The notes below the pieces were generated by a model, which saw nothing but the letters and a program-made list of their open reading frames with translations, was not told the origin of the DNA and made no database searches. Source: Edaphobacter lichenicola (GTDB taxonomy: Bacteria; Acidobacteriota; Terriglobia; Terriglobales; Acidobacteriaceae). From it: a DNA stretch of 64,000 nucleotides. This document shows, in pieces, positions 1 to 64,000 of the stretch; position 1 is the stretch's first letter, and the number at the start of each line of letters is the position of its first letter. The translations under genes were made by a program, and so were the position numbers. The stretch is taken from contig NZ_CP073696.1 of the NCBI RefSeq assembly GCF_025264645.1, positions 2,294,001 to 2,358,000 on the forward strand. Reading direction: 5' to 3'.

Positions 1-2294
1 CGGTAGTCGGCTCGTCAAGAATATAGAGCGTGTTACCGCGCTGCACACGTTGGAGTTCAGTCGCCATCTTGATGCGTTGTGCTTCCCCTCCCGAAAGTTC
101 CGTAGCAGGTTGGCCCAACCGAAGATAGCCAAGGCCGACTTCCCGGAGAACATTGAGGGACCGGAAGACTTGTAGTTCTTCCACGAAGAACTCCGCAGCC
201 ACATCGACAGTCATTCCTAGAACATCAGCGACACTTTTACCACGATATTTGATTTCCAGGGTTTTGGTATTGAATCGGCAACCGTGACACGTCGGGCAGG
301 GAGCGTAGACACTGGGAAGGAAAAGCAGCTCTACGCACACGGAGCCTTCGCCTAAGCAGGTTTCACATCGGCCCTTTGCAACGTTGAAAGAAAAACGCCC
401 TGCATCATAGCGCCGAGCTTTGGCACCCCTGGTATCCGCGAACAGTTTTCTCACATGATCAAAGAGGCCAGTATAAGTCGCCATGTTCGAGCGCGGGGTG
501 CGTCCGATAGGCTTCTGATCGACCACAACAAGGCGGCCAATATGCTCGATACCACTGACGATCTCGCCTGCGGTCGTGACGATGGTCGTCTGCTCCAGAT
601 CGTCCGCAACAGGTTCCTCAACGGTGATAGGTTGTCCCAACCCTTCCGCAACTAGTTCGACTAACGCATGACTTACAAGACTTGACTTGCCGGAACCCGA
701 GACGCCGGTAACCGAGGTAAACACCCCAAGCGGAAATGAAACATCAAGTCCTCGTAAGTTGTTGCGCGTTACATCGCGGAGCCTGAGCCAGCCTTTCGCA
801 GTACGTCGGATCCTCTTAGGCATCGAGCCCTTACGGAAGAGATGGATCCGGGTCTGCGACGCTTCTACATCGCGGAGGCCTGCCGGAGGGCCGCTATACA
901 GAACTTCACCTCCGTTTTCACCAGCCTCTGGTCCGACATCCACCAGCCAATCTGCACGCCGGATTACGTCCAACTCGTGTTCCACGACGAACAGCGAGTT
1001 TCCTGCATGTTTCAGCGACTCCAAGGCGTTTAGTAGCGCCTCCGTATCCGTAGGGTGCAAACCTGCCGAAGGCTCATCCAGTACATATACGACGCCAAAA
1101 AGATTGGAGTGCAACTGGGTGCCGAGCCTCAGTCGCTGCATTTCGCCGGGGGATAAGGTGGGCGTGCTTCGTTCGAGCGATAAGTACCCAAGGCCAAGAT
1201 CCAATAATACGGAAAGTCTCGCCACGAGATCCCGCCGCGATCCTTTGCGTCACCATGATCTTTTCAGGATGCCCCAATACTTTCTTGCGCGGGCCGCGTC
1301 CGTCGACCGCGTATGGGGCCAAAAGCAACTCCAGGCGTTTGAGCGGCACGGTCGAGATATCGGCTATATCGTAGCCTGCGAACTTCACTGATAACGACTC
1401 CGGTTTGATCCGCTTGCCATGACATTCCGGACAATCGGTGCTCAACATGAACTGGGAGACCCGCTTCTTCATCATCGGACTACACGTGTTCGCAAAGGTC
1501 TGCAACACGTGTTTCTTTGCACCAGTGAACGTTCCCTGATAGCTAGGCTCCAATTTCTGACGTAAAGCCTGTCGCGTCTCAGCGGGTGTAAAGCCGGCAT
1601 ATACCGGAACGGTCGGCTGCTCGTCGGTGAATAAAATCCAATCTCTATCCTTCTTCGATAGGTCGCGCCAAGGCTTATCCACGTTGTAACCCAGCGTCAC
1701 GAGTATGTCCCGCAGATTTTGCCCTTGCCACGCGGTCGGCCACGCGGCCACGGCGCGTTCCCGAATTGTCAACGAGTCATTCGGGACCATCGACTTCTCG
1801 GTTACCTCGTAGATGCGACCCAGGCCGTGACACTTCGGACAGGCTCCCTCCGCGGTGTTTTGAGAAAACGATTCGGCATAAAGCAGAGGTTGCCCTTTGG
1901 GATAATCACCCGCACGTGAGTAAAGCATTCGCAGAAGATTAGAAAGCGTCGTAACGCTTCCAACAGAGGAGCGAGTGGTTGGCGATCCTCGTTGCTGCTG
2001 CAACGCCACGGCTGGCGGCAGACCGTCGATGGAGTCGACTTCGGGAACTGTCAGTTGATGAAAGAGACGCCGCGCGTAGGGAGAGACGGACTCGAGGTAA
2101 CGTCGTTGGGCCTCGGCGTAGAGTGTTCCAAATGCAAGCGAAGACTTCCCAGACCCGGAGACACCAGTGAACACCACAAGCGCGTCTCGGGGAATGTCGA
2201 CGTCGATATTCTTGAGGTTGTGCTCGCGCGCACCCCGCACCCGAACCATGCCATCGTTCGGCCGAATGTGCGCTTTTGTTTTGATCTCCTTCAC
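1..2294 (-). pseudogene. UvrA-like excision-repair ABC ATPase, frameshifted and cut by window edge
   Basis: Tandem ABC ATPase of the UvrA family, which binds damaged DNA in nucleotide excision repair. The first Walker A (GVSGSGKSS) is near residue 44, followed by a CPKC/CPEC zinc module, an LSPGEMQ signature and LDEPSAGLHP near 1020-1130. A second Walker A (GVSGSGKSS) is near 680 and ILDEPTT lies at the left edge. The frame runs cleanly from 2294 to about 1240, then continues in another frame to base 1. The switch is at 1231-1238, where one extra base in a GGCGGG run (minus strand) explains it. Linkers between the domains look short, as in UvrA2-type paralogues without a full UvrB-binding insert; that subclass is inference. 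It is either a real pseudogene or a sequencing error. The C-terminal end lies outside the window. Confidence 0.85.
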
Positions 2295-2407
2295 GACCCT
2301 CTTCCTTCAAGGAACAGCCAGGTCGATGCGCTGACTTGACCTTCTCCTCTTGGATGCGTGTCGGTCAAGTCCGATATAGATATAAGGTTTGCGAACACAC
2401 TCTCCGC

Positions 2408-3367
2408 TTATTGCAAAGGCGGCGGGACCCCGTCCTTGCGGCGCAACAGGTGCGCCAGAAGCTCTAGGTCCCGCTCCGAATGAGACTGACGCAAATACAG
2501 TTCAACCTCATGATAACGCCGGGATATCTCGTGATTCATCGAGAGCGGTTGTGGACCGTATGCTCGCGCGAACCGACGCAGCGTATCCGTGCAGGTCTCC
2601 TCCACTAGATGTCGCAACTGTAAAGCACGGATCTGAGCTGCCATGCTGCTCATCGGTTCCTCGTCAATTTCCCGCCCTGCGACAGCAAGACATGCTTTCA
2701 TCAGCCAGTCGTTGGCATTCATCGCCCCGAGGTGCGCAAGCGTGTGTGGATCATCTCTGCTGCTTTCCATTGCGAAATCAACCAAAGCAGCTACTCCGCC
2801 GGCCCAGCACGCTGCTGGGCCACATGCTCCGTGCCAGAACCCAGGTCGATTCAGGTACCAATCCGCATCGCCTACCAGGTGTTCCTTGAGCACCTCCACG
2901 CCTCGAAATTTCACTGCCCCCGTCTGAGTGAGCCGAAATGCGTCAGTCGCCCACGCGGACAGATCGACTTCAATACGCGCTGAATTCAACCGTAGATCTA
3001 TTTCGACGAGCTGCGACTCCGGAATGCCTACCGTCACCAGCGCCCGATCCACCATTCCGGCGCCACTACAGAACATCTTTCCGCCATTGATTTTGTATCC
3101 CGTTTCTGCCTTCTCCAATCGCAATGCTTTACCCGGTATCTCGGACGCCCAGACTCCGTATAACGCTCCAGGCTCGGCTGGTCGACCGGCTTCCCCAAGA
3201 ATAGACACTGCGTCCCAGTGAGCTTCCGCTAGCTTCGCCAGGCTTAGGTCTTCCCTGCCGATCTGCATAAGACGGAAGTGTCTCTCCGCCGTATTTCCAG
3301 CTCCAGGTAACGGCAACTGTTCGACAACAAGTTCCCTGAGGCGCGTCGCTAAAAACTCAGCATTCAT
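2408..3367 (-). CDS. Acyl-CoA dehydrogenase-like flavoprotein
   Basis: 319 residues, short for acyl-CoA dehydrogenases (about 380). The sequence has the middle beta-domain style stretch (YKINGGKMFCSGAG, residues about 90-105) and a C-terminal helical half (HHEV-like region ending in LYLRQSHSERDLE). In this family such enzymes oxidise acyl thioesters using FAD; the substrate here is unknown. It is the last gene of a four-gene operon, and its ATG overlaps the glycosyltransferase stop as ATGA (3367-3364). The shortened N-terminus may mean a specialised, non-beta-oxidation role on a carrier-bound or glycosylated substrate; that is inference from the company it keeps (PIG-L, methyltransferase, glycosyltransferase). 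Confidence 0.75.
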   Translation of the reverse strand: MNAEFLATRLRELVVEQLPLPGAGNTAERHFRLMQIGREDLSLAKLAEAHWDAVSILGEAGRPAEPGALYGVWASEIPGKALRLEKAETGYKINGGKMFCSGAGMVDRALVTVGIPESQLVEIDLRLNSARIEVDLSAWATDAFRLTQTGAVKFRGVEVLKEHLVGDADWYLNRPGFWHGACGPAACWAGGVAALVDFAMESSRDDPHTLAHLGAMNANDWLMKACLAVAGREIDEEPMSSMAAQIRALQLRHLVEETCTDTLRRFARAYGPQPLSMNHEISRRYHEVELYLRQSHSERDLELLAHLLRRKDGVPPPLQ

Positions 3368-4077
3368 CCTATCGCTCCATCATGGGCAGCCAGAGCATCA
3401 GCGAAACCCTGAGGAGCGCGTCCAGTTCGACGCCCGCTTGTAACCACTCGCAGGCTTGCGGTCGATGAACGTCGATGCTTCCCGCGAAGCAATCTTCGCC
3501 AAAGGTCATGATCTTCCGCAGTCAAGAGATGGCTCCAGCCACCCGACTCCAGGTATGCGTCCGCTCGGACGCCGAGATTTGCACCATGAACATGTGGATG
3601 CGTGCCGTCAGTATGAATTAGATAGGTCAGGCGAAATAGGTGTGGCACCGAAGCGTCGTGCTCGGCAAAGGTGTCCACATCGATTATTCCCGCGACGGCA
3701 GCGTAACCACATTCAGCAATGGAGATCTGCCGAATCAGCCAGTCCGGTGGCACTTCGCAATCGGCATCGGTGTTCGCGAGCCAGCAGCGCTCGCGAGTTC
3801 CCTTATAACGCCGCAGCGCGATCTTAGCCGCGAGAGCGCGGGAACTTCCGACAGACCCTGCGTTCGTCTCAATCACAACGCCCTTATGCTGAATTAAGTC
3901 TTTGGCGATCTCACGCGTGCTGTCAGTTGAGCGATCCACAACGATTACGATATCGCTTGTCACTCCATGGGGAAGGCGACGGCACGCCTCCAGGACGGAT
4001 CGGAGACATCTCGGGAGGAGCTGTTCTTCATCGCGCGCCGGGATCAGGACAGCAATATGCCATTTTGCCAGGCTCAT
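3364..4077 (-). CDS. Family 2 glycosyltransferase
   Basis: GT-A fold glycosyltransferase. It has an N-terminal nucleotide-sugar strand (AVLIPARDEEQLLPRCL), the IVVDRSTDSTREIA segment, and DTDADCEVPPDWL-like metal-binding acidic residues (NTDADCE) near residue 105. An acceptor-region ED pair follows (TAEDHDLWRRL). No membrane segments are seen, so it is probably cytosolic. The start was chosen at 4077 because its ATG overlaps the upstream methyltransferase stop as ATGA; a GTG 12 bases further up is possible. Third gene of the operon; its own stop overlaps the next ATG in the same way. Donor and acceptor are unknown. Confidence 0.8.
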   Translation of the reverse strand: MSLAKWHIAVLIPARDEEQLLPRCLRSVLEACRRLPHGVTSDIVIVVDRSTDSTREIAKDLIQHKGVVIETNAGSVGSSRALAAKIALRRYKGTRERCWLANTDADCEVPPDWLIRQISIAECGYAAVAGIIDVDTFAEHDASVPHLFRLTYLIHTDGTHPHVHGANLGVRADAYLESGGWSHLLTAEDHDLWRRLLRGKHRRSSTASLRVVTSGRRTGRAPQGFADALAAHDGAIG

Positions 4078-4652
4078 GCACGCCCCCAACGATCGATCCT
4101 AAACATGTCGTGCCGTTCGGAATGCTCAAGTTGGATGTTTGGAAGTGCCAGAAGAATTTCGTGGACCTGATCGCCGTTGATGCAGTGATCGCTCGAATGA
4201 CCAAGCCAGTGAGCTGCCAACAACGTTCCGCCTTTAGGCATTGGCTCGATTAGGGCAGAAGATAGCCGCATCCACTCATCCGGGGCGAAGTAATAGCCAA
4301 TCTCACTTAGAACCATCAGATCGACGTTAATGACGGGAATCTGCTCGGGTAGCGAAGCGCAGCGAACACTTACGTTTCCTAAGTGCGCGCAACGCGTTCG
4401 GGCCTGGGCGACTGCGGTTGGGGAGAAATCTATCGCTTCCACACGGTCGCAAATGGCACCGAGGAACTCAGTCAAAACTCCAATCGAACAACCGGGTTCA
4501 TATGCGCGCGAATAGTGTTTATGAGCTAGCGCTGCAGCAATTACCTGGTAGCGACCCAACTCGTATTCGCTATGAGCGAAGTTCCAGGGATCAGACCTCT
4601 CGTTATATTTTTCCTCAAAGAAGCCGGGACTCAACGCGAGTTTGCTATTCAT
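4074..4652 (-). CDS. SAM-dependent methyltransferase (NodS-like)
   Basis: Class I methyltransferase of about 192 residues. The FFEEKYNERSDPW opening and the YEPGCSIGVLTEFL SAM-binding motif (near residue 53) resemble NodS-type N-methyltransferases. The acidic end of strand 2 (VEAIDFSP) and motif NVDLMVLSEIGYYF follow. NodS methylates the amino group of de-N-acetylated chitooligosaccharide, and here the gene sits directly after a PIG-L deacetylase, so methylation of a newly exposed sugar amine is a reasonable inference, not shown. The start was chosen at 4652 because it forms an ATGA overlap with the PIG-L stop; an ATG two codons upstream is also possible. Confidence 0.8.
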   Translation of the reverse strand: MNSKLALSPGFFEEKYNERSDPWNFAHSEYELGRYQVIAAALAHKHYSRAYEPGCSIGVLTEFLGAICDRVEAIDFSPTAVAQARTRCAHLGNVSVRCASLPEQIPVINVDLMVLSEIGYYFAPDEWMRLSSALIEPMPKGGTLLAAHWLGHSSDHCINGDQVHEILLALPNIQLEHSERHDMFRIDRWGRA

Positions 4653-5350
4653 GGGCATGAGTGTAGATAGACCTCGAATTCGCGTTCAGCAGGGCGTAGC
4701 AGCTCCGGAGAAAGGATTGGAGCACCATCGGGTTGATAAAACTGAGACTGGTGAGCTTCGAGCGCAAATAGCTTCGTACGACGCTCCCCCTCCGACAGGC
4801 GTAGGGAAACGGTGGGCAAGCCTTCGAGCATTTGTGGCACTCCGCGGTGCCACGTCCAGAACAAATAGAACGTCAACTCAAGACCGAATTTGCTCGCAAC
4901 GCGCTCCGCGGCACGCCCGCACGCTTCATGATCTGGATGAAAGTCTCTGGGCCACGGCGCGACTATATGCATTCCAGGCGAGACAAACATTGAGAGCGAT
5001 CTTTCTAGAGAACCTTCCCAGTCGGACAGTTCTTTATCGGGCAGTTTGAGTCTATGAACGCTCTGACGTTCGACACCGAGACGCGCCAAGGCTTCATTTT
5101 GCTCTCGCTCGCGCAATTCGCCCAATCCGTGCGCGCCTGGATAGGCCTTTTCCCCGTCGCTCACAGCGGCGACAGTGACCGGAATATCTTGCAATCGGAG
5201 CCTCGCAATCATTCCGCCAGCGCCAAGAGTCTCATCATCCGGATGAGGGGCGACAATAAGCGTCGAAACGAGCGGGGGCTCCCAGGGAGGCAGATCGCAG
5301 AGTCTGGAGAGCCATTCACTTTCAGGCGTCAGAGGAACAATGGTAGGCAT
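4649..5350 (-). CDS. PIG-L (LmbE-like) zinc N-deacetylase
   Basis: 233 residues with the family's metal motif APHPDDE (residues about 34-40) and the later HPDHEACG histidine pair (about 139-146). PIG-L enzymes remove an N-acetyl group from GlcNAc-type sugars in GPI, mycothiol, bacillithiol and lincomycin-type pathways. No signal peptide is seen, so it is probably cytosolic. First gene of a co-directional, translationally coupled set: deacetylase, methyltransferase, glycosyltransferase, acyl-CoA dehydrogenase-like. The promoter should lie in the 392 bases between 5351 and 5742. The substrate is not identifiable from sequence alone. Confidence 0.85.
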   Translation of the reverse strand: MPTIVPLTPESEWLSRLCDLPPWEPPLVSTLIVAPHPDDETLGAGGMIARLRLQDIPVTVAAVSDGEKAYPGAHGLGELREREQNEALARLGVERQSVHRLKLPDKELSDWEGSLERSLSMFVSPGMHIVAPWPRDFHPDHEACGRAAERVASKFGLELTFYLFWTWHRGVPQMLEGLPTVSLRLSEGERRTKLFALEAHQSQFYQPDGAPILSPELLRPAEREFEVYLHSCP

Positions 5351-5742
5351 ACTTCTATACTTCGATGCAGAAAGAGAAAATTTTGCCTGAGTGTCATGTT
5401 CACATGGTCGAAATGCACCGCAATCACTACCGACGTCCGATTTGGGACACTACCAGCAAGAGGACTACATCCAGTCCCAGACTGCCCAGCTAAGAAACCA
5501 GCGGTTTTGCCTTCCGAGACTAGCGAGCCGACCGCAATTGAGATCACACATTCGTCTGTCGAAGCTAAATTGCGTTGCGTGCTGCGTCGGCCTGCGCGAT
5601 GCGGTTACGCAAAGGAAGGTTAAGTTGGGCCCGGTAGATTGTCGCGAGCCGCAGTCCTTCGGTGATGGATCCGGGTACCTGACCTCGCTCGTGCCGGGAG
5701 CTCAATATCTGACAGGGCACCAGCCACGATCAGCGTCTCTTT
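5351..5742. other. Intergenic region, promoter side of the PIG-L operon
   Basis: 392 bases between the PIG-L start and the stop of the upstream oxidoreductase operon. Open frames here are short, on the opposite strand, and resemble no protein I recognise. It presumably carries the operon promoter; I see no convincing operator or terminator. Confidence 0.4.
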
Positions 5743-7983
5743 CTAGGCCGTCATAATCTTGTCCGGCGTAATGGGATACTCCCTAATTCTTTTGCCCGTC
5801 GCGTTGTAAATGGCATTCGCAATTGCAGCAGCAGCTCCAGTGATTTCGATCTCCCCAATGCCGCGTGAACCAATCGGATTGAACTTCACATCCGGAATGT
5901 TCAACACCGTCACATCCAGTGTTCCTATATCAGCGCTGACTGGGACGTGATACTCGGCTAGCGATTCGTTGACAACACGCCCGTAGACCGGGTCAATGTG
6001 GGCCTCCTCATGCAGCGCAAAGGACACACCCCAGATAATTCCACCCATGAGTTGATTCAGACCTGTCTTGTCGTTCAGCAGCGTCCCGATGTCATACGTT
6101 GCGACAACTCGCCGAACTTTGACCATATGGGTGTCCTTATCGACCGCGACTTCGGCGAAGACCGCGCCCCATGAATTTGAAGTCATGGCATCCCGTGACT
6201 CTGACGGCTCGGCCAATCCCATCGCTTCAACGGGCTTCCCTCCATTTCGCCCAATCAAGTTCGTGAGGCTATCTGCCTGCGAAGGGTTGTTCTTGTTGAT
6301 AAGTTTTCCGTCTTTTGCTTCGATGTCTAGCGTCTTTAGTCCATGCAGCGGAGACCCAGCGTCGGAAATGGCCAAGTCTGCCAACTTCAACTTCAGCTGA
6401 GTCGTTGCGTCCTGAATCGCTGGGAGCACCGAAGCTGAAGATTGCGACCCACCGGAGACGGGTGCCTTCGGAAGCCTAGAATCACCAAGTTTCACCTCGA
6501 CCATTTTGGGGTCGATTCCGAGGCCAGCTGCAGCCTGTTGTGCCATGATGGTGTAAGTGCCTGTGCCCAGGTCCTGGGTTCCCGATCCGACAAACATTCT
6601 TCCGTCCGGGAGCATGCGAACAACGGCTTGCGCAGCACTGCGATTCGCCGGATAGGTCGCTGTCGCCATACCGTAACCAATCAGATCGTTGCCTTCGGTC
6701 TTAGCGCCAGGGGTTGCGCTTCTCTTCGACCATCCGAACCGTTCCGACGCTTGCGTGTAACACTCGCGCAAATGTTTACTTGACCACGGCCGATCGTGGC
6801 TCGGATCTTTGTCTGCGTAGTTCACCAGCCGCAGCTGCATCGGATCCATCTTCAGCTTCTCTGCCAGCTCGTCCATGGCGATCTCAAGGACAGCCGTTCC
6901 AGGCGCCTCTCCCGGAGCACGCATGAAGGTCGAGACACCGAGATTTACTTCTACCACCTTCGCGGTTACCGAATTGGCTTCGCTCGTGTAGAGATTCTTC
7001 GTCGGCCCTTCCGAGTGTTCGACAAAGTCCTCCATCACTGACGCATTCATCACAACATCCTGCTGCATCGCCAACAGCTTTCCATCTGCGCTCGCACCGA
7101 GCTTGATCTTGTTTACTGTGGAGGGCCGTCCACCCACCGGTCCAAACATCTGCTCGCGCTCAAGCACGAGCTTCACTGGCTTCCCTGTTACCTTCGCCGC
7201 AATGGCGCAGAGCGGAACGTGTGACCACATCGAGCCCTTCGATCCAAACCCACCACCGACGACCGGGTTCACCACGCGCACGTAATCAACTGGAACGTTC
7301 AAAGTCTTTGCTAGTGACATGCGAACGCCCGAGATGTACTGTGTCGCGTCATAGATGTTGAGCTTCTCGCCTTCCCACCACGCGATCGTGGCATGGGGTT
7401 CCATCGGATTGTGGTGCTGAATCGGCGTGATGTAAGTGTTTTCAACGATGGCTGAGGATTTGGAGAACGCTGCCTGCAAGTCGCCACGATGATTCCCGGC
7501 AGGCTCCTTGCCGGGATTCTTTGGCCATCTTGCTTCGCCTAGGTTTTGCATGAAGCTCACCTGAGCAGCCTTTGGTGAATACTTGAACTTCAGCATCGCT
7601 GCTCCCGCCTTCGCTTCGTTCAGCGATCGCGCGACAACCACGGCCACTGGCTGGCCGTTGTAGTAGACATCGGCGTCCTGCAACAGACTCAGATTCCGTC
7701 GTGCAGGCGGCTGCGGCGGTCCTGGATTCAGCTTCGGAGCGTTGAATGGTGTCAGAATCGCAATCACTCCCGGAGCCCGATCTGCAGCAGTACGTTCGAT
7801 TGATACGACCGTTCCACTCGGAATTGTCGACTGAACGATATATGCGTACGCAAGATCAGATCTCGAAAATGGCTCTGAAAACTCAGCCGCATACTTCGCT
7901 TTTCCGGTGACCTTGGCGATCCCCTCATAACGGTGGTCGAGCTGTTTGACCGGTTTTGGTGGCGCTTCCATATCTTGCATCAT
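5743..7983 (-). CDS. paoC: Aldehyde oxidoreductase, molybdenum-binding subunit (PaoC-like)
   Basis: 746-residue xanthine oxidase family large subunit. Seen: the substrate-channel region VVGGGFGSKGSMW (about residue 245), the molybdopterin loop GSGTQDLGTGTYTIMAQQ (about 465-482), and the C-terminal GIGEIEITGAAAAIANA, whose glutamate is the family's catalytic base. With PaoA ([2Fe-2S]) and PaoB (FAD) it would oxidise aldehydes to acids. Its ATG overlaps the paoB stop as ATGA (7983-7980), so the three subunits are coupled. It has no own signal peptide; in E. coli the complex travels with the Tat signal of PaoA. Cofactor-insertion chaperone PaoD is not visible nearby. Confidence 0.88.
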   Translation of the reverse strand: MMQDMEAPPKPVKQLDHRYEGIAKVTGKAKYAAEFSEPFSRSDLAYAYIVQSTIPSGTVVSIERTAADRAPGVIAILTPFNAPKLNPGPPQPPARRNLSLLQDADVYYNGQPVAVVVARSLNEAKAGAAMLKFKYSPKAAQVSFMQNLGEARWPKNPGKEPAGNHRGDLQAAFSKSSAIVENTYITPIQHHNPMEPHATIAWWEGEKLNIYDATQYISGVRMSLAKTLNVPVDYVRVVNPVVGGGFGSKGSMWSHVPLCAIAAKVTGKPVKLVLEREQMFGPVGGRPSTVNKIKLGASADGKLLAMQQDVVMNASVMEDFVEHSEGPTKNLYTSEANSVTAKVVEVNLGVSTFMRAPGEAPGTAVLEIAMDELAEKLKMDPMQLRLVNYADKDPSHDRPWSSKHLRECYTQASERFGWSKRSATPGAKTEGNDLIGYGMATATYPANRSAAQAVVRMLPDGRMFVGSGTQDLGTGTYTIMAQQAAAGLGIDPKMVEVKLGDSRLPKAPVSGGSQSSASVLPAIQDATTQLKLKLADLAISDAGSPLHGLKTLDIEAKDGKLINKNNPSQADSLTNLIGRNGGKPVEAMGLAEPSESRDAMTSNSWGAVFAEVAVDKDTHMVKVRRVVATYDIGTLLNDKTGLNQLMGGIIWGVSFALHEEAHIDPVYGRVVNESLAEYHVPVSADIGTLDVTVLNIPDVKFNPIGSRGIGEIEITGAAAAIANAIYNATGKRIREYPITPDKIMTA

Positions 7984-9005
7984 GCTTGTACTCCCTCGGT
8001 GGTGCCCTGAGAGGCAAGTGTCAGTGCTCGCACCACACCTTGCTTCGCCAGTTCGATCTTGAAGGCATTGTGCTCGTACCCTTTAGCTCCTTGCAGCAGA
8101 ATCTCCGCGGCCTGTCTGAAGGACTCTGCTCCTGCAGCTTTGGCAATTAGCACCTTCTCCGCCTCGATTTTTCGCCAAGGCTTCAACGCAACTCCGCCGA
8201 GCGCTAAGCCTGCGGACCGAACGTGATCGCCTTCCATCTCCAGCCCCGCGGCAACGGAGATCAGAGCGAAGGCATAGCTATTTCGGTCGCGAGCCTTCAA
8301 ATAATAGGCATTCTTCGCGAACTTAGGTGGCGGCAGCGTCACACCCACAATCAGCTCATCCGCATGTAGCGCCGTTTCGATCCAGGGAGTCGCTCCCGGC
8401 AATTTGTGAAACTCAGCAAATGGGATCGTGCGTCTGCCCTTTGGCCCCTCCACCTCCACCTTCGCATCGAGCGCGGCCATCGCGACGCACATGTCGGAAG
8501 GATGGGTTGCGATGCAACTCTCTCCGCTGGTTGAGCCTTTATCGGTTTGTCCGAGAATCGCGTGAATTCGGTTGTAACCATTGATCGCTGCACATCCAGA
8601 TCCCGGCGTACGCTTGTTGCAAGCCGGGAAGCTGACATCGGTGAAGTAGTAGCAGCGAGTCCGCTGCAACAAATTCCCTCCCGTTGTTGCCATATTGCGC
8701 AGCTGAGGAGAAGCGCCGCCGAGCAGCGCCTGCGAAAGTAATGGATATTGATTCTTGATCAGAGTGTGATCCGCCAGATCGGAGTTCCTCACTAGCGCAC
8801 CTATCGCGACGCCACCGTCGGGGTTCTGGGTTACCTGCGCCAGGTCGAGATGGTTAATATCGATGAGAATCGTCGGCGACTCAACCCCATACTTCATCAG
8901 ATCAACCAAGTTCGTTCCACCAGCCAGAAACTTCGCCCCATGCGCAGATCCTGAACGAATCGCTCCACCGGGTGCTGCTGCTCTCTCGTAGTTGAAGGAG
9001 TTCAT
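7980..9005 (-). CDS. paoB: Aldehyde oxidoreductase, FAD-binding subunit (PaoB-like)
   Basis: CO dehydrogenase flavoprotein-type medium subunit, about 341 residues. Seen: the FAD-binding FLAGGTNLVDLMK near residue 27, a second FAD motif MATTGGNLLQRTRCYYF near 107, and the extra cysteines (CYYF, PACNKR, GCAAI) that in PaoB bind a [4Fe-4S] cluster. The start was chosen at 9005 (MNSFNYERA) rather than the longer frame, because this ATG overlaps the paoA stop as ATGA. Middle gene of the operon; passes electrons from the molybdenum centre to FAD. Confidence 0.88.
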   Translation of the reverse strand: MNSFNYERAAAPGGAIRSGSAHGAKFLAGGTNLVDLMKYGVESPTILIDINHLDLAQVTQNPDGGVAIGALVRNSDLADHTLIKNQYPLLSQALLGGASPQLRNMATTGGNLLQRTRCYYFTDVSFPACNKRTPGSGCAAINGYNRIHAILGQTDKGSTSGESCIATHPSDMCVAMAALDAKVEVEGPKGRRTIPFAEFHKLPGATPWIETALHADELIVGVTLPPPKFAKNAYYLKARDRNSYAFALISVAAGLEMEGDHVRSAGLALGGVALKPWRKIEAEKVLIAKAAGAESFRQAAEILLQGAKGYEHNAFKIELAKQGVVRALTLASQGTTEGVQA

Positions 9006-9718
9006 GCCGACACCCCTCTCGACGCGGCGCGAACTGCAGCTACGATGTTTGGGTAGGCGCCGCACCGGCAGATATTGCCGCTCATTCGCTCCCGAATCTC
9101 GTCGTCCGTCATCTCTGGATGATCGGTCTTGCCCGTATGTAGACTTACGATCGACAGCGCACCCCGCCTCTGCTCTTCAACTGCGGCTACCGCCGAGCAG
9201 ATCTGCCCCGGTGTGCAGTAGCCGCATTGGTAGCCGTCATGCTCCAGGAAAGCAACCTGCATCGGGTGCAACTCGCTGACATCCTTTGGATCGGCGGTCT
9301 TCGCCAGTCCCTCGATAGTTATTATTTCGGCACCCTGAGCGGCAAATGCTAGCGTCAGACAGGAGTTTACGCGGCGTCCATCGATTAAAACCGTGCAGGC
9401 CCCGCATTGTCCGTGGTCGCAACCTTTCTTGGTCCCGGTCAGATCCATTTGCTCTCGTAGAGCATCCAGCAGCGAAGTACGGCTGTCGAGAGAAAGAGAC
9501 TGAGACTTGCCGTTTACTTTGAGCGTGATGGGCTGGGCAGTCGAGCTCTCCGCGAGAGCTATTCCCGGCAATCCAACTGCGGCTGCTGCTGAAAGCACTC
9601 CAGCCGTCTGCACAAACCGCCGCCGAGTCAACTCGAACTGCAGGCCATTTTTTTCGAGCTCTCGCTCTTCCAGCTCGCAATCATCGCGGCTGGGTTCCTC
9701 ACCAAGTAAATCTTTCAT
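9002..9718 (-). CDS. paoA: Aldehyde oxidoreductase, [2Fe-2S] subunit with Tat signal (PaoA-like)
   Basis: 238 residues. A twin-arginine signal (TRRRFVQTAG then a hydrophobic Ala-rich stretch, cleavage after ALA) is near residues 31-57, so the folded complex is exported to the periplasm. Plant-type ferredoxin cysteines are seen in CDHGQCGACTVLIDG and NSCL, and the second cluster in CGYCTPGQIC and GNICRCG. First gene of the paoABC operon. A perfect 18-base AT-rich palindrome lies 21 bases upstream of the start. Confidence 0.88.
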   Translation of the reverse strand: MKDLLGEEPSRDDCELEERELEKNGLQFELTRRRFVQTAGVLSAAAAVGLPGIALAESSTAQPITLKVNGKSQSLSLDSRTSLLDALREQMDLTGTKKGCDHGQCGACTVLIDGRRVNSCLTLAFAAQGAEIITIEGLAKTADPKDVSELHPMQVAFLEHDGYQCGYCTPGQICSAVAAVEEQRRGALSIVSLHTGKTDHPEMTDDEIRERMSGNICRCGAYPNIVAAVRAASRGVSA

Positions 9719-9738
9719 CTGTCGGCTCCGAGTCGAAC

Positions 9739-9756
9739 TCCATATATATATATGGA
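9739..9756. promoter_or_regulatory. Perfect 18-bp AT palindrome upstream of paoA
   Basis: TCCATATATATATATGGA is its own reverse complement and lies 21 bases before the paoA ATG. Position and symmetry suit an operator or a promoter core; no regulator is encoded next to the operon. Confidence 0.4.
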
Positions 9757-10358
9757 TGCGGTTACACAGAGGTAGACGAACAATTTGGCTTGAAAGATGC
9801 CTTTATGGGCGTCGCAGCTGCCAGACGAAGAGTTTCTCAGAGGATGAACGTGGAACCACAAGCCGAAAGAACGTGTTACGCACTATACAGAACGCAGGTC
9901 TCGTCAGAGCGAGCTCGATGAGACAGGATTGGTCACGCTGCATATCCGCCGTCGATGGTGAGTGTCGCGCCTGTGATGAAAGACGCGCGCGTTCCGCTTG
10001 GTGATGTCTTTTTCCGCTTCCTCGAGTTTCTTGCGACGAGCGCCACCATGGGGCAAGAATGGAATGCCTTTCGCTCCGACATTGATGGAAGACCCAAGAT
10101 TCTTCCATGTCCAGAAGCCAGCCGCGCGGGTGGCAGCGGGCATCTGCCGCGCGATCTCCAGCACATTTCTCAAAGTAAAGACCCGTTATTTAGATACCGT
10201 CAGACGTAGGCGTGAGGAATATTCAAGGGCGGCGTATCCATGTAGTAAGGCCCAGGTAGCGACGGCAGCAGGGGTGTCGGTCCGGAGTCCGTGAGACGCC
10301 GCTTGCAACCTCCAGCAGAAGAGTCCAGAGAGCTTTGCCCGCTCCTGAGGACTTGTGT
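9757..10358 (-). pseudogene. Relics: ArdC N-domain fragment joined to an SDR C-terminus
   Basis: About 600 bases without an intact gene. On the minus strand 10173-9995 reads as the N-terminal domain of an ArdC-type anti-restriction protein (NVLEIARQMP, GFWTWKNLGSS, RRKKLEEAEKDITKRN). Compare EIARQ and GFWKWKELGRSVKKG in the second ardC of this window at 30584-34087. At about 9995 the similarity stops. In a neighbouring frame the tail of a short-chain dehydrogenase follows (FITGATLTIDGGYAA, stop at 9933). Neither piece has its own start or full domain. This is a junction of two unrelated gene ends. Nothing is recognised at 10174-10358. Confidence 0.6.
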
Positions 10359-11279
10359 TCAGACCGACCTCTCCAGGTTCAGCGAGGCTTGAATCTGCTT
10401 TACGAGTTCTTGAGGGTGCTCTTCGGGGATAAAGTGTCCGCAATTCGGAACCACGACTCCTGACACGTTCGTTGCGATCATCGAAACCATCTCGCGAATT
10501 TGATTGCCTCGAGAGTTTGATCCGCCGATGGCGAGCACAGGCACTTGTGCCTTTGCGGTTTTCAAAGGCTCAGTCTGTTCCATCGTGATGAACGCTGCTC
10601 GATAAACCCCCATTGAGCCGAGTACGCCTTCACGGCCGGAAAATGTGCGCAAGAACTCGTCGATGGATGCTGCAGAGACTGCACCCGCGGTAGCGCTCTT
10701 GGTGTCGTAGAACCAGGTAAGAAACTCTCGTTCCTTCCCAACGATCAGCCGTTCGGGCACATCGGGCGCGAGCGGCAAGATCCACCACCATAGCGAGCCC
10801 TTAACCATTGTTTCAGCTGTATAGGCAATCACCTTGGTCAAGATTTCCGAAAGCATCACAGGGACATCGATATAGAGAAGGGATCGAACCTCGTCCGGAT
10901 AATTCGCGGCCCACAGCAAGGAGGGTGGACCTCCCATATCGTATCCGACAAGAACAAGAGGCTTGCCCGCACCAAAGTCGAGATGATGTACCAGAGAGCG
11001 AAACTCCTCAGCAAGCGCGCGTCCATCATAGCCCACTGTGCCGGTTGGTTTATCCGAGTCGCCGTACCCACGCAAGTCGGGCGCAAGTACGGCAAAGCCC
11101 GCATCGGCAAGCATTGGCATCATCTTGTGCCAGGTATAGCTCGTGCCTAAAAATCCATGCCAAAGGAGAACAGGCTGTCCGTTCGGATCGCCTCCGAGCC
11201 AATAGTGAAGGCGGACGTTGTTCAGCATCACATATGCACTCTTGAAACCAGCGATGTCGGCCTTTTCGTGATTTTCCAT
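10359..11279 (-). CDS. Alpha/beta hydrolase, epoxide hydrolase-like
   Basis: 306 residues from the chosen ATG at 11279. An AGGGAA ribosome site lies about 11 bases upstream; a GTG eight codons further out is also possible. The fold is seen in VLLWHGFLGTSYTWHKM (oxyanion HG), the DLRGYGDSDKP strand, the nucleophile elbow VGYDMGG with aspartate as nucleophile (typical of epoxide hydrolases and haloalkane dehalogenases), and the catalytic histidine in PNCGHFIPEEHP. No signal peptide. It stands alone between relic genes; substrate unknown. Confidence 0.8.
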   Translation of the reverse strand: MENHEKADIAGFKSAYVMLNNVRLHYWLGGDPNGQPVLLWHGFLGTSYTWHKMMPMLADAGFAVLAPDLRGYGDSDKPTGTVGYDGRALAEEFRSLVHHLDFGAGKPLVLVGYDMGGPPSLLWAANYPDEVRSLLYIDVPVMLSEILTKVIAYTAETMVKGSLWWWILPLAPDVPERLIVGKEREFLTWFYDTKSATAGAVSAASIDEFLRTFSGREGVLGSMGVYRAAFITMEQTEPLKTAKAQVPVLAIGGSNSRGNQIREMVSMIATNVSGVVVPNCGHFIPEEHPQELVKQIQASLNLERSV

Positions 11280-11448
11280 AGAATGGATTTCCCTGTTTTT
11301 CACGGCGAGAGTAGTCGAAATACCAAGGTGCGTAAGGAAGTTTGGCGGCTGACCATTAATCTCACCCTTGCTCTACTGCCCTGCAATTACACAAAGTATC
11401 TATCAAACATTGCAGCATATGTATGAGACGATACCGCTTGAACCACAC

Positions 11449-11735
11449 CTAGGTTGTCGCGAGGGCTGTGCTGTACAAAGCGGGGCTCCACGCAACTAAC
11501 TCAGACGTCGCAAATGCTCCACCTGTGAAGTACGGATCGGCACGAACGATCTTCTCTGCGGCATGTTGGTCTACTGCTTCATAAATGGATAGCGCGCCGG
11601 TACCGTTCTCGAACGTACCGGCTGGCCATAACTTCCCTTTTAATCGAGTTGCGCTATGTTCATTCGATGTGACGGTCTCAACTCCGCCACACGGTCAAGA
11701 TTATTGATATAACGGCAAATATTGATGAACTTCAT
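11449..11735 (-). pseudogene. YciI-like protein, single frameshift
   Basis: An ATG at 11735 follows GGGAGG and opens MKFINICRYINN and RVAELRPSHRMN, ending at an early stop near 11640. The next frame continues as KGKLWPAGTFENGTGAL, YEAVDQHAAEKIVRADPYF and the usual YciI ending, with a stop at 11449. The total of 287 bases is not a multiple of three. YciI proteins are small dimeric alpha/beta-barrel proteins of uncertain function. It is broken by an indel at about 11645-11650, or the read is wrong there. Confidence 0.65.
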
Positions 11736-11793
11736 ACACCTCCCGCGGCGATGCAAAATCGGATATGCAGCGCAAACGGCCCAATTGTCTAAG

Positions 11794-12181
11794 TCATAGT
11801 CTGCGCCCACCTGTCAGAGACTCGTCGTATCGAGCAGGATAGTTCCCTGAACTTCGCGATCCTCCAGTAGGCAATGGCCCAACAGACTGCAGAACCTCAT
11901 GCCAAGGAACTTGTTCCGTGGTCGGAAACAAAAGCCGGAAATCCATCCGTAACCTTCGCGGCACGTCGTGCGTAATCGTATCGAAGCCCAAAAGAAATGA
12001 CGCGGCGATTGCCTAAATGGCCATGAAACTCGAATGGCTTCAGGTCAAGCGTGGCAAGAGACTTCGCCAGAGCCGCTTCGTCGGCTTCGCTGATGATGTC
12101 TTCTTCATAGCGAAAGCCCTCAGGCAGGAGACCCCGCGGTTTATCGACAAGTTCAGGAAACAGTGCTCTTTCAGAAGTCAT
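11794..12181 (-). pseudogene. AlkB-like 2-oxoglutarate dioxygenase, truncated relic
   Basis: From ATG 12181 the frame reads as the N-terminus of a short AlkB-type DNA repair dioxygenase: LPEGFRYEEDIISEADE, FEFHGHLGNRRVISFG, LRYDY. It stops at 11897 before the iron-binding HxD...H and arginine motifs. The following bases to 11794 are open in another frame but show no recognisable continuation. The catalytic half is missing, so this is a dead fragment. Confidence 0.6.
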
Positions 12182-12269
12182 GGAACTTCGCTCCTTCATC
12201 CCCAGCCTCTGGGCTAACCGCGATCACCCAGCTGCATCCACCAAAGCCTTTCGACTGTGGAACTGCAAG

Positions 12270-13481
12270 TCAAAACAAACCTAATTGTGACGTTGGAAAG
12301 GATCGCTTCTTTGGCGTTTTGTCATCGAACACCGTCCGGCCTCCAAGAGAAGATGAGATCGCGCGCTCATGCATGATCGCAGCGTCGAAGTCCGCAAGCG
12401 GTTGACGCCCTTCCTCAACTTTACGGGTCAATCGATCTAATCGTTGGAAACCTTCAAGCTTCTCAGTGTGTCCGACACGAGCCGCCTCGAGAGACCGCCG
12501 CAGTACTTCAAGCGATTCGTCGTAGGTCTTGAGCGGCACCGGAAATGGATGTCCGTCTTTGCCGCCGTGGGCGAACGAAAAGCGTGCTGGGTCGGAGAAG
12601 CGAGCCGGTGCTCCGTGAACGACTTCCGCAATCAACGCCAGGGATTGTAACGTTCGCGGCCCAAGCCCCTCGACAAGAAGCAGCGAGGCAAAGTTCCGAA
12701 GCTCCTGCTCGTGCGCAACGGCCAAAACTGCGCCTAATCGTTTCAAGTCCACATCTTTGGCTCGAGCGTCATGGTGCATCGGCATGACGAGCTTACGAGC
12801 CTCATTTAAGAAACTCGCAACCGGCTCCGTCGCGATCGTGAGCAAGGCACTCCGGGCCTTCTGTGCGCGCGCGTCCACCAGGTTCAGTATTTCTCCCTGT
12901 GGCTGGCCCACGATGGCCGTATGAGGCGCAGACACGAAATCGCGCACACTGGTCGAGTGCCAGTGATATCGCCGTGCCAAATGGCTGTCGGGATTCATAC
13001 CCTGTTGGACGACGGCCCACTCCCCGACTGAGTTATTACGAAAGAATGCAAATAAAGTTGAAAGCCATCGGCAACCGCGTTGTTGTCGATACGCGCGCTC
13101 AATCGACTGGTGCGTGCCAACGCATCACCATCGAGCCCCGTCTTTTGCGAAAACGCTCGCAACTCATCCGGTGTCCGAACGGAATGCCGGCCGCGACCGC
13201 CGCAGACTATCAAACCAAGTTCCGAGAAACGGGGATTAATTCCTCGCTTCAGTGCGCCGAGCACCGAGGTTGTAATACCGGAGGAGTGCCAGTCCATACC
13301 CATCACAGCGCCGCATGCCTGGAACCAAAACGGATCGCTTAATCGGGCAAGGAACTCGGAGCGTCCATAGCTCAGGATGACCTGTTCGGCAATCGCAGTC
13401 CCCATCTCTGTCATCCGACTGGCAAGCCAAGGAGGCACTCGCCCGCCGTGAAGTGGAAGATCGGCTGTGCGAACGCTTCAT
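12270..13481 (-). pseudogene. DUF763 family protein with two frameshifts
   Basis: The family opens with MKRS, TADLPLHGGRVPPWLA and continues PFWFQACGAVMGMDWHSSG, VCGGRGRHS, FQLYLHSFV, then EWAVVQQGMN and ARRYHWHS. All blocks are present in order. The start (ATG 13481) and TADLPLH are in different frames (break near 13468). The VITQS and EWAVVQQ blocks are also in different frames, explained by one missing G in a GGGG run near 13016. Function of DUF763 is unknown; some members are suspected nucleic-acid enzymes. Two breaks suggest decay, though both sit in simple runs. Confidence 0.75.
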
Positions 13482-13538
13482 ATCATCGCCTCGCCGTTAC
13501 TGTTTCGCCCTTTATTCGCTTTATATCAAGTGGCCTGT

Positions 13539-14441
13539 CTAGAGCGTTGTCTGCAGATCCAATCGCCGCTGCACCCGTTCGCGCAGGTTCTTTGCATCAA
13601 AGGGAGCTCGCACTTTCATGTCATTATCAAAGTAAACATAAATATCGCGTGCCGGAATCTTCCTGCACCGTTCCCCGCAAGCGAACCGGCCACTCGGCGC
13701 ATCGTCTCCTCCTGCCCAAGCAGCGACACGGTCGGCCCAGAGATCAAGTGCTGCATCGCCGTAGCCGCTGGCGTAAAGCTGTTCCGACCCATGTAGCCTG
13801 CAATAGACGAAGTCGGTAGTCACGTCCATCAATAAGGGCCACTCCACCGTGTCGGCCACGACCGAGCAAATGCGATGTCGTCGTAGTAGTTGAATGAACT
13901 CCGGGACAGCAAAACTCTCGTGCCGAATTTCGACGCAATGCCGGATCTCCTGCTTTGCGGTTCCTCGTTCGACTGTTGTATGCGCCCGGCCATGCAACTT
14001 CGGCCCATGTGCGCCTGCGAGTTGAGCTGCTTGCTTCATCGTCCTCGGTAGCATTTTGAAGAAAGTCTCCAGCTTTACTGGATCGAATACAAACTGTGGC
14101 GGAAACTGCCATAGCACCGGGCCCAGCTTCTTTCCAAGACGCAGAACCCCTTGTGCGAAAAAGTTCGCAAGAGCTTCTTCAACGTCCCGGAGCTTTTTCA
14201 TATGCGTGATGAAGCGGGATCCCTTCACCCCGAAGACAAAATCATCTGGCGTCTCTGCGGCCCATTTTGCGAAGTATTCGGGCTTCTGAAGGGAGTAGTG
14301 CGTCCCGTTGATCTCAATGGAGTTGAAGTTGTTCGCCGCGAACGTAAGCTCGCTGCGTTGCGGCAGTTTCGGCGGATAGAACACGCCCCGCCAACCAGCA
14401 TAGCGCCATCCTGAAATACCAATATGAACTTTACCGGCCAC
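13539..14441 (-). CDS. DUF72 (YecE-like) family protein
   Basis: About 300 residues from GTG 14441. The family's features are visible: HIGISGWRYAGWRGVFYP at the start, the FNSIEINGTHYSLQ strand, GPVLWQFPP, a CVEIRHESF strand and FVYCRLHG. DUF72 proteins form a TIM barrel and have no agreed biochemical role. The start was chosen because GGAGGG lies 9 bases upstream; the preceding relic's TAG overlaps this GTG by one base. The C-terminal half carries a few unusual substitutions but the frame is open. Confidence 0.7.
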   Translation of the reverse strand: MAGKVHIGISGWRYAGWRGVFYPPKLPQRSELTFAANNFNSIEINGTHYSLQKPEYFAKWAAETPDDFVFGVKGSRFITHMKKLRDVEEALANFFAQGVLRLGKKLGPVLWQFPPQFVFDPVKLETFFKMLPRTMKQAAQLAGAHGPKLHGRAHTTVERGTAKQEIRHCVEIRHESFAVPEFIQLLRRHRICSVVADTVEWPLLMDVTTDFVYCRLHGSEQLYASGYGDAALDLWADRVAAWAGGDDAPSGRFACGERCRKIPARDIYVYFDNDMKVRAPFDAKNLRERVQRRLDLQTTL

Positions 14442-14521
14442 TAATATGGTTTCCCTCCACCCGTTGCGGGGAACACTTCCGCGGTGACATAGCTTGCATA
14501 GTCCCACGGATCGATGCCCAT
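14441..14521 (-). pseudogene. Short C-terminal relic of a short-chain dehydrogenase
   Basis: MGIDPWDYASYVTAEVFPATGG and a terminal KPY resemble the last ~27 residues of an SDR (the SYVTGEVxxxTGG tail). Nothing upstream continues the Rossmann fold. The stop TAG overlaps the DUF72 GTG start. Confidence 0.4.
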
Positions 14522-14706
14522 GGCGATTCTCCCTTGCCATGCTGTGATGCGCTCATCGCAACAAACGTTCCAGAGTGCATTGTGCAGATACGACTGACCG
14601 CTGTACTAGGCCTTAAATCCGCAGTTGTTGATACATGAAGTTCTCTTCATCCACTATTCTAGAAGTGGCCATGTACGCGGGAGGCTATCCAAATCAGGAG
14701 ATCAGC

Positions 14707-14985
14707 ATGAGCACTACCGAAAAAAAGCCAAAGAAGGCGGCAAAGAAAACAGCGGGAGGCGAGGAGAAAACACCCGCCGCGCCAGCGGTTAAGGCCACAA
14801 GTACACCAAAGTCTGGCTCTGCCAAATCTAGCAACGAAGCAGCTTCATCAAAATCGCGCCGGGAGCCAAGTCACGAAGAGGTATCCTCGTTGGCGCATCG
14901 GTTTTTCGAGCAACGTGGAAGGCAGCACGGCTCTCACGAGCAGGATTGGTTCCGGGCTGAGCGAGAGTTAGCTGCGATTCCCTAG
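14707..14985 (+). CDS. DUF2934 family protein
   Basis: 92 residues. A Lys/Ala/Pro/Ser-rich N-terminus (residues 1-55) is followed by the DUF2934 helix motif HEEVSSLAHRFFEQRG and DWFRAERELAA. The start at 14707 (MSTTEKK) has CAGGAG 8 bases upstream; the longer frame from 14635 is less likely. The domain is common in Acidobacteria and Proteobacteria and has no known function. It stands alone, with no gene for 670 bases downstream. Confidence 0.7.
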   Translation: MSTTEKKPKKAAKKTAGGEEKTPAAPAVKATSTPKSGSAKSSNEAASSKSRREPSHEEVSSLAHRFFEQRGRQHGSHEQDWFRAERELAAIP

Positions 14986-15659
14986 CGCCCAGCATGAAGC
15001 GGCTCTCTAAACTTGAGGGCCGCTGATGATTCTTAGGACGCAATTGTCGACGAGTAGTAGTTAACCCTGGCGGGTAGCTTCGACTCTTTTACCTTATATA
15101 GGAGCACACCCTCAATCATTCGTCAGCAAGCAACGCCGACTCCATCGAACCAAAAACTCAATACCAATGTTGATGAGCCCGCGAGCTCGTGAGAAGCGGA
15201 GTCGGCGGCCTCGATTTCCGGTGACCATTTCTCGTATGTTCCTTATGGCAACCGCGCAAAATCTAAGGCTTCGATGCAAATTTCATGCATTTTGTGGGAC
15301 ATCGTACGGTGCGTACGAAAGCACGAGTACCCTTCCTCCGTTCTAGTGAACCGATCTCTGACTGTTTTCGGAGCGGAGCACTGATATTCAAATCTTCGAG
15401 CCATGTGCCGTCGCTGATCTCCCCGCGAAGAAAGTTTTCCGGTACTGAAGCCAAACATGGACGGCAATCTTTACGTCCCGGCCGCTCGCGTACTCCTCTT
15501 TGAATCTGCTATGCCACCGCACTGTGCTGATATGAATATTGCGGGATTGAAAATCCACTGTTTTACCGAACACCAGGGCGCGACGGCGGGACTGGTCGGT
15601 CATGTATGAGCCACTGTTTTAAGGAGTAGGATATTTGTTCGAATCGAGAGGACAAAAGC
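14986..15659. other. Stretch without recognisable gene
   Basis: About 670 bases. Minus-strand open frames at 15243-15603 are short and mutually out of register, and I could not tie them to a family. No RNA gene, repeat or terminator stands out. Confidence 0.4.
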
Positions 15660-15797
15660 ATGAGGAAAGCAGAACCTGCAAAGCTGCCCGATAAAAAAAC
15701 ACCTCCAAGACTGATAATGAAGCGCACGAAGGACGGCGGAACGGAAATCGGTCCAATTCCACCACCGGTCCCCGAGCCGAAGATCCCGAAGAAGTGA
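15660..15797 (+). CDS. Small proline/lysine-rich hypothetical protein
   Basis: 45 codons from ATG 15660, with GAGAGG 8 bases upstream, ending at TGA 15797. The peptide is Lys/Arg-rich then proline-rich (GPIPPPVPEPKIPKK at the end), with no hydrophobic segment. The good ribosome site is the main argument that it is expressed. No function can be assigned; it could be chance. Confidence 0.35.
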   Translation: MRKAEPAKLPDKKTPPRLIMKRTKDGGTEIGPIPPPVPEPKIPKK

Positions 15798-16137
15798 GGC
15801 TCATGACTCACCCCGCTGCGCTATGACATACAGTCCGCCCAGAACCGCCCGATAACCTTCCTAAGCGCCAATGCTCAACGCCTTCCTCACTCGCTACTTC
15901 CTCTCTGTGGCATCTCTGGATATAGCGGAACAATCTGCGATGCTAAGCTCCACGGTGGAGCCGATGGGCTGAGTTCCTGTAACCTGTGAGGTTCTGATGA
16001 ACCGACATATGATCTGATGGCTCAGGAATCCTTTGCTTGAGAATGCCGCTGACCCTGTTCATTTGTGCCACGCAGATTCTCAGACTCTGGTCGCTACTCC
16101 TTGTATGGCAAGTTCCGCTGATCGTTCATCAACGGAT
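15798..16137. other. Stretch without recognisable gene
   Basis: 340 bases between the small ORF and the Fic stop. I see no coding pattern, repeat or clear terminator. Confidence 0.4.
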
Positions 16138-17247
16138 TTATGGTTGGAGAGCAATTGAATAGCTCGTGCTTCTACCACCCTCGGCATTGCGCTTCAGGAC
16201 ACCTTGGTGGACGAGGTCAAGGATATCGCGAGTGGCCGTATCCTGTGAGCAATTCGCCAGCTTCGCCCACTTTGACGTCGTGAGTTTTCCCTCAAATCCG
16301 TCCAGAAGGCGATTGAGGACGAGCCTCTGGCGCTCATTGAGGGAAACGGCGGCGATGGATTCCCAGAAGCGGGCTTTGACAAGTACGGTCGCGAGGGTCG
16401 TTTGCGCGCCGTTAATGGCATGACCCAGACAGTCGAGAAACCACGCCATCCAATTCGTGATGTCCATCGTGCCGCGCTGGGCCTGCTCAAGATGATCGTA
16501 GTAAGCGCGTCGTTCCTGTTGGATCTGCGCCGACATGCTGTAGAAGCGCCGTGAACTTCGTTCAGACCGAGCAAGACTCATATCTGCGATAGCGCGCGCG
16601 ATGCGGCCATTGCCATCGTCGAATGGATGAATTGTTACGAACCAGAGATGTGCCAGAGAGGCTTTCACGACCCAGTCTTTTTCGTTGGCTTCATTGAACC
16701 AGTCGAGAAAGGTCTGCATCTCGTGATTTAGCAGCTTGGCGACCGGCGCCTCGAAGTGAACATGTTGCCGGCCTACCGGACCTGAGACTACTTGCATGGG
16801 ACCTTCAGCATCGTTGCGCCAATTGCCGACAGCGATCTTCTTCATTCCGCTCCGGCCGGTTGGGAAGAGCGAGGCATGCCATCCAAAGAGCCGCTCCCCA
16901 GTCAGGGGCTCGTCATATTGGCGCGTCGCATCGAGCATCATCTCGACCACACCCTCGACGTTTCGATCGACGGTCTGGAGGCCGCCGATATCCATGCCCA
17001 GTCGTCTTGCGATGGAGGACCGAACCAGTTCTTCGTTGAGCTTTTCGCCCTCGATCTCACTGCTCTTGAGAACGTCTTCCGTGAGGGTCATCAAGAGGGC
17101 CTCCTGCTGAAGCCGAAAGCCGAGATTTTCCATCCGGCCCAGTAATCGCCCCTGTTCATGGCGCACGGTAGCTAGTGGTTCAATCAGGCGTTTGCGATCC
17201 CAATCGAAGCTGGGCCAGGCCTTGAGCTCATGGATGTACCTGCTCAA
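16138..17247 (-). CDS. Fic family AMP-transferase with N-terminal inhibitory motif
   Basis: About 369 residues: an N-terminal DUF4172-type domain (SRYIHELKAWPSFDW), the inhibitory motif SSEIEGE near residue 65, the Fic core HPFDDGNGRIAR near 205-217, and a C-terminal winged-helix region (TTSKWAKLANCSQDTATRDI, DLVHQGVL). Fic proteins AMPylate or otherwise modify target hydroxyls; the SxxxEG motif holds them inactive. The start is set at TTG 17247 because AAGGAG lies 8 bases upstream. The alternative GTG at 17256 touches that ribosome site. The start lies inside a cluster of inverted repeats that may be its own operator. Confidence 0.85.
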   Translation of the reverse strand: MSRYIHELKAWPSFDWDRKRLIEPLATVRHEQGRLLGRMENLGFRLQQEALLMTLTEDVLKSSEIEGEKLNEELVRSSIARRLGMDIGGLQTVDRNVEGVVEMMLDATRQYDEPLTGERLFGWHASLFPTGRSGMKKIAVGNWRNDAEGPMQVVSGPVGRQHVHFEAPVAKLLNHEMQTFLDWFNEANEKDWVVKASLAHLWFVTIHPFDDGNGRIARAIADMSLARSERSSRRFYSMSAQIQQERRAYYDHLEQAQRGTMDITNWMAWFLDCLGHAINGAQTTLATVLVKARFWESIAAVSLNERQRLVLNRLLDGFEGKLTTSKWAKLANCSQDTATRDILDLVHQGVLKRNAEGGRSTSYSIALQP

Positions 17248-17344
17248 TCTCCGCACTCCTTGCGGAGATTATAGGCCCTAATCTCCGCATTAGGAAGGAT
17301 TATCTCCGCGGGACATGCGGAGATAACTTGGGCAAATCTCCGCA
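17246..17344. promoter_or_regulatory. Cluster of ATCTCCGC inverted repeats at the Fic start
   Basis: The core ATCTCCGC or its complement occurs six times: 17247-17254 with its complement at 17262-17269, 17281-17288 alone, 17302-17309 with its complement at 17317-17324, and 17336-17343 alone. Two of the pairs form inverted repeats with short spacers (about 5-8 bases). The first overlaps the ribosome site and start of the Fic gene. This fits an operator for a dimeric regulator; the Fic protein's own winged helix is a candidate (inference). Confidence 0.55.
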
Positions 17345-17356
17345 AAAATCGCTAAC

Positions 17357-17428
17357 GAACCCACGACCTCTGCCTTAAGGCAGAGGTCGTGGGCAGAGGT
17401 CTACAAGAAAGAGGTCGTGGGTTCGATA
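17357..17428. repeat. Perfect 34-bp palindrome and tRNA T-arm-like repeats
   Basis: 17360-17393 is a perfect palindrome centred on TTAA (15-base arms). Each arm is a tRNA variable-loop/T-stem-like sequence (GGCAGAGGTCGTGGG). A further copy, GAGGTCGTGGGTTCGA, follows at 17411-17426. The same unit with one change is part of the tRNA 3' end at 17527. They look like duplicated and inverted scars of integration at a tRNA gene. Confidence 0.55.
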
Positions 17429-17526
17429 AGGGTTCAATAAGGGTTACTTTGGGTGTCTCAGGGCGCTAAAGGAGCCATCCGCTACGCCTGTTTCCAATAA
17501 GTTACGTATTTCCAGTTCACTGTCAC

Positions 17527-17564
17527 GGCAGAGGTCGCGGGTTCGAGCCCCGTCGTCCCCGCCA
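17527..17564 (+). other. tRNA 3'-end fragment, probable attachment site of the adjacent integrase
   Basis: T-stem GCGGG (17537-17541), loop TTCGAGC, and CCCGT (17549-17553) pair with one G-U. Seven acceptor bases CGTCCCC, a discriminator G and an encoded CCA (17562-17564) follow. No matching 5' half beginning GGGGACG is found just upstream, so only the 3' end is present, as left when an element integrates into a tRNA gene. The integrase stop is 55 bases away. The partner repeat was not found in the window by eye. Confidence 0.6.
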
Positions 17565-17619
17565 TAAAACCTAAGAAACAAAAGGCTTTATGGCAAGTGG
17601 CAAAATCAAGAACCTCCTT

Positions 17620-18837
17620 TCAGGGTGCTGATGAGGGTGCTGGAGCGATCCGCACCTTTTTCGTTTTGCCTTCCGCACCCTTCGAGGGTGCTGACGAGGG
17701 TGCTGAAAGTACCTTCCTTCCCGCCTCAAACACCATTTCCATGACCCTGTTATTGGCCTCTCGCTTAGTCGCGGAGATGGCTCGCGTGTACACGTCGAGC
17801 GTGATCCGTGAATTCGCATGGCGCAGAAGTTCCTGCGCCGTTTTGAGGTCAACGCCAGCCGATCGGAGATTGGTCGCCAGGGAGTGACGGAAGCTGTGCC
17901 AGCCAATAGCCTTGCCTTCGATTCCCGCCCTCTTGAGTGCAGGTCGGATGATCTTCTTGAGCAAGGTGTCTGGTGAGAGCGGCTTCGTCCCCTTGAGTCG
18001 AAGGGACGGAAAGAGAAAATCGCTTTCTTCTGCATATGGCGATTTTGACCGCCATACATCAAGAGACTTCACGACGGAAGGGTGCAGCGGAACCGGTTTG
18101 CGGCTCGCTTCGGTCTTGGTATCCCCGAAGTGATTCCGCACACAGGAGCGCCGGACATTCACCTGCATAAGTTCAAGGTCGATGTCGGCCCATGTGAGTG
18201 CAACCAACTCCGATCTCCGCAGGCCGGTGCTTCCGGCAAGCATCACCATCGCGCGTTCCCGAACATTGAGCACGGCGATGAGTGAAGCAATCTCTGCCGG
18301 GGAAAGCACATCCGGTTCCCGCAACCGTTTGGCCGAAACCCTGACTTTCGTGATCGGGTTTCGATCCATCCATTCATGCCGAATCGCGTGATTGAAAACC
18401 GCTGACATGATGTTGCGAATCTTGCTCCGCGTCCCAGGCGCGTACTGGAGGGTGTGTAGCCACAGTTCCACATCCACAGTGCGAACATCTGCCAAATACA
18501 GCGCACCCCACTTGGGCGCGATGCGATTTTTCAGATAGTGCGTGTTCGCCTCGACAGTGGCATACGCTTTCTTATCCTCTGTCAGTTCGTGGCTGCGGTA
18601 GTGGGTTATAAGTTCACCGACCGTTTCCGGTACAGTGAACTCGGCGTTGATCGCATCGCGAAGCGCGTTGGCAGCCTTCTCCGCGTCCCGAAGGTGCGGA
18701 TAACGGACGACAGAACCAAGAGTCCGCTTTCGATAGGTGCGCGTTCCGTTGGTCTCTTCATACCAGCGGAACACCCACACATCAGGACCGGATTTGCGCT
18801 TCAATTTCAAGAGGCTTCCTTGTTGTAAACGGCTCAT
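17620..18837 (-). CDS. Phage-type tyrosine integrase
   Basis: 405 residues. An N-terminal arm and SAM-like core-binding domain (residues about 70-170) precede the catalytic domain. Catalytic residues are seen in TGLRRSELVALTW (Arg), WHSFRHSLATNL (His-x-x-Arg) and LRHANSRITLDVYTRA (His and Tyr nucleophile). It would catalyse integration and excision at the tRNA 3' end next to its stop. The C-terminus carries two APSSAPSKGA-like repeats, mirrored as GAGGGTGCTGA direct repeats in the DNA at 17628-17704. The ATG overlaps the excisionase stop by 4 bases. Confidence 0.88.
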   Translation of the reverse strand: MSRLQQGSLLKLKRKSGPDVWVFRWYEETNGTRTYRKRTLGSVVRYPHLRDAEKAANALRDAINAEFTVPETVGELITHYRSHELTEDKKAYATVEANTHYLKNRIAPKWGALYLADVRTVDVELWLHTLQYAPGTRSKIRNIMSAVFNHAIRHEWMDRNPITKVRVSAKRLREPDVLSPAEIASLIAVLNVRERAMVMLAGSTGLRRSELVALTWADIDLELMQVNVRRSCVRNHFGDTKTEASRKPVPLHPSVVKSLDVWRSKSPYAEESDFLFPSLRLKGTKPLSPDTLLKKIIRPALKRAGIEGKAIGWHSFRHSLATNLRSAGVDLKTAQELLRHANSRITLDVYTRAISATKREANNRVMEMVFEAGRKVLSAPSSAPSKGAEGKTKKVRIAPAPSSAP

Positions 18838-19082
18838 GCTGTTCTCCTCGCATGAGCACCGATGGCTGTCCTCATGGTACTCGCCGGAGGCCGTTTTTTC
18901 TCCGTTCCACGCGCTTCAACCCACTCCAACAGTTCGTGCTCCAGGAACCGCCATAGCTTCCGCTTTCCCTCGCCCAGAGGATGGGCCGGGACATATCCGA
19001 GGCGCGCCCAGCCGATGAGCGTTCTCCTGTCCATCCGGAGAATCTGGGCGGCTTCTTGTGCGTCGAGAAGATGATGTGGCAT
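18834..19082 (-). CDS. Excisionase-like helix-turn-helix protein
   Basis: About 82 residues from ATG 19082 (an ATG six codons upstream is also possible). The sequence LLDAQEAAQILRMDRRTLIGWARLG and AHPLGEGKRKLWRFLEHELLEW is the MerR/excisionase-type winged helix, which bends DNA and directs tyrosine integrases toward excision. The stop overlaps the integrase ATG by 4 bases, so both are translated together. The basic tail (residues about 62-82) has no recognised domain. Confidence 0.75.
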   Translation of the reverse strand: MPHHLLDAQEAAQILRMDRRTLIGWARLGYVPAHPLGEGKRKLWRFLEHELLEWVEARGTEKKRPPASTMRTAIGAHARRTA

Positions 19083-19220
19083 TCGGTTAACTCCCGCCAT
19101 AGCTCATCCTTTCCGTGTCCATCCGAGATGATCGGAACTGCGGGGCGCGGAGACTGGAGCTGAAGCTCAAAACCAATAATGTCCACCCGGTCCCATTGCG
19201 TCCAATGAAAATTCGAGCTA

Positions 19221-19245
19221 TCGTCATTCTCTTTTGGAATGACGA
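19221..19245. terminator. Hairpin between excisionase and LysR genes
   Basis: A 9-base perfect stem (TCGTCATTC with GAATGACGA) and a 7-base loop containing TTTT. There is no clear U-run beyond the stem, so it may be a weak terminator or a recognition site in the excisionase promoter. Confidence 0.3.
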
Positions 19246-19378
19246 AGAATCACCTAAGCGCCTAAAACCGCTGCGATGAAGGTCGTGGAGGACTACAATC
19301 GCTTGTATCGGTGGTTGATTTCTGCCATCTTGAAGTGCTTGCTGTCCCTTCCCAGAATCCGCAGACTGGAGGATAGTT

Positions 19379-20314
19379 ATGGTCTTACCTGAGATCCGAT
19401 TGCTGCAATCAGCGATTGTGCTGGCCGAAGAACTTCATTTCTCAAGAGCAGCCGAAAGGCTAAACATGACTCAATCCACACTCAGTAAGCAGATATTCAA
19501 ACTGGAGCGTGGGCTCGGGTTTCAGGTCTTCAAGCACAGCCATCAAGTTGCTGAACTTACAGAAGCCGGGCGGGTCTTCATCGTTGAGGCGCGGGAAGTT
19601 GTCTCCCATGCAGAACGGGCCGTCGTTGCGGCTCGGACTGTCCTCGATGGGCCAAATGAAATCCTAAATATTGGCGCATCTTCCTACACAGAGCCGATCC
19701 TCGTTTCGACGCTTCGATCCATCCGTCTTTCGCTCTTTCCCGAGATGAGGATCAAGCTCTGGAGCAACTTCTCCAATGATCTAGCCCGCCAGGTCAGCAC
19801 GGGCACTCTCGACCTCGCCTTGATCACCGGCGTTCCGCATAACCCACAGCTTAGCGTCCTGAATATTGCGGACAATCCTTTCTACATCGCAATGCTGCTG
19901 GGGGATGAACTAACAGCGTATCGGGAAGTCTGTATTAAACAGATGCACAAACGAAATTGGATGCTGCTGGGGAAACACGCAAACGCGCATCTATACGACA
20001 CCATCCATTCTGTCGGCGCCGACGCAGGTGCGTATCCATCGGATGCTTACCATTTCACTAGCCCCGAAGAGGCCTCTGAGCTGATCCGCGAGCATAATGG
20101 ACTTGCATTCTTGCCGCGATCAGCTGCGTGGCGAATTGCGCGTGACGGCATCACGATGCGGCCTTTGGCTGAACCTCGACTCCGTCTTGTCACAAAGCTT
20201 GCAATGCGCGTAGATAGCAAATCCCGGTTGGTGAATGAATTCGTGAAAGCTGCCGGAAGAAAGTTTGGCGCGGTTGGGCAGACTGCGCAACGAAGACTTC
20301 CTCTTGCCATGTGA
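19379..20314 (+). CDS. LysR family transcriptional regulator
   Basis: 311 residues. The N-terminal winged helix (IVLAEELHFSRAAERLNMTQSTLSKQI, residues about 11-37) and a LysR effector domain (residues about 90-290) are clear. GGAGG lies 8 bases before ATG 19379. There is no obvious divergent partner: the preceding gene is the excisionase on the other strand, and downstream a convergent zinc-ribbon gene follows after 3 bases. A second LysR sits by the secretion genes at 54.8 kb. The effector is unknown. Confidence 0.8.
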   Translation: MVLPEIRLLQSAIVLAEELHFSRAAERLNMTQSTLSKQIFKLERGLGFQVFKHSHQVAELTEAGRVFIVEAREVVSHAERAVVAARTVLDGPNEILNIGASSYTEPILVSTLRSIRLSLFPEMRIKLWSNFSNDLARQVSTGTLDLALITGVPHNPQLSVLNIADNPFYIAMLLGDELTAYREVCIKQMHKRNWMLLGKHANAHLYDTIHSVGADAGAYPSDAYHFTSPEEASELIREHNGLAFLPRSAAWRIARDGITMRPLAEPRLRLVTKLAMRVDSKSRLVNEFVKAAGRKFGAVGQTAQRRLPLAM

Positions 20315-20317
20315 TCA

Positions 20318-20524
20318 TCAATGCTCGGATCTTTGAGATTCATCACAGCGCACTTCACGAATTTCAATATTCAACGGACCTTCGACACCGCAATTTGGAC
20401 AAAGAAAGAGGCCGGTCGTGTGCGGCCGCCCCTCGACCTCTTCTCTTCGAAAGGTATGGCCACAATGTATACAGACGTGCAAGTGAACCAGTTCCATTGC
20501 GCGTTTGTTGAAGGTTTGAGACAT
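20318..20524 (-). CDS. Small zinc-ribbon protein
   Basis: 68 residues from ATG 20524 (GAGAGG 8 bases upstream). Two CxxC pairs form a zinc ribbon: CIHCGHTFRREE (residues about 17-28) and LFLCPNCGVEGPL (about 37-49). No membrane segment. It ends 3 bases from the stop of the LysR gene, convergent with it. Function unknown; the ribbon resembles those of small nucleic-acid-binding or rubredoxin-like proteins. Confidence 0.55.
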   Translation of the reverse strand: MSQTFNKRAMELVHLHVCIHCGHTFRREEVEGRPHTTGLFLCPNCGVEGPLNIEIREVRCDESQRSEH

Positions 20525-20872
20525 CGCACAGCCTCTCAAATTGACTCGATTTTCGTAACTTTCAGCGAATGATGCCCTCGCTTGTGCAGGGCAGCGCTTG
20601 GGGGCAGAGACTACGCTCTGATCGTTGTCTTGTGCTCCGTAAACCGGGCCCGGCAACCGCTGTGGCGGCACGCCCAAGGGCAACATCGATCGTCCTCACA
20701 TCGATCACCACCTCACGAATCGGTGTGAGCAGCAAACGAGAAAACTACCTTCGGCTGGCTGGTTGAAAAGTGGCTTGTCCGGACGGTAAAACGGAAGATA
20801 GAAACCACGACCAACTTTGACGGTTAGTGACCCGATTAGTCTCTCCACTTCGTGGTTAGCTCGGACTGCCCT
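20525..20872. other. Stretch without recognisable gene
   Basis: About 350 bases between the zinc-ribbon start and the HXXEE stop. Only short frames without a ribosome site. It presumably holds the promoter for the zinc-ribbon gene. Confidence 0.35.
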
Positions 20873-21469
20873 TCAACGACTTTCGTTGAGCACAACCGCC
20901 AACCGGGCAAGTTGCCGTTTCCGAATAACAACCAACAGTATTATCCCGGCGTGAATGACGAGCGCCGCCGCAAGCCCGATGACGTGATCCGTAGGTGTGA
21001 CTTCGCCCGTGCGTGCCAGCACCCAAAGTGTTGCGACGCCGAGAGGGATGAACAGCAGAATGGAGGAAACCAGGCCGGGGTTGTAGCGACGCAGAGCTAC
21101 GGCCTGAGCGCAATGGCCGACGCTGTTGACCAGGCTCAGATAGACAGCGATCAAACCGAGCCCAAGATGCACCCGCGCCGCCAGCCAGAACGCGATGGTG
21201 TCGACACCCCAGACGCCGGCGATGTTGATTACGAACACGTCGAAACGTGAAAGCACGTCCTTGCCGCCACCGATGGTGGTGTTCACGAACCGGCGGAAGC
21301 TGTCGTCATCGTGCTCCTCATATTGGTGCAGCATGTAGATCGGCAGCTGCAGCCAAATCAGCAGCAGACCGGGCGACCAGTCACGGGCTAGAACGGGCGT
21401 GAGAGCAAGCAGCATCAGGGCGGCAAGAAAGCCGCCATAGACCCAGTTGTCGCGCAGGCGAGTCAGCAT
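20873..21469 (-). CDS. HXXEE domain integral membrane protein
   Basis: 198 residues with about five hydrophobic segments (residues about 11-28, 30-46, 82-110, 130-152, 160-182). The defining HQYEEH motif is at about 48-53, and a second conserved SVGHCAQA lies near 117. HXXEE proteins are putative membrane metal enzymes of unknown reaction. Divergent from the TetR gene with 85 bases between them, which suggests the regulator controls this gene. Confidence 0.75.
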   Translation of the reverse strand: MLTRLRDNWVYGGFLAALMLLALTPVLARDWSPGLLLIWLQLPIYMLHQYEEHDDDSFRRFVNTTIGGGKDVLSRFDVFVINIAGVWGVDTIAFWLAARVHLGLGLIAVYLSLVNSVGHCAQAVALRRYNPGLVSSILLFIPLGVATLWVLARTGEVTPTDHVIGLAAALVIHAGIILLVVIRKRQLARLAVVLNESR

Positions 21470-21554
21470 TTTTAGATTCTCCGTTTCTGGGCTTGCGTGA
21501 ATTTCTATTTCATCTTACCATAGACGTATTGAATACTGCTCGTGAAGGATTAAA

Positions 21555-22208
21555 ATGATTGAGCTTGCCAAACGCTCTTACAATTCGAAGCTCCGCACCA
21601 CGCAAGCGGAGGCTACGCGGCAAGCCATCCTCGATGCAGCAAGGCGGGTTTGTTGTATGGGCGGATGGCCGAACGCCACCATTGCGACGATTGCAAAGGA
21701 GGCAGGCGTAGCGAAGGAGACGATCTATGCGATCTTCGGGAGCAAGGTCACCTTGATTGGCGAGATGGTTAAGGCGAGCGTCGCGAAGTCGGTGCCTGGA
21801 AAGCATTTTCTCGACGAAGAACGTCCGCGCGCTATCAGCGCTGAAATTGATCAGGCGCGGCAGATCGAGCTTTGGGCGATTTATCTTTCCGAGATAATGG
21901 AGCGCGTCTCGCCTCTGATGGCAGTAGTACGCTCCGGCTCTGAGGTCGAGCCGGAGATGGGCGAGCTCTATCGTGCGCTTCATAAGGGACGGCGAGCCAA
22001 CCTCAGCGTCCTAGCGAACTCCATCTTGAACCGAGGGACGCTGCGGAATGGTCTGTCTGTCGAGACAACGACGGATATTCTCTGGCAGCTCGCCAGTCCC
22101 GAGATGTTTCACCTGCTGACCACCGTCGGTGGCTTTTCCACCGAGCGATACGCTGAGTGGCTGACGGGAATGCTGAAGGCTACGTTGCTTAGGCCGGATG
22201 CACGTTGA
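21555..22208 (+). CDS. TetR family transcriptional regulator
   Basis: 217 residues. The N-terminal helix-turn-helix reads RQAILDAARRV, TIATIAKEAGVAKETIYAIFGSK (about residues 21-62), then a ligand-binding helical domain. AAGGA lies 6 bases before the ATG. Divergent to the HXXEE membrane protein gene, the usual layout for local repression. The ligand is unknown. Confidence 0.82.
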   Translation: MIELAKRSYNSKLRTTQAEATRQAILDAARRVCCMGGWPNATIATIAKEAGVAKETIYAIFGSKVTLIGEMVKASVAKSVPGKHFLDEERPRAISAEIDQARQIELWAIYLSEIMERVSPLMAVVRSGSEVEPEMGELYRALHKGRRANLSVLANSILNRGTLRNGLSVETTTDILWQLASPEMFHLLTTVGGFSTERYAEWLTGMLKATLLRPDAR

Positions 22209-22453
22209 TTCGCTGCGACAGCGCACACAGTCTTTTGCGCACCAGCTTGGGATCACGTTTCAAGGCAATAACGTGAACGACACGTTAACGCGGAAATGAA
22301 TGTACGGAACTCTTAGGCAACGCTGATATCGGAGACGTTCCGACTGAAGCTCTCGTATGAACGCTACTTTTCATAAACGAATGTTGAACATCCATCGCAT
22401 TGATCAAAGTTTTCTGTCGCAAACGTTAAGCAGAGACACAAACCGGAGGCTAT

Positions 22454-25400
22454 ATGACAAAGTTCACGCGAATTTTCACTTTGGGCCTGGCGTCTTTACA
22501 TATTCGGACCACAAAGTACGCATGCCCACGATTTCGCCTCATTCTTGCAGCTTTACTGCTGATGCCTTGTTTCGCGATCGCCCGGGCTCAGGAATTGGGA
22601 GTGCCCCATCAAAACCAGCCAGCGGCCTCGTCTGCCCAGCCAATACTGTCATTTACTGCTCCAGCGCCAGCTACCGTGAGCACTGACGGAACGGTTACGG
22701 CCACGCTCCATCTCACGGGAAACGCCGATCCATCCACGCTGCAAGTGATGCTTAATACGACCAACGTTACAGACTCGTTTTCAGCCTCGGCATGTTCCAG
22801 CCTCCCCTGCGATATCACAGCACATCTGGACACCGCATCGAACGCGAGCCCAGGTTGGAATTCCTTATATGCCACACTTAAGGGGGAGAAGACCGGCAAC
22901 GCTGGCATCGCAACCGCACGCTTTTATTACGGGAACGGAACTTCAAGCTCCCCCAAAGGCACGGCAGTCCCCCACGCCATGGACGCTTCGAGCAGCCGTT
23001 CTATTCGTCCCGCGGCTATCACAGGAGTCACGTCAACCACACTCGCCGTTCTGCCGCCGACGATAGCGATCTCCATGGATCCTGTGGCCGGACTTACCCT
23101 CGGCAGCACAAATTATCCTGCCTGCGGCAGTGGCACGCCCTTTAGTTTCTTCCGATTCGATCGAACGAGTCTACAGCTCAAGGACAGTGAGTGTCTAACT
23201 GCAGTTTCACTTCCAGCGCTGATTAGCGGTCTTCAGACGTTACCAAGCGGTAACATCGTAGTCTTATTTTCCACGGTCGGCACACCACTCGGGCAACTCA
23301 ACTTCTCGACCATAGGAGGTACGGATTTCAGTCAAGGTGGTGCGCCTACTGCAAGCAGCTATCAATTTATCGGTTATTCCCAGGCTTCGCCAGGTGAAGC
23401 CTATGAGAGCTATCAGGATGCCTCCAATTTTCACCAGGCCGATATTCAGGGTAACCTGGTGAACGCGGGTACGAGCACCCCGTTTTATGGATTTCAGCCG
23501 ACAGACGCGCCGGGGTTTGCTGCCGTGGCCGCCACCAACGGTAACTCTAGCGCTTTCGTAGTTACGGGCTATCCTTTACATTTTCCCTTCGACGCAGCCC
23601 CCATAAACTGGAGCCTCCCCAACAACTTTACCCAAGCGTTTCTTAACACGGGGGCATACCCTACCAATGCCACCGGATTCTTCGTGACAACGTTTAGCCC
23701 AACCGATTTCTCCATACTGAGTCAGCAGTTTTACCCTACCGGCACTAATCTCGCTGCACTAGGAACACTTGCAAACAATCTAAATGCTGTAGCGAATGGA
23801 ACGATTGTCATCATAACGAGCCAGGGCAGCAATCCCTTCGGCTCTGTCGCACTTGGCGGCCCCACGCCCAACTTAGGGCTCTTCTGTGGAGCGATCTCTT
23901 ATATGGGAGTGTCGGAGCACGCTTGTGCTCAGGCTGGTACTAGTACTAGCACGAACATTGGGGCGTTCTCCATGGTGGGTATTATGGAGAATCCGAATGG
24001 GAATGGTCGGGGAGCAGTTGTTCCTGGTCCTGGTTATAGCAAGTTGTACAGCTCGACCTACGAGAGTGGCCAGAACGACAGTGGAAGCCTGCAGGGACTT
24101 TTCAAGCGCAATCATCAGTGGCAACTGGTGCCATACCAGGTCTCGTCATTTGATACTTCGATATTGTCATCAAACCCTTCCCTAGATACCATTTTGCAAT
24201 TTGCTCTTCCCGCCCAGGTTGGCTCGGCTCCCGCGACAACCTGGCCGATGCTGGATACACCGGGCCATCAGGCTGCCTATGCGTATTTGAGTAATGTGAT
24301 TGTCGGAAAGGTGCTTTTCGCGAGCGGTACATGTCCTATCGATGATTGGTGTGATGATGTACGAGCCTGGTATGCAGGCAGTGAAGTCCGAACATTCGCC
24401 GGTCTCGACCTTTCAGCCAGCCCGGCCTACGCTTTCCCCTCCTCCGCGAGCGGGTTTACGCAGAGTGACTTCAATGATGTCAAGAGCCAGTTGCAGGCAG
24501 AATTTATTTATCTCAACAACGAACAGAATTACGAGTCATGGTTTAGCAAAGTGACCAACGGTGCGCTCCTCAATACCGGATCCGCGCTTTCCGCTGCGGC
24601 CAACGAGGTAAACAGTTCGTTGGTTTCACAATATGCCACTATTACTCCGAAGCCGCTATCCCTTGACGCTAGCGTCCTAAACTTTGCCGGCGGTATAGCC
24701 TCTCTTTTAGCCCCTCTCGAACCGGCGGTGGGTGTTATAGGCAACATCTTGAAGGGAGCTGCCAGTGCCGTTCCAATCTTGGCTGCTGGTCAATCAAGTT
24801 CGAATCCGGCAGTTGTCCAAGTCGCCGATCTGATCACGAGCACCGATGGTCAGGCGAGCCTTGCCGCAGCCAACTATAATCTTGCACTTCAAGCCCAGAT
24901 CAGCAACTATTTCAGCGGCGTTCGTTCAGACTGGTTCAAATTACAAACTTTTGGAATATTGACGGCGCAGCCTTCTGCCAATGGATGGTACGTTCAGGAC
25001 ACGAGCGGTGCAACGGCATCAAATATAGCTGCTGTGAACACTGCGAATGCACGCATCAGTTTTTATAATCAACTCCTTCCTCAGTATTTTGACATGGAGT
25101 GGATGAATTCGTTTCCCTATCAGGCGATCTTAAACTCGGGTACCTCATTATCTGACCTTACGGGGACTGTGTTGTCTGTCTATCTCCAAATGGGGATCCC
25201 GCCGGACGTCTCAGCCAACTCCTGGGCCGCTCTACCTGCGGCTTTCAACTCGACCTGCAGGGATTACGGGGTCTCTGTTTCCCGGTACTCGTATAACCAT
25301 TGGGACGCCGATAAAAACGACTTCCTCGGCTCATGGGGGGGCACGCTTGGCAACGTTTTGATGGGAACTCCGACTTCCGCAGATGGGCTGGGCAATCTGA

Positions 25401-26689
25401 ATCTTTCGCAAAATACGTTCTATGACTTGGCGTTACCTGAAGTTGTGTCGCCTCCGCTCGGCACGTCCCTCTACTCGAGCTCGATGGTCGCAGGTCCACC
25501 ATGGAATGAATTCTCCTGCCCTACCGGCTTAGGAGGCAGCTTAACTGCAGCGCCCGCCCCAACGGGTCCCCAAAGCACAACGCTGACGATACAGCCAAGC
25601 GGCTCGCGAGTAGGTCCGGAGGGAAGCATCACCGTCACGGCATCGGTGCAGTCGCCAGCTTCCACAGCAACACTGTCACCTACGGGTACTATATCGGTAA
25701 CTTCGGGCATCAAAGTCATATCCTTGAAACGGCTGACAAATGGCGCGTCGTCCTCGGCAACTGCAACGTTGACGGTAAATGGCGCCTCTCTGTCGCCCGG
25801 GATGTATTCACTCAGTGTCGGTTACGGCGGAGATAGCAACTTTTTGCCTTCCACGGCCACAATGAATCTTCAGGTCCTGGTGGCGTCAGCCGCGACCACA
25901 ACAACTTTGAATATGCCCGCTGTAGCGTATCAAGGGCAGAATGTCACCTTTCAGACTGCCGTCACGTCAGCCAGCGGAATTCCACCTGGAACGGTGAACT
26001 TTGAGGAAGGGACTACCATCCTGGGCTCCGCTCCATTGGACTCTACCGGAAACGTAAGCATCTCGCTCAGTAATCTGGGTGTGGGAAGTCATTCCATAAC
26101 GGCGGTCTACTCTCCGACAGATAGTCTCTTATACGCACCTTCCCAGTCTGAAGCTTCGACTTTGCTTATCAACCCTATCGCTCAGGACATGTCTGTCGCT
26201 CTCTCTACCAGCAGCGTTGATGTGCCTGACGGAGCACAGTCGGCAGCAGTCAAGTTTACGATCTCCTCCGTCTCATCATTCTCTGGACAGGTGAACTTCG
26301 CTTGTGTTGGACTTCCGCTTGGAATGTCATGCAACTTCAGTCCGACGCAGGCAAGTCTCCCTGCATCTGGAGCAGTTAGTACAAACCTGACTATCAGCCA
26401 AAGTGCCACCACTAGTTCTGCGGGCATGTCCTCGTGGAAAGGCTCCGTCGGTCTGTTCGGGTTCATACTCTCGACTCTGTTAGCTTTCCGAATATCCAGA
26501 GGACGACGCCTCATTGGCGCAGTCGTCTGGATGTGGGCTATTTCCACGTTGAGCTTAGCGGTACTTTCCGGCTGCAGCGGCGGAAGTACCCCGAGTCCTA
26601 CTCACCAGACTGGAACAACCAATATCCTGGTGACGGCGACCAGCGGAAGCATCACCAGGAGCATTCCACTGACGGTCAACATTCAATGA
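22454..26689 (+). CDS. Very large secreted protein with Ig-like repeats and C-terminal helix pair
   Basis: 1411 residues. ATG 22454 has GGAGG 6 bases upstream. A signal peptide follows a positive lead-in (RLILAALLLMPCFAIARA, about residues 29-46). Residues about 60-1030 are Ser/Thr/Asn/Ala-rich with no domain I recognise. Two bacterial Ig-like domains of the Big_3_5 type lie at about 1040-1145 and 1146-1240, each with an SVGYGGDSNF- or ITAVYSPTDS-like closing strand. Then come a strand-rich segment (FACVGLPLGMSCNFSP), a hydrophobic helix (about 1332-1345), a second (about 1353-1370) running into LSGCSGGS, and a final beta segment. This C-terminal layout recurs in Terriglobia secreted proteins. 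Likely a cell-surface protein; role unknown. Confidence 0.75.
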   Translation: MTKFTRIFTLGLASLHIRTTKYACPRFRLILAALLLMPCFAIARAQELGVPHQNQPAASSAQPILSFTAPAPATVSTDGTVTATLHLTGNADPSTLQVMLNTTNVTDSFSASACSSLPCDITAHLDTASNASPGWNSLYATLKGEKTGNAGIATARFYYGNGTSSSPKGTAVPHAMDASSSRSIRPAAITGVTSTTLAVLPPTIAISMDPVAGLTLGSTNYPACGSGTPFSFFRFDRTSLQLKDSECLTAVSLPALISGLQTLPSGNIVVLFSTVGTPLGQLNFSTIGGTDFSQGGAPTASSYQFIGYSQASPGEAYESYQDASNFHQADIQGNLVNAGTSTPFYGFQPTDAPGFAAVAATNGNSSAFVVTGYPLHFPFDAAPINWSLPNNFTQAFLNTGAYPTNATGFFVTTFSPTDFSILSQQFYPTGTNLAALGTLANNLNAVANGTIVIITSQGSNPFGSVALGGPTPNLGLFCGAISYMGVSEHACAQAGTSTSTNIGAFSMVGIMENPNGNGRGAVVPGPGYSKLYSSTYESGQNDSGSLQGLFKRNHQWQLVPYQVSSFDTSILSSNPSLDTILQFALPAQVGSAPATTWPMLDTPGHQAAYAYLSNVIVGKVLFASGTCPIDDWCDDVRAWYAGSEVRTFAGLDLSASPAYAFPSSASGFTQSDFNDVKSQLQAEFIYLNNEQNYESWFSKVTNGALLNTGSALSAAANEVNSSLVSQYATITPKPLSLDASVLNFAGGIASLLAPLEPAVGVIGNILKGAASAVPILAAGQSSSNPAVVQVADLITSTDGQASLAAANYNLALQAQISNYFSGVRSDWFKLQTFGILTAQPSANGWYVQDTSGATASNIAAVNTANARISFYNQLLPQYFDMEWMNSFPYQAILNSGTSLSDLTGTVLSVYLQMGIPPDVSANSWAALPAAFNSTCRDYGVSVSRYSYNHWDADKNDFLGSWGGTLGNVLMGTPTSADGLGNLNLSQNTFYDLALPEVVSPPLGTSLYSSSMVAGPPWNEFSCPTGLGGSLTAAPAPTGPQSTTLTIQPSGSRVGPEGSITVTASVQSPASTATLSPTGTISVTSGIKVISLKRLTNGASSSATATLTVNGASLSPGMYSLSVGYGGDSNFLPSTATMNLQVLVASAATTTTLNMPAVAYQGQNVTFQTAVTSASGIPPGTVNFEEGTTILGSAPLDSTGNVSISLSNLGVGSHSITAVYSPTDSLLYAPSQSEASTLLINPIAQDMSVALSTSSVDVPDGAQSAAVKFTISSVSSFSGQVNFACVGLPLGMSCNFSPTQASLPASGAVSTNLTISQSATTSSAGMSSWKGSVGLFGFILSTLLAFRISRGRRLIGAVVWMWAISTLSLAVLSGCSGGSTPSPTHQTGTTNILVTATSGSITRSIPLTVNIQ

Positions 26690-26709
26690 TGAAGGACATG
26701 AGGAAAGTC

Positions 26710-26729
26710 GGGCTCCTCTTAGGGAGCCC
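26710..26729 (+). terminator. Hairpin after the Ig-like protein gene
   Basis: Stem GGGCTCC / GGAGCCC with a 6-base loop, 20 bases after the stop. No U-run follows, so termination strength is uncertain. Confidence 0.4.
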
Positions 26730-26905
26730 GTACCCTCAGCTCATTGCCTAGCGAAGTCGACCAAACAAGCGACATGACTATACGGTTTTCACTCCAACAA
26801 TAGAGTCGCGATCAAGGCTGGACCAAACCACAGTACGCGAGGATTGCGTTCCGGACAGATCACGGGTTTTTACTCACTTTCAACTTGAAATAAGGAGATC
26901 GATCA

Positions 26906-27562
26906 ATGCATTTGAAGAAAACTCATATCCTACCCCTTGTGCTGGCATTAGGCGTGGCGACGGCAGCAAAAGCCGACCCCGAAACCTTCCCCTTCACCTA
27001 TACCACCACCGGTTCCGGCGCCCAGATCACTGCCTCCGGTTCTTTCGTCACCGACGGCTATAGCAGTATTGGGAACAACCTTGCACCCAGCGATATCACC
27101 AGTTGGAACATCACCTTCACCTCCCCGTCCTTTGTGGGAGCTAGTTTTGTCCTGGATCCATCCGACAGCACCCTCTCTATAGCGAATGGCACCGAGATCG
27201 CCGCCTTTGCCAATCCCAACAATCTACTCTTTGAAGCTTCAAATTACGGCGAAGGCTTTGATCTAACGGGTACGGTGCAATTCGGTCAGGATCAAGACAA
27301 GGTGGAATGGCTCTGGGTAGATGGAGCCCCCAGCTCAACGATCTGGGTCAAAAATTCCAACGGGACGGTAAACGTTATAGGTACTGATCATGAGGGCAAT
27401 CTGCCCGTTTTATTCGAAACCGCGGACAACACTGGTTTGGGAACATCACCGGCACCGACACCCGAACCGAGCAGTCTGATTTTATTCGGCACCGGAAGCC
27501 TGGCCTTTGCCGCTGCTGGCATGAGAAAGCTAAGATCTACCCGTCACGTACAAGGGTCTTAA
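26906..27562 (+). CDS. PEP-CTERM sorting-domain exported protein
   Basis: 218 residues. AAGGAG is 9 bases before the ATG. A signal peptide covers residues 1-23 (cleavage after AKA). A beta-rich body follows. The C-terminus is a PEP-CTERM tail: TPEPSSLILFGTGSLAFA, a hydrophobic helix, then basic residues (RKLRSTRH). In other bacteria the exosortase/XrtA system recognises this tail and places the protein at the surface or in the EPS; no exosortase gene is in this window. Followed by a second, damaged gene of the same class. Confidence 0.82.
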   Translation: MHLKKTHILPLVLALGVATAAKADPETFPFTYTTTGSGAQITASGSFVTDGYSSIGNNLAPSDITSWNITFTSPSFVGASFVLDPSDSTLSIANGTEIAAFANPNNLLFEASNYGEGFDLTGTVQFGQDQDKVEWLWVDGAPSSTIWVKNSNGTVNVIGTDHEGNLPVLFETADNTGLGTSPAPTPEPSSLILFGTGSLAFAAAGMRKLRSTRHVQGS

Positions 27563-27754
27563 GCAGATTGGCGGAGGCGGGTCAGAGCGTCACCTTTTCG
27601 GTGCGCCGTTGACAGTTCCGCGCCTCCCATCTTGGCTTTGGGCTCAGGTCTTAATTCGCAGCGGAATTACAGCGACCCAGCATACCTGCTTGGTAATTTG
27701 ATCGAAGTTCAATTTTACAGACGCCAACGGGGTATAGCCGAAGGAGAAAACTCA

Positions 27755-28249
27755 ATGTCTTTGAGATTTGTTTTGACGCTCGCAGTTCTGGCATGAGGGA
27801 GCACTCTCGCGTCTGCCGATACATTTACCTACGATTACACCAACAGCTACAGTCATTACGAATTCTCATTTAGTGAACCTTCCATTCTGACGCGTGACAC
27901 CCTGCTCGCCGCCTCAGAGCTTCTAGCGTACAACATTCCAGATTTGCAATCGGTAGAGATAAATCCGACAAATCCACTTTGCGGCTCATCGCTCCCAGGT
28001 CCCGGAGCGTCAAGTTTGTTTTACAGCACCCCAGCGCAGGGGACTGGGTTTTACTTTCCTTCGCATCTGACATCAATCGGATCGTACCGCAATGGCTATG
28101 CGCTGCTGACGATCTCAGACAACTCCGGAACCTCGGCAGAGACTCCTGAACCCGCGACTTGGATTTTGCTTGCTACCGGGATTGGGAGTTATTTCCTACT
28201 CACACCGCGTATGCGAAGACGTCTGTCCGATTGCTTCGAGGGCCATTAA
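27755..28249 (+). pseudogene. Second PEP-CTERM protein gene with in-frame TGA in the signal peptide
   Basis: ATG 27755 has AAGGAG 8 bases upstream and reads MSLRFVLTLAVLA, then TGA at 27794-27796, then continues in the same frame through a signal-peptide end (STLASA) and a secreted body to ETPEPATWILLATGIGSYFLL and RMRRRL, stop at 28249. All other parts of a PEP-CTERM protein are intact over 165 codons. The TGA stands where tryptophan or glycine would fit. Re-start further in would lose the export signal. It is a nonsense mutation or a read error. Confidence 0.65.
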
Positions 28250-28254
28250 TAAGG

Positions 28255-28292
28255 TGGCTAGAACTGTTCTGTAGGGAGAACAGTTTTAGCCA
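28255..28292 (+). terminator. Strong hairpin after the PEP-CTERM pair
   Basis: TGGCTAGAACTGTTCT pairs with AGAACAGTTTTAGCCA (16 bases each, one mismatch) across a 6-base loop, beginning 6 bases after the stop. A short A/T-rich stretch follows. A probable transcription end for this locus. Confidence 0.55.
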
Positions 28293-28433
28293 CAATAATC
28301 TCCAAGAAATCCTGCTTCCCTCTTGTAAGGCTGAGAATGATCAACCGAAGATGTTCGCCCACTCATAGGTCGCGAATGATGAGAGGATGTCTCCAAGCGC
28401 CCAACATCGCGACTATGGCCTAAACTCAAAAGG

Positions 28434-30088
28434 CTACGGTCGCAACCAAGAGACCCAATTCCCTCGTACTGGACGACTTGATATCACCTGATCACATAAT
28501 GCCTCGAGCCGCTTTCTCATCGCCCTAGTCGCTGTCCGAGTCGTCTCCTTCGCCTTTTCCTTCGCTACGAACTCCTGCTTCACCTTGGCGGCGATGGGAT
28601 CGGTATCCACTTTGTAGGCGGTTGCGGCATCTTTGAGGATAGTAGACGGATTGCCGCGAGTGGCTGCAAGCAAAATGCTTGATTCCACCAGCAACCGGGA
28701 GAGTGTTCCTTCATCGGCACGACGAAGGAATGCCCTTAAAGTCTTTGCAACGCCTCCGTCGTCGCGCTTATGGCGGATGCCATGCTGCCGCGCCAACGTC
28801 TCGATGCGGTTCTCGTCCAATGTTCCCATCAGCTTCTCGATGACGAAAAGCAGATCACGCTTCATCAGGCGAACCGGAACGGCGCCGCCGATGGCGGCGA
28901 GGACGCGAAGGCCGGTTGCATTGGCGATGGCTCGTTCCTTACACTGTTTCTCCTGCTCTAACTTCCACTTCTCATCGTTGCGGCTGGTTTGCTGCTTCGG
29001 ATGATGGACGGGGCAGGATGGATTGGCGCACACCCTATGGATGGTGCCAACGTCCCTGCCCTCGGTGATGATGGCTTCGGTGGTGAACTTGCACGTTTTG
29101 TACTCTGGCCTCTGGGCTTGCTGCTTGTCCTTCGGCTTTTCATCCTGAATCGCGGTGTACCTGTTGCGTGGGAGTACCGGGCTGCCTTCCTTCTGGCCGC
29201 CGTAGGTGGTGCTGATCTGCATGAGTCCCGGCTTGGCGGCGATGGTCACAGCAACGTGTGCGGAGACTTTGGCTGCGTAGCAGCCGGGTCGGTGCAGCGG
29301 TCACCCTGTCGTCCGAGGTCGTCACCGAACAAGAGCTTGTTATGGCCTGTACGCTTGGGGCAGTCGGCACAACTGCCAGCGGCGGGCACGAGCTGCGCAT
29401 CGCGCTTATTGAATGGCGCATCCTTGAGGACTAACAGAATGTTGCTGTCAATCCAGAATTGCAGGTTGCGGACAGGCAGCAGCATACGCGCTGGCTTGGC
29501 TCCATTGTTGTAGACCTCTTTGAAGCAAGCAGAGAGCGCCTGTTCCTGCACGTTGCCGGGCAGCTTCGCCAGAAGTAAGGCATGGCCTACGCCGATTTCA
29601 TCGGCATAGAAGGCTTCCACGGCAGCAGGTACAAGGTCAGCTAATTTCAACCTCGAAGCCACGAAGACGGGCGACTTCCCAACCTTCGCCGCGATCTGCT
29701 CGATGCTGTACTTGGGTTCTTCCAAGTCCAGTAAGGCGCGGAATCCCTGCGCTTCCTCCATCGGATGAATCTCCGATCTGATTAAGTTCTCTACCAATTG
29801 AGCCTCTAACGCTGCTGCATCCGAGAGGTTGACGATGCGCACCGGAACGGTACTTTGTTCCGCCATCTGCGCGGCGCGGTAGCGTCTTGCTCCCGCTACG
29901 ATCTCGAACCCGTTTTCGGTGAGAGGCCGCACAAGCAGCGGAGACAATACGCCCTGGGTGCGGATGGACTCGGCCAGCTCCTTCAAGGCCGTTGGCTCGA
30001 AGGTGCGGCGTGGGTTGGTCTTCGATTCATTTAGTACAGACAACGACACGTTGCGATACTCGGTGGCATTGATGATTTGGGTTTCCAT
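28434..30088 (-). pseudogene. parB: ParB-like partition/regulatory protein, single frameshift
   Basis: ATG 30088 has AAGGAG 9 bases upstream. The first frame gives a ParB/Spo0J domain: SVLNESKTNPRRTF, LAESIRTQGVLSPLLVRP, IVAGARRYRAA, LVENLIRSEIHPMEEA, then a KorB-type helix-turn-helix (SIEQIAAKVGKSPVFVASRL) and a cysteine motif (CADCPKRTG). It ends early at 29246. In the next frame the family sequence goes on (CYAAKVSAHVAVTIAAKP, then about 260 residues with CANPSCPVHH) to 28434. One missing base near 29279-29283 explains it; the total of 1655 bases is one short of a multiple of three. Last gene of the ardC-DUF6908-parB operon typical of plasmids and conjugative elements. Confidence 0.75.
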
Positions 30089-30151
30089 GATGACAGGCTC
30101 CTTTCGAGCGGTTGGGGGCTGAGGTCGCAGAGCGGTCAAAGTCGAACTGGT

Positions 30152-30171
30152 TCCGCTCCAAAGGGAGCGGA
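30152..30171 (-). other. Hairpin between DUF6908 gene and parB
   Basis: Perfect 8-base stem (TCCGCTCC / GGAGCGGA) with a 4-base loop, just after the DUF6908 stop and 64 bases before parB. No U-run. May stabilise or attenuate the transcript. Confidence 0.35.
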
Positions 30172-30587
30172 CTAGCCGACGATGCACTTGTCCGTGAACA
30201 CTTCCGCAAAGCCTTGCGGTCGCAGGTTGTTGTCCCACGTCTTCGCAAGCTCTCGTGCTGTGCGTGTAGCTGCGGATGGAAGCAGTAATTACCCTCGCGG
30301 ATAAAACGGCTCCACTGCTCGATGGATACATAGTCGTTTCGCCAATAGAACGGATTGAGGTGCGTTCCACCCGCGAAGCCAAGCTCGAAGCACATCTCCG
30401 GGTCGCGCATGGCATCGCCATTCTGTTCGCCGTAATGACAGACAGAGATAGCCGGAAGTCCGCACGGGCCGGACTCGTCCATTGCCTCGATGACAAGCTC
30501 CATGTGCGGCGGGTTGTCGATCTTGAGGTACAGGCCGGGATGCCATCCCCCAACCATTTTGAGGATTTGAAGGATGGTCTGCATCAT
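30172..30587 (-). pseudogene. DUF6908 family protein, single frameshift
   Basis: From ATG 30587 the frame reads LKIDNPPHMELVIEAMDE, GLPAISVCHYGEQNGDAMRDPEMCFE, FYWRNDY, CFHPQL. It then should shift by one base near 30260 to read ARELAKTWDNNL, GFAEVFTDKCIVG and stop at 30172. The whole is 416 bases, one base short of a multiple of three. The family is frequent between ardC and parB on conjugative elements; function unknown. Its start overlaps the ardC stop by 4 bases. Confidence 0.65.
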
Positions 30588-31295
30588 GCCACCTTCGCCA
30601 GTTCTGCATCGGGCATGGTCGTTTGTTCTGTGGTCGGCGACTGCAATGCGGCAAGGATGACAGCGGAGGTCTGCTGGATGACTTCCAAGCTCTCAGCCAG
30701 TAACGAAGCGTCACCGTGGTAAAGCTGGATATAGTCGGCACTGGCCGAACCTGTCTCCAGCCCTACCGCTTTGCCGATCACAAAGGCGATAGCTTCGGCC
30801 TCTGTCTCGCGTACTGTCTTGGTGGTTGCCGCGCGGCGCTCGGCCTTGTGCAACATCTCGTGCGCCAGCTCATGCACTAAGGTGTTGAACTCTTCGGCCT
30901 TCGACTGTCCGGGCAGGATGGCGATGCGCCCGCCGTAGCTCATGCCAAGCGCGGGCGCGATGCGCTCCGTAAAGACAAGTTCGATACCCTGACGCTCGAT
31001 GAAAGCAATCAATCTGTCTCTGTTCTCGCCTACATCGCCGGTGATGCCACGCAACTCTGGAAGCTCTGCACCTTCGGTCTGCGACACGTCGAAGACATAC
31101 GCGGAACGGAAGCCAACCAAGACAGGCTTATTGATGGCGGCGGGGTCGGTGCTGGCCTTGGCTTCATCGTCCTTCTTGCGGCGGATGCCGACGATGGGAG
31201 CAAGGATGCGGATGCCTTTCTCGCCCTTCTTCACGGAGCGGCCAAGCTCTTTCCACTTCCAGAACCCGCCTACTCTAGTCGCATCCGGACGTTGC
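30584..31295 (-). pseudogene. ardC: ardC, C-terminal part (split by the serine-recombinase element)
   Basis: ArdC-type anti-restriction protein. The ssDNA-binding N-domain is cut at QRPDATRVGGFWKWKELGRS. The metallopeptidase-like domain follows with FNTLVHELAHEMLHKAERR (HExxH type) and EAEAIAFVIGKAVGL. ArdC coats incoming single-stranded DNA and counters restriction during conjugation. The remaining N-terminal codons are at 33897-34087 beyond the inserted element; joining EIARQ from there to RPDATR here restores the gene exactly. Confidence 0.85.
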
Positions 31296-31365
31296 GAAGC
31301 ACTCACACACTACCCATGTTTCGTTCACGATTCACTATCCGCATCACCCGCAGTTTGGTCAGGCG

Positions 31366-31770
31366 GTGACGCTGGTTCGCCGCGTTTCGTTTTCCGGTCA
31401 GCCTCGAGACCAGCTTCAGGTGGAGCTTCCGAACGGCTTTCAGCTTGTGGTTCCGGAGTGGATGTTCGATGAAGAGCGTTGCCGTGGCATGGAGATTATC
31501 GAGCAGCCGGTGATTGCGCTTTCCGCCCTACAGGCGCTTCGAGATCTGATGGGTGCTCAGCCCCATACTTCCGAACAGCGCGGATCGATAGCTTCAGAAG
31601 CATCTTCGACCGGAGGTGCATGCTGTGAGCCCACCACGCCAGGGAGTCCTTCTCTGGGAGATTCCAACGACGCAGGAGCTTCCCGTGCCAGTGCAGATGC
31701 GCTGCCGCGAGTTGCTCAGCCAGATGCTGCTCACCGTCGTGAGCGGAACAACAGGAGAGGAGAGCGATGA
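31366..31770 (+). CDS. DUF5372-like accessory protein of the recombinase element
   Basis: 134 residues from GTG 31366. The same frame is open upstream (FTIHYPHHPQFGQAVTLVRR), so the true start may lie earlier at a rare codon. The first 65 residues are beta-rich (LQVELPNGFQLVVPEWMFDE); the rest is low-complexity Ser/Ala. Proteins of this type sit just before this class of large serine recombinase. Overlaps the recombinase start by 4 bases. Function unknown. Confidence 0.5.
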   Translation: MTLVRRVSFSGQPRDQLQVELPNGFQLVVPEWMFDEERCRGMEIIEQPVIALSALQALRDLMGAQPHTSEQRGSIASEASSTGGACCEPTTPGSPSLGDSNDAGASRASADALPRVAQPDAAHRRERNNRRGER

Positions 31771-31798
31771 GCGAGAAGATTCGACCGATACACACTGA
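31625..31798 (+). CDS. Small conserved-looking ORF before the recombinase
   Basis: 57 codons from GTG 31625 (another GTG at 31616), reading MSPPRQGVLLWEIPTTQELP, MRCRELLSQMLL. It overlaps both neighbours in another frame. The peptide has a hydrophobic-then-helical pattern not expected by chance from the overlapping frames, and I recall similar short ORFs next to this recombinase class. Probably translated with it; role unknown. Confidence 0.4.
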   Translation: MSPPRQGVLLWEIPTTQELPVPVQMRCRELLSQMLLTVVSGTTGEESDEREDSTDTH

Positions 31799-33875
31799 GA
31801 GAGGCGCCTGCGTTTATGTTCGGCAGTCGTCGATGCAACAGGTACGCACACGGCTGGAAGGACAGCGACGGCAGTACGATCTGCGTGAACGTGCGCAGTT
31901 GCTGGGCTTTCAACGTGTCACCGTGATCGATGAAGATCAGGGCCGCACCGGCACCGGCGCGGTAGAACGCCCAGGTTTCGGACGGTTGCTGACAGCAGTT
32001 TGCTCTGGCACCGTCGGTGCGGTGCTTGCGTTGGAAGCGTCGCGGCTGGCCCGCAACAACCGTGACTGGCATCACCTGATCGACCTCTGCGCGATGGCCG
32101 GAACGCTGGTCATCGACCATGACGGTGTCTACGATCCGAGTCTGCTCAACGACCGTCTTTTACTCGGTCTCAAGGGCACCATGAGCGAGTTCGAGATAAG
32201 CTTGCTCCGGCAACGTGCCATGGAAGCGCATCGACAGAAGGTGCAGCGCGGCATGGTGCTGACGCAAGTGCCGGTCGGCTATGTCCGTACAGAAGACGAA
32301 GGCATGGAGAAGACGCCCGACCGCCAAGTGCAGGAGGCACTCGCCGGAGTCTTCCGCAAGTTCCGCGAGCTGGGCAGCGCGCGCCAGGTGCTTCTCTGGT
32401 ATCGCGACGAGAAGCTATTACTCCCAGCGCTCTCACGCGAGTCTGGCAACCGGAAGGTCATCTGGATCGAGCCGATCTATTCACGCATCTTTGGCATGCT
32501 GAAGAACCCAACCTATGCCGGCGTCTTCGTCTGGGGTAGGAACCACACGCGCACCGCGATCGTGGAGGGCCGTGCCCGCAAGACACGTGGCCATGCCCGG
32601 CCCCAGGACCAGTGGGAAGTGGTGATCCCAGAGCATCACGAAGGTTATATTACGTGGGACGAGTACATGCGCAACCAGCAACAGATTCGCGCCAACGCAG
32701 GATGGAACGCACGCATGGGACAGCTTCAAGGTGCGGCACGAAGTGGACCGGCCCTGTTGGCTGGGCTCCTGCGCTGTGCCCGGTGTGGCCGGGCGTTGCA
32801 GGTGACGTATAGCAACAGCAAGCAGCATGGGCCGCTCCCACGCTACTGGTGCAGCGGAGACCGCAGTCATCAACTGGTACGCTCCTGCGTCACCTTTGCT
32901 GGAACGCGCGTCGATCAGGAGATTGCGGCAGAAGTACTCCAGGCGCTGCGGCCAGTCGGCATTCAGGCGGCCTTCGATGCGCTCGAACGCAGTCAGAGCC
33001 AGACCGATGAGAAGCGAAGCTCCCTCGAGATGGCCCTCCAGAAGGCACGATATGAAACGGCGCGTATCGAGCGTCAGTATCAGGCCACGGAACCGGAGAA
33101 CCGCCTTGTGGCCGCGGAACTGGAGAAGCGATGGAACACCGCCCTGAACCATGTGCGCGAGATGGAACAGCGTGTCGAAGAAGCTTCTGTCGCAGTTCCT
33201 TCGATCTCTCCACAACAGCGTGAACAGCTTCTTGCGCTTGGAGACGACCTCGAGCAGCTCTGGGATCATCCCGACGCATCGGTCACCCTGAAGAAGCGCA
33301 TCCTTCGCACTGTGTTGCAGGAAGTTATCGCGGATACGAGGGACGATCCGCCAGAAGTTCATCTCAAGCTCCACTGGGTGGGCGGCTCTCATACTGAACT
33401 GACGGTACGTAAGAACAAGGTCGGCTATCACAACCACATCAACTCCGAAGAAGTAACCGAGCTGATTCGTGAACTCGCCTTAGTCTGCGAAGACAGCGCC
33501 ATCGTATCTATCCTGAACCGGTTGGGGTATCGCACCGGCAACAACAACACCTGGACGGAGAAGCATGTGCAACACGTCCGCCACACGAAGGGATATCCGG
33601 CATGCCCGCCACCGGAGCAACGCCGCTGGATCACTATGCAACAGGCAGCCGCTGCGCTCTCCGTCAGCGATGCGGTGGTCCGTCGCCTCGTCATGCGCAA
33701 GACGCTTCCCGCAAAACAGATCGTCAAATTCGCGCCCTGGATGATCGAACGTGCGCACCTCGAACTTCCCGCCGTCCACAGAGCCGGTCGCCTCGTCCAC
33801 ACGGGCAAACGATCTCCATCTCTCACAACCAGCAACGTCCAGACCCCTATGTTTATTGACGCCAGCGAGGTATAG
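31767..33875 (+). CDS. Large serine recombinase
   Basis: 702 residues. Resolvase catalytic domain: ACVYVRQSSMQQV with the nucleophile serine near residue 21, DEDQGRTGTG, LEASRLARNNRDW. Then a Recombinase domain (about 175-270, GYVRTEDEG to LKNPTYAGVFVWG), a zinc ribbon (LLRCARCGRALQV, YWCSG), a coiled-coil segment (about 400-470), and a C-terminal helix-turn-helix-like tail (MQQAAAALSVSDAVVRRLV). It would insert and excise this element without host factors. Ends 21 bases before the right ardC junction. Confidence 0.9.
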   Translation: MSEKIRPIHTERGACVYVRQSSMQQVRTRLEGQRRQYDLRERAQLLGFQRVTVIDEDQGRTGTGAVERPGFGRLLTAVCSGTVGAVLALEASRLARNNRDWHHLIDLCAMAGTLVIDHDGVYDPSLLNDRLLLGLKGTMSEFEISLLRQRAMEAHRQKVQRGMVLTQVPVGYVRTEDEGMEKTPDRQVQEALAGVFRKFRELGSARQVLLWYRDEKLLLPALSRESGNRKVIWIEPIYSRIFGMLKNPTYAGVFVWGRNHTRTAIVEGRARKTRGHARPQDQWEVVIPEHHEGYITWDEYMRNQQQIRANAGWNARMGQLQGAARSGPALLAGLLRCARCGRALQVTYSNSKQHGPLPRYWCSGDRSHQLVRSCVTFAGTRVDQEIAAEVLQALRPVGIQAAFDALERSQSQTDEKRSSLEMALQKARYETARIERQYQATEPENRLVAAELEKRWNTALNHVREMEQRVEEASVAVPSISPQQREQLLALGDDLEQLWDHPDASVTLKKRILRTVLQEVIADTRDDPPEVHLKLHWVGGSHTELTVRKNKVGYHNHINSEEVTELIRELALVCEDSAIVSILNRLGYRTGNNNTWTEKHVQHVRHTKGYPACPPPEQRRWITMQQAAAALSVSDAVVRRLVMRKTLPAKQIVKFAPWMIERAHLELPAVHRAGRLVHTGKRSPSLTTSNVQTPMFIDASEV

Positions 33876-33896
33876 CATTATGTCACTGCTCTCTGC

Positions 33897-34087
33897 CGTG
33901 CGATTTCGAGAATGTTCCCGAAGCTGTAGTTATGGAATCGACTCATCGCGTTCAAATAAGCCGTGAGTGCATCGCTGTGTCCTGCCTCTAGCTGCTGGAT
34001 GAGGCTCTGGACGTTGGCGGCGATGACTTCTTTCGCCGTCTTCGGCTGGTTGTCGGTGTGGCTGCTGATGCTGGCTGCGTTCTTCAT
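33897..34087 (-). pseudogene. ardC: ardC, N-terminal part
   Basis: ATG 34087 has AAGGAG 9 bases upstream. Reads SDALTAYLNAMSRFHNYSFG then NILEIARQ and runs into the element (stop at 33878 within it). About 63 codons of ArdC remain, ending exactly where the 31295 half begins. Confidence 0.8.
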
Positions 34088-34440
34088 GGTGTCTCTCTCC
34101 TTTGGCTGTTGCCGTTGCTTTTCATGCCATGCGTGGCATGTACCTACATGCCGAACGCCTCCTGGCCAAGGCGGGGGGTAGCAACTGCAAGGAGAGGGGG
34201 ATCACCAACCCTTGGAGAGCAGGCAAAGCCGGAACGGAAAGGGCGAAGGGCTGCACAAGCGGAGCGCGGAAGCCTGGGGAGACTCCTTGCGGGCGCGAGG
34301 GGGCAGAGCCATCCTGAGCGTACTCAGCACTTCCTTACAAAACAGACCGGAGACATGGTTTACAGCGGAGCGACGGCTACGAATGCTCAGTATTTGGGCA
34401 CGCACGACGATGTTGTATGCCCTGGAAAGAGAGTCGGATC
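34088..34440. other. Upstream region of ardC, start of IS481 relic
   Basis: 353 bases. It includes the ardC promoter area and, from about 34330 on, the left end of the IS481 relic. GC-rich with short frames only; no clear terminal inverted repeat was found. Confidence 0.35.
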
Positions 34441-35076
34441 ATGGATCAACGTCTTCAGTTTTTGTCGAGTTATCAGAAAGAGGAGATGTCAGTAGCGGAC
34501 CTGTGCCGTGAGTACGGAATCTCCCGCCCAACGGGCTATCGTTGGATCAACCGTTACAACGAGACGGGGCCCGAAGGACTCGTAGATCGCAGCCGCCGAC
34601 CGCATGGTTGTTCTCATGCGACGCTAGAGCCAGTAGAAAACGCGATCTTTGCACTTCGGGCTAAGCATCCGTCCTGGGGCGCGCGAAAGCTCAAAGCGAG
34701 ACTGGAGATGCTACAGCCAGACATGGTATGGCCTGCGACTAGTACGTTTGGCAACATACTGAGCCGTGCGGGCTTAACTAGCCCTCAGAGGAAGCGAAAA
34801 CGCACCACGCCATGCTCAGAGCCGTTCTCGATGGTCACCGGTCCGAATCAGCTATGGTGTATGGATTTCAAAGGGTACTTTGCCACTGGCGACGACTTCG
34901 CTGATGAAGATTCTGTTCTTGTGCCAGGTAATGTCGCCGCTATTGTATTCCGCTTCGAAGAGTTGGGAGTAGAGTTGATCACGCCGGGGCTTTATAGAGT
35001 CTTCTTTCGAGACATGGAGATAGGAGAACTGAATCCCGAAGAGCTTCGCTTCAGAGCTGCGCGAAGGTTGCTCTGA
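34441..35076 (+). pseudogene. IS481 family transposase relic with deletion and internal inversion
   Basis: Residues 1-150 are a normal IS481 N-terminus: helix-turn-helix (MSVADLCREYGISRPTGYRW), WGARKLKARL, TGPNQLWCMDFKGYFATGD with the first catalytic Asp. The rest of the DDE core is missing. The last part reads VELITPGLYRVFFRDMEIGELN, an IS481 C-terminus. The expected preceding block is present but on the other strand (GDITWHKNRIFISEVV, minus strand 34940-34893), so about 70 bases are inverted. The frame stays open, but catalytic residues are gone. Confidence 0.65.
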
Positions 35077-35281
35077 GCCTGTCAATGAGCGCATTGGCCT
35101 CATATCGGCACTTGAAAGCAAAAAGCCCGCGAGCCGATAGGCGGGACCAGCCAGAAAAGGATCAACCTCAAGTTACACCCGACCCGCTGTAAAGGTTGTG
35201 GCGCTCACGCAGTGCGTTAGCGCCAACCCGTACGTTCATCGGTCCCTCAATCCTCAATCGGGGAAGACCAGGAAGTCTTCA

Positions 35282-35731
35282 TCACTTCCAATCGCCACCC
35301 AGGAATTGCCTTCGTCCAGACCGTGTGACAACGACGCCCGTGTCTTGACAGATACCTTGAAATCCGACTCCGTTCTCATCGATCACGAAGGAAAAGTGCG
35401 AGGTAAATCCTTCGGAGGTTTCGGTGAAAGTGCCCGTGCAATCGTCACTTACCGTATATGTCCCCGTTCCGGTTCCAGGGCCTATGCTGCCGTTTGTGCT
35501 CGCATTGTATTTGAAGCTGACGCCGCCTCTCCCGTCGAAGTATTGCACACCAACCTCGGCGGACGGTCCAAGTATGGAGGCGGGTGCGTTAGCAACAATA
35601 GGTCCGATGGAGGTGTAAGCGAAGTGGCCCTTCAGCGTAGCCTCAGAGCAGTCAGCCTTCGCGTTGGGTGCAAAACCCAGGGCAAGTAGGGTGAATGCGG
35701 CGGTTGTGAGAGCGATGGCGTTGAGTTTCAT
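35282..35731 (-). CDS. Small secreted protein, Acidobacteria-type
   Basis: 149 residues. ATG 35731 has AAGGAG 6 bases upstream. A signal peptide (residues 1-28, cleavage after AKA) is followed by CSEATLKGHFAYTSIGP, Gly/Thr-rich strands (GTGTGTYTVSDDCTGTFTE) and a pair of extra cysteines. I recognise the pattern as common in Terriglobia exported proteins of unknown role. Divergent from the ECF sigma gene, with 152 bases between them. Confidence 0.6.
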   Translation of the reverse strand: MKLNAIALTTAAFTLLALGFAPNAKADCSEATLKGHFAYTSIGPIVANAPASILGPSAEVGVQYFDGRGGVSFKYNASTNGSIGPGTGTGTYTVSDDCTGTFTETSEGFTSHFSFVIDENGVGFQGICQDTGVVVTRSGRRQFLGGDWK

Positions 35732-35883
35732 GATCATCTCCTTTGCATTTCGTAGATTGACTCGATTCAGGAGAAGAATCGGCTTGACCGCCTATTCTCC
35801 CCTCGTTTGTACTGGCGGAAGTGACAGGCAAAAGCGGCCACGCTTTGGTATATTTCTTTTGCCTGGGGGGAGCGAGGCTATCC

Positions 35884-36501
35884 ATGGACGAACGCTCTGG
35901 AGAAATCACCCAACTGCTAAAGGCCTGGGGCGGTGGTGATGAAGCAGCCCTGGGCCGGTTGGCGGAGTACGTCTATCCTGAATTGCGCCTGATGGCGCGT
36001 CGTTACATGAGGAACGAAGGCCTGGGCCACACTCTGCAGGCCACCGCTATTGTGCACGAGGTCTACCTTCGCCTGATCGATGTGTCTAAGGTCGAATGGA
36101 AGGCGCGTGCACAGTTTTTTGCGATTGCGGCGCAGATGATGCGGCGTATCCTGGTGGACGCAGCCCGCGCCCGCGGTTCGCAGAAACGCGGCGGAGAAGC
36201 CATCAAAGTTAACCTGGACGAGACCGCCGTCTTGTTACCGGCCCCGGACCGGTCAATTCTTGCCCTGGACGACGCGCTAACGGCGTTCTCGCTTTTGGCT
36301 CCGCGGCAGGCCAAGGTGGTCGAGTTGCGATACTTTGGCGGATTGACCGAAGAGGAAATCGTCATGGCGCTCACAATCTCTCCTCGCACGGTCAGGCGCG
36401 ACTGGAATTTCGCCAAGGCGTGGCTGCTTCGAGAGTTGAGCCATACTGTAAGGGACGATCGTAACCCCGGCCATGACTCAGGAGCGCTTCCGACAAATTG
36501 A
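35884..36501 (+). CDS. ECF RNA polymerase sigma factor, acidobacterial type
   Basis: 205 residues from ATG 35884 (GGGGAG upstream; longer frame less likely). Sigma region 2: LAEYVYPELRLMARRYM, LQATAIVHEVYLRL, RAQFFAIAAQMMRRILVD. Region 4: LAPRQAKVVELRYFGGLTEEEIVMALTIS then PRTVRRDWNFAKAWL. The ECF subfamily is one usually paired with protein kinases rather than with a membrane anti-sigma. Its stop lies 29 bases inside the downstream kinase gene, so the two are co-expressed. Confidence 0.85.
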   Translation: MDERSGEITQLLKAWGGGDEAALGRLAEYVYPELRLMARRYMRNEGLGHTLQATAIVHEVYLRLIDVSKVEWKARAQFFAIAAQMMRRILVDAARARGSQKRGGEAIKVNLDETAVLLPAPDRSILALDDALTAFSLLAPRQAKVVELRYFGGLTEEEIVMALTISPRTVRRDWNFAKAWLLRELSHTVRDDRNPGHDSGALPTN

Positions 36502-39235
36502 AGAGCTTTATCACGCGGCTCGCGAAGCAACTGCCAGTGAGCGCGCCGCGATATTGGCGCAGGCCGATCCTGAAGTGCGCCGCGAAGTGGAATCGCTGCT
36601 GGTAGAAGCAATCGATGGCGACTTTATCGAGCGGCCTGCCATCCAGAACGCCACACACCTGCTTGAGGATTCACCTGTCGCCGAATTGATGGCCGGCGCC
36701 ATCCTTGGACCATACCGTATCGAGGGCAAACTCGGCGAGGGAGGCATGGGCCAGGTTTTCGGGGCGGTAGACACGCGATTGGGCCGTTCCGTGGCGATCA
36801 AGATCGCTCATGAACACTTCAGTTCCCGTTTCGAACGCGAGGCGCGCGCGATCTCATCGTTGAATCATCCCAATATCTGCACGCTTCATGATGTCGGACC
36901 TAATTATCTGGTGATGGAACTGGTAGAAGGCGAAACGCTTGCCGCCCGGATCAAACACGGTCCCGTGCCTCTCGAAATGGTGGTGCGATATGGTGGGCAG
37001 ATTGCCTCCGCACTGGCGGAAGCACATGCCAAGGGCATCGTTCATCGCGATCTTAAGCCGGGAAACATCATGATCGCGAAATCCGGAGTGAAGGTTCTGG
37101 ATTTTGGCTTGGCGAAGTCCGTTCAGGATGAATCCCTCACAGCCCGCCAGATGGTGATGGGCACGCCCGCCTATATGGCGCCCGAGCAAAGGCAGGGGAG
37201 GCCGGCCGATGCGCGCTCGGACATCTATTCGTTCGGCTGTGTCCTCTATGAAATGCTGACCGGTGCACGAAGCGGGTCGATACGAAAGCGTCTTCCGTCT
37301 GCAAAGCTGGAAAGAATTGTAAGTCGATGTTTGGAAGAAGATCCCGCACACCGCTGGCAATCGGCTGTAGAACTGGAAACGGAGCTGGTTAATATTACTG
37401 CCGGCGTAAGCCGGAAAGAGCTTACATTTGCCTTCGACAAGGGTATTGGGAGCGTCTCCCGAGCCTGGCTGTATGGGGGTGTGGTGTTGGCGATTGCCGC
37501 TATCGCCGGCGGAGTGTATTTCTACTTGACGAGAAGATCATCGGCCCCCATCGCGACTGAGGCCGAGTGGACACCGCTTACCGATTTTGCTGATTCCGTC
37601 GTCTCCCCGGCTATTTCATCCGACGGTCGCATGCTGACTTTTATTCGCGGCCCTGAAACCTTCTACGGGCACGGCCAGGTTTACGTGAAGCTCCTCCCCA
37701 ATGGCGAACCGGTCCCATTGACCCACGACAATCTGAATAAGATGAGCCCGGAATTTTCTCCCGACGGATCGCGCATCGCTTTCACCGCCGCCCCCGGTGT
37801 TGCCTGGGACACGTGGGTGGTTCCGGTGCTGGGCGGCGGGTCCCGGCTGATGCTGGCCAACGCCGAAGGCCTGAGCTGGATCGACGAAAAGACCATTCTT
37901 TTCTCTTATATCCGCATGGGCATTCATATGGCGCTCGCGACCGCCGGTGAAAATCGTGAAAACAGCCGTGACATCTACGTGCCTCGCAGGGAGAGAGGCA
38001 TGGCACATCGCTCGGCGATATCCCCCGACCATAAATGGGTGCTGGTGGTGGAGATGGACAACGGCGGATGGCAGCCTTGTCGTCTGGTTCCATTCGACGG
38101 CAGCTCAACGGGTCGCATTGTCGGCCCCGCTGGCGGCGGATGCACTTACATGGCCTGGTCTCCCGATGGGGCCTGGATGTATTTCAGTTCCGACGCGGGT
38201 GGCCGTTTCCACATCTGGCGGCAACGCTTTCCCGACGGGGTGCCCCAACAGCTGACTTCCGGCGCGACCGAGGAAGAAGGCATCGCGATGGCTCCGGATG
38301 GGCGATCGCTGATCACCTCGGTGGGGCAGGCACAGAGCACGATCATGCTGCACGACGCGAAAGGAGATCGGCAGGTCTCCTCGGCAAATTATGCGGAGGG
38401 CCCGCAGTTTTCTCGGAACGGCCGATATCTCTTTTATGTGGTCCCGGTTCATGGGGCGGCTGGCCACCAGTATGTCAGCGGAGAGATTTCTCGCGTCAAC
38501 GGAGAGCTCTATCGGGTGAACCTGGAGACTGGCGCTAACGAGCATTTGCTGCCCGGGTTTCCGGTCAGCGGTTACGCCTTGTCTCCGGATGAAAAGCGAG
38601 TGGTGTTTTCCGCGGTCGACCCGCGGGGCCGTACGCATCTCTGGATTGCCGATCTGGATCTTGGCTCATCGCCGCGGCAATTTCCCTCCCTTGTCGAGGA
38701 GGACGAGCCGAATTTCGATCAAAACGGTGACATTTACTTTCGCGCTGCCGAAGGGGGATCAAATTTTCTATACCGCATGAAAGAGGACGGAAGCGAAAGG
38801 GTGAGAGTGCTCCCAACCGAGATTCTTGGATTCATCGGCGTCTCGCCGGACGCACGGTGGGTGATCCTTTATCAAGCTTCGTCCAAAGGTGGGGCTTATT
38901 CTGAGACAGTTGCAGCTCCGCTGAGTGGAGCCACTCCAGTGACGATCTGCCACACGGTCTGCTTTGCAATGTGGGGCGATGATGGTAAGGTTCTTGCGAT
39001 TCACGTCGACACAACGGAGCCCAACAGAACGGTTCTTCTGCCGGTTGCGCCCAGTGGCGGCATGCCCTCGCTCCCCCCCAACGGGCTTGACCTTGACCCA
39101 ACCAATCAGCTGGCGACTATGAGAGGTGCTGAGACCATCCTTGATAAGTTAATCATTCCTGCTCCAACCTCCACGCAACATGCATGGATGAGCCAGAGTG
39201 TCCATCGCAATCTTTACCGCATTCCATTGCGTTAG
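36473..39235 (+). CDS. Membrane serine/threonine protein kinase with PD40/TolB-like propeller
   Basis: 920 residues. N-terminal ~75 residues are helical, then the kinase: glycine loop GKLGEGGMGQVF (about 86), VAIKI lysine, HRDLKPGNIM (about 191), DFGLAK (about 210), GTPAYMAPEQ, SDIYSFGCVLYEML. A membrane helix (about 330-352) is followed by a periplasmic beta-propeller of repeated SPDG/SADG-type blades (FSPDGSRIAF, WSPDGAWMYF, LSPDEKRVVF). It likely senses an outside signal and phosphorylates cytosolic targets, perhaps the sigma factor it overlaps (inference). All catalytic motifs are intact. Confidence 0.88.
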   Translation: MTQERFRQIEELYHAAREATASERAAILAQADPEVRREVESLLVEAIDGDFIERPAIQNATHLLEDSPVAELMAGAILGPYRIEGKLGEGGMGQVFGAVDTRLGRSVAIKIAHEHFSSRFEREARAISSLNHPNICTLHDVGPNYLVMELVEGETLAARIKHGPVPLEMVVRYGGQIASALAEAHAKGIVHRDLKPGNIMIAKSGVKVLDFGLAKSVQDESLTARQMVMGTPAYMAPEQRQGRPADARSDIYSFGCVLYEMLTGARSGSIRKRLPSAKLERIVSRCLEEDPAHRWQSAVELETELVNITAGVSRKELTFAFDKGIGSVSRAWLYGGVVLAIAAIAGGVYFYLTRRSSAPIATEAEWTPLTDFADSVVSPAISSDGRMLTFIRGPETFYGHGQVYVKLLPNGEPVPLTHDNLNKMSPEFSPDGSRIAFTAAPGVAWDTWVVPVLGGGSRLMLANAEGLSWIDEKTILFSYIRMGIHMALATAGENRENSRDIYVPRRERGMAHRSAISPDHKWVLVVEMDNGGWQPCRLVPFDGSSTGRIVGPAGGGCTYMAWSPDGAWMYFSSDAGGRFHIWRQRFPDGVPQQLTSGATEEEGIAMAPDGRSLITSVGQAQSTIMLHDAKGDRQVSSANYAEGPQFSRNGRYLFYVVPVHGAAGHQYVSGEISRVNGELYRVNLETGANEHLLPGFPVSGYALSPDEKRVVFSAVDPRGRTHLWIADLDLGSSPRQFPSLVEEDEPNFDQNGDIYFRAAEGGSNFLYRMKEDGSERVRVLPTEILGFIGVSPDARWVILYQASSKGGAYSETVAAPLSGATPVTICHTVCFAMWGDDGKVLAIHVDTTEPNRTVLLPVAPSGGMPSLPPNGLDLDPTNQLATMRGAETILDKLIIPAPTSTQHAWMSQSVHRNLYRIPLR

Positions 39236-39595
39236 TGATGTTCTTCGGTTTGTTACCGGCGACCTGTCCGTCGTTATATAGCGAATCTCTACCAAATGCG
39301 TCGTCGAGTCAGTCATTCACCAAAGCTCCAGCCGTTCTCGATGAGCGATAAATCTCCAAGTCACTCAATGAATAGGTTGGTCTGTTCACGCCAACTAAGA
39401 ACGGAAGCCCTGCTTTCGCCGCCGCCCCCTGTTCATTCACGGACGCCCTCAGGCGAAATCGGACACCCAATCCGGCCCCTATGCGCCTTCGAAATCCCGT
39501 AAGCTAATTTGTTCTTATGAAGTTTCGTTAAAAAACACTTTGGCTCCCGAATTGCTTTTCTTTCCATGCAGATCTGGTGTAACCCGGAGCCCGAC
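39236..39595. other. Intergenic stretch before the ADOP permease
   Basis: 360 bases. Short frames only; no recognised repeat or RNA. Holds the promoter of the permease gene. Confidence 0.35.
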
Positions 39596-42025
39596 ATGAT
39601 CACCCTGCTGCAGGACCTGCGATTCGCCCTACGCCAACTGCGCAAGTCTCCCGGCTTCACCTTCGTCGCGTTGGTTACGCTGGCATTGGCTATTGGAGCT
39701 AATGCCCTTGTCTTTGGTGTATTGAATGCGCTCATTCTGCGCCCGCTGAATGTGCCTCAGGCAGAGAGCCTTTTCGTCATCCAGCACGGGAGCGACAGCG
39801 GGTGGCACTCCTATCCCGATTATCTCGATCTTCGACGGCGCAATCGCAGCTTCGACGATGTCGCTGCCTGGGCCATCTCTCAGGCAGGGCTGGATACGGG
39901 CAAAGATCCGTCCAAAGTCTGGGCGTACGAAACCAGCGGAAACTACTTCGACCTTTTGCAAGTTCACCCCTATCTTGGCCGTTTCTTCCACGCGTCCGAC
40001 GAGCGCGGCCCAAACAGCGCGCCTTTTGTCGTGCTCTCCTACGCATATTGGCACAGCCATTTTCAGGATGATCCTGGCGTGGTGGGCCGCGTTGTTCGAA
40101 TCAACAGACATCCAATGACCATTCTCGGCGTGACGCCTCCAGGATTCCAGGGGACTGTCTTGTTTTTCACTTCGGATATCTTCGTGCCCATCGTGAACCA
40201 TGAGCAGTTATCCGGCGAGGAGGTGTTGGATGCGCGCGGGAACCATTGGATGTATGAGCTAGTCGGACGTTTGAAGCCTGGAGTTAATCCGCAGCAGGCT
40301 GCCGCCGATCTGAACTCCGTGGATTTGGATCTGAGAAAAAGCTATCCCAAGGAAGAAGGTAAGGAGCCTTATACGCTCGGGCGGCCTGGTCTCCATGGCG
40401 ACTATCTCGGTCGGCCGATGCGGGGGTTTCTCACCGGATTGATGTTGCTTTCGGTCTTGATTCTGTTGGCGGCCTGTGCCAATCTGGGCAGCCTTTTTGC
40501 CGCGCGGGCCGCCGACCGTTCTCGCGAAGTGGCCTTGCGCCTGGCTCTTGGTGCAAGCCGCCGTCGCATTTTGCGCCAGATGCTCACCGAGTCGGTGCTG
40601 CTTTCGATCGCCGGAGGCGTTGCGGGACTTATGGGAAGCATTCTGCTTTTGCGCCAGTTGAGCGAGTGGAGGCCATTTCCGCAACTTCCCCTGCATGTGC
40701 CGGTAAGTCCGGACGCCAAGGTTTATTTGCTGGCTTTAGTCCTGGCGTTGGTCAGCGGAGTTCTTTCCGGACTTGTTCCTGTGCGCCAGATTCTCCGGGC
40801 CAATCCGTACGAGATCGTCAAAGCGGGATCGACCGGCGCCTTCGGGCGCCGAATTACGGTGCGAGACGTATTGCTTGTCGTCCAGATTGCGATCTGTGTG
40901 GTGCTGGTCACTTCATCGATGGTTGCTCTGCGGGGGCTTATGCACACCCTGCACAGCAACTTCGGTTTTGAGCCACGGAACACGATGCTGGTCGATACCG
41001 ATTTGAGGGCGGCAGGCTACAGTGGCGAAAGAATACCCGCAATGCAACGGCGCATGATCGACGCCGTACAAGCGATTCCAGAGGTAGATTCCGTAGGATC
41101 GGTGAATTATCCGCCGTTGGAACTCCCCGCTAGCTGGCGATCGCTTGTCTATACCGACGCAACCGAGAACCTGAGCCCATCGAACGCCGCGGCCGACTCT
41201 TGCATGTACAACATATCTCCAGACTACTTCCGCGCTTCCGGGACATCGTTATTGGCGGGCAGAGGCTTCACATGGCATGACGACACAAACGCCCCCCGCG
41301 TAGCAGTGGTGAACCGGGAGTTCGCACGTAAGATACTGGGCTCCGTACCGGACGCTGTCGGCCGGTATTTCAAGCTGCGGGATGGAACACGCGTGCAGGT
41401 GGTGGGTCTGGTCGAAGACGGAAAATACGTGAACCTCACCGAAGAACAGCAGCCCGCGATGTTCTTCCCCCTCCTGCAATCGCCAGCGAGTTGGATATGG
41501 CTGGTGGTGCAATCAAAGCGCGACCCGCAACAACTTGGCGCGGCCATCAGAAGTGTGCTCCGGGATATCGACCCAGGGGTGGTTCTGGCGATTCGACCGT
41601 GGAGCGAAGAACTGGCTCAAGCCTTGTTCCCCTCGCGCATGGCGACCGTATCGCTGGGCGTGCTTGGCGCGATGGGCGCAATGCTTTCGATTACCGGCAT
41701 CTTTGGAATGGCGGCCTACTCGGTGAGCAAGCGGCTGCGGGAGCTGGGAATTCGCATCGCCCTCGGCGCGCAGCACAAGGAAGTGTTGCAGGCAGCCTTA
41801 GGACGTGCCGTCAAATTACTCGCCATTGGTTCAGCGGCAGGTCTTGTGCTGGGAGTTTTGGCGAGCCGGGTGCTGGCTTCGATCGTATATCAGGCAACTC
41901 CTCGCGATCCGCTGGTCTTGGCCTGTGTCATTCTGGCGATGCTGCTGCTGGGACTAGTGGCTACGTGGATTCCTGCGCAACGCGCTCTTGGAGTCGATCC
42001 TCTGATCCTGCTGCGCGAGGAATGA
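39596..42025 (+). CDS. ADOP-type ABC transporter permease (MacB/FtsX-like)
   Basis: About 809 residues from ATG 39596 (LLQDLRFALRQLRKSPGFT, the ADOP opening). Membrane helix 1 (about 20-43), a MacB periplasmic core domain, three helices with an FtsX domain (about 280-400), a second periplasmic domain and a second FtsX domain with three helices near the C-terminus (GIRIALGAQHKEVL, LIGSAAGLVLG-like, WIPAQRALGVDP). Such permeases work with a separate ABC ATPase, which is not encoded here. They are strongly expanded in Acidobacteria. The substrate is unknown. Confidence 0.85.
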   Translation: MITLLQDLRFALRQLRKSPGFTFVALVTLALAIGANALVFGVLNALILRPLNVPQAESLFVIQHGSDSGWHSYPDYLDLRRRNRSFDDVAAWAISQAGLDTGKDPSKVWAYETSGNYFDLLQVHPYLGRFFHASDERGPNSAPFVVLSYAYWHSHFQDDPGVVGRVVRINRHPMTILGVTPPGFQGTVLFFTSDIFVPIVNHEQLSGEEVLDARGNHWMYELVGRLKPGVNPQQAAADLNSVDLDLRKSYPKEEGKEPYTLGRPGLHGDYLGRPMRGFLTGLMLLSVLILLAACANLGSLFAARAADRSREVALRLALGASRRRILRQMLTESVLLSIAGGVAGLMGSILLLRQLSEWRPFPQLPLHVPVSPDAKVYLLALVLALVSGVLSGLVPVRQILRANPYEIVKAGSTGAFGRRITVRDVLLVVQIAICVVLVTSSMVALRGLMHTLHSNFGFEPRNTMLVDTDLRAAGYSGERIPAMQRRMIDAVQAIPEVDSVGSVNYPPLELPASWRSLVYTDATENLSPSNAAADSCMYNISPDYFRASGTSLLAGRGFTWHDDTNAPRVAVVNREFARKILGSVPDAVGRYFKLRDGTRVQVVGLVEDGKYVNLTEEQQPAMFFPLLQSPASWIWLVVQSKRDPQQLGAAIRSVLRDIDPGVVLAIRPWSEELAQALFPSRMATVSLGVLGAMGAMLSITGIFGMAAYSVSKRLRELGIRIALGAQHKEVLQAALGRAVKLLAIGSAAGLVLGVLASRVLASIVYQATPRDPLVLACVILAMLLLGLVATWIPAQRALGVDPLILLREE

Positions 42026-42315
42026 GTCGCTTTCGCATCGAAGTTGCCGCATACCGGGCTTCTCGCACATGATCTATTCGATGTGAGGCCGGGAAACCGC
42101 GTTCCGCATCTTCAGTTGACGGTACATCACCAATGCGCGATTCGAGAATATTGGGTGGAAACGTGCATTGGACTGTTAGCGCCAGCCTAAGTTCATTCCT
42201 GGTTGACCCTCATCCGGAGAATGCGCCTTCGTCTGCCGCCGTAATCGTGCCCGAACGTTCAGACTCAGGCGGGAACTTTGCGAGGAACCGCTTCGTAGGT
42301 CTCTCAGGAGACCTC

Positions 42316-43989
42316 ATGCGGAATCTTGTCATTTGCCTCGTTCTACTCTCGTCGTTGGCTTTCGCACAGACCACGGTTAAGACCGAAGCACAATGGGGAG
42401 AGACCGTGACCGAACTCATGCGCAAGGGAGACATTCCTGGACTATCGATCGCGGTGATCCGTGACGGCAGGATTTGGTGGGAGGGCGGCTTCGGCCAGAA
42501 AAACGCGGTCAATAACGGTGTGACGGACGGACAGGTCTCGCGGGACACGCTATTTTCCGCCGCCTCTTTGAGCAAGCCGGTGTTCGCTTATATAGTTGTT
42601 CGCCTTGTTGACCGTGGCGTCATCGACCTCGATAAACCCCTCTATACCTACGGTCTTGCATACCCACGCGTTGACACGGACGCTCGCTCGAAACTCATCA
42701 CGGCCCGTATGGTCCTAGACCATACGACAGGCCTTCCCAACTGGGGAGGGACACCACTTGACTTCTCGTTCACACCCGGGACGAAGTTCAGCTACTCCGG
42801 TGAAGGGTATCTGTATCTGCAGAAGGTCGTCGAGCATGTGACTGGAAAGGCGCTTGAGGAACTCGCGCAGCAGGAGGTTTTCCTGCCTTTGAGGATGGAG
42901 CACAGTACGTTTCGGTGGCGGCCCATTCTTGCGAACCAGCTCGTTATAGGCAAGCTGGAGACAGATGGGCCGATGACCTGGGAGCTCGCGGACGAGAATG
43001 CTGCATCCAGCCTGCTCACCACCGCAGATGACTACGCCAGATTTATGGTCGCGGTGATGAATGGGGCAGGGCTTAAGCCGGCAACCTTCCAGCAGATGTG
43101 GTCCTCCCAGGTTGCAGTTCCCGAAATGGGGTCGAGTGTCTCCTATGGACTGGGCTGGGGACTTGAGCAGGTTGGGGCGCTGAAGTACGTCTACCACGGC
43201 GGAAACAATGTGGGTTTCAAGTCTGCTGCGATCGCGTGCCCAGAAAAGCGACAAGGACTGGTGTTCTTAACAAATAGCGAAACCGGTCTAACGATCGAGC
43301 CCGCTCTCGTCAAAGCAATCGACGGTAGCGATCACCCTGGGCTTTTTTCGGAGACGGAGGCTTACACGTCACCGAGGCTGGTCGCGCGCAATGAGCTCAT
43401 CCGCTTGTTCACGCAAGAAGACTTGCAAGACGCGCTCCGGCAGTATCGTAAGCTCAGGGCTGAACAGCCTAAAGTCATCGACGAAGACCTGACGCGCATC
43501 ATCGGCCGCAGTTTGGGAAACCACGGCAGGCTGGAAGCTGCGATTGCGGTCTCCAAGGAGAACGTCCAGAATTATCCCAAGTCTGCGAGAGCCGTGGACA
43601 CATTGACCTGGGCGTATGTCCTTTCAGGAGATGGGCCCGATGCCCTCCAGGCGAACAAGGTGGCCCGTGAGATCGATCCAAAGGACATGGACCGATGGGA
43701 CTCGATCGAGGTCTGGCTTACCGAATACGAAACATCCGTTCACAAGCCTTTCATAGTTCCGGAGACGACACTGAGCAGTTATGCCGGCGCATATGACTCG
43801 GGACAGGTCTCCGTGCAAGACGACCACCTGATCTTTAGGCCATCGCTACAGAAAGTCGATCGCCGGCTAATTCCGGCCTCGACCGAAATCTTTTTCGTCG
43901 AGGGAGATCTGCAGACGAAGCTTCAGTTCCGTACGAAACCCAATGGCGGTCCTGTAGATCTCATCGTTTCGAAGATCCCATGCTCGTAA
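42316..43989 (+). CDS. Secreted serine hydrolase, beta-lactamase/esterase family
   Basis: 557 residues from ATG 42316, chosen because AGGAG lies 5 bases upstream and a signal peptide follows (MRNLVICLVLLSSLAFAQ). The penicillin-binding-protein fold is seen in SLSK (nucleophile Ser-x-x-Lys, about residue 85), YSGEG (Tyr of the YxN-type motif, about 160) and YHGG (third motif, about 294). Residues about 350-450 are helical and TPR-like, and a C-terminal lipocalin-like DUF3471-type beta domain ends the protein. Probably a periplasmic peptidase or esterase; substrate unknown. Confidence 0.8.
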   Translation: MRNLVICLVLLSSLAFAQTTVKTEAQWGETVTELMRKGDIPGLSIAVIRDGRIWWEGGFGQKNAVNNGVTDGQVSRDTLFSAASLSKPVFAYIVVRLVDRGVIDLDKPLYTYGLAYPRVDTDARSKLITARMVLDHTTGLPNWGGTPLDFSFTPGTKFSYSGEGYLYLQKVVEHVTGKALEELAQQEVFLPLRMEHSTFRWRPILANQLVIGKLETDGPMTWELADENAASSLLTTADDYARFMVAVMNGAGLKPATFQQMWSSQVAVPEMGSSVSYGLGWGLEQVGALKYVYHGGNNVGFKSAAIACPEKRQGLVFLTNSETGLTIEPALVKAIDGSDHPGLFSETEAYTSPRLVARNELIRLFTQEDLQDALRQYRKLRAEQPKVIDEDLTRIIGRSLGNHGRLEAAIAVSKENVQNYPKSARAVDTLTWAYVLSGDGPDALQANKVAREIDPKDMDRWDSIEVWLTEYETSVHKPFIVPETTLSSYAGAYDSGQVSVQDDHLIFRPSLQKVDRRLIPASTEIFFVEGDLQTKLQFRTKPNGGPVDLIVSKIPCS

Positions 43990-44556
43990 AGGCAGGGTCA
44001 GCAACGACCCCTGCACTATTCACGTCCCCAAAATGCGCATGTCGTCGACTACGATTCTGGACTGATGCTAAGTCGCCGGTGCACTCATTGACAGCCGATC
44101 ACGATAAGCGTTCGTGGCGGGTGCGGCGCTTTGGATTAGGTGGCGTACGTCGTGCATCCAGGTCGCCGGACAAAAACAGGCCATGGAAATGACAGAGTAT
44201 GGAAAGCATGGAAAGCCATGATGCCGGCTTCCCACCCTTCCCACACTCTTTGGAAATCCCTTCGGGATTCCCACATTCCCACGGCCTCGACGACTGGATA
44301 TATGTTGTCTCAGTTCTGCAATTCGAGACCATCGCCTCCGCAAGGGGGTTGTAACGGATGTCTCAGGTCCACAGCGTAACGCATGTCCCGGTACACTCAA
44401 TCCTTAGGAGGCTTATCTTCCTTATGCGTGCGCGTCAGCGCACATGACTTATAGGGTGGGTGTTGCGGGCGGGAAAGGCCCGCTGTGGTGGGAAGCGAAG
44501 AATGCGGAGCAGTCGCAGCGCGGGAGGAGACCCCTCCCGCAACTCAGTGCGACTTT
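43990..44556. repeat. Intergenic region with TTCCCAC and ATGGAAA repeats
   Basis: No gene recognised over about 570 bases. TTCCCAC occurs four times (44229, 44238, 44268, 44276) and ATGGAAA three times (44183, 44199, 44208). A GCGGGAGG/CCTCCCGC hairpin lies near 44521-44540, on the 3' side of the next minus-strand gene. The repeats could be protein-binding iterons or simple-sequence drift. Confidence 0.4.
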
Positions 44557-44775
44557 TTAGCGAGATACAGGGGACGTGGAGTAGTCCTTGAGCAGGCGAG
44601 GATGCCCACCTTCATTGCGCATCAGTTTGGCTTCCAGCGCACTCGCTATCTTTAAGCACGAAGAGAACACGGTGCCATCGGTGAACTCGATACAGATTTC
44701 CGGGCCGTCGATCGAGTCTTCGTAGAGTTTGAAGCTGCTAACGATTTTTCCAACAAATTCCTGACATTCGACCAT
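44557..44775 (-). CDS. Small hypothetical protein at the edge of the secretion region
   Basis: 72 residues from ATG 44775; GAAAGG precedes it by 8 bases. Sequence MVECQEFVGKIVSSFKLYED, EICIEFTDGTVFSSCL, ASALEAKLM: an alpha/beta pattern, no signal or membrane segment. Beta-strand pair IEFTDGTVF is typical of small conserved proteins on mobile elements. Unknown role. Confidence 0.5.
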   Translation of the reverse strand: MVECQEFVGKIVSSFKLYEDSIDGPEICIEFTDGTVFSSCLKIASALEAKLMRNEGGHPRLLKDYSTSPVSR

Positions 44776-45356
44776 GCAAGATCCTTTCCTCGTATACACG
44801 CGAATTAAGGCTTCGACAAGAAGGAACGGGCGATGCGCCGCCGTGAACGCGCAAGTTGGAATATGAGTGCGAACTTATGCTGACGAGGCTCCGGCAATCA
44901 TAGCGGAGGAGGCCACTCTGAGAGTAGCGGACGGTTCGGCTGCCGATATGAGGCAGGCATGATGCTGGAAATGGCGGCGTAACCATATCTATCCCCTCAA
45001 CCGGATTCAGGGAAAAAACATTTGCGGTGCGCCCCCGCAAACAGCCCTATAAACCCGTGATCGGGGAGGTGGAAAGCCGAACAAAGCACGGCTCCTGCGA
45101 CCTTTAGCTTTAGGGCCTGGACATACGTCACAGGTTCCCCGACCGCAAAGTCGTAGGGTCTTCCGCACGCCATAGGCGTGCGACTAGCTTTGTTTGGGGT
45201 TTCCACACCCCAGGGCGGTGCGTGACCGTCCCACTCAAATCATTCAGGAATGAGCCAAAAATTGCAACATCTTCTGTGGCTCTCGACACTCTCCCTCGAG
45301 GGAAGCTAGGCGAACATAAAGAGAACGTGAAAAGATATTTCTGAGGCCAGGGAGCG
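44776..45356. other. Stretch without recognisable gene
   Basis: About 580 bases. It contains a small hairpin (TTTGCGG/CCGCAAA, near 45022-45043) and short frames without ribosome sites. I see no conserved coding sequence. Confidence 0.35.
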
Positions 45357-45590
45357 ATGGGCAAACGAGGCAGAGACGAACTAATCGGACGCTTATTTGA
45401 AGTCGCTGAAGACCTGCCCTGCCCTGAAGGAATCGCTTTATTGCGAGCGTTCTCTGAGCGCCGCCCATCGGATTTCGCCTTTCTCAAATCGAGCGACCTG
45501 GCTGATTTGAAAAGCTCGGCCTTTACCGGCATCGCTGAGTGGGACGCCTTCAAAGACCACTATGTCTGCTGTGGACTCTGCCATGGTTGA
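45357..45590 (+). CDS. Small hypothetical protein ahead of dinB
   Basis: 77 residues from ATG 45357. Charged and helical (GRDELIGRLFEVAEDLPCPEG), with a Cys-rich end (FKDHYVCCGLCHG). Its 3' end overlaps the dinB start region by 29 bases, so before the rearrangement it would have formed an operon with dinB. No family recognised. The CCxxC end might bind a metal. Confidence 0.45.
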   Translation: MGKRGRDELIGRLFEVAEDLPCPEGIALLRAFSERRPSDFAFLKSSDLADLKSSAFTGIAEWDAFKDHYVCCGLCHG

Positions 45591-45795
45591 TTCCAAGATT
45601 TCAGCCGGGGCGGGCATTGCCGAGATCGGCAGTCGCAAGATCGTTCACGTCGATATGGATGAGCAGATCCTCAACCACTTCCTCAACCGCCTTCCAATCA
45701 TCACCCTCAAGGAAGGTTCCCGCGCACGGGTCTACATCGGCCGTGATCTCCTCATCCCCTCCTACGCAGAACACCGCGTCGAACCCGCATTGTGA
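45562..45795 (+). pseudogene. Chimera: dinB N-terminus fused to VirB10/TrbI-like C-terminus
   Basis: The first 33 codons end in SRKIVHVDMD, the unmistakable start of a Y-family DNA polymerase IV, whose next residues should be AFYASVEQ. Instead the frame goes on as EQILNHFLNRLPIITLKEG and RARVYIGRDLLIPSY, which resembles the end of VirB10/TrbI conjugation proteins. The missing dinB part is at 53778-52716 on the minus strand and starts AFYASVEQ. The junction is 45659/45661. The start is ATG 45562 or 45583. VirB5 follows 17 bases downstream. Confidence 0.8.
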
Positions 45796-45812
45796 CGTAA
45801 AGGAGCCTAACC

Positions 45813-46679
45813 ATGCAGCGACTTCTCAACAAGTACCGGAGCGGAGGCCTTGCCGCCGTCTTCCTCATGCTCACCGCCCTACCCGGACACGCGCAGTTTG
45901 GCGGTGTTGTATTCGATCCCACACAATCGGCGCATGCTCTGCAGCAGATCTACCAGAACGTGCAGAACAGTGTTACGTGGCAGCAGCAGCTCGCCAATAC
46001 GATCCAGTTGCTGGCGACCGCAGACAAGGACTACCAGCAGGCCATCACGACCTACAACACGATCCACGGCAATCTGAAGAACTTCAGCAGCAAGTCGATC
46101 TGGCAAACCATCCAGTCGCAGCTCACGATGGCGAGCTTCGCCAACCAATATGGCGAGACTACTGGGCTTCAAGCGGCCATGAACGGGCAGGCACCGGGCA
46201 CCTCAAGTATGGTCTGGAAGCTCATGAATCTGGGCTTGAACTCAACTTCGTCCTCATTCCTCAGCGGACAGGTCCTTGGATCGAGTCATGCGTTAGCGAC
46301 GCTGACACGCATGGAGGCGATGGATGGGGTATCCAGTCAGTGCCTTGGTTCTGTTGGAAATTACAACTCGATGCGGAATGGAAATCTGCTGCCGCAGACT
46401 TCACTTACGCAATCGCAGTTCGATACCACGTCCTTCACGACGACCGAGCTGGAACAGCTCAATCTCCTGAACATGGCGAACGCTCACCATCTCAATGAAT
46501 CGCAGGCACAAGGGGCGCTTCATGCGTGCCAAGCAGCCCAGGCCGCCGTGCAGAACATGGCTCAGCGAACGGCGGCTGCTGACGAGATCAACAACGCCGC
46601 ATTCGTTCAGCAACAGCGAGCGGTGTTCTCTTCCGCACCTGCAAATAGCTCGCATACCTGGGATACTTACCTACCCTAA
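45813..46679 (+). CDS. VirB5/TrbJ-like conjugal transfer protein
   Basis: 288 residues. AAGGAG is 8 bases before ATG. Signal peptide residues 1-27 (cleavage after GHA), then a long helical, Gln/Asn/Ala-rich body (FDPTQSAHALQQIYQNVQNSV, NTIQLLATADKDYQQAITTYN). VirB5/TrbJ proteins sit at the pilus tip or in the periplasm. Start of a run of co-directional secretion genes. No cysteine pattern beyond two near the C-terminus. Confidence 0.75.
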   Translation: MQRLLNKYRSGGLAAVFLMLTALPGHAQFGGVVFDPTQSAHALQQIYQNVQNSVTWQQQLANTIQLLATADKDYQQAITTYNTIHGNLKNFSSKSIWQTIQSQLTMASFANQYGETTGLQAAMNGQAPGTSSMVWKLMNLGLNSTSSSFLSGQVLGSSHALATLTRMEAMDGVSSQCLGSVGNYNSMRNGNLLPQTSLTQSQFDTTSFTTTELEQLNLLNMANAHHLNESQAQGALHACQAAQAAVQNMAQRTAAADEINNAAFVQQQRAVFSSAPANSSHTWDTYLP

Positions 46680-46693
46680 AACGAGGAGCGGCA

Positions 46694-46924
46694 ATGCAAC
46701 AAACTCTGCGAACAAAGCTCTTGATCGGGATTCTCGCCGCTCTTACCGTAATTGGTGGAGTCCTGGCACACGAGCTTCAGGTAAGCAAAGAGACGGCAGC
46801 ATCAACAGCCAAGACCGCAGCCGAACGTGAGAAGGCAGCGCAGATCGATCGCGACGATAAAGCGGCTATCCAGAAGATCCGTGAGCGCAATGCTCGGAAA
46901 GCGACCACGGCTCCCAACCAATAA
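46694..46924 (+). CDS. Small membrane-anchored protein of the secretion operon
   Basis: 76 residues. One N-terminal helix (LLIGILAALTVIGGVLA) and a charged helical tail rich in Glu/Lys/Ala. GAGCGG precedes the ATG. In position it corresponds to TrbK/VirB7-like small proteins, but it has no lipobox cysteine, so I do not assign it. Confidence 0.6.
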   Translation: MQQTLRTKLLIGILAALTVIGGVLAHELQVSKETAASTAKTAAEREKAAQIDRDDKAAIQKIRERNARKATTAPNQ

Positions 46925-46968
46925 CCGTTCCATCTTCTAATACTCACTGAACAGAGGAGAAACCAAAC

Positions 46969-47901
46969 ATGATCCTCCACACGATGGCCTCCTCTGCTTT
47001 TTTCCTGCAGGCCGCCGCTACCGCCCCAGGGGTTGACTGGCTGTATCAGTTCACAAACAACCTCACTAATCTGACGACCCAGAACGGAGACGCGTTGTCG
47101 TCTGTGGGTATGTCCCTGCTTGCCTTTGTCAGCCTCATGAAGCTCGTTCGCATGGTGATTCACTGGAACACCTCGACGATGACGATCAGCCTCAATGCAC
47201 AACCTGTGCGGATTGGCGATTTGGTCGAGTTTCTATTGCAACTCATCATCTGCCTGCTGATCATCAACTACTGGACGACTCCGTTCCCAGGCGCAAGTTT
47301 CGGTTTCAATCATCTCTTCTCGTACTTCGCGCAAGTCATCGTTGCGGCCCTCGACCAAAACTCGCTGAATCAGTTACAGCAAGCTCTCAGCAACGCACTC
47401 AATAACACGCCGCAGCCCAGCTATCTCGCGCCGCTCGAAATCCTGACCTACATACTCGTCTACATCTTCGTAGGGCTTGCGGGCGGAATTCTCTTTCTCA
47501 TCAACTGCTCTTCCTTCATCTTCTACGGCGTCGCGGCTCTCTTTGGACCCATCTTCGTACCTCTTTTGATGTCGCGTACCTTTCGCGGCAAGTTCTACAA
47601 CTTCGTCGATGTTCTGCTGAGCTTCGCGATGATTCGGGCTGTTGCCGCCGCCTTCATCTTCGTGTGGTCAGGATTTCTTGTGTCGTTTCTTCAGCAGACC
47701 TTCAACGGCGACTATTCGCTTCCCATGTGGATCGCGAACCTGTACGGAGTGATCGCCGTCTTCATTGCATTCATCCTCAATATGACGATGGTGCCAACCA
47801 TCACCCAGACGCTATTCGGCGGCGGTTCCGGCGCTGCCGGAAGAGTCGCGCAATTTGCTGAGGCCGTGCTCATTCGGGCGGCCGCAATAGGAGCTGCCTA
47901 A
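46969..47901 (+). CDS. VirB6/TrbL-like inner membrane channel protein
   Basis: 310 residues with about six to seven membrane helices (for example LVEFLLQLIICLLIINYW, LTYILVYIFVGLAGGILFLI, IRAVAAAFIFVWSGFLV, VIAVFIAFILN) and the central GPIFVPLLMSRTFRGKFYNF segment typical of TrbL/VirB6. GAGGAG precedes the ATG. It forms the inner-membrane part of the DNA or protein channel. Its stop TAA shares a base with the next ATG. Confidence 0.78.
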   Translation: MILHTMASSAFFLQAAATAPGVDWLYQFTNNLTNLTTQNGDALSSVGMSLLAFVSLMKLVRMVIHWNTSTMTISLNAQPVRIGDLVEFLLQLIICLLIINYWTTPFPGASFGFNHLFSYFAQVIVAALDQNSLNQLQQALSNALNNTPQPSYLAPLEILTYILVYIFVGLAGGILFLINCSSFIFYGVAALFGPIFVPLLMSRTFRGKFYNFVDVLLSFAMIRAVAAAFIFVWSGFLVSFLQQTFNGDYSLPMWIANLYGVIAVFIAFILNMTMVPTITQTLFGGGSGAAGRVAQFAEAVLIRAAAIGAA

Positions 47902-48149
47902 TGTTTGCAATGATCTGGGCTTATCTCTGCGTTCCCCGCCGATTCCGCTTCATTGCCAGGTGGATTGCCGTTGGCTTTGTACTCGTGGTTGTGGTCTTGG
48001 TACTTATCCTTTTCGCCCGGATCATTCTCACAATGCCCATCAATCATGGAAACCCGTTCCGCCCGGAATCCCATCAGCCAATGTCGCCAGACTTTATTAA
48101 GCATCATCTGCACAGTGGCGCAACGCTAAGGAGAGTTCATGAAGACTGA
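47901..48149 (+). CDS. Small single-helix membrane protein
   Basis: 82 residues: a positively charged start (CVPRRFRFIARW), one strong helix (about residues 22-44, VGFVLVVVVLVLILFA) and a short outside tail. Overlaps VirB6 by one base and VirB8 by 11 bases, so it belongs to the same transcript. No family recognised. Confidence 0.6.
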   Translation: MFAMIWAYLCVPRRFRFIARWIAVGFVLVVVVLVLILFARIILTMPINHGNPFRPESHQPMSPDFIKHHLHSGATLRRVHED

Positions 48150-48945
48150 AGCCCTTACACCCAATGAGGTTCTGCTCACTGACGAAATTGCAAACGAGAA
48201 GTATGTTGGATTCTATGCGGAACGCAAGATGAGTCGGCTTGTCATCACGGCAGGGAGTGTCTTGCTCCTCGGCTCATTTGGCGTGATCGTTTCGCTCGCA
48301 CACCGACCCGTTCAAACCCGCTACATTCGCATCGACGAGATGGGCAAAGCGACCGCAATACAGTATTCCGATCTGGCCTATTCACCGCGCGAGGGAGAGG
48401 TTCGCACGTACCTCACCGACTGGGCCAACTACCGATTCACCATCAATCGAGAGACGATCTCAAAGAAGTATCCGATGAACTATTACTTCCTTTCGGCGCA
48501 GCTTGCGAATCAATACATGGCCGAGGACAATGCGGCTCATCTCGTCTCTCAGGTGCTGGGTAATCAGATCGAACAGAGCGACGTTGAGATCGATGGCGTA
48601 ACAATAACTTCGATGTCACAGGAGACAGTCAAAGACGCCCCCATTGCGCGTGGCACGGCGCTGGTCAATATCACAAAGATTTACTCTCCGCGCAACTCCA
48701 GACAGCCGCGCAAAGAGCATTGGGTTCTCTCCGTCACCTACTACCTCAATCCGGCGCAGGTGAGTCTCGCTGCGCAGACCTTTCCGCAGTTCGAGACCAT
48801 CAATCCGCTTGGGCTAACCATCACTGAGTTTCATGAGAACAGGCTGTCGGTTGAACCGATCGATCCCGCCTCCTCTCCTCAAATTGCTTCGGCTCCTGCA
48901 ATGACCGTTCCGGCCACTGCACGCCCGACCGGGGTGAGCCGATGA
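48139..48945 (+). CDS. VirB8/TrbF-like conjugal transfer protein
   Basis: 268 residues: short cytoplasmic start, one helix (about residues 36-56, LVITAGSVLLLGSFGVIVSL) and a periplasmic domain with YIRIDEMGKATAIQYSDL, WVLSVTYYLNPAQ and INPLGLTITEFHENR, the VirB8 fold ending. AAGGAG is 6 bases upstream. VirB8 nucleates the core channel. Its stop overlaps the virB11 ATG by 4 bases. Confidence 0.8.
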   Translation: MKTEALTPNEVLLTDEIANEKYVGFYAERKMSRLVITAGSVLLLGSFGVIVSLAHRPVQTRYIRIDEMGKATAIQYSDLAYSPREGEVRTYLTDWANYRFTINRETISKKYPMNYYFLSAQLANQYMAEDNAAHLVSQVLGNQIEQSDVEIDGVTITSMSQETVKDAPIARGTALVNITKIYSPRNSRQPRKEHWVLSVTYYLNPAQVSLAAQTFPQFETINPLGLTITEFHENRLSVEPIDPASSPQIASAPAMTVPATARPTGVSR

Positions 48946-49910
48946 GCTGGGATTTGGTACTGGGTTTCTTCCCCGAAGAAGTGCAGAAGCTGATTCTCGA
49001 CGCCACCATCTCGGACCTCATGATCAATGGCACCACTGGCGTGTACGCGGATCGCAACGGTGTCGTGGAACAGATCCCGCTTTCGTCTGCATTGACGACC
49101 GAAACGCTGCTTGCGGCAACCCAGCAGATTGCGCGGAAGCTGGGGCAGAACCTCTCGGATCAGAACCCTATTCTGAACACACGACTTCCCGATGGCTCAC
49201 GCGTTGCCGTCGTCGGACCGCCCGCGTCCATCAACGGCATCACCATGACGATCCGCAAATTCAATTACTGGTTTACGTCGGATCAACTGATCGCTTCCGG
49301 CAGTCTTCCCGTCAGCGTGCGGGATGTCGTCATCAAGTTGATGGTCGATAGGAAGAATGGCATCATCAGCGGCGGAACCGGCAGCGGGAAGACAACTCTG
49401 ATGAAAGCGCTCCTCGATCACGTCCCCCAGCATGAACGCCTGGTTGTCATCGAACAACCGGCGGAGCTGAAGATATCGCAGCCCAACGCAATCCGCTGGG
49501 AGGCTGTAGAAGCGATCCCGGGGCAGGTTGCCATCACGCCAAGCCAGCTTTTGGCTGCTGCGCTTCGCCACCGTCCCGACCGCATCATCATGGGTGAGAT
49601 ACGCGATGAGTGCGGCTACGACCTGCTGCAGGCGATGAATACCGGCCACGGCGGGACTCTTTCGACCATCCACGCAAAGTCAGCGTGGGACGCTCTCAAT
49701 CGCCTGTCCGATTTGGCCTTGAGTGCCAGACCAAATCTCAACCATGCGTTCGTGCGTTCAGAGACCGCGGAGGCGATCGACTTTGTTCTGTACTGCGAAC
49801 GCGATCCTACGGGGCGACGCCGAGTTCGCGAGCTGATCACCGTGGCTGGATATAGTCAGGCGGACCAGAGCTTCCAGACGGAGGACATCTATCGTGCTTC
49901 AGCAGCCTGA
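48942..49910 (+). CDS. VirB11/TrbB-like secretion ATPase
   Basis: 322 residues. N-terminal domain with SDLMINGTTGVYADRNGVVEQ, then the RecA-like core: Walker A GGTGSGKTTLMK (about residues 145-156), Asp/Glu box (VVIEQPAELKI), Walker B RIIMGEIRDECGYDLL and histidine box GHGGTLSTIHAKS. A cytosolic hexameric ATPase that powers pilus assembly or substrate export. Complete, with all catalytic motifs intact. Last gene of the virB5-virB11 run. Confidence 0.88.
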   Translation: MSWDLVLGFFPEEVQKLILDATISDLMINGTTGVYADRNGVVEQIPLSSALTTETLLAATQQIARKLGQNLSDQNPILNTRLPDGSRVAVVGPPASINGITMTIRKFNYWFTSDQLIASGSLPVSVRDVVIKLMVDRKNGIISGGTGSGKTTLMKALLDHVPQHERLVVIEQPAELKISQPNAIRWEAVEAIPGQVAITPSQLLAAALRHRPDRIIMGEIRDECGYDLLQAMNTGHGGTLSTIHAKSAWDALNRLSDLALSARPNLNHAFVRSETAEAIDFVLYCERDPTGRRRVRELITVAGYSQADQSFQTEDIYRASAA

Positions 49911-50442
49911 TCGTCAGGCTTCCCGCTAGAAAACCACACCCGAATCGAGGTCACTCCGATGTCCCTACATGCTGCCAAGACGGCTGCACAGCCTAACTCG
50001 TCTCTGAAAGCGCCCAGCGTGTCGTTCCTGAGCGTAGAAGCGCACAACAATCCGTGTGCGATGCCGGCCTTCTGTGGACACCTAACCGCTCGAAGGAAGG
50101 CTGCGGTTGAGGCGGACTTCCTTCGCCGAGATAGAGAGAATGACTTCGGTGCATCGGGGAGTATTCCGCCTCGTATCCCGTCCTCTACTCGGGGTCACGC
50201 TTCGGGGCCAAACCGGCGCCCTGCGGCTCGGCGTCGTTCTGCTTCGCTTTCAGCGCCCCTGCGGGGTCTCGGTTCCTCCCAAAAGAAGTTTGAGAACAGC
50301 GGCAAAGAACGCCGCACAAACTTCGTTCGGGCCCCGCCAAGAAAGCACTCCTTGGCACTTGGGAGCCGGGCCCACTCGCTTGGCTTCGCCTAGTGTGACC
50401 CGAGCAGGATACGGGAAATTCAACGAAACGGAGATCACCACC
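49911..50442. other. Non-coding region between virB11 and ssb bounded by imperfect inverted repeats
   Basis: 530 bases. A frame at 49959-50393 is open but low-complexity basic and I do not accept it with confidence. Sequence at 50172-50200 (CGTATCC, CTACTCGGGGTCAC) recurs inverted at 50394-50417 (GTGACCCGAGCAGGATACG), enclosing about 190 GC-rich bases. This may be a structured DNA or RNA element such as a transfer or priming origin, or a leader for ssb. Confidence 0.4.
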
Positions 50443-50817
50443 ATGTACTCAAACAAAGTCACCCTCATCGGATTCCTCGGCAAAGACGCAGAGGTTCGCT
50501 CCAACAACGACCGCAGCCTGACCACTCTCTCGCTGGCGACCAAGTCTTCCTACAAGAAGGACGGCAAGTACATCGAACACACCGAATGGCATCGTTGCGT
50601 TGCTTTCGGGAAGCTCGGAGAATTCGCTGCCACGCTCAAGAAGGGCGCTCATATCCAGGTCGAAGGCGAGTTGCGTAGCCGTAAGTACGACAGCAAGAAG
50701 ACCAACTCGGAACAGACCATCTGGGAGATCCGGGTGAGTTCGATTCTCAAGCTGGATCGCGCTGCCAAGGCTTCGGCGGAAGACGAAGAAGATGTCACCG
50801 AGGAAGAGGCCGCATAG
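50443..50817 (+). CDS. ssb: Single-stranded DNA-binding protein
   Basis: 124 residues from ATG 50443 (CGGAG 8 bases upstream); the longer frame from 50107 is a read-through of the leader. OB fold: NKVTLIGFLGKDAEV, TTLSLATKSSYK, HTEWHRCVAFGKLGE, KKGAHIQVEGELRSRKY, WEIRVSSILKL. A short acidic tail (EDEEDVTEEEAA) replaces the long linker of chromosomal SSBs. Such element-encoded SSBs support conjugation and replication. It ends before a clear hairpin. Confidence 0.88.
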   Translation: MYSNKVTLIGFLGKDAEVRSNNDRSLTTLSLATKSSYKKDGKYIEHTEWHRCVAFGKLGEFAATLKKGAHIQVEGELRSRKYDSKKTNSEQTIWEIRVSSILKLDRAAKASAEDEEDVTEEEAA

Positions 50818-50834
50818 GCCGCTTCCGTGACTGG

Positions 50835-50860
50835 AGAAGCCCGTCAACCACCGGGCTTCT
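50835..50860 (+). terminator. Hairpin after ssb
   Basis: AGAAGCCCG / CGGGCTTCT, a perfect 9-base stem with an 8-base loop, 18 bases after the stop. Only a few T follow. Likely terminator of ssb transcription. Confidence 0.6.
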
Positions 50861-50919
50861 TACTCTGCTAACCGCCCATCCGATCGAGTTCTATCCATCC
50901 CCCACAAGTGAGGTATTGC

Positions 50920-51855
50920 ATGAACGGAATTGCTACAGACTTTCTAACCCGTTGCTTCGCTCCGGGTGACACCATTGCTCTCCTGCTTCGCAATGAGAGC
51001 ACGGCCACGACGCAACAGCGCGTCGTGGGTTTGGAGCGTGCGCTCGCGCCCCGTTACCGGGGTTGGCTCGCTCATGAGAATCACAGCGGAACGAACATTT
51101 ATGTCGCGGCGAATCCGCTCCTTGCAGGTAGCCGGAGACGTACTAAAGACTGCATCGCCTCTGTTCGCCATCTTTATATAGATATCGACGTGAATGGAGA
51201 GGCCCGGCTAGCTGCGCTCCGAGCCTCCGACCTCGTGCCGGAGCCAAACATTGTTGTCTCGACATCACTTGGCAAATACCAGGTGCTTTGGCGTGTAGAA
51301 GGCTTCGACTTCTACACCCAGGAGATGACTCTCAAGCTGTTGACACTGGCGTTCCACGCTGACATCTCCTGCACTGACTGCAACCGTGTTCTCCGTATCC
51401 CTGGATTCCGCAATTGCAAGTACGATCCTCCGCAACTTGTCACAGTCGAATACGTCGCTGATGCGACGTATCAGCCAGACGATTTTCGTCTGTACACCCT
51501 GCGTGAGGCCGCCTGCATTCCGCCCATCCGCACTCAATACCGGCGTCTGGACATGCACACGCATTCCGAGCACGATTGGGCGTGGGTGTCCGATGAACTT
51601 GCTCACGGCAAAGACGCCGTGATGCTCACCCAAGAGCTAGCTTCGCGCCGCTCCGACAAGCCCAATCCCACTTACTATGCACAGCGCACCGTAGACATGG
51701 CCTCGGCGCGTCTCTGGCTGCTTGAAGGAACCGACATCGAGGACGTGATTACGTCGCTTGAAAAGCGCCGCCAGGTTGAGATCCCAGGCGCAACTTGCTC
51801 CGCTCGTGCGCGGGAGATCGCTGCCACAGCACAGCGGATGATCGCCCGCAAATAG
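50920..51855 (+). CDS. RepB-like DNA primase / replication protein
   Basis: About 311 residues from ATG 50920, chosen because GTGAGG lies 8 bases upstream (a GTG four codons earlier is possible). The archaeo-eukaryotic-type primase pattern is visible: HLYIDIDVNGEARLAAL (metal-binding DxD), VVSTSLGKYQVLWRVEGF, FHADISCTDCNRVLRIPGFRN. Such RepB primases synthesise primers on plasmids and conjugative elements. Downstream, a small gene begins 33 bases later but is cut. Confidence 0.8.
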   Translation: MNGIATDFLTRCFAPGDTIALLLRNESTATTQQRVVGLERALAPRYRGWLAHENHSGTNIYVAANPLLAGSRRRTKDCIASVRHLYIDIDVNGEARLAALRASDLVPEPNIVVSTSLGKYQVLWRVEGFDFYTQEMTLKLLTLAFHADISCTDCNRVLRIPGFRNCKYDPPQLVTVEYVADATYQPDDFRLYTLREAACIPPIRTQYRRLDMHTHSEHDWAWVSDELAHGKDAVMLTQELASRRSDKPNPTYYAQRTVDMASARLWLLEGTDIEDVITSLEKRRQVEIPGATCSARAREIAATAQRMIARK

Positions 51856-51888
51856 ACCTCCCATTCCACCGCCTAAAGGAGAAGCAAA

Positions 51889-51962
51889 TGCCACTACTCG
51901 AAGTCGTCCAAACTCGCCAGATCAGCGCTTCCATTCGGCTGACTGATTCCACCGCTAACCAG
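51889..51962 (+). pseudogene. N-terminal stub of a small element gene
   Basis: ATG 51889 (AAAGGAG 7 bases upstream) reads MPLLEVVQTRQISASIRLTD and a few more residues, then the sequence becomes the truncated end of an integrase gene. The good ribosome site and abrupt junction show that a real gene was cut after about 25 codons. Confidence 0.5.
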
Positions 51963-52585
51963 AGCACCTTGGTCGTGATCGGACGGCTCGAGGTATGCCA
52001 CCGGTTGCCGGGAAACAACCACTCGGTCGGCTTATGCTGAAGCCCGCGCCAGTAGTTACGCAACGCTTCGAGAAGCACCGGACTCAGCATCACGTCGCGG
52101 TCCTTGCGTCCCTTGCCTCCGCGAATGTGGACCACCATCCGCTGGCTGTCGATGTCCGCCAACTTCAGGCGAGCTACTTCCGCCCGGCGTGCACCGGTTG
52201 CATAAAGCGTCATGATCAGGATGCGCTGAAAGGGCGTCTCGGTCGCAACGATCAGACGCCCAACCTCCTGCTGACTGAGGATCTCCGGAAGGCGGAGTAC
52301 CTTCTTCGGGTAGGGCGTCTCGGCTGCACTCCAGCCTCGCTTCAAAACCTGGATATAAAGGAAGCGCAATGCAGCCAGCCGTTGCGTGACGGTGTTCGGA
52401 GCCAGCTTCCAGGTGCGGAACATCGCAGCCTGGTACTGGCGAATGTGGTCCAGGCCGAGCTTGTCTGGCGAACAACGGAAGTGCTGTGCGAAGTGCTCGA
52501 CAGTGCGGATGTAACTGCGAATGGTTCCAGGAGCGTAGTTGCGCCGCTCCAACTCTTCCAGCATGATCTGACGTAGATGGGTCAC
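51963..52585 (-). pseudogene. XerC/IS91-associated tyrosine recombinase, truncated
   Basis: From ATG 52585: HLRQIMLEELERRNYAPGTI, the SAM-like core-binding domain, then the catalytic domain with ATGARRAEVARLKLADID (Arg) and VHIRGGKGRKDRDVMLS. The protein breaks off after FPGNRWHTSSRPITTKVLW, before the H-x-x-R, His and Tyr motifs. The frame stays open to 51749 but that tail is antisense of the primase gene. The relic type travels with IS91-like transposases; it ends inside the small element gene. Confidence 0.8.
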
Positions 52586-52715
52586 AGAGAATCCTCCTTC
52601 TCTGCGACAAACGCTAGATCATCACCTTAAGCCCATGCCCAGCACACGCGAACGCGTCCGCCGCACAGCGGCTTCGTTCAAGTCGGCATATCGTCAGTAA
52701 ACAATTCTGTCGCGA

Positions 52716-54032
52716 CTAGCAGTTCTCTTCGCCAAGCAATAATGGCGCATCGGTCATGCCCCAGTCTTGCGGCGTCCCCTCTTCCAGCCGAAAGTTATTG
52801 AGTCCGATGCCGACTAACCGATAGAGCTGTTCAGGTGACAGATCGACTCTGTCACGTAACGCCAGCGCGATGTTCAGGAAACTCTCGAAACTTGGAATCG
52901 GGCCGCGCGAAGTCAGGCATCGTGTCAAAGATTGGAACTCCTTCGTCTTCAGCTTAAGCACGACCGTCTTGGCTTCGCGTGCATTCTCTTTCGAGGCGTT
53001 CCAAACCTTCTCGGCTAATCGCCGAATGTGCGCTTCGCATTCCGCCAGCGGGATGTCGTCTGGGAACGTGTCCTCGGCAGAAATTTGTTTCCGCATGCGG
53101 TTGGAGACGACAGGATTGTGGTCAATCCCGCGTGCCAGTTCGTAGAGTCGCTGCGCATAGCTGCCAAACTCCTGCTCCAAGGACGCAAGTTCCATCGCGT
53201 AGATATCGCCAACGAGTTTGATTCCGGCTTTCGCCATGCGGGCCTCAGTCACTTTGCCGACGCCGGGAATGCGGCCCACTGGGAGCATGAGCAGGAACGC
53301 CTGCACCTCATGAGGCTGAATCACGAACTGGCCGTTTGGCTTGCGCCAATCCGAGGCAATCTTCGCCAGGAATTTATTAGGAGCCACGCCTGCCGAGGCC
53401 GTGAGCTGCAATTCGTCCCATATCTGTTGCCGGATCGTCTTCGCAACCAGCGTGGCGGTGGGTATGCCTGTTTTGTTCTGCGTGACATCGAGATATGCCT
53501 CATCCAGAGATAACGGTTCGACAGCATCGGTATGCCGCTGAAAAATCTCCCGTACCGCCTGCGATGCTGCTTTGTAGCGCACAAAGTCGGGTGGAACAAA
53601 GACTGCTTCCGGGCACAACCGCTCTGCGCTCACCGCAGCCATCGCGGACCTCACTCCAAAACGCCGCGCCTCATAGGAAGCCGCGCAGACGACCGAGCGT
53701 TTTCCTTTCCACGCCACAATCACGGGACGTCCGCGAAGGCTTGGATCGTCGCGTTGTTCAACGGAAGCGTAGAAGGCAGCCATGACGCGAGTGTACTGAT
53801 AGAGACAGGCTCCCGGAGGCAGACCACGTAGCGACGCTTCCACCCCACGAACACGAACGTCCAAGTCCTCGTCGGTCCTGCTCTCTTCGTCGATCCCAAC
53901 CAGGGAGAAGAGGCAACCGTATCCGCCGCCCTTGAGCGCGAAGATATTTTCGCTAACGAAGTATGACAGCGGAATGATCCCTGTCGCTGCTCCGGCTTTC
54001 GTGAACCACGGTGCGTTATTTTCGCGGGTCAT
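52716..54032 (-). CDS. VirB4/TrbE N-terminus fused in frame to DNA polymerase IV lacking its first residues
   Basis: 438 codons, continuous. Residues 1-84 (FVSENIFALKGGGYGCLFSL, GIDEESRTDEDLD, CLYQYTRVM) are the start of a VirB4/TrbE ATPase and follow virB3 as expected. From residue 86, AFYASVEQRDDPSLRGRP, SYEARRFGVRSAM, SLDEAYLDVT, SAGVAPNKFLAKIASDWRKP, GIPGVGKVTEARM are DinB through to its little-finger domain. The catalytic Asp of HVDMD is replaced by Val (RVMA), so only the SLDE pair of the metal triad remains. Junction at 53778/53779. Probably a rearrangement product without polymerase or secretion activity. The missing DinB start is at 45583-45660. Confidence 0.85.
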   Translation of the reverse strand: MTRENNAPWFTKAGAATGIIPLSYFVSENIFALKGGGYGCLFSLVGIDEESRTDEDLDVRVRGVEASLRGLPPGACLYQYTRVMAAFYASVEQRDDPSLRGRPVIVAWKGKRSVVCAASYEARRFGVRSAMAAVSAERLCPEAVFVPPDFVRYKAASQAVREIFQRHTDAVEPLSLDEAYLDVTQNKTGIPTATLVAKTIRQQIWDELQLTASAGVAPNKFLAKIASDWRKPNGQFVIQPHEVQAFLLMLPVGRIPGVGKVTEARMAKAGIKLVGDIYAMELASLEQEFGSYAQRLYELARGIDHNPVVSNRMRKQISAEDTFPDDIPLAECEAHIRRLAEKVWNASKENAREAKTVVLKLKTKEFQSLTRCLTSRGPIPSFESFLNIALALRDRVDLSPEQLYRLVGIGLNNFRLEEGTPQDWGMTDAPLLLGEENC

Positions 54033-54276
54033 AGTAGCTCCTCTGCTTTAGGCTCAGAGACCAGAGTTGAAACATCTTGGGGTGCTTGCGAACAACCAGC
54101 CACGCGCCGATTAGCAGCGCGGGAAAGCTGAAGATGGCGAGCCATTTGAAGCCAGCGAGGAAAACCGTCACCGTGACGAAGACAATGGACATCCACGCTG
54201 ACAGTTCGAGACCTAATTTGGTCCTGGGTCGATTCAGTGCGCCATTGATTGGTAACGGTTCTCCACGCCTGGTCAT
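54016..54276 (-). CDS. VirB3/TrbD-like conjugal transfer protein
   Basis: 86 residues: a short basic start (ALNRPRTKLGLELSAW), two close membrane helices (about 31-60, IVFVTVTVFLAGFKWLAIFSF and ALLIGAWLVV), then HPKMFQLWSLSLKQRSYYDP, the usual VirB3 ending. The stop lies 17 bases inside the VirB4-DinB chimera, and virB2 lies 13 bases upstream. Small inner-membrane partner of VirB4. Confidence 0.75.
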   Translation of the reverse strand: MTRRGEPLPINGALNRPRTKLGLELSAWMSIVFVTVTVFLAGFKWLAIFSFPALLIGAWLVVRKHPKMFQLWSLSLKQRSYYDPRK

Positions 54277-54289
54277 GTCGATGTACCTC

Positions 54290-54667
54290 CTACATCGACT
54301 GTCCGGTCAGAGAGCCAATCCAACCGGCTCCCCAGCCGAGCACTCCGGCGCCGAACAGCGCACCAAAGAGTCCTGGAATAGCGTCCTGAAATCGTCCGCT
54401 CATCATGCGGATTCCGGCGAAGATGAGTCCGCCGAAACAGATGACAGCGCCTGCGTATACAGCGAAGGTTTTAAAGGTTCCCATTAAAGTCTGGGCTCCC
54501 GAGAAGTCAATCGTCCCTTGCGCGTGGGCGACGCTCGAAAGGGCTAGGACAATAACCATTGGAGCTAGGGCTCTAGTCTGATGGAACTGTGAACTGGTTA
54601 GGAGCTGCGTTAGTCTTCTGAAATGAGCAATGCTATTGAAAATGGATATGCGTCTTTTGTGACCCAT
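54290..54667 (-). CDS. VirB2/TrbC-like pilin subunit
   Basis: 125 residues: a long basic leader, a signal helix (APMVIVLALSSVAHA) and two mature helices (GTFKTFAVYAGAVICFGGLIFAG and PGLFGALFGAGVLGWGAGW) with short Gly-rich turns, the VirB2/TrbC plan. First gene of virB2-virB3-virB4' on the minus strand, opposite to virB5-virB11. Confidence 0.75.
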   Translation of the reverse strand: MGHKRRISIFNSIAHFRRLTQLLTSSQFHQTRALAPMVIVLALSSVAHAQGTIDFSGAQTLMGTFKTFAVYAGAVICFGGLIFAGIRMMSGRFQDAIPGLFGALFGAGVLGWGAGWIGSLTGQSM

Positions 54668-54772
54668 CGGTACCCTCCGTCGACTGGTTTCAGTCGGAAT
54701 GTGCTGTGATCATGAGGGTCTGAAACGTGCGTGTCTAATACGTTCTATTTATCGGGCGATACCTCTCAAATA

Positions 54773-55810
54773 TCACTGCGCGTCATCTCTCGAGTTCTCA
54801 GTGCGTTCTCTCAAGAGTGGCAATTGGATCGGTTCACTGCTTGTTGATCGAGGAGGCTTCCGAATTGAGGTGATTTGTGGAGTAGCAGATGACCCCATCG
54901 GGCCGCCTACTTTCGCTTCACTCCTAGATTGCCTCTTCAACTTCTTGATTAGAAGGGGGACAGTTTTAGGATGTCGTTGCTTGTGGTAGACAACCGCTGT
55001 GTTGACGTTCCAATCCACTCCTGCAATCGGCCTTGTTGTCAGCTCACTATCAAGCGGAGTTCCCTCGCGAATCAACGTAAAGCCGTGCCCCTCCTTCACC
55101 AACATTTGCATCTCCGATGGGTGCGATGCGACAGAATATTCTTCGACCTTAACGCCGGTCTTAGCTAGCATCTCCAGCAGCAACTCATGCGCGTCAGGAT
55201 GGCGCACAGGGTGGTAGAGCACGGCCAGGTTCTCCTGCAGATCGACGGGATCCAGAGCAGCCTTACGGGCGAGTGGATTATCGCGCCTTAGACAGGCAAC
55301 GAGGCGATCTGTCCGTATCTCCTCAACCCGCAGGTCCGGACGTCTAATAGGCAACGTCACAATCGCGGCATCGACCGTCCCGCTTTCGACTTCATCTGCA
55401 AGCTGGGCGGGGTCTGCATGTGTCTTTCGGATCGAACAGTCTGGCAAGATCTCCTTGTGGAGGTCACAGAAACCACGAAATAGGTTTTGGTCGACAAGAG
55501 GCGCGCACCCGAAGCGAACAGTGCTAATCTCGCCGCGCTCTATCGAAATTAGGGCGTCGATTACCTCATCGCGGGTATCCAGCAGCAGACGAGCTAAAGA
55601 GATGAAGGCAGTTCCAGTCTCAGTTGGTCGGATGCGCCCACTCTTCATCTTCTGGAACAGGCGAATGGAAGCGTTCTCCTGAAATTGTCTGGCTTGCACG
55701 CTGAGGTTAGGTTGTGCGGTGTGAAGATGTTCAGCAGCGGCCCGAAATCCTTGTCTTTCAAGTATCGCGAGGAGATATCGGAAGTGACGAAGCTCGGCCC
55801 AATCGTACAT
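54773..55810 (-). CDS. LysR family transcriptional regulator next to the secretion genes
   Basis: 345 residues. Winged helix (LAILERQGFRAAAEHLHTAQPNLSVQARQ, two helices, residues about 14-42) and a LysR effector domain to about residue 300; the last 45 residues are basic and unusual. It is 105 bases upstream of virB2 in the same direction, so it may be read with it or control it. Effector unknown. Regulators of this kind often sit next to acidobacterial transfer genes (recollection, not checked). Confidence 0.8.
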   Translation of the reverse strand: MYDWAELRHFRYLLAILERQGFRAAAEHLHTAQPNLSVQARQFQENASIRLFQKMKSGRIRPTETGTAFISLARLLLDTRDEVIDALISIERGEISTVRFGCAPLVDQNLFRGFCDLHKEILPDCSIRKTHADPAQLADEVESGTVDAAIVTLPIRRPDLRVEEIRTDRLVACLRRDNPLARKAALDPVDLQENLAVLYHPVRHPDAHELLLEMLAKTGVKVEEYSVASHPSEMQMLVKEGHGFTLIREGTPLDSELTTRPIAGVDWNVNTAVVYHKQRHPKTVPLLIKKLKRQSRSEAKVGGPMGSSATPQITSIRKPPRSTSSEPIQLPLLRERTENSRDDAQ

Positions 55811-55999
55811 TGCTCACCACTCCGCGGAGAAAGAGCATTACGTGCGATAGTTGGAGCCGCAAAATCCGAATCTTGCCGCGCTGCCCCCGTGGAGAAATCT
55901 TGACATCCAAGGACATGGAAAGGCAATACGAATTGCGAAATCTGGCCATACTTACTCCAAGCTGACCATGGGGTGGCTAATAAGGAATGAAATCAGACT

Positions 56000-56431
56000 C
56001 TATTCGGGATCATTCCGCCATGGATTGAATACTTTAACTGGAAGGTCCTGAACATCGTATTCGTTGCGCGTGACGAATACCAAATCGTGGACTACCGCCG
56101 TTGCGGCGAGGAGCGTATCGACAACTGGCCGAGGCCGTTGGGCTGACCATTCCCCCCAGAGTTTAGTGCTGGCTAAGTCCACACCCAAGATTCGATCCGC
56201 AAAGTTCATCTCAAGTCCGTTGAGCCATCCCGCAATCGCCTTGGCTGACGCCGGATCGGTTTTCATCTTGAGGGCAACGCCCTTCTTGAGCTCCCCTATC
56301 GAGAGGCAACTCAAATACAAAGCACTTGGAGCCGAACTTGAGAGAAATGATAGAACTCGTTCCTCCGCGCGCTTTTTGCGGGTCTCGGAAAGAATATTAG
56401 TATCGAGAAGATATCGGGTTCGAGCAGTCAC
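56000..56431 (-). CDS. vapC: VapC-type PIN-domain toxin
   Basis: 143 residues. PIN acidic residues are seen in YLLDTNILSE (Asp near 10), LSIGELKKG (Glu near 47), RPVVDTLLAATA (Asp near 103) and LVFVTRNEYD (near 119). Such nucleases cleave RNA when free of antitoxin. The ATG overlaps the antitoxin stop by 4 bases, so the pair is coupled. Confidence 0.85.
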   Translation of the reverse strand: MTARTRYLLDTNILSETRKKRAEERVLSFLSSSAPSALYLSCLSIGELKKGVALKMKTDPASAKAIAGWLNGLEMNFADRILGVDLASTKLWGEWSAQRPRPVVDTLLAATAVVHDLVFVTRNEYDVQDLPVKVFNPWRNDPE

Positions 56432-56673
56432 AGGCGAATCTTTCGACCTTTATCGCGGCTGCGCTTGACATCGAAATTATCTACCTTTGGACCGCCCAAC
56501 AAGTAATCCTTGAGGTTAGCCCGCTGCACAGTGAGCGCTCTGTAGTCCGTAATTGAAAGTACGACAGCCTGCTCAGAGCCGTGACGCGTAATGATCTGCG
56601 GCCCCTTCTTATCAGCCTCTTCGATCAGCTCGCTTAAATGTGCTTTCGCTTCCTGAACCTGCCACTTCGTCAT
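56428..56673 (-). CDS. Phd/YefM-type antitoxin
   Basis: 81 residues: MTKWQVQEAKAHLSELIEEA and QIITRHGSEQAVVLSITDYRAL are the Phd/YefM DNA-binding fold, followed by a toxin-binding tail rich in basic residues (KRSRDKGRKIRL). It should neutralise the PIN toxin downstream and repress their shared promoter, which lies just upstream of 56673. Confidence 0.85.
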   Translation of the reverse strand: MTKWQVQEAKAHLSELIEEADKKGPQIITRHGSEQAVVLSITDYRALTVQRANLKDYLLGGPKVDNFDVKRSRDKGRKIRL

Positions 56674-56753
56674 ATGAACCCACTTGAACTCCGACCATAA
56701 TTATACAGTTCTGGTCAGAAACGCTGTTTCGCAACTCTGGAAATCGCAGCAAA

Positions 56754-57080
56754 TTATCCCCTTCGCTTCCTTGGAAAGGTAACCTGAACCTTTCCCTTTC
56801 GAACAATGAACTCGCTCTTTCTGGAAGAACGCCACCTGAGGCCACCTGCCTTGATGAATGCATCATTCTCTGCGTAGTCGAGAAGGTCCTTCTGCGATAC
56901 GTCGAATGCAGTTGCCAGAAGGGCCAAACTCACCTCCCCGGTCCAGCTCTTTCCCCGCTCGATGTTAGAGATTTGTTCTACCGACAATTCGCACAGGTCG
57001 GCAAGGTTCTGCTGGCTCATATCCTTATCAAAACGAAGCTTCTTGATACGGACACCAAAATTTGGCTGAACTGGTTCCAC
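56754..57080 (-). CDS. XRE-type helix-turn-helix regulator A
   Basis: 108 residues. Helix-turn-helix at residues about 10-60: VRIKKLRFDKDMSQQNLADLC, LSVEQISNIERGK, LALLATAFDVSQKDLLDY. A basic, beta-rich tail ends RKGKVQVTFPRKRRG. The 22-base repeat at 57113-57134 lies 33 bases upstream. Follows the TA pair but with a gap of 80 bases, so probably a separate unit. Confidence 0.75.
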   Translation of the reverse strand: MEPVQPNFGVRIKKLRFDKDMSQQNLADLCELSVEQISNIERGKSWTGEVSLALLATAFDVSQKDLLDYAENDAFIKAGGLRWRSSRKSEFIVRKGKVQVTFPRKRRG

Positions 57081-57112
57081 ATAGAAAGTGTGGATTTTTC
57101 ATCGATTTCCAA

Positions 57113-57134
57113 ACACCGAGCAATATTACGGGTT
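57113..57134. promoter_or_regulatory. Shared operator-like repeat, copy 1
   Basis: Begins ACACCGAGCAATATTACGGG and matches the copy at 57425-57446 at 19 of 22 positions. Both lie at the upstream side of small XRE regulator genes and are partly palindromic around ATAT. Likely operator bound by one or both regulators. Confidence 0.5.
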
Positions 57135-57158
57135 ATTATTTGTCTACATTTGGGCAAA

Positions 57159-57428
57159 CTATGGCTTCGGCTGCGGATCAGGAGAGAAATCGAAGAAGTC
57201 CCGCACAGGAATGCCAAGTGTTATCGAGAAGGATTCAATCGATTCAAAGGAAGGTGCATTCAAGCCACGTTCAATCAAACTAAGAAAGTCAACAGATATG
57301 TCTAGCAGTTCAGCAAACTGTTCTTGAGTTCGGTTGTGGCGCTTCCGAATAGCTCTTAACTTTTTACCGAATTGCTTACGGAGCGTAGCCACTGTCGCAG
57401 TGTCTTCCAGAGGCAAGCTATAAAACAC
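57159..57428 (-). CDS. XRE-type helix-turn-helix regulator B
   Basis: 89 codons from GTG 57428; a start at GTG 57392 (MATLRKQFGKKLRAIRK) is as likely. The helix-turn-helix reads RAIRKRHNRTQEQFAELLDISVDFLSLIERG and ends with IPVRDFFDF, the class of very short XRE proteins. No ribosome site is obvious. An operator-like repeat overlaps the first start (57425-57446). Confidence 0.7.
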   Translation of the reverse strand: MFYSLPLEDTATVATLRKQFGKKLRAIRKRHNRTQEQFAELLDISVDFLSLIERGLNAPSFESIESFSITLGIPVRDFFDFSPDPQPKP

Positions 57429-57446
57429 CGAACGATATTACGGATT
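57425..57446. promoter_or_regulatory. Shared operator-like repeat, copy 2
   Basis: Begins ACACCGAACGATATTACGGA; three mismatches to the copy at 57113-57134. It lies across the GTG start of regulator B, which supports the later start at 57392 if it is a true operator. Confidence 0.5.
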
Positions 57447-57517
57447 CACATTAATTTGGCAGGCTCTATGGATAGCCTTGTGACAAGCAGAGATCCGAAG
57501 GGTGGCGGGAGACCGGG

Positions 57518-58192
57518 ATGAATCCTGAAGCCATGGCCTTCTTACTAGCTATCGATCCGGTAGCGGTCGAGACTGATTCCGCTACGTCCAGGGCCGGTCT
57601 TCGAACCGCAGACATCGTTGCGACCCCTAACTCTATCCAGGAGAGTTCAGACGAAGATCTCTTGCTCCAAGTTGGTGGTGGGAACAAAGAAGCGCTCTCA
57701 GTTCTTTTTCGTAGGCATGCTCGCACGGTGCACAACGTTGCACGAAGAATTCTCAAGGACGACTCCGAGGCCGAAGACCTCTTACAGGATCTCTTTCTCT
57801 TCATCTTTCAGAAAGCGCGAACCTTTGATCGGACAAAGGCTTCAGCGTCCTCGTGGATTATCCAGATGGCGTACCACCGCGCCATCGACCGCCGGCGATA
57901 TCTGGGCTTTCGCCAGCACTACAATGCTGAGGAACTCGATGAAGATCGATTGGCACATCGCTGCGGAGAGATTTTGATCGATAAGCTTGCAGCCCAGGAC
58001 CTCCTGAACAAGCTCCGGAACGAACTTTCTGCAGACCAGCGACTGACCTTGGAATTACACTTTTTCGAGGGATATACCTTTCAGGAGATCGCGGAAAAGA
58101 GGGGCCAGACGCTTGGGAATATTCGAAATCACTACTACCGCGGACTGGAGCGACTTCGCTCCCATATCTTCGCCGGGAAGCAAGTAAAGTGA
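57518..58192 (+). CDS. ECF RNA polymerase sigma factor (SigK/RpoE-like)
   Basis: 224 residues. Region 2: LFRRHARTVHNVARRILKD, DDSEAEDLLQDLFLFIF, RTKASASSWIIQMAYHRAIDRRR. Region 4: LSADQRLTLELHFFEGYTFQEI and RGQTLGNIRNHYYRGLERLR. The N-terminal ~40 residues are extra. An anti-sigma-like gene follows after 40 bases, then a TonB receptor, the layout of cell-surface signalling units. Confidence 0.85.
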   Translation: MNPEAMAFLLAIDPVAVETDSATSRAGLRTADIVATPNSIQESSDEDLLLQVGGGNKEALSVLFRRHARTVHNVARRILKDDSEAEDLLQDLFLFIFQKARTFDRTKASASSWIIQMAYHRAIDRRRYLGFRQHYNAEELDEDRLAHRCGEILIDKLAAQDLLNKLRNELSADQRLTLELHFFEGYTFQEIAEKRGQTLGNIRNHYYRGLERLRSHIFAGKQVK

Positions 58193-58232
58193 GAGAATTG
58201 GTACGCAATAGCTCCATGCGGGAGCCGAACTG

Positions 58233-59462
58233 GTGAACCCTCAATGGCATGACGAGTTCGTGGCCCTATGTGCCCTCTTCCCCTCGGGGGAACTGACGGA
58301 GGAGGAGTGGGCTTTGCTGCAGGTACACCTTGCCTACTGCGAGTCTTGCCGAACGGTCTTCGATCAGTACCAGCAAATCATCTCAGATGTAATACCGGTC
58401 ATGGCCGCCAGTGCGGCAGCAGCGCCGTGGGCCGAACCAGAAGCTTCCTCCTTCTCTCTGGAAGCGGCTGAGAAAAGACTCCTGAGCCGCCTGCATCGTG
58501 GGCCAGTCGAACAGACCCTAATGCCACAGAATGTGCGATGGAAGCTTCCTGCGGCACTCATCGCGGCGTGCGTCGCTGCTATATCCAGTCTGATTGGCCT
58601 GAGTCTGCATCACTCGAAGGGCCGTCCTGCTTCACAGTCAGCTTCGGTAGTCGATGTGGCTGGAGGCCCACGGACTCTTCCTGAGTCCGAGTCGAACAAT
58701 GAACTCAAGTCGCAGTTAGATATTTCCCAACGCAAAGTTGCGGAACTCCAACAGCAAGTCAGCTCAACAGAGGACCGCTATCGGCAATCAACTTCAACTG
58801 CGACCAACATGGAGCAGCAATTAGAAGCGGAGAAGAACGAGCGGAACAAGATGAGTGACGAGCGGGACGCTCTCAGCCAACAGCTTTCTGCCGCGCAAAC
58901 CGAGTTACAATCTCTGCGCAGCAAGTCAGCGACCTTCAATGTAGATTCGTCCCAGCAAGCAGCTCAGACAGAAGCACTGGAAGCGAAACTTCACGAGGCC
59001 AGCCTGGCTCTCGACGAAAAGGATCGTATGCTGGCGCTCGATAAGGAGTTTCTTGCGCATGATCGTGAGATCAGGGATCTGATCGGGGCGAGAGATCTTT
59101 ATATCGCCGACATCTATGATGTCGCGCAGAATGGGAAGACAAATAAGCCATTCGGACGGATCTTTTATACCAAGGACAAATCGCTTGTGTTCTACGGCTA
59201 CGATCTCGATAAGCAATCCGGCTTGAAGCAGTCGGTTGCCTTCCAGGCCTGGGGGAGCAGTGACGATAAACAGAACGTGAGTCTCGGGATCTTTTATCAG
59301 GACGACACGCATAAGCGATGGGTTTTGAGGTTCAACGACACTAAGACGCTCGCACACCTAAATAAGGTCTTTGTAACGGCAGAGCCACAAGGGGGAAGCG
59401 CTAAACCAACCGGGAAACCGCTTCTGCTCGCATATCTTCAAATTCAACCCAACCACCCGTAA
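58233..59462 (+). CDS. Anti-sigma-like membrane protein with zinc finger and long coiled coil
   Basis: 409 codons from GTG 58233. Residues 1-50 hold an H-x3-C-x2-C anti-sigma zinc finger (HLAYCESCRTVF). One membrane helix (about 107-127, LPAALIAACVAAISSLIGL) leads to an outside coiled coil (about 150-280, heptad Leu/Gln/Glu, QLEAEKNERNKMSDERDAL). The C-terminal 110 residues are a beta domain like RskA-type anti-sigma domains (NGKTNKPFGRIFYTKDKSLV, FQAWGSSDDKQNVSLGIF). It would hold the upstream sigma factor until a signal arrives. The long coiled coil is unusual. Confidence 0.78.
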   Translation: MNPQWHDEFVALCALFPSGELTEEEWALLQVHLAYCESCRTVFDQYQQIISDVIPVMAASAAAAPWAEPEASSFSLEAAEKRLLSRLHRGPVEQTLMPQNVRWKLPAALIAACVAAISSLIGLSLHHSKGRPASQSASVVDVAGGPRTLPESESNNELKSQLDISQRKVAELQQQVSSTEDRYRQSTSTATNMEQQLEAEKNERNKMSDERDALSQQLSAAQTELQSLRSKSATFNVDSSQQAAQTEALEAKLHEASLALDEKDRMLALDKEFLAHDREIRDLIGARDLYIADIYDVAQNGKTNKPFGRIFYTKDKSLVFYGYDLDKQSGLKQSVAFQAWGSSDDKQNVSLGIFYQDDTHKRWVLRFNDTKTLAHLNKVFVTAEPQGGSAKPTGKPLLLAYLQIQPNHP

Positions 59463-59510
59463 AATCGAACAAGCAACTGATACAAAACTCGACGTCCAGC
59501 CGTAGACGGG

Positions 59511-62500
59511 ATGAACGCCCTTCATCTCATATTTCGGAGCCTCGTCGTAATGAAGCCACTTCCCTGCCTTCTTCTACTTGTTCTTTGTCTGGCGCCAGTC
59601 CGTCTGCTCTCTCAATCGACGAGTGCAACCATCAGTGGAGGGATAACAGACACTGCGGGCAACTTCATCATTGGCGCAAACGTCCTGATCGTGAACGATG
59701 AGACTGGCGTACTCACCTCGGTCAGATCAAACGGCTCTGGAATGTACTTCGTTCCGATCTTGCCTCCGGGGCATTACCATCTTCAGATTTCGAAACAGGG
59801 TTTTAAAACGATTATTAAGCCCGACGTCGTGCTGAACGTCCAAACCGCCGTAGCAATAAACTTTGTTCTGCCGATTGGATCGACATCCCAAAGCATCACC
59901 GTGGAGGCCAGCTCTTCGCTGCTTAACACGACGGACGCCACAGTCAGCACGGTGATTGATCGGAAATTTGTTGAAAATATCCCTCTGAACGGACGAAGCT
60001 TTCAGGACCTAATCTCCATGACACCAGGGGTTGTCACCCAAAGTCCGCAAACCCAATTCCAGGCTCCCGGTCAAAACGGAGACTTCAGCGTGAACGGGCA
60101 AAGGACGGAATCGAACAGCTACAGCGTCGATGGGGTTTCAGGAAACATCACCGCCGGCTATCCATCGGGTGCGCCGCAATCGGCCAACAGCGGCAGTATA
60201 GGCGCCGCAACCGCTCTTGGGACTACGCAAAGTCTCGTTTCGGTTGACGCCCTTCAGGAGTTTCGTGTTCTCAGCTCGACCTATTCTGCAGAATACGGTC
60301 GAACTCCAGGAGGCCAGTTCGCTCTCGTGACTCGCTCGGGAACCGATGTGTTGCATGGGAGCGCCTTCGACTACCTGCGTAACAGCTACTTCGATGCCAA
60401 CGACTGGTTCAATGACCACTATGGACTGCCGCAACCGGCGCTGAGACAGAATGACTTTGGCGGAACCGTGGGCGGCCCACTTTTTCTCCCGAAGATTTAT
60501 CGGGATAAGACCTTCTTCTTCATCTCTTACGAGGGGCTGCGATTGAGCCAGCCGGTAGCTGCAACCATTCAATATGTGCCCGACAACTGTATGCGTCAGA
60601 GCGCGCCTGCGTCCATTCAGGCTATCTTGAACGCATTTCCCTTGCAGAATGGGCTGGACTATGGGACATGCATTGGAACGAACATCGTGCCCAGTATGGC
60701 CCAGTTCATCTCTTCGTACTCGCTGCCCAGCAACATCGACTCAACCAGCGTTCGAGTGGATCACGTCATCAATCCGCATCTTGCCGTTTTCTTTCGTTTC
60801 GGAGACACGCCGAGCTCGACATCCTCGCGATCTCTATCGTCGTTGACCAAGTACACTGCCGATATTCAGACCTATACGCTAGGACTAACAGGTCAGCTGT
60901 CCAAATCGCTGAGCAATGAGTTCCGACTGGGATATGCCAGCTCCGATTCGAGTGCGACGTCTGCGCTTGATTCCTTTGGAGGTGCCGTACCGATCAATCT
61001 GGCGGCCGCATTGGGGATCGGCGGGTATTCCAATCCCCGTCCGTCCTTCCAGTTGTCCTTCTCGGGAATCGGTCTTTCAAACCTCACAACAACCAGCGCA
61101 GCCAATGATGGTCGTCAATGGAATGCCGTGGATACCGCCAATCTGTCGTTAGGGAAACACCAGTTGAAGTTCGGAGTCGACTATAGAGATATCAAGTCAC
61201 CTTTGATTCCGCCGTCGCCCTATGCCTTCGGTCTTTATGTCACGCCGGCCGATGTACTTTCGAATAGCGCGACGATCCTATCCATCTTGAAGACCAACGC
61301 CGCAACCCCAATCTTTCACCAGTTTTCCGCCTTTGCCCAGGATGAATGGCGCTTAAAGACGAATGTGGCGCTCTCACTCGGTCTACGCTGGGAGGTCAAT
61401 CCTCCACCGACTGAGGAACATGGCGATGATCCCTACACCTTGCTGGGAGATATCTCGCAACCCAGCAGTCTGACTCTCGCTCCTCAGGGCACGCCGCTCT
61501 GGAAGACGACATGGTTCAACCTGGCGCCCCGGCTCGGCGTGGCATGGACGGCGAATCAAACACGAGGGCGGGAGACGGTCCTCCGAACCGGAGGTGGAGT
61601 TTTCTTTGACACCGACAATGAACTCGCGACTCAAGGGTTTGCTGGCTTGGGATTTTCAGCTAATCAGCGGTTCTTCGGAGCCGCTGCACCTATCACACCT
61701 GCTCAACTCGACTTTTCACCCAGCGCAACTGCACCTTATGCCAGCAGTGTCGTCTACGCATTTCCTGCTCATCTCCAACTGCCATATACCTATGAATGGA
61801 ATGCGAGCCTGCAACAGGCTCTTGGACAAAGTCAATCGCTGACGGTCTCCTATGTCGGATCGAACGGTCGTCGTCTCATTACCGAACAGCAGCTATTCGT
61901 AGGTGCTCAGAATCCAGAATTTGGAACGATTGTCTACGTTCCCAACGGGCTTACCTCAAGCTATCAGGCGCTACAGTTACAGTTTCAGCGATCCGTTGAA
62001 AAGGGACTTCAGGCCCTTGCCTCATACACGTGGTCGCATTCCCTGGATTTTGGATCCAACAGCGCAGCCCTTCCCGTGACGCGCGGTAACTCCGACTTCG
62101 ATCTTCGGAACAACTTCTCTACCGGTCTCAGCTGGGATCTCCCCAACAATAATGACGGGAAGATCCTTCGAGTATTGCTGGATCAATGGGGGGTAGACGG
62201 CCGAGTCGTCGCCCGCAGCGGGTTTCCCGTGACCCTGCAAGGAAACTATACGGTCGATCCCTCGACCGGAAGTCAGTTCTACGGGAATCTCAATCTGGTC
62301 CCAAACCAGCCTATCTATCTGAACGGGTCTCAGTACCCAGGTCGACGCGCGATCAATCCAGCCGCATTTGCCTATCCCTCGGGGACCGAACCTGGAAATG
62401 CCCCCAGGAACTTCGTCAGGGGCTTTGCAACAAACCAGGTCAATCTGGCAGTGAGACGCGACTTCCCCGTCTATGACAGGCTCACGCTCGATTTCCGAGC

Positions 62501-62675
62501 GGAGGCCTTCAATCTTCTCAATCATCCGAACTTCGGTTACATCGACAGTTTCCTCGGCGATGCAACTTTCGGACAGGCCACTCAAATGTTGAATCAGAGC
62601 CTCAGCACGATGAGCTCGCTCTATCAACAAGGGGGGCCACGTTCGATGCAGTTTGCCCTCAAGCTGAAGTTTTAG
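59511..62675 (+). CDS. TonB-dependent receptor with carboxypeptidase-regulatory domain (Oar-like)
   Basis: 1054 codons; a start at 59550 (MKPLPCLLLLVLCLAPVRLLS) gives a clean signal peptide. A CarboxypepD_reg Ig-like domain (ISGGITDTAGNFIIGANVLI, about residues 42-125) is followed by a plug (GRSFQDLISMTPGVV, FSVNGQRTESNSYSVDGV, EYGRTPGGQFALVTRSGT) and a long beta-barrel with a terminal aromatic residue (ALKLKF). Typical of the large Acidobacteria/Bacteroidota group of outer membrane importers; substrate unknown. Follows the sigma/anti-sigma pair in the same direction. Confidence 0.88.
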   Translation: MNALHLIFRSLVVMKPLPCLLLLVLCLAPVRLLSQSTSATISGGITDTAGNFIIGANVLIVNDETGVLTSVRSNGSGMYFVPILPPGHYHLQISKQGFKTIIKPDVVLNVQTAVAINFVLPIGSTSQSITVEASSSLLNTTDATVSTVIDRKFVENIPLNGRSFQDLISMTPGVVTQSPQTQFQAPGQNGDFSVNGQRTESNSYSVDGVSGNITAGYPSGAPQSANSGSIGAATALGTTQSLVSVDALQEFRVLSSTYSAEYGRTPGGQFALVTRSGTDVLHGSAFDYLRNSYFDANDWFNDHYGLPQPALRQNDFGGTVGGPLFLPKIYRDKTFFFISYEGLRLSQPVAATIQYVPDNCMRQSAPASIQAILNAFPLQNGLDYGTCIGTNIVPSMAQFISSYSLPSNIDSTSVRVDHVINPHLAVFFRFGDTPSSTSSRSLSSLTKYTADIQTYTLGLTGQLSKSLSNEFRLGYASSDSSATSALDSFGGAVPINLAAALGIGGYSNPRPSFQLSFSGIGLSNLTTTSAANDGRQWNAVDTANLSLGKHQLKFGVDYRDIKSPLIPPSPYAFGLYVTPADVLSNSATILSILKTNAATPIFHQFSAFAQDEWRLKTNVALSLGLRWEVNPPPTEEHGDDPYTLLGDISQPSSLTLAPQGTPLWKTTWFNLAPRLGVAWTANQTRGRETVLRTGGGVFFDTDNELATQGFAGLGFSANQRFFGAAAPITPAQLDFSPSATAPYASSVVYAFPAHLQLPYTYEWNASLQQALGQSQSLTVSYVGSNGRRLITEQQLFVGAQNPEFGTIVYVPNGLTSSYQALQLQFQRSVEKGLQALASYTWSHSLDFGSNSAALPVTRGNSDFDLRNNFSTGLSWDLPNNNDGKILRVLLDQWGVDGRVVARSGFPVTLQGNYTVDPSTGSQFYGNLNLVPNQPIYLNGSQYPGRRAINPAAFAYPSGTEPGNAPRNFVRGFATNQVNLAVRRDFPVYDRLTLDFRAEAFNLLNHPNFGYIDSFLGDATFGQATQMLNQSLSTMSSLYQQGGPRSMQFALKLKF

Positions 62676-62747
62676 GCCTTCTAGCTTAATAAATCACGGC
62701 TCAACGCAGGAGCTCGCGCCAGAGCTCAAAGACGAACAGGACGATTC

Positions 62748-64000
62748 ATGAAGCGCAAAACCAATTCCTGCGTTATGGGGGCAGTGTTCCTTGTGCCGCT
62801 CTGTAGTCCGGGCCTCTCCAAGCGGCCTATACTCCCGGCTGATTGTGTCACGGTACAGTACGTTGTCGATGATTCCTATCATCATGCGGTACAGATCGAC
62901 CCATCGGGCCGCGAGGTCGCCTATCTCGTAAAGTCTCCAAACTTGTCGACCAATCAGAACGACATCCGAGTTTACCTAAAACAACTCACCGCGGAATCAG
63001 AAGGTCCGGGTCGACTTCTAACCACCGGACCTGGAATATCTCAGCTACGTTGGCTTAACGACAGTCAACACATCGTGGCCCTCCTAGATAAGGAACTGCA
63101 CTCTGAAATTGTTGAAGTCGATACGCGTACCTCTCAGCGTCAGGTCTTGGTCAAGCGGCGTGAAGGCGTGACAGAGTTCAGCATTGATGGCAATGGGGGC
63201 ACCTTGGTGTTCGCTGTCCCAACAGAGCAGGCTCCGGCCACGGTAGATAGTCCGACGCAAGACGATCTTACGCGTGGCTATCGAGTCCCGTTCCAGAAAC
63301 CTGGGTCAGCAAGACTTCAACAACTAAACCTGCTTGTCTCGAATCGCCATGGAGGGGGCATTTGGACTGCGCCGAAGAGGATTTCCATTCAGTCTCCCTT
63401 CACCGGTACAACACTCACCTCCATTTACTGTCAGGAGTACCTGCGTCTCAGCCTTTCTCCAAATGGAAGAATGTTGCTGATCTCTTACGTCGATACCGGG
63501 CCGATCCCGGAGCGTTGGAAACTCAGCAATTTCGTGCAGCAGACCGTCGCCTCTGGCTTCCCAGGTATTCACCTGACGGTTCTTTATGATCTGAAAACAG
63601 GCAAGACCTCTCTTCCCTTTGAAACACCGTGGGCTCACGGAACTCCCTTATGGTCATCCGACAGCCGATCTTTTCTCATTTCGGCTCAGTCCCCCGTCGG
63701 AAGTCAATCGGAGATACAAGATCAGCGCGAACATAGAGGATCTATCCATTTGTTTCGCGTCCACCTCTCGGACGGACGGGCGGAGGAAGTGGCAGTCCAT
63801 CTGGCCAACCCTGTACAACAGCCGCTATTCCAAAGCTCCACTGGCGAGGTCTTCGTCCAGACTCAAAACGACGAGGTCTCACGGTTCGTTTATCGGAGTG
63901 CAGTTTGGCAGAAGACGTCGTCTGAGCACATTCCTTTACATGGCCTCGTGAGAGAACTGGCCACCAACGGCAAGTACGCGGTGGGAGATCTGGAATCACC
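62748..64000 (+). CDS. Secreted beta-propeller protein, possible S9-type peptidase, cut by window edge
   Basis: Open from ATG 62748 (AGGA just upstream) to the last base without a stop, at least 417 codons. A short hydrophobic start (VMGAVFLVPLCSPGL) suggests export. Propeller-like strands follow: GREVAYLVKSPNLS, ISQLRWLNDSQHIVALL, GVTEFSIDGNGGTLVF, LRLSLSPNGRMLLISY, TPLWSSDSRSFLISAQ. This fits the N-terminal propeller of a prolyl-oligopeptidase or a TolB-like protein. Any catalytic domain would lie beyond the window. Co-directional with the TonB receptor, 72 bases after it. Confidence 0.65.
   Translation, partial: MKRKTNSCVMGAVFLVPLCSPGLSKRPILPADCVTVQYVVDDSYHHAVQIDPSGREVAYLVKSPNLSTNQNDIRVYLKQLTAESEGPGRLLTTGPGISQLRWLNDSQHIVALLDKELHSEIVEVDTRTSQRQVLVKRREGVTEFSIDGNGGTLVFAVPTEQAPATVDSPTQDDLTRGYRVPFQKPGSARLQQLNLLVSNRHGGGIWTAPKRISIQSPFTGTTLTSIYCQEYLRLSLSPNGRMLLISYVDTGPIPERWKLSNFVQQTVASGFPGIHLTVLYDLKTGKTSLPFETPWAHGTPLWSSDSRSFLISAQSPVGSQSEIQDQREHRGSIHLFRVHLSDGRAEEVAVHLANPVQQPLFQSSTGEVFVQTQNDEVSRFVYRSAVWQKTSSEHIPLHGLVRELATNGKYAVGDLES

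Follow-up and report, generated by a model that had tools for sequence, protein, structure and literature searches.

In the window analysed here (64,000 nucleotides of Edaphobacter lichenicola contig NZ_CP073696.1), dinB is in two pieces, and the locus raises the question of how these came to lie 8.1 kb apart in opposite orientations. The 5′ part (45562–45660, plus strand) comprises 33 codons and breaks off at HVDMD; the 3′ part (52716–53778, minus strand) runs from AFYASVEQ to the stop codon and carries the IMS domains. Each continues in frame into a gene of a conjugation operon. The left hybrid ORF (45562–45795, plus strand; 77 aa) joins the DinB N-terminus to a VirB10 tail, and the right hybrid ORF (52716–54032, minus strand; 438 aa) joins a VirB4 N-terminus to DinB. 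Both are in frame, as the initial annotation had reported, and free of internal stops; the chance of an in-frame fusion at both joins is about 1 in 9. As judged from the assembled sequence, the stretch between 45660 and 53778 is inverted compared with the gene order of a relative, which turned dinB and the type IV secretion system (T4SS) operon into two hybrids. The two dinB halves occupy opposite ends of the segment, and a relative with the un-inverted order exists.

That relative is Acidipila rosea DSM 103428. Window positions 44408–45661 correspond to 57388–56132 of its contig NZ_SMGK01000009.1 (95% nucleotide identity) and positions 52682–53783 to 55036–56138 (89%), and the ends of the two halves, 56132 and 56138, fall within one intact dinB. 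The halves thus abut on an uninterrupted gene, which bears out the proposals that an inversion cut dinB at 45660/53778 and that turning the segment back rejoins it. The A. rosea contig carries virB2-virB3-virB4-virB9-virB10-virB5-virB6-virB8-virB11-ssb-primase-gene X-coupling protein-relaxase on the plus strand and dinB and ORF77 on the minus strand. These are the order and strands that un-flipping the window predicts for the T4SS genes, dinB, ORF77 and orf80, and we therefore regard a flip within an A. rosea-like element as well supported. The likeness is closest at dinB (92% amino acid identity) and its flank (95% nucleotide identity). A. rosea differs from the window in that its dinB is uninterrupted and its T4SS complete, and in having a coupling protein and a relaxase; it has no match to the window's lysR gene or, beside dinB, to the window's integrase. 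Since its T4SS is only 66–77% identical to that of the window at the nucleotide level, A. rosea serves as a model of gene order and not as a direct ancestor. Its relaxase and dinB are about 15 kb apart (40242 to 55077); the genes between them, among which we take some to be DnaE2, ImuA and ImuB, include a 27% DinB-family match. The circular Granulicella tundricola plasmid pACIX903 (MOBF, MPF_T) shares this order, virB3-virB4-virB9-virB10-...-virB8-virB11-coupling protein-MobF, but is complete and uninverted, with a VirB8 66.5% identical to that of the window.

ORF77 (45357–45590, plus strand) lies directly upstream of dinB, overlaps it and is 88% identical to its counterpart by the intact dinB of A. 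rosea. The initial annotation had advised a search for un-inverted relatives with intact dinB behind this ORF. Such an arrangement was found at 10 of 21 further ORF77 matches, all ten of them among the 13 best and none among the 8 weakest, and dinB also follows ORF77 in A. rosea (L258) and in locus L260; it is absent behind ORF77 at the other 11 matches, mainly weaker ones. The small cargo gene orf80 (44557–44799, minus strand), which belongs to no Pfam family, has a counterpart beside ORF77 in L258 (96% protein identity). A candidate structured RNA is located at 45023–45247 on the minus strand; a version of it on a Methylobacterium plasmid precedes a small gene.

The left junction (45660/45661) was placed from the ends of virB10 and dinB matches. 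Across 62 genomes of the genus, 37 of which gave a match, all virB10-type alignments listed begin at or beyond 45657, all dinB-type alignments listed end at or before 45661, and only the window's own alignment spans the join. A set of 89 loci gave 65 alignments with E < 1e-5, of which 59 begin at 45657–45661 and 6 at 45670–45679. The right junction (53778/53779) was placed from alignments, the A. rosea comparison and match ends in the 89 loci; its occurrence elsewhere was checked in those loci and by a protein search. All 11 dinB-type alignments start at 53783–53796, nine of them at 53783/53784. The virB4 side is blurred by BLAST: 16 of 49 virB4-type alignments end at 53779–53785, 22 stop earlier at 53860–54020, and 11 run on to 53752–53777, at most 26 bases beyond the join. 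Base-level alignment of 10 virB4 and 11 dinB sequences puts the change of parent in the codon after ATG; ATGGC is read in the virB4 of one of the 10 relatives (L025). At the left join, base-level alignment identifies one G as clearly common to both parents. The junction alignments give one or two bases shared at the joins, and no exact repeat of at least 16 bases was found linking the junction regions. It had been suggested that both junctions share a T and lie in an ATGGNTG match between the parents. The word is present at both window junctions, but it does not occur in the 11 aligned virB10 relatives.

Re-inversion is not lossless: dinB is restored, whereas the T4SS operon is left incomplete. 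Within the segment, on the plus strand, lie the 3′ end of virB10 (codons ∼398–441; 45661–45795; 86% amino acid identity to the genome's own intact VirB10 in L011 and 92% nucleotide identity to L022), a gene in the virB5 position (45813–46679; 94% to L022, in conserved order, no Pfam family), a small gene in the virB5–virB6 interval (46694–46924; 88% to L022), virB6 (TrbL; 46969–47901; PF04610), a small gene preceding virB8 (47901–48149; 72% to L022), virB8 (48139–48945; PF04335; 66 related loci), virB11 (48942–49910; PF00437), ssb (50443–50817; PF00436) and a RepB-type primase gene (50908–51855; PF16793), which follows ssb in relatives. Across the right junction, on the minus strand, are the 5′ part of virB4 (53779–54032; ∼84 of ∼789 codons; 65% to residues 1–92 of a 789-aa VirB4 in L013), virB3 (54016–54276; PF05101), virB2 (54290–54667; conserved order) and, at the head of the operon, a lysR-type regulator gene (54773–55810; PF00126 and PF03466; same place in L022 and L024). 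The labels VirB2 and VirB5 are our assumption from position. Re-inversion would set virB4 codon ∼83 against virB10 codon ∼398; virB4 beyond codon ∼83, the entire virB9 and the first ∼397 codons of virB10 are missing. Relatives have 4119 (L022), 4132 (L024) and 4093 (L025) bases at this gap. Because re-inversion leaves the T4SS short of about 4.1 kb, the event is best classed as an inversion with deletion rather than a simple inversion. Complete virB4-virB9-virB10 in order is present in 48 of 66 related loci, and a virB4 start followed by a virB10 tail in none of the 66. Relocation of the lost 4.1 kb within the genome was also considered and rejected. TrbI-family and VirB4-family matches in this genome lie at other loci only. 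The four other T4SS remnants found by the searches carry VirB4, VirB9 and VirB10 pieces of a diverged lineage; those that include a VirB4 N-terminus are 63–65% identical to that of the window. The ends of these remnants differ from the window breakpoints; the virB10 of L013 ends ∼13 bases beyond.

A third junction lies inside the segment, at 51957/51958. It joins the first 23 codons of gene X (51888–51957, plus strand; 88% to an L035 protein over residues 17–41), which follows the primase gene in relatives, to the 5′ portion of a gene for a XerD-like integrase (51958–52585, minus strand; 76% of the query aligns with 294-aa proteins, at about 91%). The integrase is truncated after about residue 210 of 294. 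Of 46 alignments to element relatives, 34 end at 51955–51957, 8 at 51961–51962 and 4 earlier; the five integrase relatives inspected diverge after KVLW(L/T)A. It is here, beyond gene X, that the window departs from A. rosea. This junction shows at least one additional rearrangement at the locus. With it and the missing ∼4.1 kb, the claim of the initial annotation that one simple event, a two-break inversion, accounts for the oddities here is not supported.

We consider it probable that the inverted 45660–53778 segment arose when broken ends in dinB and in the virB4–virB10 region of one conjugative element were rejoined in a single end-joining event, with the loss of ∼4.1 kb between virB4 and virB10 during joining. 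Inversion and loss would have been simultaneous, the ends would have been joined through one or two shared bases, and dinB would have been cargo of the same element in this genome. A genome intermediate between the intact and rearranged forms was not found in the comparison collections, which comprise one genome per species.

The simple inversion first proposed can hold in one way only, by two steps: an in-frame virB4–virB10 deletion, followed later by a two-break inversion with dinB at the ATGGNTG match. Internally deleted T4SS operons do occur (L044, L085), and finding the word at both window joins is what a virB4–virB10 fusion and dinB would share. However, the inversion would have had to strike the deletion scar within a few bases, and none of the 66 related loci carries such a scar. 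We regard this route as unlikely. Alternatively, element DNA opened between virB4 and virB10 may have been captured where dinB was broken, with a later inversion having its ends in gene X and the integrase gene. Such a capture would account for dinB and the element being same-stranded relative to each other at both junctions, as insertion gives. It does not sit well with A. rosea, where dinB is on the T4SS contig in the orientation that un-flipping predicts. It calls for a partner junction, with the remainder of gene X by the integrase C-terminus; a search of the window and of the 13 kb on its right-hand side (L194) for this junction and for that C-terminus gave only weak matches to other integrases. 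We regard capture as very unlikely. The junctions were read from the assembled sequence, and we judge an assembly error to be highly improbable. The assembly is one 5.66 Mb contig (99.97% complete), the breakpoints have no exact repeat of at least 16 bases that could mislead an assembler, the closest copies elsewhere in the genome are 68–83% identical apart from a 27-base 96% dinB match, and two chance joins would need the same dinB base. A programmed reversible DNA switch, for which the tyrosine recombinase gene within the segment might speak, can be dismissed with near certainty: the recombinase is missing its C-terminal part, the borders have no inverted exact repeat of at least 16 bases (aligned locally in matching orientation, the two border regions gave 6 bases), and a second flip would leave the operon incomplete because 4.1 kb is lost.

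Single end joining with deletion would have deprived DinB of its first catalytic aspartate and left the T4SS dead. The larger DinB piece belongs to the DinB/Pol IV family by sequence (PF00817, 1.7e-49; PF11799, 9.8e-19). The first DinB aspartate has a catalytic role. E. coli Pol IV (4ir1) aligns across HVDMD, and with the HVD aspartate on the left hybrid and the remainder on the right, the catalytic domain is not on one chain. Since its DinB part lacks this aspartate, the right hybrid is predicted to be inactive as a polymerase. Compared with A. rosea, the 3′ part of dinB has a dN/dS of 0.09, which reflects the history before the split and says nothing on selection of the hybrid. A second, intact DinB (386 aa, L012) is encoded elsewhere in the genome and likely cushions the loss. 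The left hybrid contains a TrbI tail at 31–63 that scores under the Pfam cut-off; among 57 proteins only its own matches across 91% at 100%, and of the four other long-coverage matches, the two that were inspected are VirB10 tails. For the right hybrid, the best 120 of 8000 scored proteins cover at most 85%, and no second example was found among them; the window's own hybrid is also absent there, and this search is therefore without a positive control.

A functional MPF_T element requires VirB4, VirB9 and VirB10, of which the locus retains a virB4 start, a virB10 tail and no virB9. With these three proteins absent, the T4SS is predicted to be unable to move DNA. The relaxase and coupling protein that transfer also requires were not found, the former in the locus and the latter in the window plus the further stretches retrieved. 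A genome-wide search for TrwC-type relaxases gave a single gene at 2567236, about 220 kb away, which is diverged and 50% identical to that of a relative.

This is a new instance of a rearrangement of an already known kind, and knowledge of inversions is unchanged by it. No published account of this rearrangement was found in the literature searched, which covers few subscription journals. A study of spontaneous inversions in the Salmonella chromosome (PMC3411829) likewise describes inversions with defined joins; those confirmed there share at least 12 bases, in a study that selected for long matches, compared with the one or two bases plus a deletion seen here. In-frame hybrid proteins generated by structural change in bacteria are described in PMC7671302, where the hybrids arose by deletion and one was shown as protein, whereas those in the window are predicted proteins that would stem from inversion plus deletion.

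We attach little credence to a wider reading in which virB2–virB10 of these acidobacterial elements is a hot spot of non-homologous repair, with five loci cut, turned or shortened in this genome, and a single event at this locus disarmed conjugation and also created a VirB4–DinB hybrid protein expressed from the virB2 operon. The locus likely records a single break-and-rejoin in a decaying mobile element, that is, ordinary genome decay. The scar is a clean one: as one relative keeps the un-flipped order and is 89–95% identical in nucleotide sequence around dinB, the joins in dinB can be resolved to the single base. Hybrid ORFs, such as the 438-aa 'DinB', can arise as rearrangement products, and the locus would show an integrated conjugative element losing transfer and its cargo polymerase together.

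The genome is a single contig of 5.66 Mb, of which the window covers positions 2294001–2358000. Two hybrid reading frames lie on opposite strands: the left hybrid (45562–45795, 77 aa) has DinB at its start and VirB10 at its end, and the right hybrid (52716–54032, 438 aa) starts as VirB4 and continues as DinB. Between them the virB5-position, virB6, virB8, virB11, ssb and primase genes lie on the plus strand, with a partial, minus-strand integrase gene after them; past the right hybrid come virB3, virB2 and lysR, which are minus-strand genes as well. The initial annotation had proposed that dinB was split across 45660 and 53778, and the two halves do adjoin on the intact dinB of Acidipila rosea DSM 103428 (contig NZ_SMGK01000009.1). 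Window positions 44408–45661 match 57388–56132 of this contig at 95% identity and 52682–53783 match 55036–56138 at 89%, with a 7-base overlap that reads ATGGATG there. These alignments indicate that dinB was formerly a single gene. Of 60 genomes of the genus, 18 (this strain's among them) contain ORF77, the small gene overlapping the dinB start; the other genomes supply 21 matches, and for 14 of these the wider surroundings were mapped. An intact dinB was sought behind it in relatives, and a same-strand dinB follows at 10 of the 21, all of them among the 13 best matches and none among the 8 weakest; A. rosea and one further genome (locus L260) add two cases, and locus L259 carries dinB but no ORF77 match. 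Since the window DinB shares 92% identity with the A. rosea protein and 70% with the intact paralogue of its own genome, the split gene is the ORF77-linked copy.

Turning 45661–53777 back gives lysR, virB2, virB3, virB4′, ′virB10, virB5 to primase and a truncated gene X (the gene after primase in relatives) on one strand, and integrase′, dinB and ORF77 on the other. Order and strands are those of the A. rosea contig, which has virB2 to relaxase at 23.1–40.2 kb on the plus strand, and on the minus strand dinB and ORF77 at 55–56 kb with the small gene orf80 beyond; as proposed, re-inversion aligns virB5 to virB11, ssb and primase with virB2–virB3–virB4′. One relative, A. rosea, carries ORF77–dinB on the same contig as this type of element, and we infer that the inversion probably took place inside such an element. 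Leftward, the window is colinear with the A. rosea contig except for two insertions. The first (31295–33893, 2.6 kb, flanks overlapping by 4 bases) holds a 702-aa ORF that by eye resembles a large serine recombinase; the second (34313–44408, 10.1 kb) holds genes that by eye are permease-like and beta-lactamase-fold hydrolase-like. In A. rosea, between relaxase and dinB, three ORFs stand side by side at L258:2634–8402: one of 1131 aa, a DinB-family ORF of 514 aa with a 27% match, and one of 350 aa. They may be an imuA–imuB–dnaE2 cassette.

A single simple inversion, as first proposed, does not restore the locus. Un-flipping would adjoin virB4 codon ∼83 to virB10 codon ∼398, and the piece between them is absent (4119, 4132 and 4093 bases in the T4SS relatives L022, L024 and L025). 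Complete virB4, virB9 and virB10 occur in that order in 48 of 66 related loci; most of the remaining 18 are truncated where their contig stops, with L044, L083, L085, L086 and L087 deviating within the contig. A virB4 start followed by a virB10 tail was found in none of the 66, and the three TrbI-family and two VirB4-family matches of the genome all lie at other loci. The parsimonious reading has three broken ends, with a single cut in dinB that cost no bases and a virB4–virB10 region shortened by 4.1 kb; cut and loss would have occurred in one event. At the third junction (gene X to integrase, 51957/51958), 34 of 46 rows of element relatives end at 51955–51957, 8 at 51961–51962 and 4 earlier. 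The 5′ part of the integrase gene follows; its 294-aa relatives diverge from the window after KVLW(L/T)A. Most of seven aligned element relatives read TAGC here, and the integrase protein suggests that the integrase parent may have done so too. The locus lacks the remainder of gene X as well as coupling-protein and relaxase genes, and the genome's single TrwC-type relaxase is diverged. Separately, a palindrome at 17356–17425 (CGAACCCACGACCTCT...AGAGGTCGTGGGTTCG) adjoins a gene that by eye is integrase-like (17620–18837) and resembles a tRNA 3′ end; no tRNA was called there. Region 17353–17537 matches positions 13772–13955 of the A. rosea contig, and the palindrome is a possible attachment site.

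At the right join (virB4 to dinB, 53778/53779) we aligned 10 virB4 relatives with dinB relatives. The virB4 relatives read ATG TCN GGN in 7 of 10, CTG TCA GGT in L055, ATC GCC GGT in L024 and ATG GCC GGT in L025; dinB relatives read ATG GA(T/C) GCN and the window ATG GCT GCC, so that one or two bases are shared. At the left join (dinB to virB10, 45660/45661), which reads ATGGATGAGCAG in the window, the dinB side reads ATGGATG and 11 virB10 relatives have GCC, AGC or GGN, then GA(G/A)CA(G/A). The shared base is one G; the ATGGNTG match between both parents claimed for both joins does not hold for these virB10 relatives. No exact repeat of at least 16 bases was found between the junction regions. 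The joins look like end joining. Confirmed Salmonella inversions, in a study that picked junctions with long matches, shared at least 12 bases (PMC3411829), unlike the one or two here.

Both junctions appear particular to this strain's locus in the sets searched. Across 62 genus genomes, the sole match spanning the left junction is the window's own; at the right junction, virB4-side matches in 89 loci run at most 26 bases into dinB. Among the best 120 of 8000 proteins scored against the VirB4–DinB hybrid, coverage was at most 85%, in a set lacking the own hybrid as positive control. The left hybrid retrieved 57 proteins, among which the strain's own (70 aa) is alone in combining 91% coverage with 100% identity; P0242, P0243, P0246 and P0248 reach 90–91% coverage at 56–66% identity, and the two of these that were inspected, P0242 and P0246, are ordinary VirB10 tails. 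In another genome, P0294 joins a YCII domain (PF03795) in frame to the same VirB10 tail.

Four further T4SS remnants of the own genome (L010, L011, L013 and L014) hold pieces of virB2–virB3–virB4–virB9–virB10, one with a weak virB5-start match; virB6, virB8 and virB11 were not found within the 20 kb fetched. L014:12036–12140 (about 1.528 Mb) is a second inverted join, where the 3′ end of virB2 on the minus strand meets the end of virB4 and virB9, which lie on the plus strand. At L013:14230–14283 (about 3.327 Mb) another virB10 copy breaks off some 13 bases further on than the window's, a nearness that may be chance. On an Acidipila sp. EB88 contig (L083), two T4SS copies are inverted relative to each other, with their virB9 genes face to face.

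A candidate structured RNA, about 225 nt long, lies on the minus strand at 45023–45247; its predicted fold has seven helices and shows covariation. It is shared with plasmids of Rhizobiales, Methylobacterium and Paracoccus, as part of a conserved sequence that 86 plasmid records contain; Rhizobium accounts for 52 of these, Agrobacterium for 11 and Methylobacterium for 8. No annotated feature underlies the match in the 20 listed records, whose gene table is incomplete. It also occurs in A. rosea and three acidobacterial loci (L149, L039 and L263). In an alignment of the window with 11 plasmid loci, 16 of 56 pairs show changes on both sides, and 94.9% of cells pair versus 35–51% when slid. There were 43 double-change cells, a number that none of 500 shuffles reached (shuffle value 14.7), with no excess of further pair types (37 against 36.5; 255 of 500); the plus strand gives a weaker signal. 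With E-values of up to 1 allowed, Rfam gave no match to the window copy, and one plasmid locus had a sub-threshold sRNA-Xcc1 match (34.3 bits, cut-off 53). Because a same-strand gene starts 21–35 bases past its 3′ end in 9 of 11 plasmid loci, the RNA may be a leader controlling that gene. These genes are mostly small and are traM (TraM annotated twice), regulator-like or unknown; in L271 the gene is 127 bases away and L274 has none near.

In Y-family polymerases, the first aspartate binds the catalytic metal. The HVDMD stretch, which aligns with E. coli Pol IV (4ir1), remains on the left hybrid, and the right hybrid reads RVMAAFYASVEQ. Because this metal-binding aspartate has stayed behind, no polymerase activity is predicted for the right hybrid; an intact DinB paralogue persists in the genome (L012). 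The virB5, virB6, virB8, virB11 and primase genes retain open frames (dN/dS 0.03–0.09 versus L022, dS > 1 in all five), in weak agreement with a recent event. Without VirB4, VirB9 and VirB10, the T4SS is predicted to be dead.
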